DNA of 64,000 bases, taken from positions 42,118,320-42,182,319 of the forward strand of contig NC_079504.1 of assembly GCF_030052815.1 (NCBI RefSeq). Direction: 5' to 3'. The position numbers and the translations under genes are program-made. The notes under the pieces were generated by a model, which searched no databases, was not told the DNA's origin, and saw only the letters and a list, made by a program, of their open reading frames with translations. Source of the DNA: Hevea brasiliensis (Eukaryota > Streptophyta > Magnoliopsida > Malpighiales > Euphorbiaceae). Shown here in pieces: positions 1 through 64,000 of the stretch (its first letter is position 1; every line of letters starts with the position of its first letter).

Positions 1-1560
1 AGGGACTAAATTGCCAATAAAATAAAATCTTAAGGACTAAATTATTTTCATACTGAAATAGAGTTAAGGGTATTTTGGTATTTTTTATTAGAATCAATGG
101 TAATTAACAAAATTTCTAACAGCAAAGATTAAGTTATAAGTTTTATCAAATTTTGATGACTGAATTGCTTGGTATTGAAAATAAAGGAATTAAGTTGTTG
201 GTTTTGTCAAATTTCAGATGTTAAATTATAATTTACTCTTTTTTAAAATTACATTTAAGCTTAAATTCAGTTAATATTAAATGTTAATAAAACAATACAG
301 AAATGATAAAAAAGTAATAGTAATTCTTAAATTAATAAATATTTTACATATATAATTAATTAAAACAAATTAAAATTAATATTTTAATTTAAATAATTAA
401 ATATAATATTTATAATCCTATAATAATATTATATCATATATAAAATTTAATAGAAAATTATATATAAAAAATTAAGGGTAAAAAATACTTTATTTTGAGA
501 TTTGAGAAAACCTATAATTTAGTTCCTATATTTTCAAAACAAATCAAATAATTTCCCAAAGTTTTGCAAAACTTACAATTTAGTCATTCCGTTTAATTTT
601 TCTTCCAATTTGCTATTAATTATAGCGAAAATAACTAAAATACCTTTAACTGTATATGTTTTCTAACTTAAACAATTTAGTCTTTGAGGTTTTGTATTAT
701 AACCAAAATAGTGTAAATCAAGAGACTATTTTGTTTATAAAATTTAAATTAAAGCATTATAATACAATAACTTAGGGACTTAATCATTTTAGTTAGGAAA
801 TATAGATTAAAGGGTTTTGGTTATTTTTACTATAATTAATGGTCAATTAGATAGAAAATTATACAGAGAGACTAAATTGTAGGTTTTGGCAAATTTCTTG
901 GACAAAAATGTTTAACTTTAAAAATACGAGAATTAAGTTATAGATTTTACCAAATTTTAAAGGCTTTCACTTAAAAATTTATATACAAGTCTATATAACA
1001 AGTACAATAATATGCGATACATATTAAAGATAAAATTGACAAAACTAATAATAATAAAAGGAGCATAACATTGATTTTCCTAATTTAAACCTACAATCAA
1101 TTTAAAAAAAAAAAAAAAAAAGTAAAACCTACAACACAAATAATAAACAACAAATTAAGTGTCAACTGAGCAAAACGAGTGACTAAAGGAAAAAGAAATC
1201 TATAAAAAAAAAATAAATTTTTAACCGAAACATAATTTTAATTTTTCATGCAAAAAGCAATTTCTCAAAAGAAAATTGAAAAAAAAAAGAATTAATAATT
1301 TAATATGCGAATAATGTGTACACACAATCATTTTTTCAATTGAATAACCATAAAGAAAAACAATTATTGCGTATTTTACTGACTCAATTTTTCTATTTTT
1401 ATCTCTTGTCAAATTTTGCCATGAAATCTCAATAACCAAACAAACGATGTAATGAAATGTGACCAAATGAAAGAATTATAAAGAATATAATTACCCATAT
1501 TTTTCAACAACGGTGAATAAATGCAAATATCTTCAAATTAAAATGTATAAAGAATGATGA
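1..1560. other. AT-rich intergenic DNA downstream of the TNL pseudogene
   Basis: No gene is supported here. The stretch is very AT-rich. Between about 480 and 960 it holds an unrecognised element-like block: the left part carries 'tataatttagttcctatatt' and the right part its approximate inverse 'gggactaaattgtaggtttt', so the two ends are imperfect inverted repeats. Related 'aaggactaaatt' phrases recur at 1-60 and around 840-960. This layout is common in decayed non-autonomous DNA elements of plants. The family is not identified, and the single short open frame at 1,221-1,466 has no recognisable content. Confidence 0.4.
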
Positions 1561-1569
1561 ATTCATACT

Positions 1570-2136
1570 TTAGCTACTTTTAAAAAAACAAGAAAGAAAA
1601 AGGCCACTTAAAAGTTCCTCTGCAATAGTTATTCCTGGGAGACCCAAATCCTCAAAAGGCTTATCGCACCACATTAATTCCTCTACATCTTCATCCTCAT
1701 GATATATTAGACGAAGTCCACAATTCTTCACCTCTAACTGGTCAGAAAAAAATGACGCCTTAAGTTGATTACATCCTTTCAACTGATATAGACAAGTTAT
1801 GGAGCTAGGAGGCACAGAGCTAACCCAAAGTTGATCAGAAGTGATGCATAAATCTTGAGCGATTTCCATCTTAGAGCGACATAGAAACAAACTTTGTTCC
1901 GACGGCAAATTGTATGCATGCAAGTCACAGACAACAGTACAAGTATCCACTGAAGGAGGCTGATCATGATGGAATCTAAAAACTCCAGATAAAAAGAATC
2001 CTCCCCATCCGTAATTCAACCAACAAGGAGGTAGCTGCAATTCTAATGAAGACCCCGAGCCTTGATTGTTGAACCACACAGGAACTTCACTTGAGGATAA
2101 ACACAATGATATAAGGGTGTTTAAACTAAAGAGTCC
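1570..2136 (-). pseudogene. TNL last exon: C-terminal post-LRR (C-JID-like) domain
   Basis: The frame reads SSSEVPVWFNNQGSGSSLEL followed by QLPPCWLNYGWGGFFLSGVF, the pattern of the jelly-roll post-LRR domain of TNLs (usual form GSEIPEWFNHQ...SIQLPP..W). In TNLs of known structure this domain helps bind the effector. A consensus 'ggctcag' acceptor lies just before 2,136 and would start the exon in phase 0. The exon ends at a stop at 1,570 after a short hydrophobic tail. It is intact by itself. Confidence 0.8.
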
Positions 2137-2488
2137 CTGAGCCAAAATTATTACTTAACAATTAACATGTGTAGCTTTGCAGCAATGTTCTAAGGGAAAA
2201 TAAAACATTTTTTGGTGGATGCATGTGTAATTGGATAGTTATTTAGTAGTTGAGTTGGTCCTGGAATGCACAAATTCTAAAGTTCTTTGGCAAGAAGTCA
2301 GAATGCACATAATGAAATTTGCTATGACCCACAAATATAACATAAAAAAGGAACAAATACATGATACAATATCATATGACACAAAAATATATAATATCTT
2401 TAAAAATAAAAAGTAAGATAGTATACATATACATATATACTGAAAAATGTGATTTTTTTTTTGAAAAATCTAGGGCCCCCCAATATGC

Positions 2489-2546
<58 letters not shown>
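2489..2546. repeat. Compound (GT)n-(GA)n microsatellite in the last TNL intron
   Basis: About 12 GT units pass directly into about 17 GA units. It lies between the last LRR exon and the post-LRR exon, at the 3' end of the open LRR frame, where it hides the exon 4 donor by giving a spurious SLSLSL/HTHTHT reading. Confidence 0.95.
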
Positions 2547-2549
<3 letters not shown>

Positions 2550-2589
2550 ACCAGAGAGAGAGAGTTATGCATCAATAAGAAATGTAGGT

Positions 2590-3541
2590 AACTCATTAGC
2601 CTTGCAAGTGGCCTAAGATTTTGGCCTTGAATCTCAATCAAGCTTACCCATTTTATAAGAGTGAACGATGAAGTTCTTGAAGAGCTTGCTTCAAATGGAT
2701 TAGGAATACTTTCCTGTGTAGTTAGACATTCCGCACTAAGTTGTAAAACGGTTGATGAAAGATCACGCAAGGACTGAAGCTTCTTGCAATCAACGAAGTG
2801 AAGGTTTTCAAGTTTAAAATTTCTACTTATGCTTGTAGTTAGTGAAGTTTCCAAGCAAAAGCTACCCTCCTTACTAAGATATTTGAGATCTGAAGGAAGA
2901 TTATTTGGAAATGATCGAATCCTCTTACAATTGCCAAAAAGAACACCTAAGAGTTTAGAGAGTTGACTAATGCTTTCAGGCATGCTTACAAAATCATTTC
3001 CTCTTAGATCTAGATGTTGTAAAAATGGGAAACAACTTAGATCATAAGGAATCATTCCATCCGTAAGACCGCAATGACTTAGATTAAGTCTCCTAAGAAT
3101 GCAAAAACCTATTAAAGAAGGCAACTCAAAGGACATGGTAGGTGTAGGCTTCTTAGGCATTAGCCACCAAGGGCAAAGACAATCCCATGGCTGAGCTAAT
3201 GGCAATGATGTTGAACCGATTCCTGCTATTTCAAACACTTGCATAGATGTCATATCCCCTATGTTATCTGGAATTTCTTCAAGATTTGAGCAGCCACTCA
3301 ATATAAAAACTTTAAGAGACTTCAAATTACACAGGCTACTTGGAAGAGCTGTAAGGCTTTTGCAATTCTTCATGTTCAGTAAAACAAGCCTTTCTAGAAG
3401 TCCAATAGAATGGTGTACTTCAAGTAATCCTGTACAACATTCAAGTATCAACTCTTCAAGGTATGGGATCTCTCTAAAGTCGGGTGTCTTGATTAAATTT
3501 TTGGAGTAACTAAGATCAATTATCTTCAACAACTTTAAAGG
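2590..3541 (-). pseudogene. TNL exon 4: main leucine-rich repeats
   Basis: The acceptor 'ttttacag' precedes 3,541 and the frame reads PLKLLKIIDLSYSKNL, then repeated LxxLxLxxC/N units: LEELILECCTGL, LVLLNMKNCKSLTALPSSL, LKVFILSGCSNLEEIPDNIG, LRRLNLSHCGLTDGMIP, LQHLDLRGNDFVSMPESI. The LRR surface normally gives effector specificity. The frame stays open to about 2,400 only because it runs into the CT/CA microsatellite. The true donor is not clear; one in-phase GTCAGT lies just before the microsatellite near 2,550. No stop occurs within the recognisable LRR part. Confidence 0.85.
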
Positions 3542-3623
3542 CTGTAAAAGATATTGAAAGGAAATCAGAAAGAAACCGTAAAACCAGAGTAATAAACAGA
3601 TATAAGGAGTTAATCATACATAC

Positions 3624-3902
3624 TCTTACTCCCTTCCATATTTGTTCAATTCTGCTATAAGACAAATGGAGCTCAACAAGTTGATCTGGTTGAAAAGTTT
3701 GTGGCAAAGATTTGAAAGGATACCCACGCCATTCCAAGTACCTTAATTCATTGGAAAGATATTCAATGTCTTTGGAGAGTTTTAAATTGCGAAGTATAAG
3801 CAATCTGAGAGCTTTCATCTTCAAGAAGGCTTTAGAACTCATGTATCTGTCTCCTTGATCAAACATATAATCCAGGACTACACCTTCAATTAGATTTGTT
3901 CC
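3624..3902 (-). pseudogene. TNL exon 3: start of the LRR domain
   Basis: A 279-base, 93-codon exon in phase 0 at both ends. Acceptor 'tttttcag' precedes GTNLIEGVVLD; the exon ends at ...IEQIWKGVR before the donor GTATGT. It carries the standard TNL linker with FLKMKALRLLIL and LRYLEWRGYPFKSLP, which begins the leucine-rich repeats, and LVELHLSYSRIEQIWKG. It has no internal stop. The reading joins cleanly to exon 4 (PLKLLKIIDLS), so the intron call is well supported. Confidence 0.88.
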
Positions 3903-4012
3903 CTGAAAAATCAAAGGCAACAATTAAAGGTGAAAACAACTGAAAGACTTATAACATTTATAATGGAAGTTTATCAAATCAAATATAATTCTTAATATTG
4001 AGTAACACTAAC

Positions 4013-5109
4013 CGTATCATTCATTAAGATGTGACAGACATCCTTATAAAGCCATAGTCTACTACGTCGTCCAGGCTCTTCTCGACATTCTCGATGAACA
4101 ATTTCTTGACCCATTTCTTCAAGCAAATCATGCATCCACACACGGTTGTCTGAAATAGTTATGAGAGATTTATCGATAAGCTCCCTTATACCAATATCTG
4201 GGTATAATCCACCACTTTCCAATACTTTCATCACATAACGTTTCATTTTTCCTTTGAAAAAGCATGCGATGTCAAGAAATATTTTTTTTTGTATTTCCTC
4301 CAATCCATCAAAACTTATTTCAAGCTTAGAATTTTTTCATTGGGAATTTCTTTCAACCTCTTCAATGCACTGTTCCATTCTTTCACAGATCTAGCATACA
4401 AGGAGGAACCCAAAAAATTAAGCGCTAATGGGAGGCCACCTGCATAGTTTACAGCTTTGTTGGATAGCTCCATGTAATCTTGTGGTGGACAATCTTTCTT
4501 AAAGGCTTTCAAGCAAAAGAGTTGAAGGGCTTCATGATGATTTAACTCCTCAACCCTATATATTTGATCTACTTCATGTTGGATCAACAATGTTCATCCC
4601 TAGTCGTTATTATGATTCTACTTCCAACTCCAAACCAGTTTTCATCTTTTTTTCCAACTAAAAATTCTAATTGCTCTAACTCATCAACATCATCAAGAAT
4701 GACCAAAACCTTCTTCCGAGATAGCCTATTTTTTATGTGATAAACTCCATTGTATTCATCATACACATCTATGTCTCTTTCCATCAATGTTGCACATAAA
4801 AGTCGTCTTTGTAAAGTGAACAAACCATATTTTCTTGAAGTTTCTCTAACATCCGCAAGAAAAGCACTACCCTCAAATTGGCATTGCATTTCCTTGTAGG
4901 TGACACTAGCAATAGTTGTTTTTCCAATGCCACCCATCCCACAAATACCTACCATTTTGACATTATTTAGCTCCTTTATATTGATACACAATCTCATTTT
5001 CTCTAATCGTGAATCCATTCCAACAAAATCCTTGGCTATGCTATGACTAAATCTTCCCAATTTGTTAAGTACATCTTTAGTGATATCCTGAATAAACTCT
5101 GACTCCTCC
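4013..5109 (-). pseudogene. TNL exon 2: NB-ARC nucleotide-binding switch, two frameshifts
   Basis: The acceptor 'attgtag' precedes 5,109 and the exon starts in phase with REESEFIQDI, the usual first residues of TNL exon 2. Motifs in order are the P-loop GMGGIGKTTIA, kinase-2 VLVILDDVD, RNBS-B GSRIIITTRD, then GGLPLAL, RNBS-D-like FLDIACFFKG and the MHD-type sequence VWMHDLLEEMGQ, ending at a GT donor after 4,013. Two one-base losses break it. After TTRDEH the frame hits a stop, and [10 protein letters not shown] resumes one base over (about 4,591). After NEKIL the frame again stops, and SFDGLEEIQK resumes one base over (about 4,316). Every core ATP/ADP-binding motif is still readable, so the damage looks recent. 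Confidence 0.9.
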
Positions 5110-5276
5110 CTACAATATAAGAATTTCCTATTATCATAAATAACACAATATTTTAAACATAGAAATAACATTAAAAATATGAAATGTTCAATTTTGCTCA
5201 TATCGCGCACACGGAAATTCTATAATATGCAAAGAGTATATAATAGAGAGAAATAAATAAATAATTCCTAAAACAT

Positions 5277-5510
5277 AGCTTGATGGGTCATTTGTTACGT
5301 CTTTCTTCTATAAGCATAGCTTGGTATTTATAGAAGCTATTTTCCATTGTGCAGTGCACTTTCCTAAAACCTAATGAAAATTATATTTTGTTGTGACAAA
5401 TTGGAAAAGCTTTCTTCTCTCGTTGTGACAAATTCAAAGTCTTTTAATTTTACCTTTGAAATTGAAAGCAAAGTTAATTAAGCATACAGCATAAAAATTG
5501 GGCTAATTAT
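5277..5510 (-). promoter_or_regulatory. TNL upstream/promoter segment, copy A
   Basis: This stretch matches 15,167-15,410, where it lies immediately upstream of the TIR start codon, so it is the native 5' region of the ancestral gene. It contains 'gcttggtatttatagaagc', whose reverse complement holds a TATA-like 'tctataaatacc' in the gene's orientation. In copy A it is fused to intron 1 sequence at 5,277. The promoter survives, but the first exon has been deleted. Confidence 0.65.
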
Positions 5511-6291
5511 ATGTTGCTATTGGGTCAATTTACTCTAATTTTTAGCTGTATACAAAGGAGAGAGAAAGAGGCACGTAAAGGTTACTTGCTTTAAATGTTA
5601 AATTTTCTTTTGATCCTTAATGTTTTATGGAAGTAATAACTAAGTTTTTACATTTTTTAATATTTTTTGAAAAATATTTTACTAAGATAATATTGTGAAA
5701 AAAAAATTTGATGTTATAATTATTGAATATTTAATTTTGATTTTCGATTTTAAGATGAGATTGAAAGAGTAAAAGAATGAAATAAATTTTTTATTTTACT
5801 TTCAATTAATTTTTTCTATTATTGTTATGGTTTTTTTAGGAGGTAAATTATAAAGACAGGGTAGAAAGATAAAGTTTATAGAGAAATAACTTTTTATAAA
5901 TTTTGAGTAGCCAATTATAAAATGTAAAAATTTTTATTTAGTCCCTGAACAAGTCATGTAGTACACAGTTAAAAATGACGACAAATTAGCTCAATTTATC
6001 AATTTTAAAATATAACTAATTATTCAATTTTTATATTTTGTACTTGATTAAATTTTACTATCAATTTGAAAGATCAAATTAATATTTAGTTTATATATCA
6101 TGCATTGTGATTATTTTTTTGACAAGTAACTATTATTCAATATTTAATTAGTCATATTGAATTATCATTTAATTAATTACTAATTAAAGAGTTCATAAAT
6201 TATGCAAAATTTTTAAAATTATAGTATTTCAAAATATTAAACTTTATAAAATTATAAATAATTTGTAACTAAAATATGTTAATTTGATCTC

Positions 6292-6293
<2 letters not shown>

Positions 6294-6324
<31 letters not shown>

Positions 6325-6342
6325 GATATTAATAATAGTAAC

Positions 6343-6386
<44 letters not shown>
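6294..6386. repeat. (AAT)n ... (ATT)n inverted microsatellite pair
   Basis: About 10 AAT units, a short spacer, then about 14 ATT units, so the two arms can pair as a hairpin. The copy B homologue at 16,118-16,274 has the same design with a much longer ATT arm. Confidence 0.93.
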
Positions 6387-6387
<1 letters not shown>

Positions 6388-7896
6388 ATGATGATCACAA
6401 TCGTGCATATATAGTGTACTTTCAATATATACCTTACACTATCTATGACCCTGTCTTTATGAATCATTTTTTTCCAATAAGAACATCTGATGCCTTCCCA
6501 TTCATCTGATATCAAAAGTAAAGCCCCTTTTAGCTGCTGCTAAAAAAAAAAAAAAAAAAATCTGGCTGCCTTAACCTTAGCAACTGTTATCTCTTTAGGA
6601 TAATCTCAAAATTTTAATTTAATATTACATATTTTTCTTCCACACACACATATATATATATATAAAGTTTAAGTGAGGAGAAGCTCTCAGTTCAGATTAG
6701 GATATACTACCAATTCTATTAAAAAATTATAGTACAGTTTATAAATCAACCACCCAGAACAATAGTTAATCAAACTTGAATTCTCAAATCATATAATAAA
6801 ACTTTTATTGAGTTTTATCGAATAAGCCAATCCTCACTAGTAAAGTTAAAATATTTTAATCTTTATATAATTGTCCTAAACTAGAGACCACAAATTAAAA
6901 ATTTGAGGAATTAAAATGGACTTTTTTTTTAAATAAAATCAAGATGTAACATGCTCGCATGATGAGGAAGTTTGTGGTAATTGTTGAAAAAATGGATTAG
7001 GCCTAACTACACTCGGAAAGTTACCTTAAGCGGAGATTTAGATTAAACTAATGTTTATTTCTCTTACTCTCTTTGTTTACTAGAGGAGTTTTTTCATCAA
7101 CAGAAGATTTAGATTGTAAGCCAAGTGTATGGAGTTGAGTCTGTTGACTCTGGGCGATCTCTCTTTGGCTTTTCCCTTCTTGTTTCTTCTCTTTTTTCTT
7201 TATTAATTTTTCTTTTTGCACAAAAAAAAAGAGAAGAGATTTATTAAGTCTTATATTTAGTACAAAGTCATTATCCCAAATCAATGTGGGACAACACACT
7301 CCCTTCAAGCCTAAACATGAACATCTAGAGCATGAAGTTTATAGGTAAACACATCTGTAAGTAGCCTAACATTAATGCAGGGTAGGCTCTGATATTATAT
7401 TGAGAAAATAGACCGTGTCTAACTCCACTCCAAAAGCTAGTTCAATTGGAGGAGGTTTATCCAAATATCTTATATTTAGCACAAAATCCTTTTCGCAAAC
7501 CAATGTGGAATACAACCAATAATGTTGTTAATTACTAGTTGAAATCTTAAGCGAAAGTGAAAGATACAGTTTGAGTGGCGATGGAATTACAAAGAGGACT
7601 TATTTAGCATCATAAATTAGAGGTTCTACAAGAAGTTTTAAGATAAATGGATGCGGTTAAACCAATGTGGAACAACAATAACCAGTAAAGTAGTTAATTA
7701 ATAGTTGAAATCTTAAACATATCTGAAACATATCTAATTGCTTTGATTGAAATTATCTGAAACATATCTTATATATTATATCAAATTATATATTATATAA
7801 AAAAGTGTGCAATCAAAACCCCTTCCCTCCTCCTCTTTATAATTAGGTATATGTATATGCTAATATAATATCATATATATTGTGCTCGGCCCACTC

Positions 7897-8046
<150 letters not shown>

Positions 8047-8768
8047 AGGTGAACATCTATTTAGAATACGTTAAAATTAAACATATTAAAAATAAAGATA
8101 TAAAAAATAAAAGAAAATAGGACATGACAAGGAATAAAAATAGTGGTTAAATGATAAATTTTTTAAAATTTTGTGAAGATTTTTGTACTCTTTAATTTCT
8201 ATCTGTTATTTTGACATAGTTAAAGAATGAATTGCTTGACAATTAAGCTTTGGTCTCTCTTTACTTGATTTACTTATTGGCCTATGCTCTTTCATCTATC
8301 TTTGGGTACTCTTTCAAATTGTAAATTGAATTCTAAAATTATAATATTTAAGTACTTAAATAAATATTTTAAAAAAAGTACTTAAATGCATAAAAATAAG
8401 TTAATTGTTTTAATAAAAATAATAATATATTATTATTGGGGTAGGTTTGAGGGATTCAAGACGGGAAGACCTTCTCCCCATTGCTGCCCTGTGAATATCG
8501 GAATCAAGACGAGTGTTAATTAGCAGTAAAGTTGTTAATTAGCAGTTAAAATCTTAAGCGAGAGTGAAAGAAGGAATGGACGAGATATATTCAATTACTT
8601 CGATTTGAATTATTTGAAAGATGTCTTATATTAAATTATACTTATATATTATTTAAAAAATTGTACTATAAAAGCTACCCCTTTCTAATTAGGTATATGT
8701 ATATGCTAATATAATATCGTATATATTGTTCTTGGCCCCTCATTTAATATATATATAGAGAGAGACTC

Positions 8769-8841
<73 letters not shown>
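8769..8841. repeat. (AAT)n microsatellite
   Basis: An uninterrupted AAT array of about 24 units in copy A. The homologous position in copy B (18,858-18,872) has only about 4 to 5 units, which shows how quickly these tracts changed after the duplication. Confidence 0.93.
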
Positions 8842-8842
<1 letters not shown>

Positions 8843-9687
8843 GTTTATTATTATAAAGTGAATATATATTTTGAATATTCTAAAAGTAAAAATATTAAAA
8901 ATAAAGATACAAAAAAGAAAAAGACAATTAATTGGAAATGACAAAAGAAAAAAAAGCTTAAATGATAATTTAAAAAAAAATTTGTGTAAAGTTATGTATT
9001 CTTTAATTTCTGTCTTTTATTTTGACATAGCTAAAGAATGGATTGCTTGATAATTAAGTTTTGGTCACTTTTTACTTGATTTGTTTATTGACCCATGCTC
9101 TTTGATCTCTCTTTACATATTCTTCGAACTAGAAATTGAATTAAAAAATTATAATATTTAAGTACTTAAATATATGTTTTAAAAAAATAATCAAATGCAT
9201 AAAAATAAGTTAATTTTTAAATAATAATAATAATAATATATTATTATCGGGATAGGTTTGAGGGATTCAAAATGAGAAGACATTTTCCGCATTCTTGCCC
9301 TATGAATATCGGAATTGGGATGAGGTCATAGTGAATTGAATTACAATAAAAAAACATTTGTCATACTTAATTTTGGCCCCCCTCATACCTAATCCTATGT
9401 TCGCGCCTGAGAGAAAGATACAGCTTGAGTGGTGATAGATTTAGAAAGAGGACTTATTTAGCATCATAAATTAGAGGTCCTATAGGAATTTTTAAGATAT
9501 ATTGATGCGATTAAATCAAAGTGGAACAACAGTGACCTGTAAAGTTATTAATTAGTAGTTGATGTCTTAAGCAAAAGTGAAAGATACTGCTTGAATGGTG
9601 ATAGATTTGGAACGAGGACTTATTTAGCATCATAAATTAGAGGTCCTATAGATAGTTTTAAGATATATGGATGCGATTAAGTCATTT

Positions 9688-9780
9688 TTTGAGTAATATT
9701 TGGGCAGCAAGACTTGAAAATTAAGTCATTTATGGAGTAATATTTGGGCAGTAATACTTGACATTGTGAGATATTTTTGC
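9688..9780. repeat. Short direct repeat of about 45 bases, two copies
   Basis: Two adjacent units share 'gagtaatatttgggcag' preceded by 'aagtcatttt' or 'aagtcattta'. The same pair is present in copy B near 19,698-19,790. No coding sense was found. Confidence 0.7.
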
Positions 9781-10439
9781 AGAAATTAAAGCATCAACAG
9801 ATTTTATTGCCAAAAAAAAAAAATTCAACAGTTCAAACAGTTTCAAAAAGTCACCTCTAGGTGGGAAACAATTTTGGAGTTACCTCAAAAAGGATGGTAA
9901 ATAAGTTTTTGGGAAAATTACGTAAAGTCGCCCAACCTGTAAACATGTTTTCAATATTATAATTTTTATAATGTTCTTCTTATTATTTTAAAGAAACTTT
10001 ATTGAGATATTTTTTTAATAACTTATAATTTATGTATAATATTTAAATTAAAATATTAATTTAATTAATTTATATATATAAATATTTATTTATATAAAAT
10101 GATTACACTTTTAATTAAATTATGTTATTTGAATTAAAAGATTATATATATATATAAAGATTTCAGTCAAATCCAAGATAAATATAAAGATATAAAAGAA
10201 CAACATTAACAATGTTATTTGAAATTCTAAATCAACTTAACAAAAGTTTTTTTTTTATTGGATACTCACCTCCATTTTAAATTAAAAAATTAAAATTTTT
10301 TTTATTATCTAAACAAGATATTTTCAAATTTATAAATTTCAAATTCTAAATTTTTGATTCAATATCTAAAATTTAAATCTAAATCCATGAATCCAAAAAC
10401 AAGCTAACTTCTTTTTCCACCTTTTTCTCAAAAATGATA

Positions 10440-11400
10440 ATGTTTGACATGAAATTTGACAGTGACTTAGAGTTTGAATTGCATATAGAAAGAAAAAAGA
10501 AAATTGGATGAAGACTGTGTGTAGGAAAAATGCTAAGGAAGTACGTGAAGACTGGTTCAAGAGTATGCACAGGGAAAATGCTAAGTGAAAATTGGATCAA
10601 GACTACAAAATTCTGAGAAAGTGAAAATTGGATAAATTTTGATTTGAAATCTAATAGTGGCTCTGAGTTTGAATTGCATATCAAAAGAAAATGATAAGAA
10701 AGTGAAGATTGGATCAACACAGCGCAGGGAAAAATGCTGAAAATTGGATCAAGATCATGTACAGGTAAAATGCCGAGAAATTAAAAATTGGATCAAAACT
10801 AGAAAATGTTGAGAAATTGAAAATTGGATAAAACTAAGAATGACAATGGGTTGAGTATTCTCGGATAATTGATCAAACCCTATTGAAAGAAGCTTGAGTA
10901 TTATATAATGAAGTTTGAGACAAGTTATGATTAAGAAAATAATACTCACATTGAATTTGAATTAAGTTTACATTTTATATATTACGGGTGCCCATTACTC
11001 GAATATATTTATATAAATAAATAATTTTATATATATATATATTGAATATTTTATTTTGAATAAATAGAATTTAAATATTTTATAAGATTATTAAAATTTA
11101 AAATATAAATAATTAGTAAATTTTTTTTTATAAATTATTAACTAAAACATATAAAATCAAAAGGATTCAAGTAATATTTGAATAATGATAATCGAATTTT
11201 AGATGAGTGCAGATAGTTTAGAATAAATTCTAATCGAATTCAAAAGGAATTTGATATTAAAATTATTAATTAAATTTAGATAAAGTGATTTTTACAAATA
11301 TATGTTGCTATCTCAAGACTATGTACAAAGAAAATGCTAAGAAAAGTGAAAATTGGTTCAAGACTATGTATAGAGAAAATGCTAAGAAAAAATCTCTTCA
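10440..11400. repeat. Degenerate tandem repeats with 'gaaaattggatcaagact' units
   Basis: Units of roughly 40-60 bases carrying 'aaaattggatcaagact' and 'gggaaaatgctaag' recur from about 10,500 to 10,850 and again near 11,320-11,400. The copy B counterpart at about 20,350-20,440 has fewer units. Short minus-strand open frames here come from the repeat itself and are not credible genes. Between 10,860 and 11,310 the DNA is AT-rich with nothing recognised. Confidence 0.6.
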
Positions 11401-12978
11401 AATATTACTTTAAAAATTAAGAGTACTTCGAAACACAAATTTTAGATTTTTAAACTTTAAAAGCCTTACTCATTATCTTAAAAAATTTCCTCTCAAACAG
11501 TGTGACGCTCCTCACTCGTCTACAGTGTAGCCGAGCGATGAGTGCCACATTCGGTGCCGGAGCATCCTATCTTGTTTTATCATATCTATTGTAAACTTTT
11601 GATGTCATTTAAAACATGTATTCTATGTGTATAATTTTTTTTTTTTGACTTATTTCTGTGGAGACCCGAACAGAGCCTCCCCCGTTTTATTAGCATCTGG
11701 CGAGTTCCACTATCACCTGTTAACATATTCATAGTCATCTCACATATTTCCATATCATATTCTCTTTTATCATATCATTCACAACTATTTATGAGATCTC
11801 AAAAGGAAGTATCATCTATTGCATTCATATGAAAATTCATAGATAATAAATTACAAGTTTTCATTTCAATCTCAAGTTTAATTTCAAGTCCAAAATGAAA
11901 TACATCATAAACTAGTAATTACATCATGACTAAATATAATGAACCAAAATACTAGTCTATATATGGGCCCTACCAAAATACAAAAGACCGGTGAGGTGAC
12001 TCTGGACAGTGGCAGATTTGGTCAGAGCTCTGTCAGTGCACTACTGGTGCTGCTACTGCAGCTGCTGCGGCTGATCTCCAGTACCTACGCGATGGAAAAC
12101 CAACGCGCTAAGCATAACGCTTAGTAGTGCATAATTTATAATAACAATAATTTAACAATTTAAAATAATATCTGCAACTCATAATTTCTGGGTCTTTTAT
12201 TTATTTATTTTTATTGCTCTTTGGAAGCAATTAACATTATCGGGATCTTTTATGATTAATTATTGTATTTTAAGTCTTAATTAATTTTTTTATCAATGCC
12301 CAAGAAACCTATAATAAATTATAAAAGCTGGATGCACGGGTGTATACTGGTTAGACAGCTGTATGTCTATCCAGTATACGTCTGTCAGGCACGAGGCCAG
12401 CTGTCGGGCACGAGACCTGCTGTCAGGCTTGTAAAGCCAGAAATAAAGTAGGTACAATGGCCAGTAAGTAGGCATATAGCCTGTAGAACAACCATACCAG
12501 ACATATATTGTCAGTTCATGATTTTCTCGATAGGCAGTACTGCTATCTGTAGTCCCTAATTGGTATACAAATTTATCCAACTAAATAAATAAGTCTAGGT
12601 ATACTATGGGCAATTAAACATTTTTAATTAATTTAGTGAACTAGTACTGTTCATTGGTACCATTAATTTCATATTAATAGGACATTAGTCCTAATTTACA
12701 TATTCATATCATTTTTAATATTTAATTTTCCTTATGAGTATTTTAATTATCATATATAGCATTTTTCCCATGAACCTTTCTTTAGGTTCATGTTGATGTG
12801 TTATCTTTTATCTAGGAATTTGACTAGGTTAGGATGTCTATTTAGTCATACTTTCTTCATAACAATTGCTCCTCTATGTTTAAACTTGAATTTCAGTTTT
12901 TGAATCACTGAATTTGGGGTTATAAAACTCAAGTTATGGTCAAAATACCAAAGGAACAGTATTTTGGACAATTTCTGG

Positions 12979-13746
12979 GTTGGCAGTTTTAGTGACTAAA
13001 CTTGTGCTAACAATTTGATTTGGTTAAAGGCAAAACTGGGTCAAGTGGTCTTCATGAAAAGTGTAGCCCTATGTCTAAGCTTTCCATTGATGAAATTTTA
13101 GGTCATTTGGACCATTATAGAGAGAGTTATGACCAAATAAACACGTACTGTTCATTTAGTCATTTTCTAGGTTGGCAGTTTTAGTGACCCAACTTGTGCT
13201 AACAATTTGAATTGGTTAAAGGCAAAACTGAGTCAAGTGGTCTTCATGAAAAGTGTATCCCTATGTGTAATATTTTCATTGATGAAATTTTAGGTCATTT
13301 GGACCAGTATAGAGAGAGTTATGACCAAATGAACACGTACTGTTCATTTGGTCATTTTCTGGGTTGGCAGTTTTAGTGACCCAAATTGTGCTAACAATTT
13401 GAATTAGTTAAAGGCAAAACTGGGTCAAGTGGTCTTCATGAAAAGTGTAGCCCTATGTCTAAGCTTTCCATTGATGAAATTTTAGGTCATTTGGATCAGT
13501 ATAGAGAGAGTTATGACCAAATGAACACGTACTGTTCATTTGGTCATTTTCTGGGTTGGCAGTTTTAGTGACCCAACTTGTGCTAACAATTTGAATTGGT
13601 TAAAGGCAAAACTGGGTCAAGTGGTCTTCATGAAAAGTGTAGCCCTATGTCTAAGCTTTCCATTGAAGAAATTTTAGGTCATTTGGACCAATATAGAGAG
13701 AGTTATGACCAAATAAACACGTACTGTTTATTTGGTCATTTTCTGG
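12979..13746. repeat. Four tandem 192-base units inside the lone LTR
   Basis: The phrase 'gttggcagttttagtgac' starts at 12,979, 13,171, 13,363 and 13,555, with a fifth partial start at 13,747, exactly 192 bases apart each time. Units differ by only a few bases. The homologous LTR at 25.3-25.6 kb has a single unit, so the array expanded in this copy. Confidence 0.93.
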
Positions 13747-14621
13747 GTTGGCAGTGTTTGGTCATCCGGGTTTGGGCAGAGAATTGGTCATGATTTTGAC
13801 AGAATTTGAGCAGGGTTTCTTCTTGAAAAATGAAGGTTTGGATGTTTGAAAACACCTCCAATTGGCTTCATACCAATTGGAGTCACACATTATCAGTTAG
13901 GGTTCAACAAACACACTGGACTCATTGAGTCCCAACCTGCAGAAAATTTGACACTCCCAAAATTCAATCTCCACTTTCTCCAAACTCCAAATAAGTATAC
14001 ATGTCACTTCTATTATCATCAATCTCAACACAATTAGGTCAAATTCAAAAATGTCACAAAATCCTCAATTTCAAGTGCACAACCCTAATTTCAAAATCAA
14101 ATTCATATATATAACCATGAAATTAATTTCCACATATAATACCTTGTTAATTAACTTTCCTAACTAAACTAAAACCAACAAAATCCATCATTTTCATGGT
14201 TCCTCTAGGGCTGCTGAATTCAAGGGTTTCTTTCCCAAATTTTTCTTTTCAATTTCATGTAAATCTTCACTTGGTTTAGCATGATTTTCATGCTCAAAGA
14301 AGAGATTAAGAGTTTTGAGCACTAACCTTTTTTTTGTAACTTGTTAAACTTCACTTTCCTTGCTTCTTTTTGGTATCTATAGCTTCTTTAGGGTGTGGGG
14401 AGTATTTTTAATGAAGAGTGTTATGGGTTTTGGTGAGTGAAAGCTTGGGAAATCAAGCTTGGAAGCTTGAATATCAATGGAGGAAATGGGGACCAAGGGT
14501 GGCGGCACAATGGAGAAAAAAGAAGAAGATGGAGAGAAAAGGTTGGTGGGTTTTGTCATCTTATGGTATATATATATATATTCTATTTGTGTACTTTAAT
14601 TTTTTTAATTTTTCATAAGCC

Positions 14622-14680
14622 ATTTTTCTTTTCTTTTCCTTTCTTTTCTTTTCTTTTCTTTTCTTTTCTTCTTCTTTCTC
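14622..14680. repeat. (TTTTC)n low-complexity tract
   Basis: A run of CTTTT/CTTTC pentamers within the lone LTR. An open frame over it (FFSFPFFSFLFF) is an artefact of the repeat. Confidence 0.9.
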
Positions 14681-14802
14681 TCCTCATTTTCCCTAATTCA
14701 AATTCATAAAAATATTTTATGTTAATTATTTTATTCGTCAAATTTTTAATTTGACATTTATATCAAAATTCACCTCTGGGGGTGAAATGACCAAAATGCC
14801 CT

Positions 14803-15138
14803 TCATAGTGCATATCGGTTTATTTTTATGAGTTCATCCAAACACCATGTTGAAGAAGCGTAATTTTTTGAAAAGATGACAAGAGAAATTTTGGAGCTTT
14901 CAATTGCTTTGATGAGTTCTTGAGAAATAGTTTCCCCTTTCTCAAGTTCTCGATCATCCTTGAATATTATGATTCCTTTTTGATGAAATTCTTTGCACAA
15001 ATGACTGATAAAATTCTTACGGGTATCTTCACCCCTAAAGCTAAGAAAAACATCATATTTCCATTGTTGAGAAGAAGAAGAAGAAGAAGAAGAAGAAGAA
15101 GAAGAAGAAGAGTTTTCTTTCATGGCCTTAAGAGCCAT
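14803..15138 (-). pseudogene. Truncated TIR exon of a TNL gene
   Basis: TIR domains of plant receptors cleave NAD+ when brought together. The frame starts at an ATG at 15,138 just below the shared promoter segment: MALKAMKEN, then 14 serines from a TCT/TCA-type repeat, then the TIR core [20 protein letters not shown], the BB-loop region [12 protein letters not shown], and [15 protein letters not shown]. The conserved glutamate of the WCLxEL motif, the NADase catalytic residue in known TIRs, is present. The domain ends abruptly after about 85 TIR residues, where LTR sequence takes over and supplies a few residues and a stop. The second half of the fold is missing, so activity is unlikely. No NB-ARC or LRR follows. 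It is the complement of the TIR-less gene at 1.6-5.1 kb. Confidence 0.9.
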
Positions 15139-15166
15139 GAAAAGCCTTTTAATAGTTTAAATGGGA

Positions 15167-15410
15167 AGCTTGATGGGTCATTTGTTACGTCTTTCTTCTA
15201 TAAGCATAGCTTGGTATTTATAGAAGTTATTTTCCATTGTGCAGTGCACTTTCCTAAAACCTAATTAAAATTATATTTTGTTGTGACAAATTGGAAAAGC
15301 TTTCTTCTCCCGTTGTGAAAAATTCAAAGTCTTTTAATTTTACCTTTGAAATTGAAAGCAAAGTTAATTAAGCATACAGCATAAAAATTGGGCTAATTAT
15401 ATGTTGCTAT
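15167..15410 (-). promoter_or_regulatory. TNL upstream/promoter segment, copy B
   Basis: It directly precedes the TIR ATG and matches 5,277-5,510. The TATA-like sequence read on the minus strand (complement of 'ggtatttatagaag' near 15,211) is about 75 bases from the start codon. It is the likely original promoter arrangement of the ancestral gene. Confidence 0.65.
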
Positions 15411-16117
15411 TGGGTCAAGGTTAATTTTTAGCTGCATACAAAGGAGAGAGAAAGAGGCACGTGAAGGTTACTTGCTTTAAATGTTAAATTTTCTTTTGAT
15501 CCTTAATGTTTTATGGAAGTAATAACTAAGTTTTTACATTTTTTAATATTTTTTGAAAAATATTTTACTAAGATAATATTGTGAAAAAAAATTTGATGTT
15601 ATAATTATTGAATATTTAATTTCGATTTTCGATTTTAAGATGAGATTGAAAGAGTAAAAGAATGAAATAAATTTTTTATTTTACTTTCAATTAATTTTTT
15701 CTATTATTGTTATGGTTTTTTTAGGAGGTAAATTATAAAGACAGGGTAGAAAGATAAAGTTTAGTCCCTGAACAAGTCATGTAGTACACAGTTAAAAATG
15801 ACGACAAATTAGCTCAATTTATCAATTTTAAAATATAACTAATTATTCAATTTTTATATTTTGTGCTTGATTAAATTTTACTATCAATTTGAAAGATCAA
15901 ATTAATATTTAGTTTATATATCATGCATTATGATTATTTTTTTGACAAATAACTATTATTCAATATTTAATTTGTCATATCGAATTATCATTTAATTAAT
16001 TAATAATTAAAGAGTTCATTAAATATGCAAAATTTTTAAAATTATAGTATTTCAAAATATTAAACTTTATAAAATTATAAATAATTTGTAACTAAAATAT
16101 GTTAATTTTATCTCTTA

Positions 16118-16166
<49 letters not shown>

Positions 16167-16184
16167 GATATTAATAATAGTAAC

Positions 16185-16274
<90 letters not shown>
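16118..16274. repeat. Long (AAT)n ... (ATT)n inverted microsatellite pair
   Basis: About 15 AAT units, a spacer of about 23 bases, and about 29 ATT units. This is an expanded version of the copy A locus at 6,294. It creates a meaningless poly-isoleucine/tyrosine open frame on the minus strand. Confidence 0.93.
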
Positions 16275-16520
16275 ATGATGATCACAATCGTGCATATATA
16301 GTGTACTTTCAATATATACCTTACACTATGACCCTGTCTTTATGAATCATTTTTTTCCAATAAGAACATCTGATGCCTTCCCATTCATCTGATATCAAAA
16401 GTAAAGCCCCTTTTAGCTGCTGCTAAAAAAAAATAAAAAAATCTGGCTGCCTTAACCTTAGCAACTGTTATCTCTATAGGATAATCTCAAAATTTTAATT
16501 TAATATTACATATTTTTCTT

Positions 16521-16573
<53 letters not shown>
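16521..16573. repeat. (CA)n-(TA)n microsatellite
   Basis: About 19 CA units followed by TA units. Copy A has only a few CA units at the same place (about 6,640). Confidence 0.93.
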
Positions 16574-17810
16574 AAGTTTAAGTGAGGAGAAGCTCTCAGT
16601 TCAGATTAGGATATACTACCAATTCTATTAAAAAATTATAGTACAGTTTATAAATCAACTTCCCAGAACAATAGTTAATCAAACTTGAATTCTCAAATCA
16701 TATAATAAAACTTTTATTGAGTTTTATCGAATAAGCCAATCCTCACTAGTAAAATTAAAATATTTTAATCTTTATATAATTTTCCTAAACTAGAGACCAC
16801 AAATTAAAAATTTGAGGAATTAAAATGGACTTTTTTTTTTAAATAAAATCAAGATGTAGCATGCTCGCATGATGAGGAAGTTTGTGGTAATTAGGCCTAA
16901 CTACACTCGGAAAGTTACCTTAAGAGGAGATTTAGATTAAACTAATGTTTATTTCTCTTACTCTCTTTGTTTACTAGAGGAGTTTTTTCATCAACAGAAG
17001 ATTTAGATTGTAAGCTAAGTGTATGGGGTTGAGTCTGTTGACTCTGGGCGATCTCTCTTTGGTTTTTCCCTTCTTGTTTCTTCTCTTTTTTCTTTAATAA
17101 TTTTTCCTTTTACATAAAAGAAAAAGAGAAGAGATTTAGTAAGTCTTATATTTAGCACAAAGTCATTATCCTAAATCAATGTGGGACAACACACTCTCTT
17201 CACGCCTAAACATGAACATCTAGAGCATGAAGTTTATAGGTAAACACATCTGTAAGTAGCCTAACATTAAAGCAGGGTAGGCTCTGATATTATATTGAGA
17301 AAATAGACCGGGTCTAACTCCACTCCAAAAGCTAGCTCAATTGGAGGAGGTTTATCCAAATATCTTATATTTAGCACAAAATCCTTATCGCAAACCAATG
17401 TGGAACACAACCAATAAAGTTGTTAATTACTAGTTGAAATCTTAAGCGAAAGTGAAAGATACAGCTTGAGTGGCGATGGATTTAGAAAGATGACTTATTT
17501 AGCATCATAAATTAGAGGTTCTACAGGAGGTTTTAAGATAAATGGATGTGGTTAAACCAACGTGGAACAACAATAACCAGTAAAGTAGTTAACTAATAGT
17601 TGAAATCTTAAGTGAGAGTGAATGCAGGAACGGATCGAGGCATATCTAATTGCTTTGATTGGAATTATCTGAAACATATCTTATATATTATATCAAATTA
17701 TATATTATATAAAAAAGTGTACAATCAAAACCCGTCCCCTCCTCCCCTTTATAATTAGGTATATGTATATGCTAATATAATATCATATATATTGTGCTCG
17801 GCCCACTCAT

Positions 17811-17934
<124 letters not shown>

Positions 17935-20446
17935 AAGTGAACATCTATTTAGAATACGTTAAAATTAAACATATTAAAAATAAAGATATAAAAAATAAAA
18001 GAAAATAGGACATGACAAGGAATAAAAATAGTGGTTAAATGATAAATTTTTTAAAATTTTGTGAAGATTTTTGTACTCTTTAATTTCTATCTGTTATTTT
18101 AACATAGTTAAAAAATGAATTGCTTGACAATTAAGTTTTGGTCTCTCTTTACTTGATTTATTTATTGACCTATGCTCTTTCATCTATCTTTGGGTACTCT
18201 TCAAATTGTAAATTGAATTCTAAAATTATAATATTTAAGTACTTAAATAAATATTTAAAAAAATACTTAAATGCATAAAAATAAGTTAATGTTTTTAATA
18301 AAATAATAATATATTATTATTGGGGTAGATTTGAGGGATTCAAGACGGGAAGACCTTGTCCCCATTGCTGCCCTATGAATATCGGAATTAGGACGAGGTT
18401 TAGAAAAATTAATCGAATATATAGTGAATTGAATTGCAGTTGAAAATATTTGTCATACTTAATTTCCACTCTCCCCCCCACCCCCGCCCCTGCGTCCACC
18501 CATATCTAATCCTGTGTCCACCCTTGAGTTAAAGATACGTCGTAAGTAGTGATGGATTTGAAATGACGGATTTGAAAAGAGGAAAGGAAGTTTTATGATA
18601 AAACAACCGTAAAAGTAAAGTTGTTAATTAGCAGTTGTAATCTTAAGTGAGAGTGAAAAAGGAATGGACCGAGATATATTCAATTACTTCGATTTGAATT
18701 ATTTGAAAGATGTCTTATATTAAATTATACTTACATATTATTTAAAAAATTGTACGGTAAAAGCTACCCCTTTCTAATTAGGTATATGTATATGCTAACA
18801 TAATACCGTATATATTGTTCTTGGCCCCTCATTTAATATATATATAGAGAGAGACTCTAATAATAATAATAGTTTATTATTATAAAGTGAATATATATTT
18901 AGAATATTCTAAAAATAAAAATATTAAAAATGAAGATACAAAAAAAGAAAAAGACAATTAATTGGAAATGACAAAAGAAAAAAAAGCTTAAATGATAATT
19001 TAAAAAAAAAAAATTTGTGTAAAGTTATGTACTCTTTAATTTCTGTCTTTTATTTTGACATAGCTAAAGAATGGATTGCTTGATAATTAAGTTTTGGTCA
19101 CTTTTTACTTGATTTGTTTATTGACCCATGCTCTTTGATCTCTCTTTACATATTCTTCGAACTAGAAATTGAATTCAAAAATTATAATATTTAAGTACTT
19201 AAATATATGTTTTAAAAAAATAATCAAATGCATACAAATTTTTAAATAATAATAATATATTATTATCGGGATAGGTTTGAGGGATTCAAAATGAGAAGAC
19301 ATTTTCCGCATTCCTGCCCTATGAATATCGGAATTGGGATGAGGTCATAGTGAATTGAATTACAGTAAAAAACACTTGTCATAATTAATTTTGGCCCCCC
19401 TCATACCTAATCCTATGTTCACGCCTGAGAGAAAGATACAGCTTAAGTGGTGATAGATTTAGAAAGAGGACTTATTTAGCATCATAAATTAGAGGTCCTA
19501 TAGGAATTTTTAAGATATATTGATGCGATTAAATCAAAGTGGAACAACAGTGACCTGTAAAGTTATTAATTAGTAGTTGATGTCTTAAGCAAAAGTGAAA
19601 GATACTGCTTGAATGGTGATAGATTTGGAACGAGGACTTATTTTGCATCATAAATTAGAGGTCCTATAGAAAGTTTTAAGATATATGGATGCGATTAAGT
19701 CATTTTTTGAGTAATATTTGGGCAGCATGACTTGAAAATTAAGTCATTTTTGGAGTAATATTTGGGCAGTAATACTTGACATTGTGAGATATTTTTGCAG
19801 AAATTAAAGCATCAACAGATTATATTGCCAAAAAAAAAAAAAAAATCGACAGTTCAAACAGTTTCAAAAAGTCACCTCTAGGTGGGAAACAATTTTGGAG
19901 TTACCTCAAAAAGGATGGTAAATAAGTTTTTGGGAAAATTACGTAAAGTCCCCCAACCTGTAAACATGTTTTCAATATTATAATTTTTATAATGTTCTTC
20001 TTATTATTTTAAAGAAACTTTATTGAGATAAATTTTTTTCATAAATTATAATTTATGTATAATATTTAAATTAAAATATTAATTTAATTAATTTATATAA
20101 AAAAAATATTTATTTATATAAAATAATTACACTTTTAATTAAAAGAACAACATTAACAATGTTATTTGAAATTCTAAATTTTAGATCAAATATCTAAAAT
20201 TTAAATCTAAATTCATGAATCCAAACAGAAGTTAACTTCTTTTTCCACCTTTTTTTCAAAAATGATAAAATTTGACATGAAATTTGACAGTGATTTGAGT
20301 TTGAATTGCATATGGAAAGAAAAAGTGAGTGGGAAAAAGTGAAAATGCTAAAGAAGTACGTGAAGACTGGTTCAAGAGTATGTATAGGGAAAATGCTAAG
20401 TAAAAATTGGATCAATTTTGATTTGAAATCTAATAGTGGCTCTGAA

Positions 20447-20556
20447 ATTGAAATTGGAAAAGCTTTCTTCTCGTGACAAATTCAAAGTCTTTTAATTTTA
20501 CCTTTGAAATTGAAATCAAAGTTAATTAAGCATACAGCGTAAAACTTGGGCTAAGT
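20447..20556 (-). repeat. Third partial copy of the TNL promoter segment
   Basis: From 'aattggaaaagctttcttct' to 'aaaacttgggctaa' this matches 5,390-5,505 and 15,288-15,400, with scattered differences. It abuts the end of copy B directly and is not followed by the rest of the upstream block. It shows that the locus held at least three related units or has been rearranged more than once. Confidence 0.8.
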
Positions 20557-22530
20557 AAGATTGAGGATCCTTGTGAATGAAGAAAATCTCTGTTGATAAC
20601 GCTTTACCTCATAATAGACATTTCCGACGTGAGTAGGATTAGACTTAACTCAGTAGACTAAAGATACCTATAATTTACTAGAAAAAAAAAAAACATATTT
20701 AGCTCATTCCATTTTTTATTTAGATATACGTCTTCATTCGATATCATTACTGATGATCATTATTAGCAAATAACACTCTTATGCATAACATATTCTTATC
20801 TTAAACACTTGCTTATAACAAAGGTTATAATTTGAAAGCTAAATATTTTTAGCATTCACATGCGTAATAAAATCCCAGCTTAAAATTTTTAATGGATAAA
20901 TCTAGCCATGAGGTTTCAAAAAAGTTTCTTCTAGATATTTAAAAAAGTAGAAATTAATAAAATTTCTAAGAAAAATAGTGAAAGTCTAGACGCCAAAATT
21001 TCAATATTTAAATATTTATTAAAATCAATGAAAATTTACTTAATAATCAAAGGATAAACTAAAATAAATATAAAAAATTATAAAATGAGAGTGTAGTCTT
21101 ATATTTGTCACACCCTGCTTCTAGAAAAGAAGAATAAAAACTACCACTAATGTTCCCTCTTGCTGCTGCCGCCCTTTAGCCATTTCCAGCGTTCATGAAG
21201 TTAAAACCACCCCCTAGCAGCTTCCTTCTGTCATCTATAAATCAAGAAATGTCCTTTACACTTTGATTTCATCAGGTATTGAAGGAAGACTGACAAAAAT
21301 CCAGCTTAGTGTTGTTTCAAGAACATGATGGCAGCCCGAAAGTTCCTTAATTTATGAAGTTTTGATGTTTAATTTCACAATGGATGTTGGGTAAGTGATT
21401 TCTACCATGGTGTTATTCACTGAGTTTACACTCACCCAGTTATTTTAATATTTCAGAGCTTTTTTGGTGTTTCCTGCACTATTAGTCCTTTGTCTTCAGT
21501 AGCTTTTAGGTCTAACGGAGGTTTGGCCAACATGCTTCATGTGAAATTTGAGATCCTTTTCGGGACCCTCTTATATGTGTATGTTTAGGTTGCCTCATTA
21601 TTGGGCTGTAGACATATTCTTTTTAATCCCGATGTTTCGTTTGAGTATCATTCTTTTTTGTTTTGGTAAGCAATGAATTTTATTAAAAGTATTGAGTTCA
21701 AAAAGGAGCCTAGCATACCAATTTCCAACTAAACCTTGGCACCTAACCTAGGAGAAGGTATGCTGAAGAGAAAAAGAGTAGAGAAAAGACACAAAACAAG
21801 AAAACCAAGGCCTACCTAATGCAGCCTGCAAACCAAACAACATAGGCTACTGATGACAATGAGAAGGGAACTTGCTTGTTGCCTAAGGACCTAAAAGGTT
21901 GACAGAAAATTGAAGAAAAAATCTATTGTCAAGACAAAATTCATCTAACCAAATAAACCAATGTCAAGACATTGCCCAAGATTTGTAGCAAAGATCAAAA
22001 CGGGCAGCAGCAGAGCATGAGAAAGATAACAGAAGCAGCAGACCACAACCTAGAAGAATCATTTGTCTCACCTCCTCCTATGCACCAAATGGAAGCCCAT
22101 CGCATTTGGATTATTATCCTACAAAATTACTACCTTTAGTTGCTGAATACTATCGAGCAAACAGCTTCAAAAGATCAATATGCTTATCAGAGGCAAATTT
22201 CTCCCAGTCAGACTAAAGCTTGTACCTTATGCGATTCTTTAACAGCCTAGACGCTTCAACTTTCTTTTGACTGTTTTACAGTGGGCCTAAAAGATTGAGG
22301 CTCCCATTGTCCAGATTCACGAATACTAGCTGATTCTCTTCTCATTTTCTAGTGGACTTTTGCAATGGGCCCCCACTACAGCTACTTGTGTTTCCTCGAC
22401 CACCTCTACTATGGAAGTAAAACACTAGGCTCCGGTCTCCTTTCAAAATTGTCTAAATTTAATGGGCCACTATTGGGAATAAGTCTAAATAATTCCATGG
22501 TCATGCAGCGTATCCTCACAAGCACTAAGG
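20557..22530. other. Unrecognised non-coding DNA
   Basis: No open frame with recognisable content. The stretch 21,660-22,330 is unusually rich in purines on the plus strand ('aagcaatgaattttattaaa' onward) and reads like a decayed transcribed or LINE-type remnant, but no reverse transcriptase or endonuclease motif could be found on either strand. The 61-codon frame at 22,365-22,550 is not convincing. Confidence 0.35.
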
Positions 22531-22735
22531 TTATGTTGGATAAAACGTAATTAAAGTTGTAATGTAATTATGTTTATCTTGTGTATTTGATTATGTTATT
22601 TAGTAACATAAAAAATTTTTATGTAATGAAATGACAATTACATAATATAATTAATTATTCTTAAAGTAATATAACGATCATTACATATAAAAATTGATGT
22701 AATCATGATTACTTATTTTAATCTTTTTTTATTTA
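22531..22735. mobile_element. Possible MITE-like AT-rich element
   Basis: A compact block dominated by 'attacataat', 'gtaatgtaattatg' and 'gtaatcatgattac' phrases, with approximate inverted relation between its two halves. Such density of TAATTAC/GTAATTA words is typical of decayed MITEs. Exact termini and a target duplication could not be defined. Confidence 0.3.
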
Positions 22736-23410
22736 AAAGAAGTTACAGGTGGCTTGCATGTCACAAAGGTGGGCATCACTTCACAACAATCTTTAATTAC
22801 AGTTATGTGAAATTTGGCTTCTCTCACGTCCTCAGCAACCTTTTTGTGTACAAAATCAAGCGAAGATATAGAAATTGAAATTCGTCCACAGCTATCGTAT
22901 CTTGCAGGAAGCCAATGGGATAACACCAAGAATAAAATAGCCAAGGCCAATCCACGGCCTCAAATAGCCGACCTCGCAACTTTTCTTAAGGACCCTGCAA
23001 AAGTGAAATAGAAAAAGCTAACACAATAGCTAACATTTTGAAGCATTCAAATGTAATCAAATAAAGGCTAATGTAACAAGTATGCCTTATGGCCACTTTT
23101 ATTCAGAAATAAAAGCCAAAACACAGCTTATTATTCAACAAGCACCTAAGTGGTCAAATGTATGCTAAATTTGTTACATCGAAATATAATAATTATATAA
23201 TGTAGGAAAGTTCTTGGAGGAAGCTTGGAGTCAGTAAATAGCTTTAGAATAAGGCTGAATATGCAACTCCCTAGTATTTGATACTAGTACTTGGAAGCAT
23301 GAAAGAATTACACTTACACTCTCTGTAAAAAAAAAAATAAAGAAATGAAGTTAGACACCTGTGAAGTGCACATAAGAAAATTAGCTTTTCAAGTGTTCAA
23401 CAGTCTTAAG
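22736..23410. other. Possible exon-like fragment, function unknown
   Basis: Around 22,740-23,010 both strands have open frames of 65-73 codons and the base composition is less AT-rich than the surroundings. The minus-strand frame includes VHKKVAEDVREAKFHITVIK, which has a protein-like composition, but I do not recognise a family. It may be a leftover exon or chance. The rest is featureless. Confidence 0.25.
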
Positions 23411-23875
23411 AGACCGCAGGTACTTACAGGAACCTTAACAAGAGCGAATGAAGGCTAAGCACCTGTAGAAGTACCTGTAGAGGTATCAGGTTCCAAGTAG
23501 TTGTAGAGGTATATGCACCTATAGAGACACCTATGGGTTAATAAAGGTACCTGGTCAGCAAAGATTTTGACAGACTCTCCTCTGCAATACAAACATCTAG
23601 AAAATTGGCTTTTCAATATTTAGCTAATTTCCAACACAACAATCAACACAACTTACAGGGGAAGCACATAATACAAAATAGAGCAAGATTCATCCAACAG
23701 GTACAAAAGTGACAGAAGTAATTGCACCAAGTGTTGGTACTTAAATGCAAATGTCAAGATACCGTAGCAGGGAAGCTAGTACCTGAGTAGCTATAGATAC
23801 CTACAAGGTGGTAAGTACCTAGGTAGGTACCTAGGCAGGTACCTACCTGAGTACTAGGTAGTACCTACAAACCAA
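23411..23875. repeat. GGTACCT-rich tandem repeats
   Basis: The hexamer GGTACC and near-variants (gtacctgtag, ggtacctagg, ggtacctacc) recur many times between 23,440 and 23,560 and between 23,750 and 23,872, in both orientations because the core is palindromic. No coding role is seen. Confidence 0.75.
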
Positions 23876-23994
23876 AAGAGGGTTTGATGCCATCTCTACA
23901 AATAGAAGTGACATAATGAGCATTCCCAAGCAATAATAGTCAAGCAAGAAACATGGGTACTGACTGACATGTAAGTTCAATATACAAAACTTAT

Positions 23995-24085
23995 TCTTAA
24001 CAAGATATAGACAATTTGTGGGTATCGACCAATATATTGTAGACACCGACTAATATACTGTAAATACTAACCAATATATTGTAGG
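23995..24085. repeat. Tandem repeat of about 29 bases ('accaatatattgtag')
   Basis: Three consecutive units 'gaccaatatattgtagacac', 'gactaatatactgtaaatac' and 'aaccaatatattgtaggtaa' lie just left of the chromovirus LTR. 24,090-24,328 is AT-rich with nothing recognised; the LTR could begin within it. Confidence 0.7.
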
Positions 24086-24328
24086 TAACTACAAAATTCT
24101 CAAATCTAGGATGTAAAGCCCTCACTGTAGGTAGTCTGTACATTCTACTGTTCCGATGACTAATGTATGTTCGGACTGTCAGAATGTCTGGAACTACACC
24201 TAGACTATAGTGAGAAGGCATAAATTGAAGAAATAAATAATAAGAAAATATAGGAAAAATTTAGAGAAAAACAAATTAAAATTTAAAGAATTTATAAATT
24301 TGTATAAAAATAATAAAAATGACCTGAT

Positions 24329-27300
24329 ATGCATTATGAAGGGCATTTTGATCATTTCACTCCCAGAAGTGAATTTTGACCTAAATGTCAAAATTAAAAA
24401 TTTGAGAGAATAAAAATTAACATAAGTCAAAAACCTTAGGAATTGAATTAGAAAAGAAGAAGAAAAGAAGAAGAAGAAAAAAAATAAGCATATGGAAAAT
24501 TCAAAAAAATTTAAAGTGCAAAAATTTAAAAATTATAAATAGGCACTAGAGGACAAACTCCCACCCACTTCCATCTTCTTCCTCCATTTCTTCTCTCTCT
24601 CTTTCCTCTTGGAGCCGGCACCTTTGCTCCTTTTTTCCTCCATTGATGGCAAGCTTTAAAGCTTGATTTTCCAAGCTTCTATCCATCAAAACCCATAGCC
24701 CACTTCACAAAAATTTCTCCCCACACCCTAAGGAAGCTATAGATACTCATAAAGAGGAGAAAAGTTGAAGTTTAGGAAGCTTGAAGTTGGGTCACCACAA
24801 AGGTTAGTGATTTAAACTTTTAATCTCTTCTTTAAGCATGAATATCATGCTAAATCAAGTGAAAATTTGCATGAAATTGAAAAGAAAATTTGAAGGAAAG
24901 AACCCTTGATTTTAGGCAGCCATGGAACTTAAAGTTTGTTGCTTTTAAGTGATAAAAAATGGTTCCATGAGAATGTGTGATAAGTTGAAATGTTTGGGAG
25001 TTTGATTGTGTAATGTTTGTGTTAATTTGAAACTTTGAAAACTAGGGTTCGTGTAAATGATTGAGAAGCTTATGTAAATGCTTGAAATTGACCTATTGAG
25101 TTGAGATTGTTGCTTATAGAAGTGTATTGCATGCAAATTGAAGTAAGGAAGTTGGAGGAGATTGAGTTTTGGAAGTGTCAATTTTCTGCAAGTTGGGACT
25201 CAATGAGTCCAGTGGGTTTGTGGGACCATAACTGAAACTATGTGACTCCAATTGGTATGAGGCCAATTGGAGGTGAAATTACACTCAAAATAGCCCATTT
25301 TTCATGTAGACACCATGCCCAAATTTTGTCAAAACTTGACCTAAACACTGCCCAAATCCGGATTACCCTGCACCAAACTCAGAAAATGATCAAATAAACA
25401 GTACATATTCATTTGGTCATAACTCCCTCTATACTGGTCCAAATGACCTGAATTTGATACCATTAGAAAGATTAGACATAGGGCTACAATTTTCATGAAG
25501 ATCACTGAATCCAGAAATGCCAAAAACCAAACCAAATTGCTGGCCCAATTTGGGTCACAAAACTGCCTAGAATCAGGTTGTCCAGAAACTGCTAGACATA
25601 AACTCACTCGACCAGTTTTGCCAAAATGACCATAACTTGGTCTAAAAGAACTAAAATGTAATGAAACCAGTGGAAAATTTTCCAAAAGACACAGACCTAC
25701 AAAAGTGGTGTTTTGACTAAAACCTAGAAAATAAGAGAACTAGGTCAAACAGTTAGAATAAATCACTTCATTAAAACCTGCATTCTGACAAAACTTCACT
25801 TGACCCCAGAATAGTCTTTTACTCATAACTCCCACTAGAAAAATCCAATTGGGATGAGCCATACCTTTCTAGAAATCTGAGAAACAGGGCTACAATGTTG
25901 TTTTAGGAACCTTCCTCAAATTATGAATTTAAGAATCTCAAAAAGTGACCTGCAATCACTATCCTGAACTGAGCCCCTGTTGGCACATGGTACATGAGCC
26001 TAGGTCAGTTAATTAGCCATAAATAATTCCAAAAAGCTTGAAAAATTGTGATACAAATTTCTCAATGATCATAAGACATAGGGTAATAATTTTTATGAAG
26101 ATCACCAAGCCTAAAAGTGACTGCAACCTGTTCCATTAATAAGGTAAACTTTAAGTCCAAAAGCTGCCTAGTTAAGGAACCAGAATTTGGAAATGAGTCA
26201 GTTATGGTTATCCGACCATAACTTGAGTTCTAAAAATCAAATTGACATGATTTAAAAAGGAAAATAAAGCTAAGACATAGGGGAACAACTTCCATGAAGG
26301 AAGTGTGGCCAAATACTGGCTGCAACCTGATTAATTGGATAGGTAAAGATAAGACACAAAAACTGAAACTAAAGAAAGGTCTATGAGATAAATTATCTTA
26401 TGGTGGGGCATTTAACCCTAACAAGCTATTAAACACTAAACTACTTGAAAGAGGTATGTGGGACCTATTTTCCCACTACAAAGTGATATGAACAATCAAA
26501 TAAAAATGTAACAAGGTGTGATTGCCTATAGTATACCTAGACTTATTTATTTAGTTTGTATCGATTGGTATACCAATTAGGGACTACAGATAGCAATACT
26601 GCCTACCGAGAAAATCATGAATTGACAATATATGTCTGGTATGATTATTTTACGGGCTATATGCCTACTTACTGGCCATTGTGCCTACTTTCTTTCAGGC
26701 TTTATAAGCATAACAGCGGGTCTCATGCCCGACAGTTGGCCTTGTGCCTGAAATATGTATACAGGATAGACATATGGCTGTCTAACCCATATACTCCCGT
26801 GTATCTAGCTCTTATAGTCTGTTATAGGTTTCTTGGGCATCGATTACGATTAATTAAGATTGAATATACTATAAGTAAATAGAAAAGATCTCGATATTTA
26901 AATTGTTCCCAAAATGCAGTAAATATGTAAAAGACACAGAAATTATGAATTTGACATTATTATTTAAATTGTTTAGTATTTGTTATTATAAATTATGCAC
27001 CACTAAGCATTATGCTTAGCGCATTGGCTTTCCATCGCGTAGATTTTGGAGACCAATCGGCGGCAGATAGCACCGATGAGTGCCACTGCAGAGCTCGACG
27101 GATCGCCACCGTCCAAAGTCACCTCACCAGTCTTTTGTATTTTGGTAGGGCCCATGTATAGACTAGTATTTTGGTTCATTATGTCTAATCATGATGTAAT
27201 TACTAGTTATGATGTATTTCATTTTGGACTTGTAATTAAACTTTGAGATTGAAATGAAAACTTGTAATTTATTATCTATGAAATTTCATATGAATGCAAT

Positions 27301-27618
27301 AGATGATACTTCATTTTGAGATCTCATAAATAGTTGTGAATGATATAATAAAAGAGAATATGATATGAAAATGGGTGAAATGACTATGAACATATTAACA
27401 GGTGATTAGTGGAACCCGTCAAATGCTAATAAAACAGGGGAGGCTCTGTCCGGGTCTCCACAGAAATAAGTTATAAAAAAAAAATTATACACATGGATTT
27501 TTACTTTTAAATGATATTAAAAGTTTACAATAGATATGATAAAACAAGATAGAGTGCTTCGGCATTGAATGTAGCATTTTTTGCTTGGCTATACAGTAGA
27601 CGGGTAAGGGGCGTCACA
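24329..27618 (+). repeat. 5' LTR of the chromovirus-like element
   Basis: The right end '...gcgtcaca' lies 5 bases before the primer-binding site. The left limit is set by where homology with the inverted LTR at 11,501-14,827 stops ('tgcattatgaagggcatttt'), so the true start may be further left. The length of about 3.3 kb is long but known in this group. A TAGA-rich 3' part with 'gggaggctctgtccgggtctcc' is shared by both copies. Confidence 0.75.
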
Positions 27619-27623
27619 TTTAG

Positions 27624-27635
27624 TGGTATCAGAGC
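27624..27635 (+). promoter_or_regulatory. Primer-binding site, initiator-Met tRNA type
   Basis: 'tggtatcagagc' is complementary to the 3' end of plant initiator methionine tRNA and starts five bases after the LTR. Minus-strand cDNA synthesis would start here. Confidence 0.9.
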
Positions 27636-27760
27636 ATAGGTTTAGGTGGTCCTAGACCTAGATAGTTAGAAATAGATAGAGTGCATCACATGCATGGGCC
27701 TTTAAATAGAGTCGAGGTGACATTAATGCAGATATGTTCTTTGTTTGTTTTATAGGATCG

Positions 27761-28743
27761 ATGGCATCTAATTGTTCAGAGCACAGACCTCCAGGACCAA
27801 TAGAGGAGGAGGTAGAGAGTCACGCACCCGCACTTGCTCCTAGTAGGGAGCGAAGCAGTAGAGCCGAGTCATCCCGGGGCACTGTAGGGAGAGCACAGTA
27901 GGCCTTCCTGGAATAGATGACTCAGCTACTCTGTCAGGTCACCGGAGCTATGCCTCAGCCACAGCCGCCTCCACCTCCACAGCCACAACCACCACCACCA
28001 CTACCTGTACAGCCACCACTACCCCCACAGCTATAACCTGTACATAGATCCCCACTAGAGAGACTGCAGAATTATGGGGCAGTTAACTTCAGGGGTAAGA
28101 GGGATGATGATCCAGTCGCAGCAGAGTATTGGCTGGAGAGGATAGAGAGGGTATTGCAGCAGTTACACTGTACACTAGAGCAGCAGTTGGAGTGTGCTCT
28201 GTCACTACTACAGGAGGATGCATATAGATGGTGGGTGACAGTATCTAGAGTGGTACAGCCTGCACAGATTACCTGGGAGTTCTTTCTAGCCGAATTTAGA
28301 AAGAAATACATCAGTCATGTATACTTAGAGGCTAGAAGGAGAGAATTCCTGGCACTGAGACAGAGGCAGCTTACAGTCTCCGAATATGAGTGGGAATTCA
28401 TGAGACTTAGCAGATATGCACTGGAGTTGATGCCCACAGAAATCGATAAATGTTGAAGGTTTGAGGATGGACTGAATGACAATATCAGGTTGATAGTGAC
28501 ATCTCACCACTTCATTAATTTCTCTTTGTTGGTAGCATCAGCCCTTGATGTGGAGAGAGTAAAAAATGAAAAGTAGTCCAGAAAGGATAGGCAACGCAAG
28601 AGGGGTTATGGGTCTGGTCAGTCCAGTTCAGCAGATACGGTAGTAAGAGGCCCAAGGAGTCTTAGGGTCAGACTCAGGGTCGGGGCAAGAAGTAGAAGTC
28701 TCAGTTTGCTCTAAGGAGAGGAGGAGGACAGTCTGGTGTATCG
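27761..28743 (+). pseudogene. Ty3/gypsy gag (capsid), decayed
   Basis: The frame starts at ATG 27,761 after the leader: an N-terminal low-complexity proline/glutamine-rich part (about residues 65-95), then the retrotransposon capsid core with AVNFRGKRDDDPVAAEYWLE, DAYRWWVTVSR, FFLAEFRKKYISHVY and SEYEWEFMRLSRYALELMP. It is interrupted by several stops (QxAFLE, PQLxPVHR, DKCxRFEDG and others), each one C-to-T change from a glutamine or arginine codon, and by one frameshift between about 28,570 and 28,740. A homologous but separate fragment is at 46,194. Confidence 0.85.
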
Positions 28744-30327
28744 GTGGGTAGTTCACATGGTGCAGCTACACAGGGATCAGCCCCACCACCTACTTGTGTA
28801 CATTGTGGTAGACCCCACAAAGGAGAGTACAGATTGTTAACTGGTGGGTTTTTCAGATGTGGGTCTACGGATCACTTCCTGAAGGATTTTTCACAGAGGA
28901 ATACTAGTATTCCCACTGCTCCACCTCAGATGGAGAGGTCTGCCCCAGCAGCACAGACGGGTAGAAGACCTGTGAGGCCTGATACAGCTAGTACATCATA
29001 GAGGCCTACTGTAGAGACAGTGCAGAGGCAGGAGATTAGAGTAGCACCTCGTGCTTATGCTATGAGAGCTCGAGATGAGCTAGAGCCAGCTGATGTTATT
29101 AGAGGTACATTTTCTCTACATGATCTGTTAGTATGTGCATTGATTGATTCGGGTTCCACACATTCATATGTGTGTACCACACCGCCAGTTGATAGAGGGG
29201 TACAGATAGAGGACTTAGAGGAGGACATATAAGTCACAAACCCTTTAGGCCATAGTGTCATGGTGAAAAAGGTCTACAAGGGTTGTCCTCTGAGGATACA
29301 GGGTTATGAGTTTCCAGCTGAATTGATTGAACTACCATTCCATGAGTTCGATGTGATATTGGGTATGGATTGGTTATCACATCATCAGGCGATGGTAGAT
29401 TGTTGGCTAAAGTGGATGTCATTACAAATAGCAGAAAGGGATGAGATTATAGTTATGGGTGAAGGAACGTGTTGTCTTTCCACTATCATATCAGCTACAG
29501 CAGCCAGAAGATTGATAAGAAGGGGCTGTGAGGCTTTCTTAGCACATGTAGTTGACACCAGGAAGACTAGCCCAAGCATGCAAAAGATCTCCACTGTATG
29601 TGATTTTTCGGATGTGTTTCCGGAAGAGTTACCGACTTTGCCACCTGATAGAGAAGTGGAGTTTGCCATAGAGGTTATGCCGAGTACTGCACCAATGTCC
29701 ATTGCTCCATATAGGATGGCACCTACTGAATTGAGAGAGTTGAAAGTTTAGTTACAGGAGCTACTAGACAAGGGCTTCATACGCCCTAGCGTGTCACCCT
29801 GGGGAGCACCAGTGCTAGTTGTGAAGAAGTAGGACAGTACCCTTCGGCTATGCATAGACTACCGGCAGTTGAATAAGGTGACTGTGAAAAACAAATACCC
29901 TTTACTGAGGATAGATGACCTGTTTGATCAGTTGAGGGGAGCTGGAATATTCTCTAAGAGAGATATCAAATCCAGCTATCACCAGTTGAGAGTGAAGGAG
30001 ACAGATGTTCCTAAGACTGCTTTCAGGACCCGGTATGGGCACTATGAGTTTCTACTGATGCCATTTGGACTGATAAATGCACCACAGCTTTTATGGACCT
30101 AATGAACCACATCTTTTATCCCTACTTGGATCGGTTTGTTGTGCTTTTTATAGATGATATCTTAGTGTATTCTAAAAACCGGGAGGAGCATGATGAACAC
30201 CTAAGAGTAGTACTATAGACACTACGGGAAAAGCAGTTGTATGCCAAGTTGTCCAAGTGTGACTTCTGGTTGGATGAGATATCCTTCCTTGGACACATTG
30301 TGTCAGTAGATGGGATCATCAAACGAT
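28744..30327 (+). pseudogene. Ty3/gypsy nucleocapsid, protease and partial reverse transcriptase
   Basis: One frame from 28,744 to 30,102 broken by stops. Nucleocapsid knuckle: FFRCGSTDHFLKDF, where the first and last cysteines of the usual CFRC...DC pattern are phenylalanine, so zinc binding is lost. Protease: ALIDSGSTHSYV with the catalytic Asp. Linker with [90 protein letters not shown], and after a frameshift near 30,090 [14 protein letters not shown]. The sequence stops before the thumb domain. Confidence 0.87.
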
Positions 30328-30614
30328 AATCCCCAAACTTTTAAAAGGGAGACCGGCAATAAGACTGGTGGCATGGAGACCTGATGTTGGTTTGGTTTCG
30401 TTAGACAAGAGATCGGAAATGTGGTTGACTGGCCAGAAGAATTGACAATTGGTTTGAGAGATCGGTGAGGGTTTTAGCGATATGGAGACTTGGCGTCGGT
30501 TTGATCCTTATGAAGAGAGATCGGAATTGAGTCGAACGACATGTAGACTTGGCATTGGAGATCGACTTCAAAGTTTATTGATTTCAGGGATCGACCAAAA
30601 TATGGTGTCGACAA
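30328..30614 (-). mobile_element. Fragment of the Tat/Ogre-like LTR start, minus strand
   Basis: Rich in GATCGG and 'ggagacttggc' units, it reads in reverse like the start of the large unit at 31,362: both contain the complement pair 'cagggatcgaccaaaatatg' and 'cagggatcggccaaaatatg' next to a GTCGACA terminus. The LTR terminus 'gtcgaca' ends at about 30,614, immediately before Athila-like pol sequence. It is truncated on the left, where it meets the chromovirus RT. Confidence 0.6.
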
Positions 30615-31361
30615 GTTTATAAAGTTTTCCCTTATGGAGCAATTGAAATTTGGAGTTAAAAATCTGGGAATTTTAAGGTCAATAGGCATAGATTGAAACA
30701 TTACATAATTGGAGACCTAATAAAGGCAGCAAGTTATTATAGGCTCTCTGATCCCACACCTCCTTTTTAGTGAAATGCATGAAAAGTCCAGCTAAGGACT
30801 ATAAATTAACGCTCTTGGGAGGCACCCCAAATTCTTTATTTTGCTTTTATTGATTTACTTTTATTTGCATTATTTTTGTTTTTGTCTTAAATCTCCCCAA
30901 ATTCAATTTTTGACATTATTGAATTTTGTCCTTTGTAGATGTATTTCAATGGATGACAGTTGTTGCATTGCTGGGGAGTAACTCTTAATCTGATATTTTA
31001 TCCATTAACTCTCCTAAGATTGGTTTATTTTCATTGAATAACTTGTGCAGGACCCCTTCTTGGCTTATGCAGGAAAATTTTTCAGCAAAAAGGGTCTGCA
31101 GAATATGCTATTTGCTTCTTTGTTGAGGTTAGGTGTGTACCTTTTATGTATTTATGCTTATCATGTTAATATGATGGTAAGTGGGTCATTTTAGTGGTTT
31201 TGAACTTAATTGGTTTGTGTGATTCAATGTGCACATGCTGCATTTTCTTGGCATAACTTAGAGATCCTATTTTCTTTTGTGGATAAGTGCAGCTTTGTGC
31301 AAATTTCTATTAAGCTTTAATGTGCTAGAATGTTAATTTGCAGGGTTTGAGTTGAAATGGC
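30615..31361 (+). pseudogene. Athila-like integrase C-terminal tail and 3' spacer
   Basis: The frame reads VFPYGAIEIWS, a stop, then KSGNFKVNRHRLKHY. This matches the C-terminal tail of Athila integrase, seen better preserved on the minus strand at 59.78-59.9 kb as [10 protein letters not shown]...[11 protein letters not shown]. The following 600 bases (about 30,770-31,356), with the phrase 'cttgggaggcaccccaa', are the non-coding pol-env spacer. A GGCAxCCCA-type motif also follows pol in the 59.7 kb element. Confidence 0.75.
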
Positions 31362-31499
31362 TGTCGACTCCATATTTTGGCCGATCCCTGAAGTCAATGG
31401 ACCTTGAAATCGATCCCCACCCGACATTCTTCGATTACAAATGACTCGATCAGGAAATAAACCGATCCCTCATCTAGTCGCTTGCATTTCCTATCTCTC

Positions 31500-31690
31500 G
31501 CCAAAGGAGGTCAAACCAAAGTCAAGTCTCCATGCTATCCAATCTCATTTTCGATCTCTCATCAAAGGGAATCAAACCAACACTAGGTCTCCATGCCATT
31601 CGGTCTCATTTCCGATCTCTCATCAAAGGGAATCAAAACAACACTAGGTCTCCATGCCATTCGGTCTCATTTCTGACCTCTTCTTTACCA
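31500..31690. repeat. Three tandem units of about 62 bases ('tctccatgccattcggtctc')
   Basis: The phrase 'tctccatgc' recurs at about 31,527, 31,590 and 31,652, each followed by 'cgatctctcatcaaagggaa'. The reverse of the same motif appears at 30,376-30,580 in the inverted fragment. Open frames across it are repeat artefacts. Confidence 0.8.
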
Positions 31691-32048
31691 GATACAGTTG
31701 AAAGTCATTTAGCTAACACTAGGATCGGGTTCCCCGCTTGTATATCTTAAACATTACTTAGAATGAAGTTAAAATTTCAGTTTGGTTCATGGTGATTCTG
31801 ATTTAATTTGAATCCAGCCTTTCCAATTTTAATGTCTTAAAAGTTCTACCCGGTGTTTGTTCTCAGATTAGGCCGATCTCATGTTTATGATGTTTTTTGA
31901 CCTCTTATGCTTAGATTAATAATCCCTTTTAAGTTTGAGGTTCTAATATGTTCAAACAATTAAGCACTCATACGATTTGGGCACTTTCCGATCTCAACAA
32001 GAAATTGAACAAAAGACTTCATTTCATTCGAAAATAAATATTTACAAG

Positions 32049-33954
32049 TCATTCGGCTGGAGGATCTCCCCCAACCTGATCTCTTGATACATCATCATTC
32101 TCTCTCTCTCTCTCTGCCTCCTCGTCACTCTCATCATCGGCCTCTGGGGCGAACTCATTCATCCAGGAGAAGTCCTCCTCAGGATATCGCTTCCTCAGCT
32201 CAACCAGGAGGTCATTGTGGGCATTTACATAAGCCCCGGCCTCCTTCATGGTACTCTCCTCTTCCTTAGCACGGAGCTCATCATCCTTGGCTCGGAGCTC
32301 TTCCTCCTTCACCCAAAGGTCCTCAGCATAGCGGGCGAGATCGACGGACCGACCAGCTCGGGAGTCTTCGAGTTCTTGCTCCACTTCCATTATCCGCTCG
32401 TCATAGCGCTTCATCTGATCTTCCATTCTGGCGATGTAGTCATTAGCAGAGGAGAGCTGAGCTCGTGCAGCGGAAGCATCTTGGACAGCCTTAAGAATCT
32501 CCTTCGACAAGGCGAGGGCTTTCTAGCTGAGCAAGTGCTAATTCGCAACCGCCTCTAAGCCTAAGCTCATTGTCTGAGCTAAGATGTCATCCATGCTCTC
32601 CTCTGCTAAACGATTTCGATCTTCTTGAAAGCAGATCGAAGCTCCCATGACTTTAGCCATGCCAGGTTTCCCCCTGGTAGAGCGGTTCCTTTCCAGGGAT
32701 TGGATCAGAAGTTGAGCACCCTGGAAGAGCGTCCTAACTGTGGGACCGAAAGATTCTCCTTCCAAGTGGGAAGAACTCGGAGGAGGCAGGGGAGGCAGAA
32801 CCTCGATTTACAGAGGAGCAGGATTGACGACCTCTGCCTCAGGGATCGGTTGTTCTTGAGGTTGCGAAGGAAAGCTCGGCACCTCTACAAATTCGCGATG
32901 AGGGGATCTGAACATCAGCTACTGTAGCCCCCTTCATTGCCCGCACTTTTCTGGAGACCTCCCTTTTTCGTTTGCGGCTCTCCTTGGAAGTATCGCCGCC
33001 TGCCGTACCTACACAGAAAGAAAGTCAGTGAGTTCGCTAAGATTCAGAGACCAGAGATATAAGTAGTACCAGGGCCGAGGTCAGAGAGCTGGAGCTCGTA
33101 TTCTTCGTCAGTAATTAGCCGCATCATCCAATACTTCAGTTCGGCCATTACTGCGTCCAAGCAAGAGAACTTCTTGGTGGCCGCCTGATCCTTTAGCTCC
33201 ATTACCATGGCATCCTCGTCCCTACTTAGGGTGATCTTCTTCGGGATCGGAGTGACTAGATGTTGCCAACTCCGTGGGATACCCTCAAAATCATTCCGGA
33301 TCTTGGTCCTCAAAATAAAGAATCGGTTTTTCCAATTCTTCAATGAAGAAGGGAGGTCGGCAAAGAGGAGCAGTTCGGTTTAGCCTGGAAAAACCAAAAC
33401 TCATCATCTTTCCTTCGGGCGAGTCTATGAAGCTCAGCAAAGACTTTAGCCATGGGTAATAGACCTTTAGCTCGGCAAAGACCCCGGAAGGCTATTAGAG
33501 TTTGCCAGGAGTTTGGGTGTACTTGAGCCACCGAGATGTGATAAAACTTTAAAACAGCCTTATAAAATTCGTCCAAAGGGAAACGGAGCCCGGTCTTCAA
33601 CTGTTCTTCGTACACCATGATGAGATCACTCTCGTCGAAGAAGTGGTCGGCTCGATGATCGCCATGACATTTAATCAGTTCAAAGGAGTCGATCCGTAGA
33701 TTGTACTTCTGGCTTATAGATTGGAGATCGGTTTCTTTCAAAACTGAAGGTAACTCATCAATTGGCAAGTTGTCTCTCCTCAAAGAGGCCCTCCGCCTCG
33801 GTCTGGCACCCGGACCAGTTATCGGAATGAGGGCTGTGCTAGTTTGACCACCCGGTCTAATCACTTCACCCTCTTCTGAGGTCCACGAGACATGGACAGA
33901 AGACGGACTCGCAGCTCTCTGACCCTCGGTGCCGCTCATTTCCAAAGAAACCAA
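32049..33954 (-). pseudogene. Antisense 'putative gypsy-type transposon' (Transposase_28-like) gene
   Basis: Starts at 33,954 (or 33,936: MSGTEG). The first exon carries GLRFPLDEFYKAVLKFYHIS, QVHPNSWQTLIAFRGLC and LHRLARRKDDEFWFFQAK, the hallmark layout of the plant gypsy-type transposon family often labelled Transposase_28; its biochemical role is unknown. A frameshift near 33,360 leads to SSLKNWKNRFFILRTK and AELKYWMMRLITDEEYELQL. A 61-base GT-AG intron (33,009-33,069) is likely. The 3' part is a long charged coiled coil (VKEEELRAKDDELRAKEEES) ending in an acidic tail and stop at 32,049. Two stops near 32,520-32,540 are in frame and one change from CAG. It lies antisense inside the large LTR-like unit. 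Confidence 0.75.
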
Positions 33955-34094
33955 AGAAGTTTAACTGAGAAAATGATCAAAAACCTTACTAGAGTGTGAT
34001 CGGTGCCGAAAACACTTGAAGAAACGAGAGAATATTGAAATGGCTGGCGAAGTGCTAAAAGTGACATAAGGGAGCAACTGACTGATGCTTCCCC

Positions 34095-34110
34095 TATTTA
34101 TACCCGTCTG
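34095..34110 (-). promoter_or_regulatory. TATA box of the antisense transposon gene
   Basis: Read on the minus strand the site is 'gggtataaatagggg', a near-ideal plant TATA box, about 140 bases upstream of the ATG at 33,954. The antisense gene therefore seems to have its own promoter within the LTR-like unit. Confidence 0.65.
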
Positions 34111-34215
34111 GGCATTTAATGCTTGCGAAGTCCCAAGTGGCATATCAATTAGCGAAATCGGCTTGCTTTCCTGACATGTCGCGGGAAGGTTCCAGAAGCA
34201 TAATAATAAAATCAA

Positions 34216-35250
34216 GCAAATGAGATTGGTTAGCTAAGGTCATCGGATCAGGGTAAATGTCCAGAGTCACGGATCGGTTAAGGACGACCTAGTTAGGAAA
34301 CAGATTGGGTAGGCATATCAGAGATCGGAAAAAGAACCAATGCAATAATTAAATAATAACCTTCAAATAAAATTTCATTTAATTTCCAAAAGGTCAGATT
34401 ACATCATTTGGGCAATCTCAAGAGATCGGATTACATCATAAAGGGAACCTTTAAAGGTCAAATTACATCATTTGGGCGATCTCTAAAGATCGGCGCTACA
34501 TTTTACCTAGTAGGGGCCTATGTCAAAGCCTATTCTTGTGCCTGAATCAAAAGATGTGTTTGATCAGAAAGCCCGCCACAAGTATCAGATAGATGTACAG
34601 CTCAGATGGGATGACTATGACTCTCATGATGGTGAGTGGAGTCATGATCGATGTCATCGACCAGAACCGAGCTGCAGTCAGGACGCCCGATGTGGTGAGG
34701 AGCCAAATGAACTTCAAGAGGCAGTCACCGACATTAAGATTGAAATTAGCAGTCCTCTTGCCCATGATAGATTCACCGATTATATCGGTAGACCAATTCG
34801 AGACCGGTACGATCGACATTTTCGATCTTGATCGGTAAATTAGTCCGGTTCCCTCACTGTCATCAGATGTGGTTCTCATGATTCTCTGATCATCAGGATC
34901 GTAAATTTTCAGGCGAGGGGCAAAGAAAACAGTCGAAAAAAAGATCAAAAGCAGTCATCATGGCCAAAATTGTTATCGAAGAAACTAGAATAGGAGAAAT
35001 GGAAAATGGAAGAAGGAGAAATGAAGTGTGGAGGAGTTTCCCTTGCGGATGCATGTATATATAGGGGGGCCTGAGCATTTATTGCCTACAGAAACTGAAG
35101 CGGATGCATCGGTATCCGAAGAATTAATTGCTTTGACTTAGGCAGGAAAGTTCTAGAATGGGAGAGATCGGGAAACGATGAGGGACCCGATGTGAGAGAG
35201 ATAAAAAAAGTAGCGGGTCGTGATAGAGAGAGCGGAAGGAGTAGAGATCG
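34216..35250 (-). other. Second, truncated antisense unit with its own TATA box
   Basis: Minus-strand reading shows a TATA-like 'cctatatatacatgc' at about 35,050-35,066, a C/T-rich leader ('ccttcttccattttccattt' type) and an ATG near 34,963 opening a short frame (MTAFDLFFDCFLCPS) that soon stops. Its 3' side (34,340-34,510) holds 'aaggtcaaattacatcattt' repeats of about 50 bases, resembling the 3' end of the first antisense unit (31,990-32,050). No protein family is recognised in the overlapping frames. It looks like a decayed duplicate of the antisense gene's ends. Confidence 0.4.
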
Positions 35251-35680
35251 GACAGCACAAAGAGGATAAAATGACTTCTGATAATCAGTGCCGAGTTAGT
35301 TAAAGCTTTGCAGGCAGATCAAATCTTCACCGCACACTTCATTTGCAAAATCGCCCACATTGCTGACAGACTCCAGGACAGTTATGACAGTCTTGTGCTT
35401 CTCAATCTTCACCGTCGATCTTACTTATAAGGACAAACCCGGAGCCCTTGGATCAAAAGATAGACGACAGGACTAGCGCCTTTTATTCCCAGCCTTCGGA
35501 TCCATCTGGGTAGGAAGGAGCCTGAGCCGTTGGATTAAAAAAGAGAAAGGACATATATTCTGAATAGGATCTCAGCCGTCCATTTTGATTCTCTTCAATT
35601 CTCAGGCATCAGATCATGTCCTTTTAAATCCAAACCTTCCATCTCCCCAGAAGAGATATTGACCCTTCATTAGGAGCACC

Positions 35681-36423
35681 TGTAACGACCCGGCCCACTA
35701 GTGATATTGTCCGCTCTGGGCCGAAGCCCTCACGGTTTTAAAACGCGTCACTAGGAGTTACGAACCGTCAACTTATAAACCCAGCATCTCTCCCGTGTTT
35801 TGTCGATGTGGGATTTGCCTAGGGTGTTACAATCCACCCCCCTTATGGGACTCAGCGTCCTCGCTGAGGTTTGCCCCACCACCGTTCAAGGTTGTACGCG
35901 GAGCGGCTCTGATACCACAAATGTAATGGCCCGGCCCACTGGGGTGAAAACTTCGTGTCCCACATCGGAAACGGGAAGAAAAGATTTGGGCCATATATGT
36001 GGGAGCCTTCCTCACCTGGTTAGTGCGCTTTTGGGAATGAAACCTCCCAAGGGACAAATCCGTGAGGCCCATGGGCCAAAGCGGACAATACTAACTGGAG
36101 AAGGATCGGGCTGTTACAATTTGGTATCAGAGCTGGACTCCCTCTAGTACGGTGTGTGGTGCGAGGACGCACCAGGCGAAAGCTGGTGGGCTTGTCACGA
36201 CCCAGGGATGGGGTTGGGACGTGCTTGTTCAACCAGCTACGCACTGGGGTGAAAACTTCGTGTCCCACATCGGAAACGGGAAGAAAAGATTTGGGCCATA
36301 TATGTGGGAGCCTTCCTCACCTGGTTAGTGCGCTTTTGGGAATGAAACCTCCCAAGGGACAAATCCGTGAGGCCCATGGGCCAAAGCGGACAATACTAAC
36401 TGGAGAAGGATCGGGCTGTTACA
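35681..36423. mobile_element. TRIM composite 1: two LTR families head to head, target duplication GCACC
   Basis: Flanked by GCACC (35,676-35,680 and 36,424-36,428). Layout on the plus strand: type-1 LTR reversed (35,681-35,831, 151 bases), its internal domain reversed (35,832-35,921), an 18-base stub of a second reversed type-1 LTR, then a type-2 LTR forward (35,940-36,118, 179 bases), its internal domain with PBS 'tggtatcagagct' (36,119-36,244), and a second type-2 LTR (36,245-36,423). The head-to-head junction shares CACT. TRIMs are tiny non-coding LTR elements mobilised by proteins of others. It sits in the U3 part of the giant LTR. Confidence 0.9.
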
Positions 36424-36432
36424 GCACCCATT

Positions 36433-36442
36433 CCTTATAAAT
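36433..36442 (+). promoter_or_regulatory. TATA box of the giant LTR-like unit
   Basis: 'ttataaatac' just right of TRIM composite 1, followed by a transcribed-looking leader ('tgtagagggacggacg'). It is the best candidate for the LTR promoter, which would make the first 5 kb U3 and the last 2 kb R-U5. Confidence 0.45.
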
Positions 36443-37456
36443 ACTTGCATGCAATACTGTAGAGGGACGGACGAAAAGGTGATGATTATAGTGGAAAGGC
36501 TCTGAAACTTGATTGAAGTCCTGCTACTCTGCTATTTTAAGTTTTCATGAGATAGAGAAACTTCAGAAACCAGTTTTCTTAAGTATCTCCATTGAAGGAG
36601 TGTTGAACCCTGAAACTTTTCATTTTCAGTTTGTTCACTGCTCTGCGATACCATTTCTCAGTTTGGTTTTGTCTTTATCATCTTAATATCAGCATTTTAT
36701 TCTCCAAGCTTAATCTCATTCCAACCCGGTTACTGTCACTTCGGCTCAACTGCATTCTAACTTGATATTTCAAAGTAGGCATTAGTCTATAGGCTATCTG
36801 CTCGCAGCTCTATAATATTTGTGGCTTCGCAGTTAGTTCAATAGACTCAACCTCCCACAGGTAAGTGTCTAGACTGTTGCTTTATCAAATGCTCGTGTTT
36901 TATTTTCTTTTTTTTCATGCTCGTAATTTTCATTAAGTTCAGTTATACTAAAGAGCCCCACGTAGATCCTTCAGGCCGATAGTCATTCTCTTGAGTTTAC
37001 TTTTTTCTGTTCATCAGTTCATGTTATTTATTTATTCTTAGCTCTTATTTCCTTCGAATATAGGTGTGCTGGTTACGGGTAACGTGTAAGTAGTTAATTA
37101 AAATGTTGATAACTGTATCTTAACACGATAATTTTTTTTAAAAAAAACAAGTAAAAATAATAAAAGTTTGAATAAATCGGAGGAAAAGTCATGAAGTCGA
37201 ACTACTAAACGAGCTCAGGGGATAACCTAGTATAGTGGGAATCGAGATCGGATTCCAGTTTAGTAAATGAAAGAAATCGGACATTGTCTGCTAAAGAATT
37301 CTAGTAAGGCGATCATAAAGGAGATCGGTAAAAGCTCGGTCTGGTATCCCCTCCCTAGTTATAAGGCATCAATGGGTTCAGAGAAGCCTCGCTCGGGTTC
37401 CTGGTGCCTTCAAGTGTCAAAACCCTTAGCCTAGGGTCCTCAAGATATGCGATCGT

Positions 37457-38090
37457 ACCGAATACTTTAAGAGATTGGGAGAGAGTTCTTACCCGATTCT
37501 CATCCAAAATATAAATAAAACATGGAGATCATAGGAGAGTTCTTATCCGAGATCCTTCCTAAAAAAAAACTTTAAATCGAATACTTTAAGAGATCGGGAG
37601 ATAGTTCTTACCCGATTCTCATCTAAAATATAAATAAAACATGGAGATCGAAGGAGAGTTCTTATCCGAGATCCTTCCTAAAAAAAAATTTTAAACCGAA
37701 TACTTTAAGAGATCGGGAGAGAGTTCTTACCCGATTCTCATCCAAAATATAAATTAAACATGGAGATCAAAGGAGAGTTCTTATCCGAGATCCTTCCTAA
37801 AAAAAAAAAAACTTTAAACCGAACACTTTAAGAGATCGGGAGAGAGTTCTTACCTGATTCTCATCTGAAAATTTAAGTAAAACAAGGAGACCAGAGGAGA
37901 GTTCCTATCCGAGATCTTTCGTTAAAATTTCAAACTGAACATTTTAAGAGGTCAGGGGAGAGTTCTTACCTGATCCTCATCCAAATCAAATATGAGGAGA
38001 TCGGAGGAGAATTCTTATCCAAAATCTCCCGCTTGAAACTTTAAATAAAATATATCTAGAGATCGGGAGAGGTCCCATCCCGAGCTCTCT
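37457..38090. repeat. Minisatellite, five to six units of about 118 bases
   Basis: Units begin 'cgaatactttaagagatcgg' at about 37,458, 37,577, 37,696 and 37,819, with more diverged units near 37,935 and 38,045. Each contains 'gagagttcttacccgattct' and 'gagagttcttatccgagatc', itself an inner half-repeat. It lies in the presumed R-U5 part of the giant LTR. Confidence 0.9.
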
Positions 38091-38521
38091 TAGTGAAACC
38101 TAAAATGGACAAAAACTCCAATACATAAGACGACTTTATCCGAACACCTATTCATTAAAGGGCCATCTCATGAACTCGTGTTCTTGGACAACCGTAGACA
38201 AGTGATATATCAAACACTCCTTTACTTTTGCACAAAGGATTAACATTATCACCATCCCAACCCCCTAATTACCCTTTTAATTTATAAAAGAGCATAACAT
38301 TAAATTTGTTTACCCTTACTGAGGGACGAGGCAGGGTGCCTAACACCTTCCCTGCCCGTATACGGACCCTGAACCTAGAATCTCTGTTTTTAAAGTGGTT
38401 TCTTTCTAATTTACCTTCACAAATGGTTTTCTTTAATTTCCCTCAAAATTAAAGTGGCGACTCCTCACTTTTCCCACTTCGGTGAGTGTTCGTCCAGGCG
38501 ACCGCAAAATGCCTTGTGACA

Positions 38522-39210
38522 ATGGCAATATTTCACAAATGTCTCTTATGCAGAACTTAATTTTACAAACTTGTATTGTGCAATTGTGATGGATTCTGCA
38601 TATATTGATGTGTTTTTTTATGATAATTTCTCATGATTTATGCTTTACAGGATTACATTTCTTCATTCTCAAGTATTTTTCAAACTTGCAAAACATTTTT
38701 TTTTTGTAATATGAATCTTGTTGAAATGTGCATAAGTAACTGCATAACTTATGCAATCTTGCATAACCAAATTTTTGCCATTTCATTTCTTGCCGAAAAC
38801 TGTATAAGAAAGTGCATAACTTATGCAATTCTGCACCGCCACAATTTTTGCCATTTTTCATTTCTGTCGAAACTTGCATAAGTTTGTGCATAACTTATGC
38901 ACTCTTATATGACTAACTTTATGAACTTCCCATTCTTGCCGAAACTTGCATAAGAACTTGCATAACTTATGCACACCCATTTTCCCTTATGTAGAAAATC
39001 GCACGTCCTGTGCAAATCAAAATTTTCGGCACACTCCACTTTCCCACCTCCCACTTCCCGTCGTTTCTATTCACAACCACCTTCCTTCCCATTTTTCTCA
39101 ACATCAATCCCTCTCCCCACACCCCTTTTCGCCGATCGATACCTAACTTCCCCTCTATCTCTTTTACTTCCTTCTTCCCTCCTCCATTCCCACCATCGTC
39201 GACCACTACC
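38522..39210 (+). other. Athila-like env leader with palindrome cluster
   Basis: Non-coding lead-in to the env-like ORF. It contains four perfect copies of the 15-base palindrome 'tgcataacttatgca' (38,741, 38,813, 38,887, 38,959), each preceded by a half-site 'cataag' or a near variant. A pyrimidine-rich stretch (39,040-39,200) leads to ATG 39,211 in the strong context 'accatgg'. Confidence 0.75.
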
Positions 39211-40821
39211 ATGGAAATCCATTCCTCTCAAGGCTCTCCTCTCCAAGTCATGCCCCTAGCAATGCAAGCCCCCAATCTCGATTCTCCTCCACAACAAACC
39301 CCTCCACCTCCTCCTACATCCACCTATAAAAGGAGAATCTGGTCTAAATCAACCTGTCCCATGGCCTCTGCACCACCTCTAGCAAAACACAAGGACCCAC
39401 CTGCTACTCCACTTTTGGAGCCTACACCTAAAAACCCCAGAACTTCGGCTTCCGCACGACAAGGAGTTGGTGTTTCTACCTCTACCCCATAAGCCAAATC
39501 TCCCTCCTCTAGTAAAAAGCAACCTTCAGCAGTGGCAACATAGGTATCCAAACTACCTTGGCCTCTTCCTAATGCAACTCATAAGGCAACTTTTAAGAGG
39601 CTAAAGGACAGAAAAGTGCAACTCACTATGTACATTTCTGCAGATGCTCTTCAATCTGTTGGTTTGTTTGATAATGTTGTTGCCTACCTTGATGGTCTAG
39701 GTTGGATGGAATTTGTGCATAAATAATTATTAGTTTATCCAGCCCTAGTTTTGGAATTTATTTCCTCATTTTTTGCTACTATGAAATTGCATGAGATAGA
39801 TTACATGCCAACTATGAAATTCAGGTGCTTAGGGCAAAATAGAGAGCTATCATTAGACCAATTTCACAGTATCATTGGGTTTGCTATTGATGGATTGTTT
39901 AGGGTCCCATATACAGGCATAGAGGTAGCAAATAAAGGTGTTTGAAATGCTGTTCAGTTTTGGAGAAGTATTATAAACCAATCTCAGAGTTTTTATGCTG
40001 GCAGATCCAAGACCTCCCAAATAATAGACCCAACACTTAGATTTATCCATAGGCTTATTACTAGCACCATCTTGGGCCGAGGGACTAGTTTTGGTGCTGT
40101 TGGAAAATCTGACTTGTTCATGTTATGGTGTGCTTTTCACAAAGTCAAAATATCTCCTGGTTACATCTTCTGTGAACATGTGCTGCATATTGCTACCAAA
40201 TCTGTAGGCGATATAGTCATGGGTGGGCTCATAACTGTTATAGCTAAACATTTTGGTTTCAATCCGGAAGAGCATCCTCTACCAGCACTTTCAGACACTT
40301 TATATTTTGATGCTACTCACTTATCCAAGACTGGATTCAATTTGCCAGCATTTGACACTGCACAACCAGTAGCAGATATAGGACCATCTGCACAACCAGA
40401 GGCACAACTTGCTCCAGCAGTCCAACAGCCTTCTGCTAAACCTGCACCACCTACTCAATCTGCACAGCCAACACCATCTGCAGCTAGACCCTCTTCATCC
40501 ACAACATCTCCTCCCTTCAACACTAAAGCCTTATTCACTTATCTTGAGAGGCTTAGTGATGATGTATATTTTGTGGATAGGAAGCTTAAATCTGGTCTTG
40601 ATACCCTTAAGGATCGTCATGATCAACTCTTTGATCTTGTTATGGAAACCAGAGACAAGCAGAAAGAGTTGAAAGAGATGATGAAGTAGCTCATGGCTTT
40701 TCTGGGAATTCCACCTCCACCTCCATCACCTCCTCCAGAACCACCCCTTCAGTAGTAGCCAGCTCCATCTAGTCCTCTAGTAGCACCTTTGGACAAGGGC
40801 AAAACCATAGAATTAGATTAG
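39211..40821 (+). pseudogene. Athila-type env-like / ORF-1 protein, seven stop codons
   Basis: A single frame of 537 codons from ATG 39,211 to TAG 40,819. The N-terminal 120 residues are proline/serine-rich. The middle matches the Athila env-like (putative plant transposon protein) family: LVYPALVLEFISSFFATM, IDYMPTMKFRCLGQNRELSL, FHSIIGFAIDGLFRVPYTG, FMLWCAFHKVKISPGYIFCE and VMGGLITVIAKHFGF. The C-terminal part is Pro/Gln/Ser-rich and ends in a coiled coil (LERLSDDVYFVDRKLKSGLD). Its role is unknown; a retroviral-type envelope has been proposed for Athila. Internal stops at 39,490, 39,541, 39,724, 39,943, 40,687, 40,753 and 40,756 can each be explained by one C-to-T change; no frameshift was found. 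Confidence 0.82.
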
Positions 40822-42175
40822 TTTTTATCTTGCTCTTGTTCAACTTTTAGGAGCTTTTCCTTTTAGATGTGCTGGAACAATTTTAGTCTATCTTGAATTC
40901 TATTTTCTTGAAGTACAATTGGATGGCTATTCAATTGGTTTTTCATTGCTTTTCATTGCCTTTGCTGCCCTTTTGTGCATACTTGTCAATACATTTTATA
41001 TATTTACATACCTCTGCTGGTGTTTGCAAGTTTTTCTTTAATATATCATTATGCTACAGCTTTTCAATATACTGCATAGGCTGTGAAACTCCTTATGCAA
41101 ATGTTCTGCATAACCTATGCAGTCCCTTATGCAACTCATGCCATACTGCATAGCTTATACATCCTCCTTATGCACCTGTTCTTCAAAGTATTTATTCTGC
41201 ATAACCTGTGTAGCTTTCTTATGCATCACCATCATCTTTTGAATTCACATTTTAGATGCTAAAACACTACTCTATACCAGGTAACTCTTTCTTTTTGCTT
41301 TAAAACTTAACTATTCCTGGTTATTCCTCTTTGCTTTGAGTTTTCATGCTGCACTGCCTTAGTAAGGTCAATGTCTAATTTTGAGTTTGGGGGTGTGTGC
41401 ATTTTGATTTTTGCTACATTTTTCATATTTCGAGTATAGGAACATCTCATCCCATTCCATTTACATATATATTATAAATATTTTACATACACATCCATAC
41501 ATTCATATACATAACACATTCACATACACATTATACATCACTTAGAAATTATACACATTGCATACAAATAGATTTCTTCCATTTAGTTAATGCATTGCTC
41601 ATTTTTAAGAATCATGCATCATGAAATAAAATCTTTTGCCAAATCCCTTGAGTAATGAGAAGTTGCCTATGAGAGTGACTTGACTTACCTTAAGTTGGGT
41701 TTGTAGATTAAAAGTTTGCTGAGAGGTGCAAAGTTTTGAAGTGTTTATCCCTTGCCTATATCTTCTTAGCCAAAAGCCACTCAACTAGTCATTTGGAGAT
41801 GGAAGTGTTTAGAGAGAGTTATTGGATAAAAGGTAGTCAAGTGATGTCTCACCAATCCTAGAACAAATTTTCTAAACCTTTCAAGGCGAAATACCAGCCT
41901 GTACTTGAAAAGAGAGATGATTAGGCATTCTTTGATTTAATCTTTCTTATTTTAAACCTTTGGCCTTTTTCCTAATTAAAATTAACCCTTACAAACCCCT
42001 TTGAGCCTTTATATTCCTAATTTTTCTTGAAACCCTTATTGCTACCTAGCCAATGAACCAAACACTCCAACCCTTTTCATGAGAATAATTATTTATAATA
42101 TTAGGTACACTTTATATACCCCTAAAAAAAAGAGAGAGAGAAAAATATATATAATAATGAAAGGGAGAAAAAATG
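40822..42175 (+). other. Athila-like env-3' LTR spacer, left part
   Basis: No gene. 41,060-41,230 has a decayed run of 'tgcataacctatgca'-like palindromes and half-sites, and 'gagtttgggggtgtgtgcat' at 41,381 resembles the polypurine tract before the LTR at 44,603. The rest is AT-rich. It continues after the TRIM array at 43,840. Confidence 0.6.
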
Positions 42176-43834
42176 TGTAACAGCCCGATCCTTCTCAAGT
42201 TAGTATTGTCCGCTTTGGCCCATGGGCCTCACGGATTTGTCCCTTGGGAGGTTTCATTCCCAAAAGCGCGCTGACCAAGTGAGGAAGGCTCCCACATATA
42301 TGGCCCAAATCTTTTCTTCCCGTTTCCGATGTGGGACACGAAGTTTCCACCCCAGTGCGTAGCTGGTTGAACAAGCACGTCCCAACCCCATCCCTGGGTC
42401 GTGACAAGCCCACCAGCTTCCGCCTGGTGCGTCCTCGCACCACACACCGTACTAGAGGGAGTCCAGCTCTGATACCACAAATGTAACGGCCCGGCCCACT
42501 AGTGATATTGTCCACTCTGAGCCGAAGCCCTCACGGATTTAAAACGCGTCAATAGGGGTTAGGAACCTCCATCTTATAAACCCAGCATCTCTCCCGTGTT
42601 TTGTCGATGTGGGATTTGCCTAGGGTGTTACAATCCACCCCCCTTATGGGACTCAGCGTCCTCGCTGAGGTTTGCCCCACCATCGTTCAAGGTTGCACGC
42701 GGAGCGGCTCTGATACCACAAATGTAATGGCCCGGCCCACTAGTGATATTGTCCGCTCTGGGCCGAAGCCCTCACGGTTTTAAAACGCGTCAATAGGGGT
42801 TATGAACCACCAACTTATAAACCCAGCATCTCTCCCGTGTTTTGTCGATGTGGGATTTGCCTAGGGTGTTACAATCCACCCCCCTTATGGGACTCAGCGT
42901 CCTCGCTGAGGTTTGCCCCACCATCGTTCAAGGTTGCACGCGGAGCGGCTCTGATACCACAAATGTAATGGCCCGACCCACTAGTGATATTGTCCGCTCT
43001 GGGCCGAAGCCCTCACGGTTTTAAAACGCGTCACTATGGGTTACGAACTGTCAACTTATGAACCCAGCATCTCTCCCGTGTTTTGTCGATGTGGGATTTG
43101 CCTAGGGTGTTACAATCCACCCCCCTTATGGGACTCAGCGTCCTCGCTGAGGTTTGCCCCACCATCGTTCAAGGTTGCACGCGAGCGGCTCTGATACCAC
43201 AAATGTAACGGCCCGCCCACTAGTGATATTGTCCGCCTCGGGCGAAGCCCTCACGGTTTTAAAACGCGTCAATAGGGGTTATGAACCACCAACTTATAAA
43301 CCCAGCATCTCTCCCGTGTTTTGTCGATATGGGATTTGCCTAGGGTGTTACAATCCACCCCCCTTATGGGACTCAGCGTTCTCGCTGAGGTTTGCCCCAC
43401 CATCGTTCAAGGTTGCACGCGGAGCGGCTCTGATACCACAAATGTAATGGCCCGACCCACTAGTGATATTGTCCGCTCTGGGCCGAAGCCCTCACGATTT
43501 TAAAACGCGTCACTATGGGTTACGAACTGTCAACTTATGAACCCAGCATCTCTCCCGTGTTTTGTCGATGTGGGATTTGCCTAGGGTGTTACAATCCACC
43601 CCCCTTATGGGACTCAGCGTCCTCGCTGAGGTTTGCCCCACCATCGTTCAAGGTTGCACGCGGAGCGGCTCTGATACCACAAATGTAAAGGCCCGGCCCA
43701 CTAGTGATATTGTCCGCTCTGGGCCGAAGCCCTCACGGTTTTAAAACGCGTCACTAGGGGTTACAAACCATCAACTTATAAACCCAGCATCTCTCCCGTG
43801 TTTTGTCGATGTGGGATTTGCCTAGGGTGTTACA
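42176..43834 (-). mobile_element. TRIM composite 2: tandem array of six LTRs plus one type-2 LTR, target duplication AAATG
   Basis: Flanked by AAATG (42,171-42,175 and 43,835-43,839). From the left, all reversed: a type-2 LTR (42,176-42,354), a type-2 internal domain (42,355-42,481), then type-1 LTRs of about 151 bases at 42,482, 42,723, 42,964, 43,204, 43,443 and 43,684, separated by five internal domains of about 90 bases. The period is 241 bases. In the element's own sense each internal domain starts with PBS 'tggtatcagagcc' and ends with a polypurine tract 'aaggggggtggat'. The outer ends belong to two different LTR families yet share one target duplication. Short open frames across the units are artefacts. 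Confidence 0.92.
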
Positions 43835-43839
43835 AAATG

Positions 43840-44618
43840 CTTGTCACCTTGTAAAAGTGTTAGTATATGTGCTTTTCACTGTTGTCATTCAAATTGAAAG
43901 AAATCCACCCAAAGTAATTAAAGGAAATGAGTTTGGGGGTGGCATTTTTAGGGACAATCATTAAGAGAAAATATAAGATACAAGCATAAAGTTTCAAAGT
44001 GTCCCTCCATTTTATGTATTTTGTAGAATATGCTAGCAATTGAAAATTCTCATTGTGTATTTCTCTCCTCTCAAAAAAAAAAGGGTAATAAGAGGTGTAC
44101 CTTATGTTTTCAAGATTAAAAATATTCTCATGCTTTGAATCCCTTTTCCCCTTTTCCTTTTTAACCTCATATTGAACCCTATAGCCCCATTACATTCCCT
44201 AAAAGACCTTTGATCTCTTGATAGTACTTGCTACATTAGTGGAGATAGGAGTAGGGAGTTTGACTATGGGATTGGAAATTTATTCATTCACTCATTAAAT
44301 TCCATCATTCTATATAGAGACACTTTGGCTATTGATTGTTCTAGAATTCCTTTTGAGCATGACTTTCTCTTTTGATTGGTTGGTTTGGGAATTTTGAATG
44401 ATAATTGACTTGATGGCTAAGCGGTGAAAGCTTGGATAAGCATTAGATTCTTTGCATCTTGAAGGATGGGTATATGGATTGTTGGTATGGCTAAAGGTAT
44501 GTTAAGTTACTTTAATAGGTGATTTTCATTGCTCTTTGGACAAGGCACCCCTAAAAATTTTTGCATTATGTTTTAAAGTTTGCTTGAGGACAAGCAAAGA
44601 TTTGAGTTTGGGGGTATT
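43840..44618 (+). other. Athila-like env-3' LTR spacer, right part, with polypurine tract
   Basis: Non-coding. It contains 'gagtttgggggtggc' near 43,929 and the working tract 'gagtttgggggtatt' at 44,603-44,618, directly before the LTR start TGATATATG. 'cttgaggacaagcaaag' just upstream also occurs, reversed, beside the LTR of the minus-strand element (58,731), which supports the same lineage. Confidence 0.65.
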
Positions 44619-46193
44619 TGATATATGAATTTTGCATAGTCATTTAGGTTTAATTTCATGGCCATTTTATTTAATTGTTAGTCACTTTTAGCTAATTTTA
44701 TTAGTTATTTAGATAGTTTTTCATGGTTGTTAATTTTTGGATTAATTTGTAATTTTACTTTATTTTGTAGGAAAAATGGTGTTTTTGAGGGACTAAAAAA
44801 GAAATTTTGCCAATAAGGAGTGATTTCTACAGCCAAAGATATCAAAAATAAGTTTTAAAGTTGAAGTATGAAGTGGCCAAATTGTGCATAACTTGCCGCA
44901 TAAGTTGTACAGTTCTGCACAGGGAGAAGAAGCAATTTTTCCATTCCTGCCAAAATCTGCATAAGTCACTGCATGACTTATGCAGACTTGCTCCATGCTT
45001 ATGCAGCTTCACACAGAGGGCCCAAAAACCTGCTGAAAACTGCATAAGGGACTGCATAACTTATGCAATCCACTTATGCAGTTTCATAGAGTCTTTATAA
45101 TGAGCTGGCGGAAGATTCCCTCATGAAAACTACACCTCAAACACACCATTTTAGGGCTACTTGTCACAAAAAAAAAGATATAAATAGGTTCTTATCTTTA
45201 GAGAAAAAGGATGAGACAAAAAAAAGGCAGCAGCAGGGGAAGAGTCAGAAAACAGAGCAAAATGTCACCTCTCCATTTCTAGAACAGATTTGGAGTTTTC
45301 TTCTTTTCTTCCCTATTTCCTACCTTTCTTGCATTGGGTTTCTTAGTTCTTAGCTTAGATTTAAGATTTCTTTCTATATTTACTTAGAATCTCTTATAAA
45401 TATTATGGATAGTGAGTAGTTTTCATAGATTCTGGAGTTGGGATGTAATATTTGAGATATTTTGTGGATTTTGATTGGGTAATCTATATTTTGTGGGTTT
45501 TATGAAGTTTTATCCATTTCTTGTGTGCTTAATGACATGCTTAGTGTAGGATACCATTAAGTATTATTTTTAATCCATGGTTAAAGCACTGAAAGGAGAA
45601 AACCATGTGATAGATAATCAAGAAATTGGACTTAATTAACTTAGATCTAGAAATAGACTAGGGATTAAGAGGATCGACAGATTGATTAAGGAACTTAATA
45701 GGTCTTGATTAATTTTGACTCCACGAAAGTAGGATTAGATTGATTAAGGCACTCTTTGTCTCACTCAAAAGAGTATTCAAAGGATTAATAATTAATCTCT
45801 TTAAAACCCATAATTTCCATGAGATTGGATAACCAATGTAAAAATCCCAAAATAGATTGAATATGAACTCCCAAACTCCGGAATCGCCCTTTTATCATTA
45901 TTAATTTATAATCAAATTTAATTGCTTACATTTCAAATCTTGCTATATTTCAATTTGTTTATTTTAACTTGCCGCAAATTTAGCTGAAGCTTCGCATTAT
46001 TAATTAGATTGTTAATTTTGCATATATAGATTTCACACTTCAATATCCATCAATATATTACTTTAATTTCAAAATTATTTCAAATTAGTCAATTTTTATA
46101 TCAAAAATTCAATCATTAACACAACTCTTCGTGGGAACGATAACTTTTCTATATTACTTGTACGGCCCGTGCACTTGAGGTTAGGACACATCA
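44619..46193 (+). repeat. 3' LTR of the plus-strand Athila-like element
   Basis: Starts TGATATATGAATTTTGC right after a polypurine tract and ends '...cacttgaggttaggacacatca', about 1,575 bases. The 3' end phrase 'ttcgtgggaacgataact' is typical of Athila LTRs. It contains further 'tgcataacttatgca' palindromes and half-sites (44,880-45,085; perfect copy 45,053-45,067). The right flank ATGAT belongs to chromovirus gag; the left partner is lost. Confidence 0.82.
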
Positions 46194-46906
46194 ATGATGA
46201 TCCAGCCACAGCAGAGTATTGGCTAGAGAGGACAGAGAGGGTATTGTAGCAATTACACTGCACCCCAGAGCAGTAGTTGGAGTGTGCTCTGTTACTACTA
46301 TAGGAGGATGCTTATAGATGGTGGGTGATAGTATCGAGGGTGGTACAGCCTGCATAGATTACTTGGGAGTTCTTTCTGGCTGAATTCAGAAAGAAATACA
46401 TCAGCCACGTGTACTTGCATGCTAGAAGGAGAGAATTCCTGGCACTGAGACAGAGGCAGCTTACAATCTCCGAATATGAGCAGGAATTCACGAGACTTAG
46501 TGGATATGCATTGGAGTTGATGTCCACAGAAATTAAAGAATACAGAAGATTTGAGGACGGACTGAATGACAACATCAGGTTGATAGTGACATCCCATCAC
46601 TTCACAGACTTTTCCTAGTTGATAGCATCAACCCTGGATATGGAGAGAGTCAGAGATGAGGAGCAGTCCAGGAGGGATAGGCAACGTAAAAGAGGCTCCG
46701 GATATAGTTAGTATGGTTCAGCAACCACGGGTAGTAAGAGGCCCAAGGAGTGTCAGGGTCAAACTCAGGGCCGGGGCAAGAGGCAGAAAGCTCAATTTGC
46801 TCCAAGGAGAGGAGGAGGACAGTCTGGTGTATTAGTGGGTAGTTCACCTGGTGCAGCTACACGGGGATTAGCCCCACCACCAGCTTATACACATTGTGGG
46901 ATGCCC

Positions 46907-47391
46907 TGTAACACCCTAGGCAAATCCCACATCGACAAAACACGGGAGAGATGTTGGGTTTATAAGTTAGTGGTTCGTAACTCCTAGTGACGCGTTTTAA
47001 AACCGTGAGGGCTTCAGCCTAGAGCGGACAATATCACTAGTGGGCCGGGCCGTTACATTTGTGGTATCACTAGGAGTTACGAACCACCAACTTATAAACC
47101 CAGCATCTCTCCCATGTTTTGTCGATGTGGGATTTGCCTAGGGTGTTACAATCCACCCCCCTTATGGGACTCAGCGTCCTCGCTGAGGTTTGCCCCACCA
47201 TCGTTCAAGGTTGCACGCGGAGCGGCTCTGATACCACAAATGTAACGGCCCGGCCCACTAGTGATATTGTCCGCTCTAGGCCGAAGCCCGCACGGTTTTA
47301 AAACGCGTCAATAGGGGTTACAAACCATCAACTTATAAACCCAGCATCTCTCCTGTGTTTTGTCGATGTGGGATTTGCCTAGGGTGTTACA
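46907..47391. mobile_element. TRIM composite 3: palindromic element, target duplication TGCCC
   Basis: Flanked by TGCCC (46,902-46,906 and 47,392-47,396). Layout: a full forward type-1 LTR (46,907-47,057), the first 11 bases of the internal domain ('tttgtggtatc', the start of the PBS), then an abrupt switch to a reversed partial LTR (47,069-47,150), a full reversed internal domain (47,151-47,240) and a full reversed LTR (47,241-47,391). The switch point shares TCA between the PBS and the LTR interior. Two outer LTR ends in opposite orientation carry one target duplication. Confidence 0.92.
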
Positions 47392-47568
47392 TGCCCACAG
47401 AGGAGAGTGCAGATTATTGATTGGTGGATGCTTCAGATGCGGGTCTATGGATCACTTCCTGAAGGATTGCCCATAGCGGGGTGCTAGTGTTCCCACTGCT
47501 CCACCCCAGACAGAGAGACCTACCCTAGCAGCACAGAGGGGTAGAAGACTCGCGAGGCCTGATATAGC

Positions 47569-49665
47569 TGTTAGTAGTATGCCCTAGAGCATATCATTTA
47601 GTATGTATCTTGTACATATTTTTATTAATAAAAGGCATTTCCACTTTTCCGTTTACATAATATATTTATGTGTAATAGAAAAGGTCCATTGATATTTTAT
47701 TAGAAATATTATTCTTAAGTTGTTAAGAATATGAGTGACAATATTTCTAGCATGAAGTATCATAAATAGGTTCACAATCGAGGATACTTCATAATAAGGA
47801 CATGACTTATCCAGAAAGATTGTATTCGTGTTTGTTCCCAAGTTATTTATGTGAGATATAAATAAGATGGAATGGTGAGTCTCATGCCATATAACAAACA
47901 TGATAGGCACTTATAAATGATAAGTAGGCCGAACCAGTGACACTTATGACAAGCACATGGAGTTTACTCTTGTTAATATTTTGTCATAAATCATATCAGT
48001 GCATATAATCTTTAGACCTGAGATAGCACAGTTATCTTGTATATAGGTAGTTTGAGTTTGATACTGCTTTCATACTTGTACTGTGTATGGGTATATGGGC
48101 ATGTGTTGGCTCCTACTAGTTATATATGGAGGTAGGTGTTGATCAAGATGGAATCTGTTCCTCTAAGTAAATAGAGATAAAATCCTATGTTCATTTAATT
48201 GTTCTTGATGTTTCAAGTTCTGCCAGACAGATAGATTTATTCGAAAAGAGTTTCGATGAGGAAATCTTTTAATCAAGAACTGGAATTAAAAGAGAACATA
48301 ATATTCATAGCAAATGGAGTTTGACATAAACCATGACTCGGCTTGAGTTGGGATTTTGTAAATGTAGAGATTCTAGTGCATGGTAACATATGATTATAGG
48401 TTCATTTAAGGTAAACCTTATTACTAATTGGGTGGCCATGGCATGCTATGCTAGGTGTTAACCATGGTCTATGAGGTTCATAAAATGATTTAGAGAAATC
48501 ATTTATGGTAAGAAAGAGTTCTGATGATATTAAGAGTTGATATCATGTCTCATTGCCAATTAGTGATGAGCCTAGTAAGTCACACACATACACAAGTTAT
48601 CACCTAATTAAATATGATTTAATTAATTAATTAAAGAGTTTAATTGATTAATTAAATAGGTTTGGTTTGCAATTAGTTTGCAAAGTCCCTAGCATGACTT
48701 GAAACCAAATCTAGATTGTTGGATGTATAATATAAGTTAAATTTATATTTAAAGTGTTTAAATATGAATTTAATTAATGAGAAATTAATTAATAGAGATT
48801 AATTAATTAATTTATATTTGATATAAATTGATTAGAAGAAGAAAAATAATTATTTTGTGTTAAGAACTCAAAATTAAGGCACAGGGGCATTTTGGTCATT
48901 TTGCAGTGTGACACGTGGCACCATGAGATGGTGACACATGGCATAACACATAAGCTTGCCAAATGTTTTTTTAATCATGTAAGATGATTAAAATCAAGAT
49001 TAAATATAGGTTTGACACTTGGCACAATGTGATTAGGTCACTTAAACCTAGAGCTAATCAAAGGGTGACATGTGGCAAGGGTTTAATGTGTTAACCTAGC
49101 TATTTAAGTGTTGTTATGAGAAAATAAAATACAACCAGCAGCCACACTCCTTGGTCACGCCATTTTGCAGCCCTCCCTCTATTCTTCTTCATCTCTCATC
49201 AATTCAAAGAGATTAGCCATCAATCTCTTGAATTAAGAACACTAGAAATTGTTTCTAGTGTCCTGTTTACATCTCTAATCTCTTAAAAGGCAGAACTTGA
49301 ATTTCTAATTAATAGAAAAGGCTTTAGAAGCTGTTCAAGGGCTGCCATAGGTGTTCTTGGTGTGGACAAGCTAGAGGGACAACATCTGGTGTCCTGAAGA
49401 CGAATCTCAAAGGCGCAGACATTGCGTGCATCAAGAGGTTAGTGTAATTGTTCTTGATTTAATCTAGGTTCTAAAATTAATCTGATTAATTTTAAAATCT
49501 TAAATGGCAAATACAGATCCAAAAACATATTAAAAGAGTTTTAATATGTTGTTTATCATTGAAATCAAATAGATAAAAATAAATCTTGCATGATACATGT
49601 GACCCTAGGTGAAAATTTTGAATTCAATGGTATAAACTTGTGTTTTTCATGCTTCCGTTCCTTCA
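47569..49665 (+). repeat. Copia 5' LTR
   Basis: Starts TGTTAGTAGTATGCCC and ends ...CTTCCGTTCCTTCA. 2,097 bases. It contains an internal run of TTAATTAATTAA words (48,610-48,820) and 'acacgtggcaccatgagatg' (48,911), which includes an ACGTG core of the G-box/ABRE type. The partner is at 55,007. Confidence 0.93.
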
Positions 49666-49667
49666 AT

Positions 49668-49680
49668 TGGTATCAGAGCC
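49668..49680 (+). promoter_or_regulatory. Copia primer-binding site, initiator-Met tRNA type
   Basis: 'tggtatcagagcc' begins two bases after the 5' LTR end. Confidence 0.93.
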
Positions 49681-51455
49681 ACTATATTTGCCATTTAGAT
49701 TGTTGATTATATAATTTAATTGTGTGTTTGATCATGAGATCAAAAGATTATTGCTGGTTGCAAAGCAAGGTGGCGGCATACTTGAAAAAAGACCATCAAT
49801 GGTGCGCATGGTTTGGCTACCATGGGTGGTTCAAGGTTTGGCTTTTAATTCTGCAATTGTTGTATGATCTAAGGCCTATTCTTTGACTAATTAAAGTGTT
49901 TAATTAGTAGTTTTAATCACACAATTAAATTATGATTCAAATCAGAATTTTAAAAATTGTTTGAATGTGATTCAAATCTGAATTTTAAAAGTTGTTTGAA
50001 TGTGATTCAAATCTGAATTTTTAAAGTTGTTTGAATCATATTTAAATCTGATTTTTTAAATTTGATTGAATAAAATTCAGATCTGATTTTTTAAAAAATG
50101 TTTGAATGTGATTCAAATATGATTTTTTAAAAAATGTTTGAATGTGATTCAAATCTGAATTTTTAAAGTTGTTTGAATGTGATTCAAATCTGAATTTTTA
50201 ATTTTGTTTGAATGAGATTCAAATCTGAATTTTTAAATTTATTTGAATCATATTCAAATCTGGATTTTTAAGTTGAATATGAGATATTCAATTTAATTTA
50301 AGTATGTATGTTTTATTTAATTGTTAAATAGTGATATGCATGATGGATGATCATGGACTATAAAAGACCAATGTGATTGGATTTATTTCTTTTATGTTTC
50401 TTTGGGATTGTAAATTAATTAATTTATTTTAATTTATTTTGGGCATGTATTATTAAGTTTGTAATAATTTTTGGGTTGTAATTTCATTTATTTAAGTTCT
50501 TGTAAATTCGCCTTGGTATGCCAAGGATTACCATGTAATATTGGATTGCAAGAAGTTCAAGGAGGTCAAGAGCATTGGTGAGACTAGTGGGAGGAATTCA
50601 AGATCAAGTGTTGATTATGTACTCCTTCAGCAACTCTTGTAAAATGAATGAATGAATGAAATGCACCTAGGAATGCCCTGATTCAATTCTTGGTGGCTCA
50701 GAATTGAATCCCTTAGAAAGTCCATGATCATACCATATTTACTGCTTATCCATGAATGCATGAGATGTATGGGAATGTATGCAATTATATGATATATGCA
50801 TGCTAAATGGATAATGTGCAAAGTGAGACCTTAATAGTAATTAGAATGACCATAAAATCTTCCAAACAAATGATTAAGTTGGATATGCTATAATTAAAGT
50901 AATTATAATATAGGCCCTCCATTGGGGCAATTATTTTAAGAAATTTTAAATAGTTGCATGAGATGCAATTAATTTAAGAGATTTTCTTAAGAATAATTGT
51001 TAAGCATGAGATGTTGTAAATATGTAAATGGTTTGGTGGCCAATATTGGATGTACCTGAGGACATTAAAATTATTTACATAATTACTGGCTCAATGGGAT
51101 CAACTTAACTAATGCAAGATAAGTCAATAATGGATGTACCTGAGATTTTGAGCATTAGGGGCTAGGTAAAGGATTGAACCTCACATGAGATGTGATGGGC
51201 AAGGAGTTGCTCACTTATAGTTTATTGTAATTCCAATAACGGATGTACCTGAGGATGATCAATAGAATTATAAGAATTCAATCACTCACTAGAAATCCAT
51301 CCAACTAGGATTTCCGTTTTCTACTTTGGAAGTGTAGGATTCGCTAAGTTAGTGGGAGGACCAATTTGATTAAAAGACCATAATCATTTTGGTTAATTAC
51401 ATGATACATTTACTAATTAATCTGGTTATTTTCTGTAGTTAATTTTCTGATAAAA
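49681..51455 (+). other. Copia 5' leader with tandem repeats
   Basis: A 1.8 kb untranslated leader. 49,925-50,275 has about ten units of some 35 bases ('gtttgaatgtgattcaaatc'), within which 'gattcaaatctgaat' is partly self-complementary. Between 51,040 and 51,260 'ggatgtacctgag' occurs three times. Such long, repeat-bearing leaders often hold packaging signals; that role here is inferred. Confidence 0.75.
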
Positions 51456-52079
51456 ATGAGCACAAAACAACCACCACCATCCAATATCCTTGCAAGCATA
51501 CTTGATCACAATAGGTTGACAAGACCTAACTTGTCTGATTGGCTAAGAAATTTGAAACTTGTCCTGAACCTTGAACATATAGGATATGTTCTAGATTCAA
51601 ATGTTCCTGGTCCCTTACCTCCAGAGGCCACACAAGAGGAACATGAAACTTTGGACAAGTGGAAGGAGCATGATATGAGAGCTAAGTGTTACATGCTTGC
51701 TTCCATGAGTAATGAGTTACAGAAGCAACATGAGAACATGCAGAGTGCGAGTGAGATCCTCCTTCACCTACAAGAGTTGTATGGTGAGCATAGCAGGAAT
51801 GCTAGGTATGAGATATCTAGACAGCTATTCCGTATGAGGATGTCTGAGGGACAGAATATTGGGGATCATGTCCACAAGATGATTCGGCTGATTGAGCAGT
51901 TGGAACATCTTGACTTCAACATGGATTTCCAACTACAAACGGATTTGATCCTTCAGTCCCTTCCTGAGTCTTTTGGGAATTTTGTGACAAATTTCCATAT
52001 GACTAAACAGGAATGCACCTTAGTTGGTTTACTTAACATGCTGGTTATTGCCCAAAAGAATATGCCAGATAATAAATGA
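51456..52079 (+). CDS. Copia gag (capsid), 207 residues, open
   Basis: The gag polyprotein forms the virus-like particle that packages the element's RNA. The frame starts at ATG 51,456 and is open for 207 codons. It reads LTRPNLSDWLRNLKLVLNLE, then HDMRAKCYMLASMSNEL, LQELYGEHSRNARYEISRQL, and GQNIGDHVHKMIRLIEQLE, the typical Ty1/copia capsid (UBN2-like) fold with the conserved LQTDLILQSLPESF segment. It ends at TGA 52,077, after which the lysine-rich part and knuckle continue in another frame. This is the only intact retrotransposon ORF of appreciable length in the window, and a plausible source of capsid if transcribed. Confidence 0.88.
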   Translation: MSTKQPPPSNILASILDHNRLTRPNLSDWLRNLKLVLNLEHIGYVLDSNVPGPLPPEATQEEHETLDKWKEHDMRAKCYMLASMSNELQKQHENMQSASEILLHLQELYGEHSRNARYEISRQLFRMRMSEGQNIGDHVHKMIRLIEQLEHLDFNMDFQLQTDLILQSLPESFGNFVTNFHMTKQECTLVGLLNMLVIAQKNMPDNK

Positions 52080-54990
52080 AAAGAGGTAGCTTTGGTTGCA
52101 TCTTCTTATGCTGGAAAGTCCAATAAAAAGAAGGGCAATAAGAAAAAGAAACCTCAGATTCCTGGTCCTTCCAAGAAAATAGCTAAACAGAAAAGGAAGA
52201 CTAAAGCTGATGGAGGCAAAGGAAAGTGTTTCCATTGCTAACAGGAAAGTGTTTCCATTGCCAGTAAGAAAGTGTTTCCACTGGCCAGAGTATAGCAATC
52301 TAAATGAATACAATGCCATGGTGAAAACCAACTCAAGTTCAAAATATATTTGGCACTTAAGGTTATGTCATGTTGCAGAAGATAGGATTGCAAAATTGGA
52401 GAAAATGGGAATTCTATCCTCATTGGGCTCTGAGCCTACTCCAACTTGTGAATCTTGCCTTCTGGGCAAAATGACTAGATCACCCTTTGTTGGACAAGGG
52501 CTAAGAGCTAAAAATATTTTGGAGCTAATACATAGTGATGTATGTGGTCCATTTAAAGAAATGGCTAGAGGGGGTTTTCATTATTTTATTACCTTTACTG
52601 ATAATAAATCAAGGTTTGGGTATTTGTATTTGATGAAATACAAACATGAATCTTTTGAAAAAGTTCAAAGAATTTAAATCTGAAGTAGAAAATCAAACAG
52701 AAAAGAATATTAAAGCTCTTCGATCAGATCGTGGAGGTGAATATTTGAGTACTGAATTTGATGAATACTTGAGAGAGCATGGCATTGTTTCTCACCGACT
52801 CCTCCAGAACGCCACAAATGAATGGTGTATCTGAAGGAGAAATCGTACCCTATTGGATATAGTACGTAGTATGATGAGCTATACTGATATGCCAATCTTC
52901 TTTTGGGGATTTGCATTAGAATCAGCTTTGTATATTCTGAATAGGATTCCATCAAAATCAGTTTCTTCCACACCTTATGAGATATGGCATGGAAGAAAAT
53001 CAAGTCTTAAGCATGTTAAGATTTGGGGTTGTCCAGAATATAACAAAAAGTCAACACCGATAAATTGGAGACCGGATCGTAAAAGGTCGATTTGTTGGAT
53101 ATCCAAAAGATAGTTTTGGATATTATTTTTATTTGCCTACTTCACAAAAGGTTGTGATAAGTAGAGATGCCACATTTCTTGAACAACGGTTTGTTCAAGA
53201 AGGAGGCAAAGGAAGGCAAAAGAGTTAGAATTGGAGAATTTCGACCAACCAATGCATCGATGGATATAGATCCATCTAGTCAATCAATACCCATTGATGA
53301 AACATCCATAGCTGTTCCTCGTAGAACAACCAGGGTATCTCACCCACCAGTGAGATATGGTTTTCTTCATGAAGAAGAACAAGAGTTGTCTACTCATGAA
53401 GAAGTAGATCATGGAGATGATCCACTTACCTATGAAGAAGCTATATCAGATATAGACTCTTCAAAATGGATTGAAGCTATGAAATCTGAGATTGATTCCA
53501 TGTATAAGAATCAAGTTTGGGATCTTGTTGACCCACCTGAAGGTATTATACCTATAGGGAACAAATGGGTTTTCAAGAAGAAAATTGGTTCTGATGGAAA
53601 GGTAGAGACCTATAAGGCAAGGCTAGTAGCGAAAGGGTTTCGCCAAAGGCAAGGAATCGACTATGAGGAGACTTTCTGCTTTGTTGCCATGCTTAAATCA
53701 ATTAGGATTTTATTAACAATAGCTGCATACTATGATTATGAGATTTGGCAGATGGATGTCAAAACAACTTTTCTCAATGGATACATTGAAGAAAACATTT
53801 TCATGGAACAACCTAGGGGATTTGAATCCCAAGATGGTTCCAAGGTATGCAAGCTAAAGAGATCCATTTATGGGTTGAAACAAGCTTCGAGAAGTTGGAA
53901 CATCCGTTTTGATGAAGCCATTAAATCCTTTGGTTTTATCAAAAATGAGGATGAGCCATGTGTATATAAGAAGGTTAGTGACAGTGCTATCACTTTCCTT
54001 GTCTTATATGTGGATGACATACTGTTGATGGGCAATGACACAGGTATGTTGACGACTATAAAGGTATGATTGTCAAATACATTCTCCATGAAAGACTTAG
54101 GGGAGGCAACCTATATTCTTGGGATTCGCATCTATAGAGATAGAGCGAAAAGAATAATTGGTTTATCCCAAAGTCTATACTTGGAAAAGGTGTTAAAGAG
54201 GTTTAACATGCTTGATTCCAAGAGAGGATTGTTATCAGTGAGACATGGTATCCATCTTTCTAAAGAGATGTCTCCAAAGACACCTAAAGAAAGAGACAAG
54301 ATGGCCAGGATTCCATATGCTTCGGCTATTGGAAGTTTAATGTATGCAATGTTGTGTACTAGGCCGGATATCGCATATGCTGTTAGTTTGACTAGCAGGT
54401 ACCAATCCAATCCAGGTTTGGAATACTGGATAGCTGTCAAGAATATTCTTAAGTACTTGAGAAGAACTAAGGATTTATTCTTGATTTATGGAGGTGGAGA
54501 CTTGCAATTGGATGGTTATACTGATTCTGATTTCCAATCAGATATCGATGATAGAAAGTCTACCTCTGGATATGTGTTCATTTGTAATGGAGGTGCAGTC
54601 AATTGGAAGAGTTCCAAACAGAGCACGACTGCAGATTCCACTACAGAGGTTGAGTATATTGCTGCATCGATGTCGCAAAGGAAGTCGTTTGGACAAAGAA
54701 GTTCGTGATGTAACTTACAGAGTTCCTTCCATTGAGTCGCCAGCCCACTACACTGTGACAACAATGGAGCAGTCATATAGGCTAAGGAACTAAGGTCTCA
54801 CCCAAAATCCAAACACATAGAAAGGCACTACCACATTATCAGATATATAGTTGGGCAAGGCGATATAGCCATGCAAAAAAATAACATCAGCTGAAAAATC
54901 CAGCTGATCCATTCACTAAGCCTATGTCATAGACTCAGTTAGACCGACATCTTGAGAAGATAGGTCTAAGATATTGTAATGAATGGCTCT
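52080..54990 (+). pseudogene. Copia pol: truncated nucleocapsid, integrase, reverse transcriptase, RNase H
   Basis: After gag comes a basic stretch (KKGNKKKKPQIPGPSKKI) and the first half of a CCHC knuckle (GKGKCFHC). The rest of the knuckle and the whole protease are missing; the text resumes at SSKYIWHLRLCHVAEDRIAK (integrase zinc region), then IHSDVCGPFKEMARGG, SDRGGEYLSTEF, LYILNRIPSKSV. RT: WIEAMKSEIDSMYKNQVWDL, LVAKGFRQRQGIDYEETF, QMDVKTTFLNGYIEENIFM, VLYVDDILLMGND with the YVDD site. RNase H: DGYTDSDFQSDIDDRKSTSG. Frameshifts lie near 52,675, 52,830, 53,090, 53,210 and 54,670, with a Trp-to-stop at 54,067. Confidence 0.9.
52220..52290. repeat. Triplicated 24-base unit over the copia zinc-knuckle codons
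   Basis: 'ggaaagtgtttccattgc' occurs three times in a row (about 52,223, 52,244 and 52,268, with small changes). It covers the codons of the knuckle start (GKCFHC) and sits exactly where the knuckle and protease were lost. Confidence 0.85.
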
Positions 54991-54991
54991 A

Positions 54992-55006
54992 GTGCTAGTG
55001 GGAGAT
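54992..55006 (+). promoter_or_regulatory. Copia polypurine tract
   Basis: 'gtgctagtgggagat' directly precedes the 3' LTR start; the AGTGGGAGA core is the usual copia plus-strand primer. Confidence 0.8.
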
Positions 55007-57107
55007 TGTTAGTAGTATGCCCTAGAGCATATCATTTAGTATGTATCTTGTACATATTTTTATTAATAAAAGGCATTTCCACTTTTCCGTTTACATAATA
55101 TATTTATGTGTAATAGAAAAGGTCCATTGATATTTTATTAGAAATATTATTCTTAAGTTGTTAAGAATATGAGTGACAATATTTCTAGCATGAAGTATCA
55201 TAAATAGGTTCACAATCGAGGATACTTCATAATAAGGACATGACTTATTCAGAAAGATTGTATTCGTGTTTGTTCCCAAGTTATTTATATGAGATATAAA
55301 TAAGATGGAATGGTGAGTCTCATGCCATATAACAAACATGATAGGCACTTATAAATGATAAGTAGGCCGAACCAGTGACACTTATGACAAGCACATGGAG
55401 TTTACTCTTGTCAATGTTTTGTCATAAATCATATCGATGCATATAATCTTTAGACTTGAGATAGCACGATTATCTTGTATATAGGTAGTTTGAGTTTGAT
55501 ATCGCTTTCATACTTGTACTGTGTATGGGTAGATGGGCATGTGTTGGTTCCTACTAGTTATATATTGAGGTAGGTGTTGATCAAGATGGAATCTGCCTCT
55601 AAGTAAATAGAGATAAAATCCTATGTTCATTTAATTGTTCTTGATGTTTCAAGTTCCTGGCCAGACAGATAGATTTATTCGTAAAAGAGTTTACGATGAG
55701 AAAATCTTTTAATCAAGAACTGGAATTAAAAGAGAACATAATATTCATAGCAAATGGAGTTTGACATAAACCATGACTCCGGCTTGAGTTGGGATTTTGT
55801 AATGAGAGAGATTCTAGTGCATGGTAACATATGATTATAGGTTCATTTAAGGTAAACCTTATTACTAATTGGGTGGCCATGGCATGCTATGCTAGGTGTT
55901 AACCATGGTCTATGAGGTTCATAAAATGATTTAGAGAAATCATTTATGGTAAGAAAGAGTTCTGATGATATTAAGAGTTGATATCATGTCTCATTGCCAA
56001 TTAGTGATGAGCCTAGTAAGTCACACACATACACAAGTTATCACCTAATTAAATATGATTTAATTAATTAATTAAAGAGTTTAATTGATTAATTAAATAG
56101 GTTTGGTTTGCAATTAGTTTGCAAAGTCCCTAGCATGACTTGAAACCAAATCTAGATTGTTGGATGTATAATATAAGTTAAATTTATATTTAAAGTGTTT
56201 AAATATGAATTTAATTAATGAGAAATTAATTAATAGAGATTAATTAATTAATTTATATTTGATATAAATTGATTAGAAGAAGAAAAATAATTATTTTGGG
56301 TTAAGAACTCAAAATTAAGGCACAGGGGCATTTTGGTCATTTTGCAGTGTGACACGTGGCACCATGAGATGGTGACACATGGCATAACACATAAGCTTGC
56401 CAAATGTTTTTTTAATCATGTAAGATGATTAAAATCAAGATTAAATATAGGTTTGACACTTGGCACAATGTGATTGGGTCACTTAAACCTAGAGCTAATC
56501 AAAGGGTGACATGTGGCAAGGGTTTAATGTGTTAACCTAGCTATTTAAGTGTTGTTATGAGAAAATAAAATACAACCAGCAGCCACACTCCTTGGTCACG
56601 CCATTTTGCAGCCCTCCCTCTATTCTTCTTCATCTCTCATCAATTCAAAGAGATTAGCCATCAATCTCTTGAATTAAGAACACTAGAAATTGTTTCTAGT
56701 GTCCTGTTTACATCTCTAATCTCTTAAAAGGCAGAACTTGAATTTCTAATTAATAGAAAAGGCTTTAGAAGCTGTTCAAGGGCTTCCATAGGTGTTCTTG
56801 GTGTGGACAAGCTAGAGGGACAACATCCGTGTCCTCAAGATGAATCTCAAAGCGCAGAACACTGTAGTGCATCAAGAGGTTAGTGTAATTGTTCTTGATT
56901 TAATCTAGGGTTCTAAAATTAATCTGATTAATTTTAAAATCTTAAATGGCAAATACAGATCCAAAAACATATTAAAAGAGTTTTAATATGTTGTTTATCA
57001 TTGAAATCAAATAGATAAAAATAAATCTTGCATGATACATGTGACCCTAGGTGAAAATTTTGAATTCAATGGTATAAACTTGTGTTTTTCATGCTTCCAT
57101 TCCTTCA
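55007..57107 (+). repeat. Copia 3' LTR
   Basis: Near-identical partner of 47,569-49,665 (2,101 bases). Differences cluster at a few short indels (about 55,595-55,700 and 56,826-56,880). It is followed by the target duplication ATAGC and the resumed chromovirus gag. Confidence 0.93.
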
Positions 57108-57230
57108 ATAGCTGGTACATCATAGAGGCCTACTACAAAGACAGTTTTGAGGCAGGAGACTAGGGTAGCACCTCGTGCCTATGCTACGAGAGCTCGAGAT
57201 GAGCCAGAGCTAACTGATGTCATTAGAGGT

Positions 57231-58697
57231 TGGTGGGTGCCGAATCCACCAAAAATTAAATTTAACTGAAATTACCAACTATGAAATATTTTCTGTAGCA
57301 AATGGTAAGTCCAGGTCGAACCCTAGAGACTAAATTATTATTTTTCGTGCACTTTTATGTTGGAAAATGAAAGAAACAAAGATTTGGGGGGTTTTATAAC
57401 TCAAAATCAGAAGAAATCAGAAATTCAAAAACTAATTATGAAAATCTCAATTTAAACAAACTTTAGCCCAAGGTAATTCTCATTCCAATGCATTGATTTG
57501 ATCATAGACAAAGAAATACAATTATCTCTTATTGAATACTTAATGTAGATTTACCAAACAAGCGAGGTAAACCCCTGACTTCCCTATGCTCATCAATTCG
57601 AGCCTAGTACTCTTATTGACTCTAATTATTAACTGAGTTGGTATTAAGTAATCCTCAGCAAATTAATAATTGCTTTAAGAAAAGGAAGTAGTTAAGCTAA
57701 ACAACAATTTATGAAGCATAAATCATTTAATCCACCCTATTGTTTCCTTAGGTTATTATCAAAAATTGGGATCATAATCAATAAAACCTAATTGCTACTC
57801 ATGTTCAATCTTATACAACAATTACGGATTATGAAGATGAACTAGCAATTGATCTCATCAAACAATCAACTAATAGGCCTTTTTGGCAAATCATTCAATA
57901 GATCAAAGACAAATAAATCAAAAAACAATAGATATTTAAAAAGACATAAATTAAATTAAGAACCTAGTCTCACAAATCAAGCAAAAGAACTTGAATCCCT
58001 TGAACTGAATGAAAAACTTAGCCACTCATGGCTTACAAAAAAATAAAAGAAAAACTAAAGAAGAATTCTAAAAGGTAAATGGAGAGGCTGCTGAATCTCT
58101 GAATGCTTTTGAGTCGGCTGCTAACTCTTCTATTTATAATAAATGGTCTAGGGTTAGGTTTTCTATCAAAAACTGCAACTGGAGCAGAATCAGGAATTTG
58201 ACTGTCGACGGATGCACGGCCCATGTATCACTACACGGCCCAAGGCCCAGGGTCGTGTAACTTACTGGAGCTGAATGGGCTTGTTTCGCATGGGCACAGA
58301 AAGTTACACAGGTCTCCAAGATTTACAAGGGCCAAGTTACACAGCCCGTGTATTTTGTCTCTTCCTCGGTTCTCTGGGTTTCTTTTGGCAGAAAGTTACA
58401 CGGGTTTTCAAGATTTACACGGGTCAAGTTACGCGGCCCGTGTACTTCGTATCAACCACGTTTCTCAATCGTTCGACCTTTCCAAGCTTCCTTCCACACT
58501 ATATTGCTCCGAAACTTCAACAAAACCCTGAAAAATATAGCAATAGTCAAATTTCTCTATTTAACACAATTATTTCAACAACTCTCTAAACATATAGCTA
58601 ATAGATAACTATACTTTAATCAACTGAATTAAACATAAAAACACATTAAAAGCACTAATTGTGATGGGAGTAAAATTAATAAATAATGCACTTATCA
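57231..58697 (-). repeat. Athila-like 3' LTR (minus strand)
   Basis: 1,467 bases. On the plus strand it starts TGGTGGGTGCCG and ends ATAATGCACTTATCA; the polypurine tract in element sense ('gtgtggggaaatt') follows directly at 58,698-58,710. It holds a cluster of 'acacggcccgtgta'-type inverted motifs at 58,211-58,445. Several short open frames across this cluster have no protein content. Confidence 0.87.
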
Positions 58698-59782
58698 AAT
58701 TTCCCCACACTTATTCCATGCTTGTCCTCAAGCATGACTTAAATTCTCCATTAACTCCACTTAGAAGTTCCTTAACTTCACCCTATCACAATCATTCTCT
58801 AACAAAAGATTAAAAGTTTGAAAGAAGAGGCAAGTAAGGTAATAACCATCACAACAAATTCCATCAACACCATACCAATATATTAACAATTTTCCAACAT
58901 AAAACAAAAGGCTTGAAATCAATTAAGCTCACACAATTAGAGTTCCATAAAATTTTAAATCAACACATACCAAAACACAAGGTTAATTTATTAAGGCACA
59001 ATAATTATAGCTCTTTGCAAATCTTAGGGGAGATAGAAATGGAATTTTTTTTTTTCAAAATTGGAACTTCTCTCTCGTCACAATTACTTTAAACCGTCAC
59101 CTTCAGAAAAGTCCCTTGCTCATATCCTAGCTAGCTTTTGGCCTAAGAATTGACATCATATTCATGAAGACCCCTGGTTAGTTTGCTTAACTAAAATAGC
59201 AGAGCAATTTTCAAGTTCAACCTTTTATTTCCCCCAATTTATGCATCTACATATTTTAAAGTGCCCTGATAGATTAAACAAAGTTCAGAAATATGCATAA
59301 CACTAGTTTAAAGCACACAGCTAATTATTTCACCATTAAATCAAGCCTAAATGGTTTATGCAGAAAAAAATTTCTCTATGGTATGGAGAAGAGGGAAAAT
59401 CTATCATTAAAGTTACTATTACCTTGCCTAAAATTTTAAAAATTTAATCTAAAGTAGAAAAATTATTTCAAGGACAAAGCATTTCTCTCTGAGAATTAAT
59501 ATAGAATCATGAATCAAGCTTGTAAGAACAATTTTTATTTTATTTTATTTTATTTTTATTTTTATTTATTTATTAAAGCAAAAAATTCCTCCTCCCCCAC
59601 ACTTAAAACTTACATTGTCCCCAATGTAAAGCCTAAATGAAAAAGAAAAGGAATAAAAATGCTAGAAAATAAAATAAGATAAGGGAAAGAAAACAAATGT
59701 GTTTGTGGCTAACAGCCACCCATGGGTTGCCTCCCAAGAAGCGTCTTTGTTTATCGTCGTTAGCTTGACATAGCTAAACTTC
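58698..59782 (-). other. Athila-like 3' untranslated spacer
   Basis: The polypurine tract lies at the left edge; then about 1 kb of AT-rich non-coding sequence with a (TTTTA)n tract at 59,537-59,575. No env-like ORF is present, unlike the plus-strand relative. 'cacccatgggttgcctccca' at 59,718 (a GGGAGGCAACCC-type phrase in element sense) marks the end of pol, as at 30,817. Confidence 0.7.
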
Positions 59783-60823
59783 TTAATCCATTGAATTCTT
59801 TTCAAACCCCTCATAAAATGGCTTGAGTTCATGATCGTTGACCTTGAACACTTTGCTAGTTCCTAAACTTTGAATTTCAACTGCACCATAAGGAAACACA
59901 TTAATAACAGCAAAGGGTCCAATCCAACGAGAGCGCAACTTACCAAGCATCAGCTTTAATCTAGAATTATATAATAAAACTTTTTGTCCAATCACAAACT
60001 GCTTCCTTATTTTATCATGGAATGCCTTTGTCTTTTCTTTACAGATCCTAGAATTTTCAATAGCCTTAAGGCGAATTTCCTTTAATTCATGCAAATGTGA
60101 TTTTCTTTCTAACTCATCCTCAAAAACATCCTGCACAAATGTATCAACAACATTAATAGAAAAGACAGAATGATTATCAGCAGGATACTTCATGGCATCA
60201 ACGATATTAAATTTGACAGTCTCTCCATCAAACTCCATAGTTAAGGTGCCATCATCCACATCAATTTTTGCCTTCGCAGTTTTTAGGAAAGGTCTTCCAA
60301 ACAAAATCAAAGCTGAATTTGATGAGAGAGCACTATCATCCTCCATATCTAGAATGTAAAAATCTGCAGGAAAAATCAATCCTCCAACCTATAACAATAC
60401 ATCCTCAACTACTCCCAATGGGTAAGCATTAGAATGATTAGCTAACTAAATAATGACATTGGTTTCTTTCAAAGGACCCAAATTTAAAGTTTTAAAAACT
60501 GAATTTGACATAACATTAATAGATGCTCCTAAATCTGCCATTGCACTTTCAAATTTAGAATCACCTATTCTGCAGGGAATAGAAAATGAACCTGGATCCT
60601 TACACTTAGGGAGTAATTTTCATTAAATTAATGCCGACACATTTTCCCCCACACTGATCTTCTCATTATTCCTCAACTTGTGCTTTGTAGTGAATAATTC
60701 CTTAAGGAATTTCGCATACTTGGGAACTTGTTTGATCGCATCAAGTAAAGGTATATTCACTTTCACCTTTCTGAAAGTCTCCAAAATTTCTTTTTCTTGT
60801 TCTTCTTTTTTATTTTTAGCCAA
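59783..60823 (-). pseudogene. Athila-like pol: protease region fused to the integrase tail
   Basis: A single minus-strand frame from 60,823. It reads ETFRKVKVNIPLLDAIKQVP, KYAKFLKELFTTKHKLRNNE, then, across stops, the protease segment with MADLGASINVM (Athila form of the active site), [22 protein letters not shown] and [18 protein letters not shown]. Near residue 240 it switches directly to integrase C-terminal sequence: [40 protein letters not shown] and [12 protein letters not shown], ending at TAA. RT, RNase H and integrase core have been removed without loss of frame. Four in-frame stops (two at about 60,620-60,625, then near 60,457 and 60,390) each fit a C-to-T change. Confidence 0.85.
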
Positions 60824-61378
60824 CCTGCATGGGAATGCAGGAAGAACATAATTATTAACCTTATTCAGTTTAGATCAGTACTTACCTCAACTTCAGGAAC
60901 TTCAGACTCTTTTTCTCCTTGCTTCCTCTTTTGCTCATGTGGAGTTTGGTTATCAATTTCTTTCCCACATTATAGCACTTGCATTTTCTCTGGGGTTCAT
61001 GACTGTTTGTGATGGGGGCTTTCTAGAACCTTGAGCTTCCAGCTTGCTCACAGATCAGGCTAATTGACCAATCTGCCTCTCTATGTTTTGAAAGCTATTT
61101 TTGGTCTCCTATTGAAACTATTGTGTATTGTTAGCCAAGGCCTTAACAATTTCATCAAGTGACATAGCTTGATTTGAGGGAGGCAGAGGTGGAGGTGGTT
61201 ATGGTTGATTCACTTGTGGTCTTTGCTATTGGCATCGGTTTTGCACCAGTTGATTCCCATAACTCAAATTAGGATGATCTCACCATTTTGGATTATAAGT
61301 ATTAGAATAGGGATCATACCTGTGTTATGACTGTCCATAATGTCCTACTGCATTAGCATGTTGCATTGACTCATCCTC
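60824..61378 (-). pseudogene. Athila-like gag-protease linker, heavily stopped
   Basis: Translating the minus strand gives a proline/glutamine-rich linker (QPxPPPPLPPSNQAMSLDEI) and a coiled segment around FQxETKNSFQNIERQIGQLA. At least seven stops occur; most fit CAG or CAA to TAG/TAA or CGA to TGA. No frameshift was needed to read it. Confidence 0.7.
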
Positions 61379-62371
61379 TTATAACACAGGACATATATCA
61401 GTAGCATGACCCGATCCCGAACAAATTCCACATGCCTGAACAGTTTGCATGTTTCCTACAGCCAACTGCCTCACCAAAGAAGTTAAATCAAAAATTTGTT
61501 TCTCAAGGTTAGATGTACTTACCTCATTTACCTTCATATATGTGTGGTCCATTCTCATTCCAAACTGTTGAGAATTTGCTACCATGTTAGCAATCAACTT
61601 TCTTGCCTCTTCTGGTGTCTTGTCCACCAAAGCTCCTCCACTAGCAGCATCTATCATACTGCGGTCCATTGGTAGAAGTCCCTCATAGAAATATTGAATT
61701 AATAGCTGCTCACTTATTTGATGATGGGGATAGCTTGCGCACAACTTCTTAAATCTCTCCCAGTACTCATACAAGCTCTCTCCATTGTATTGCCAAATGC
61801 CACAAATTTCTTGTCTTATGTTAGCAGTATGAGAAGCAGAAAAATACTTCTCCAAAAATATTTACTTCATCCCATTCCATGAGTTAACAGATCTGAAAGG
61901 AAGGTAATACAACCAATCCTTGGCTATGCCTTCTAGTGAGAAAGGAAAAGCTCGAAGCTTGATCTGATCCTCTGAAACTCCTTGAGGTTTCATGCTGGAA
62001 CACACAACATGAAATTCCTTTAGATGTTTATGCGGATCCTCACCTGCAAGACCATGAAACTTAGGCAACAAATGGATTAGTCCAAATTTCAATTCAAAAG
62101 CAACATTTAAAGCAAGGTATTGAATACACAAAGGTTGTTGGTTTAGATCAGGAGCAACTAACTCCTTCAAAGTCCTAGTAGCCATGGTCTCATTTTCGGA
62201 ACTTGACTCTAAGTCCGAATCCAAACTTAGCTCCTTTGGAGATTGGACTCCTTCAGATGTACTCGGGATTAGCCTACCTTGCTTAGCCAATTTTCTCAAC
62301 TGTTTAGCTATTTTTTCTACTTCTGGATCAAAGATCAACTCACCAGATTGAGAAGTTCTTGTCATAAACAA
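61379..62371 (-). pseudogene. Athila-like gag, one in-frame stop
   Basis: The frame opens at 62,371 (MTRTSQSGELIFDPEVEKIA) and runs through the Athila capsid core: LLPKFHGLAGEDPHKHLKEF, IKLRAFPFSLEGIAKDWLYY, then one stop at 61,862, and continues in the same frame with FLEKYFSASHTANIRQEICG, ESLYEYWERFKKLCASYPHH, EQLLIQYFYEGLLPMDRSM and a CCHC knuckle CGICSGSGHATDIC. It ends at 61,379. The stop is one change from a lysine or glutamine codon, so gag is nearly complete and could have supported packaging until recently. Confidence 0.88.
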
Positions 62372-62710
62372 AAGGAAATCAAAGTAAAAACAGAAAAATG
62401 CCTCAAAACCCTAGAAAACAATAGAATTTGGCCTTAAGAGGGTGGGGCCAAAGAATCCTATGGATTGATTGGTCTTGATCGGAGCGTTGTTTCCTTCAAA
62501 ATAGGTATGGGCCGTCCTCAAAATTCAACCAAAATCCTTAATGAATAGTAACAATGAACAGTAACACCGTAATTATTTTATTTTATTATTTTATTTTTTT
62601 TTCATAAACCTAAAAATATCAACAACTCACAAATAAAGTTAATAACAGAATATCTAACACTAAAAACATGAAATCAAATAAACTTCAGTCCCCAATGGCG
62701 CCAAAATTCT
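62372..62710 (-). promoter_or_regulatory. Athila-like leader and primer-binding site
   Basis: In element sense the LTR ends ...CACCCACCA, then seven bases, then 'tggcgccattgggga' (complement of 62,689-62,703), close to the tRNA-Asp type primer site used by Athila. The rest of the 340-base leader is non-coding, with a short repeat 'atgaatagtaacaatgaaca' near 62,540. Confidence 0.82.
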
Positions 62711-64000
62711 TGGTGGGTGTCGAATCCACCAGAAATTAAATTTAACTGAAATTACCAACTATGAAATATTTTTTGTAGCAAATGGTAAGTCCAGGTCGAA
62801 CCCTAGAGACTGAATTATTAATTTTCGTGCACTTGTGTGTTGGAAAACGAAAGAAACAAAGATTGGGGGGGTTTATAACACAAAATCAGAAGAAATTAGA
62901 AATTCAAAAACTAATTATGAAAATCTCAATTTAAACAAACTTCAGCCCAAGGTAATTCTCATTCCAATGCATTGATTTGATCATAGATAAAGAAATACAA
63001 TTATCTCTTATTGAATACTTAACATAGATTTACCAAACAAGCGAGGCAAACCCCTGACTTCCCTATACTCATCAATTCGAGCCCAGCACTCTTATTGACT
63101 CTAATTATTAACTGAGTTGATATTAAGCAATCCTCATCAAATTAATGATTGCTTTAAGAAAAGGAAGTAGTTAAGCTGAATAACAATTTATGAAGCATAA
63201 ATCATTTAATATTATCGAAAACTGGGATCATAATCAATAAAACCTAATTGCTACTCATGTTCAATCTTACACAACAATTACGGATTATGAAGATGAACTA
63301 GCAATTGATCTCATCAAACAATCAACTAATAAGCCTTTTTAGCAAATCATTCAATAGATCAAAGACAAATAAATCAGAAAACAATAGATATTCAAAAAGA
63401 CATAAATTAAATTAAGAACCTGGTCTCACAAATCAAGCAAAAGAACTTGAATCTCTTGAGCTGAATGAAAAACTTAGCCACTCATGGCTTACAAAAAAAT
63501 AAAAGAAAAACTAAAGAAGAATTCTAAAAGATGAATGGAGAGGCTGCTGAATCTCTGAATGCTTTTGAGTCGGCTGCTAACTCTTCTATTTATAATAAAT
63601 GGTCTAGGGTTAGGTTCTCTGTCAAAAACTACAACTGCAGCGGAATCAGGAATTTGACTGTCGACGGATACACGGCCCATGTATCACTACACGGCCCAAG
63701 GCCCACGGCCGTGTAACTTACTGGAGCTGAATGGGCTTGTTTTGCATGGGCACAGAAAGTTACACAGGTCTCCAAGATTTACACGGGCCAAGTTACACGG
63801 CCCGTGTATTTTGTCTCTTCCTCGGTTCTCTAGGTTTCTTTTGGCAGAAAGTTACACGAGTTTCTAAGATTTACACGGGTCAAGTTACACGGCCCGTGTA
63901 CTTCGTATCAACCACGTTTCTCAATCCTTCGACCTTTCCAAGCTTCCTTCCACACTATATTGCTCCGAAACTTTACCAAAACTCTGAAAAATACAACAAT
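62711..64000 (-). repeat. Athila-like 5' LTR (minus strand), cut by the window end
   Basis: 1,290 of about 1,467 bases are present. It matches 57,231-58,520 closely. Its motif cluster at 63,665-63,905 is better preserved than in the 3' LTR: 'acacggcccgtgta' appears intact twice (63,794-63,807 and 63,887-63,900). Confidence 0.88.

Follow-up and report, generated by a model that had tools for sequence, protein, structure and literature searches.

Patchwork TRIM insertions, probably integrated as cDNA concatemers assembled beforehand from two interacting element types

Results

The window, i.e. the whole 64,000-nt stretch within which all coordinates given here are positions, carries three composite insertions, A, B and C, built from two types of TRIM. 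Type a has an LTR of 151 nt and an internal region of 90 nt (151+90+151 = 392 nt), and type b an LTR of 231 nt and an internal region of 74 nt (231+74+231 = 536 nt). Both have the marks of a TRIM: two LTRs, a length of less than about 1 kb, no coding capacity as judged by length only, and, after the 5' LTR, the same primer binding site (PBS) TGGTATCAGAGC, which we take to match initiator tRNA-Met. The purine tract before the 3' LTR is AAGGGGGGTGGAT in a and the weak GCTGGTGGGCT in b. The normal junction of b-LTR, PBS and b internal region is present at 259 exact places genome-wide. A reading of the b-LTR as 179 nt from TGGGGTG, by which A would be an exact insertion at an LTR end, was dropped because of the longer repeat TGTCACGACCC. 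A retrozyme, with a hammerhead ribozyme in its LTR, was also considered, and window positions 34000-49000 gave no Rfam match at the gathering score. A DNA search with the internal region, of a kind that skips very common words, returned no matches.

Composite A (743 bp, 35681-36423) is inverted and also mixes a and b LTR types. On the minus strand lie a full a-LTR with its U5 end as the outer end (35681-35831), an a internal region with the PBS TGGTATCAGAGC (35832-35921) and the last 18-19 nt of a second a-LTR (35922-35940). An inverted junction with the shared word CACT (35937-35940) leads over to the plus strand, with nt 50-231 of a b-LTR, the first 49 nt being absent (35937-36118), a b internal region with its PBS near the left end (36119-36192) and a full b-LTR whose U5 end is the other outer end (36193-36423). 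The b part is thus nearly a whole LTR-internal-LTR element, and since its two LTRs are identical across their common 182 nt, A should be young. The perfect 5-bp duplication GCACC stands on both sides (35676-35680 and 36424-36428).

Composite B (1,659 bp, 42176-43834, between perfect 5-bp copies of AAATG at 42171-42175 and 43835-43839) has no inversion and mixes a and b LTR types. It lies entirely on the minus strand, and consists of a full b-LTR (42176-42406), the b internal region up to the PBS (42407-42477) and six a-LTRs with five shared a internal regions (42482-43834), the a-LTRs starting at 42482, 42723, 42964, 43204, 43443 and 43684. The point of the b/a switch is the 12-nt PBS common to both types (42466-42477, minus strand; GCTCTGATACCA on the plus strand). 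The a-LTRs are of differing haplotypes and form a two-unit repeat, in which LTR2 resembles LTR4 and LTR3 resembles LTR5; the a internal regions are only 0-1 substitutions apart, one of them with a 1-nt gap. Apart from its b end, B is a known kind of tandem array.

Composite C (485 bp, 46907-47391) is flanked by the perfect 5-bp duplication TGCCC (46902-46906 and 47392-47396). Its left piece, on the plus strand, is a full a-LTR with the U3 end outermost (46907-47057), followed by 12 nt that comprise the TTTG spacer and the first 8 nt of the PBS (47058-47069). After an inverted junction with the shared word TCA (47067-47069) come, on the minus strand, nt 1-84 of an a-LTR (47067-47150), an a internal region (47151-47240) and a full a-LTR, again with the U3 end outermost (47241-47391). 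With its end 8 nt inside the PBS copy, the left piece resembles a plus-strand strong-stop product. A preliminary description of this locus had the lengths, positions and single perfect duplications of all three composites right, and also their scrambled multi-LTR layouts, the head-to-head inversions in A and C, the mixed LTR families in A and B, and the shared words of four (A) and three (C) bases at the inverted switches. It had proposed a search for the same junctions at other loci: that of C is found at one further place in the genome (locus L088), with its own duplication GAACT, and that of A was found nowhere else in a genome search and is unique to its locus.

The wider comparison was made within the window's own genome (1.88 Gb). 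Duplications of 4-6 bp are typical of TRIMs, and besides A, B and C a perfect 5/5 duplication is present at 37 of 75 family elements outside the window; when right flanks were dealt at random among these 75, the mean was 0.245, which places the duplications beyond chance. Inversions occur in 20 of the 37, and in 22 of 40 perfect-duplication elements when A, B and C are included. The outer ends of these 22 are U3/U3 in 17 cases, U5/U5 in three, and U3/U5 in two, both with two inversions. Two outward U3 ends are found in 23 of 35 inverted composites. Outer ends of the U3/U3 or U5/U5 kind cannot have been made by inversion inside an inserted element. The earlier suggestion that A, B and C were already rearranged at integration is supported.

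The elements were drawn from two samples. The query-based one, obtained by searching with an LTR flanked on either side by internal sequence, is biased towards arrays. For the positional one the loci of 42 of 859 matches were fetched, yielding 33 elements with a bias to those with more internal regions, and in its last 12 loci, picked from isolated matches, a bias to simple elements; 15 of the 33 are inverted, in line with the suggestion that recombination is habitual in this TRIM family. One positional match (L048) was counted in the other sample (as L033). The structure count left aside 17 loci that were repeat views of counted elements, clusters of fewer than three pieces, and L076, an element cut by the end of its locus. 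L004 and L043 are one locus, so that the 79 elements are 78 distinct ones; neither has a duplication, and 22/40 is unchanged. Simple LTR-internal-LTR elements of type a number 14 in the sample. In five of these 14 the two LTRs share a four-site haplotype, and LTR differences average 6.1 within an element against 10.8 between elements; the expectation of like LTRs in simple elements thus held in part.

Direct fusions of LTR ends are found at many places in the genome. U5-U5 fusions occur at 92 places (reversed control 0), and among the 50 of these that were listed, 49 keep at least three spacer bases of either type on one side, 35 do so on both sides, and none has a zero-length spacer. U5-U3 fusions number 65 (control 0): in 53 the spacer starts with TTTG or ATT, in 53 it finishes with AT, and in 46 it does both; the exact TTTG+AT join is found in 11, and a zero spacer in two, both within one long array. 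For U3-U3 fusions the initial pattern was unspecific (136 places, control 3, including other LTR families), and a family-specific pattern gave six places (control 0) with AT on one or both sides. Exact AT|AT is present in one of these six, and exact TTTG|CAAA in three of the 50 listed U5-U5 fusions. The word TGGTATCA can pair with itself, two of the pairs being G-T, and TTTG-TGGTATCA-CAAA appears twice among the same 50. The pairing of a ends with a ends agrees with random joining of a pool in which 73% of the ends are U5 (chi-square 1.9; of the three counts, one was extrapolated from an incomplete list).

At inverted junctions, 17 of 63 endpoints fall at aI1-6, the untrimmed U5 end (1.57 expected, p=1.8e-13). 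U3 termini hold 2/63 (1.3 expected), no clear enrichment, in a bin that missed two endpoints at aL1, one of which is a nested insertion in L031. A peak at the start of R (aL90-109) was not found (7/63, expected 5.2), and PBS positions aI7-16 are not enriched (5/63, p=0.12). There is also an excess at aL130-151 (13/63 against 5.75 expected, p=0.004), which lies outside the explanation that we propose. This endpoint set excludes inverted junctions whose pieces lie more than 12 bases apart (e.g. L022, L056, L077 and L084) and retains one nested-insertion joint of L031. At the 24 gap-free inverted junctions the pieces have a mean of 1.9 nt in common, or 1.5 nt when one 12-nt palindrome is left aside, where 0.67 would be expected at random, and 13 of 37 inverted junctions have 1-12 inserted bases. 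The junctions of A and C join internal sequence to internal sequence with four and three shared bases, and do not have the precise untrimmed-end signature.

Discussion

Patchwork TRIMs are common throughout this genome and often contain the leftover end bases of joined free DNA copies. We think that each of A, B and C was inserted once, as a cDNA concatemer pre-built by a recombining TRIM family in which types a and b interact, and give this a probability of about 0.72. Two processes would be at work. In the first, strand transfer between several packaged RNAs during reverse transcription would give arrays with shared LTRs and, at the common PBS, switches between a and b, as in B. In the second, linear cDNAs, whole or incomplete, would be joined end to end ahead of trimming by integrase, in any relative orientation, the two ends having a few bases in common, having none, or receiving a few extra ones; A and C would be joins of incomplete ends. 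Integrase would finally insert the concatemer by its outermost LTR ends, U3+U5, U3+U3 or U5+U5, and leave one 5-bp duplication. Joining of cDNAs into concatemers by the host would be comparable to the formation of T-DNA arrays.

At the listed fusions the bases due for removal by integrase (TTTG at U5, AT at U3) are mostly still present, which argues that in many of the joins unprocessed linear cDNA was ligated before integration. Such bases beyond the LTR ends, as in 2-LTR junctions, are found family-wide, and not in exact form in A and C, whose joined ends are incomplete. What can be read from the sequence are the single duplications, the types of outer ends, the mixed source haplotypes and the unprocessed bases that many of the family's fusions have kept. 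The joining agent, host end joining and not end-to-end jumping of reverse transcriptase, is what we infer, and likewise the cellular site of joining. The interpretation in the preliminary description is partly supported: template switching between RNAs, which it proposed, is consistent with B, with the tandem arrays and with a/b chimeras at the PBS, but the missing piece would be ligation of unprocessed cDNA ends, which was not among its proposals. The simplest strand-transfer model leaves some arrays uncovered, as the outer LTR pair is strictly the most alike in only 7 of 15 same-orientation arrays. It also counts against our explanation that many loci are old and that some differences post-date insertion.

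The strongest competitor, possible though rather doubtful, is that reverse transcriptase makes all the joins, without a ligase, by jumping, end to end or at microhomologies, among the RNAs and cDNA strands of a single particle. The shared bases at gap-free inverted junctions (above random), the inserted bases at others, the endpoint of C 8 nt into the PBS and the self-complementary TGGTATCA in its twice-seen fused form would all agree with this, and for A and C, where the exact untrimmed-end signature is missing, template switching is an equally good explanation. The exact TTTG|CAAA, TTTG|AT and AT|AT joins, however, resemble blunt joins of finished double-stranded ends, and the spectrum is like that of 2-LTR-circle junctions, which the relevant part of PMC3148978 ascribes to end joining.

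That simple insertions were later rearranged by genomic recombination or inversion with their ends untouched is improbable. Recombination between elements is the published account of the Wukong arrays (PMC4528315), and the two-unit pattern of B could be a later duplication, but such events can yield neither the U3/U3 or U5/U5 ends that directly adjoin the perfect duplication in 20 of 40 elements nor untrimmed cDNA bases at fusions. Still less probable is self-integration of cDNA, which had also been proposed for this locus, or nesting of one element in another with later loss of one end. Nesting does occur in the family, as L031, a U3/U3 composite with its own CTCAC duplication inside an a-LTR, served as a positive control; yet no internal duplication is present at the switch points of A, B or C. 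The junctions of A and C have no LTR terminus, nor, as an autointegration product would, a processed CA end attached to an internal position, and zero spacers are absent from the 50 listed U5-U5 fusions and confined to one long array among the U5-U3 ones. Local misassembly of repeats can practically be dismissed, since many loci, on different contigs, have such structures together with perfect duplications, and comparable maize TA-TRIM structures, with an inverted pair among them (Fig. 2), had been confirmed by PCR and sequencing according to the passages concerned (PMC4717578).

TRIMs in tandem have been published before, and so has an inverted pair of TRIMs within a single duplication. The TA-TRIMs (Gao et al. 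2016, PMC4717578) are, like the composites here, multi-LTR TRIMs inside one duplication, and the legend of Fig. 2C has one element with two inverted TRIMs and the TSD CTTCA; unlike here, the pertinent sections give no rate of inverted forms, junction analysis, unprocessed ends or U3/U3 or U5/U5 integration. A TA-TRIM has at least three LTRs and at least two internal regions per insertion. B, with seven LTRs, is one; A combines two internal regions with four LTR pieces, of which two are truncated; C, with three LTR pieces, one truncated, and a single internal region, is strictly not. Sabot and Schulman (2007, PMC1950507) likewise described complex LTR elements that lie between duplications, for which they invoked strand transfer among RNAs packaged together; such elements were rare (two in about 7 Mb of Triticeae sequence, one each in rice and maize). 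Their four cases, as presented in the sections at issue, have three LTRs, one of them internal and the outer two alike, with inversions unmentioned; here A and C are inverted, and the outer LTRs of A and B differ in type, so that outer LTRs most alike with a third in line is not the pattern found. The tandem LTR-retrotransposons of rice and other plants were also interpreted as products of one insertion each, with one TSD, but are in the account given full-size, with a common internal LTR and without inverted fusions (PMC11899658). Cassandra forms long TRIM arrays too, for which template switching and a small size favouring concatenated cDNA were suggested; in the portion that treats them these are tandem, of almost identical units and without inverted forms (PMC7215508). 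In retroviral 2-LTR circles linear cDNA ends are similarly joined by non-homologous end joining, but the product is described there as circular and does not integrate (PMC3148978), whereas here the joins would be intermolecular and the product integrates. Onsen shows high-frequency recombination between family members during transposition, the products reported in the relevant text being pairwise (PMC5668417), as against the inverted concatemers here. PMC12312487 deals, in the part at hand, with DNA transposons. What looks new is the frequency, the signature of unprocessed ends and the free pairing of LTR ends.

Conclusions

It is an even question whether the TRIM family spreads largely as pre-assembled concatemers, in which tiny cDNAs from different source loci would be joined by host end joining before trimming, integrase would take any two outward LTR ends, and rearranged composites could be mobilised again; the layout of C at two loci with different target duplications points to the last of these. 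Bases of untrimmed cDNA, two at U3 and three or four at U5, are fossilised at fusions, and the origin of multi-LTR TRIMs, by recombination before or after insertion, therefore becomes testable from sequence alone. Productive use by integrase of two U3 or two U5 ends is also suggested. LTRs within one insertion often differ in source haplotype, which makes LTR divergence a poor clock for TRIM composites, and for annotators there is a risk that such composites could pass for degraded nests. If the reading is true, small size makes a retrotransposon a combinatorial assembler of LTR promoters.

Results

The preliminary description had placed three TRIM composites in the window, each inside a single perfect 5-bp target duplication, and both points were confirmed with the coordinates exact. 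The composites are built from two TRIM types, a and b, whose 12-nt PBS is identical. Type a has an LTR of 151 nt (TGTAACACCC...TTACA) and an internal region of 90 nt, where TTTG is followed by the PBS and the 3' end is GGTGGAT; type b has an LTR of 231 nt (TGTCACGACCC...GTTACA) and an internal region of 74 nt, starting with ATT and then the PBS. Composite A (35681-36423, GCACC) is an a element (-) head to head with a nearly whole b (+), U5 ends outermost, and because its two b-LTRs are without difference across 182 nt it is a young insertion. Composite C (46907-47391, TGCCC) joins an a-LTR (+) plus 12 nt to an a element (-) that is truncated, and its U3 ends are outermost. Both joins are between incomplete ends sharing 4 bases in A and 3 in C, a pattern that does not distinguish microhomology end joining from template switching. 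Composite B (42176-43834, AAATG) is b joined in line, at the common PBS, to six a-LTRs with five a internal regions, and its LTR haplotypes differ while the internal regions between them are nearly identical. The PBS switch and mixed haplotypes are consistent with strand transfer involving several RNAs. The same switch is found at family loci L024, L044 (twice) and L061, and close to the PBS in L007 and L055. In 7 of 15 direct arrays the two outer LTRs resemble each other more closely than any other pair does, as strand transfer predicts; in the other 8 they do not. At locus L041 (G000:C3:23458892-23465933) some 30 a-LTRs, facing both ways, form an array 7 kb long in which blocks are duplicated; b elements are present no more than tens of kb away, and the region may therefore be a hot spot.

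The window also holds pieces of an NLR-type disease-resistance gene with LRR and NB-ARC coding (Pfam; 2372-5219, minus strand), a Transposase_28 (putative gypsy) match (33340-33960, minus), an ATHILA ORF-1 match (39946-40689, plus), Copia gag and reverse transcriptase pieces (51417-54708, plus) and five to six tandem copies of about 119 bp (37442-38070). The NLR, Athila and copia pieces indicate a plant genome. Repeats of a palindrome-like form, TGCATAAG..CTTATGCA, follow one another at intervals of about 73 bp (38714-38976, 41107-41133, 44870-45070) and recur far apart in either orientation.

In the 1.88-Gb genome we annotated 79 elements (78 distinct), the window's three included. A perfect duplication flanks 40 of them: 18 uninverted, 17 U3/U3 inverted, 3 U5/U5 inverted and 2 U3/U5 with two inversions. 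Among 75 elements, 37 perfect duplications were observed against 0.245 after shuffling the right flanks. The suggestion that composite structure is general in the family held, as 20 of the 37 perfect-duplication elements outside the window are inverted. A positional sample, drawn along contig C1 with a 45-mer from the internal region that has 859 exact matches in the genome, gave 15 of 33 elements inverted, and 9 of 16 with a perfect duplication. Sampling was uneven throughout, and none of the proportions in this paragraph should be read as a copy-number fraction for the TRIM family as a whole. Outer ends across all 79 elements are U3/U3 in 23 and U5/U5 in 4.

Discussion

That composites integrated already rearranged, one of the two readings offered in the preliminary description, is borne out by their ends where these are alike. 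A later inversion of a simple insertion is rejected, since inverting a segment within an element already in place keeps a U3 at one outer end and a U5 at the other, and U3/U3 and U5/U5 are seen. Nested insertion does leave a recognisable trace: at L031 (1127-2606) a U3/U3 composite, flanked by a CTCAC duplication of its own, interrupts an a-LTR belonging to a second composite, the pair lying inside an outer ATTGT duplication. No such inner duplication was seen at the switch points of A, B or C, and nesting is rejected for them. Where U3/U3 or U5/U5 ends lie flush against matching duplications, the molecule must already have had such ends when integrase acted, and like-ended composites of this kind need rearrangement before integration.

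The search proposed in the preliminary description, for the same junctions at other loci with other duplications, found a second case for C and none for A, whose inverted junction occurs at a single place in the genome. The junction of C has one further place, L088 (G000:C516:26500-28300), with identical layout over 486 aligned bases, flanks unlike the window's and a GAACT duplication read by eye; the automated call gave none because the terminal CA is now TA. The two differ at 22 positions, 12 within one outer LTR and 0 within the internal region. Repeated independent joining is conceivable, as inverted junctions are numerous in the genome, but the minor allele 76T, present in both LTR pieces meeting at the junction, favours one shared origin.

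Untrimmed linear cDNA keeps bases beyond the LTR ends until integrase removes them; for type a, AT before U3 and TTTG after U5 are expected from their positions in the element. At 37 inverted junctions, positions 1-6 of the a internal region hold 17 of 63 a-type endpoints against 1.57 expected, and U3 termini show no clear enrichment among the same endpoints. The last 22 nt of the a-LTR (130-151) hold 13 of 63 against 5.75 expected, an excess. Genome-wide patterns, with reversed controls at 0, found 92 U5-U5, 65 direct U5-U3 and 6 U3-U3 fusions. Among the 50 U5-U5 fusions listed of the 92, none has a zero-length spacer, 49 keep at least 3 unprocessed bases on one side or both, and in 27 the two ends are both complete and untrimmed. 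The U5-U3 spacers have TTTG or ATT at their start together with AT at their end in 46/65, are exactly TTTG+AT in 11/65 and are absent in 2/65, both within one duplicated array. The a-a fusions alone (U5-U5, 34 of 50 listed, scaled to about 63; U5-U3, 55/65; U3-U3, 6) match random end pairing with U5 ends at 73%, where the scaling is an estimate and arm lengths differ among the three patterns.

Complexes inside one duplication (PMC1950507), tandem TRIMs with one inverted pair within the TSD CTTCA (PMC4717578) and Cassandra and rice tandems (PMC7215508, PMC11899658) were already published. The LTRs of Wukong reportedly share one orientation as a rule; its LTR (230 bp) and internal region (72 bp) resemble type b in size (PMC4528315). 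Searches of an open-access library turned up no report that integrated TRIM fusions preserve untrimmed cDNA ends, or that insertions with U3/U3 and U5/U5 ends are common.

The pattern GGKYGTKACAN{0,16}TGTMACRMCC, two LTR-start-like ends head to head, occurs at 136 places genome-wide (control 3). Many of these seem to belong to other LTR families, whose ends are TGTAACACCC/TGTCACACCC. Head-to-head end fusions may form in other LTR families too.
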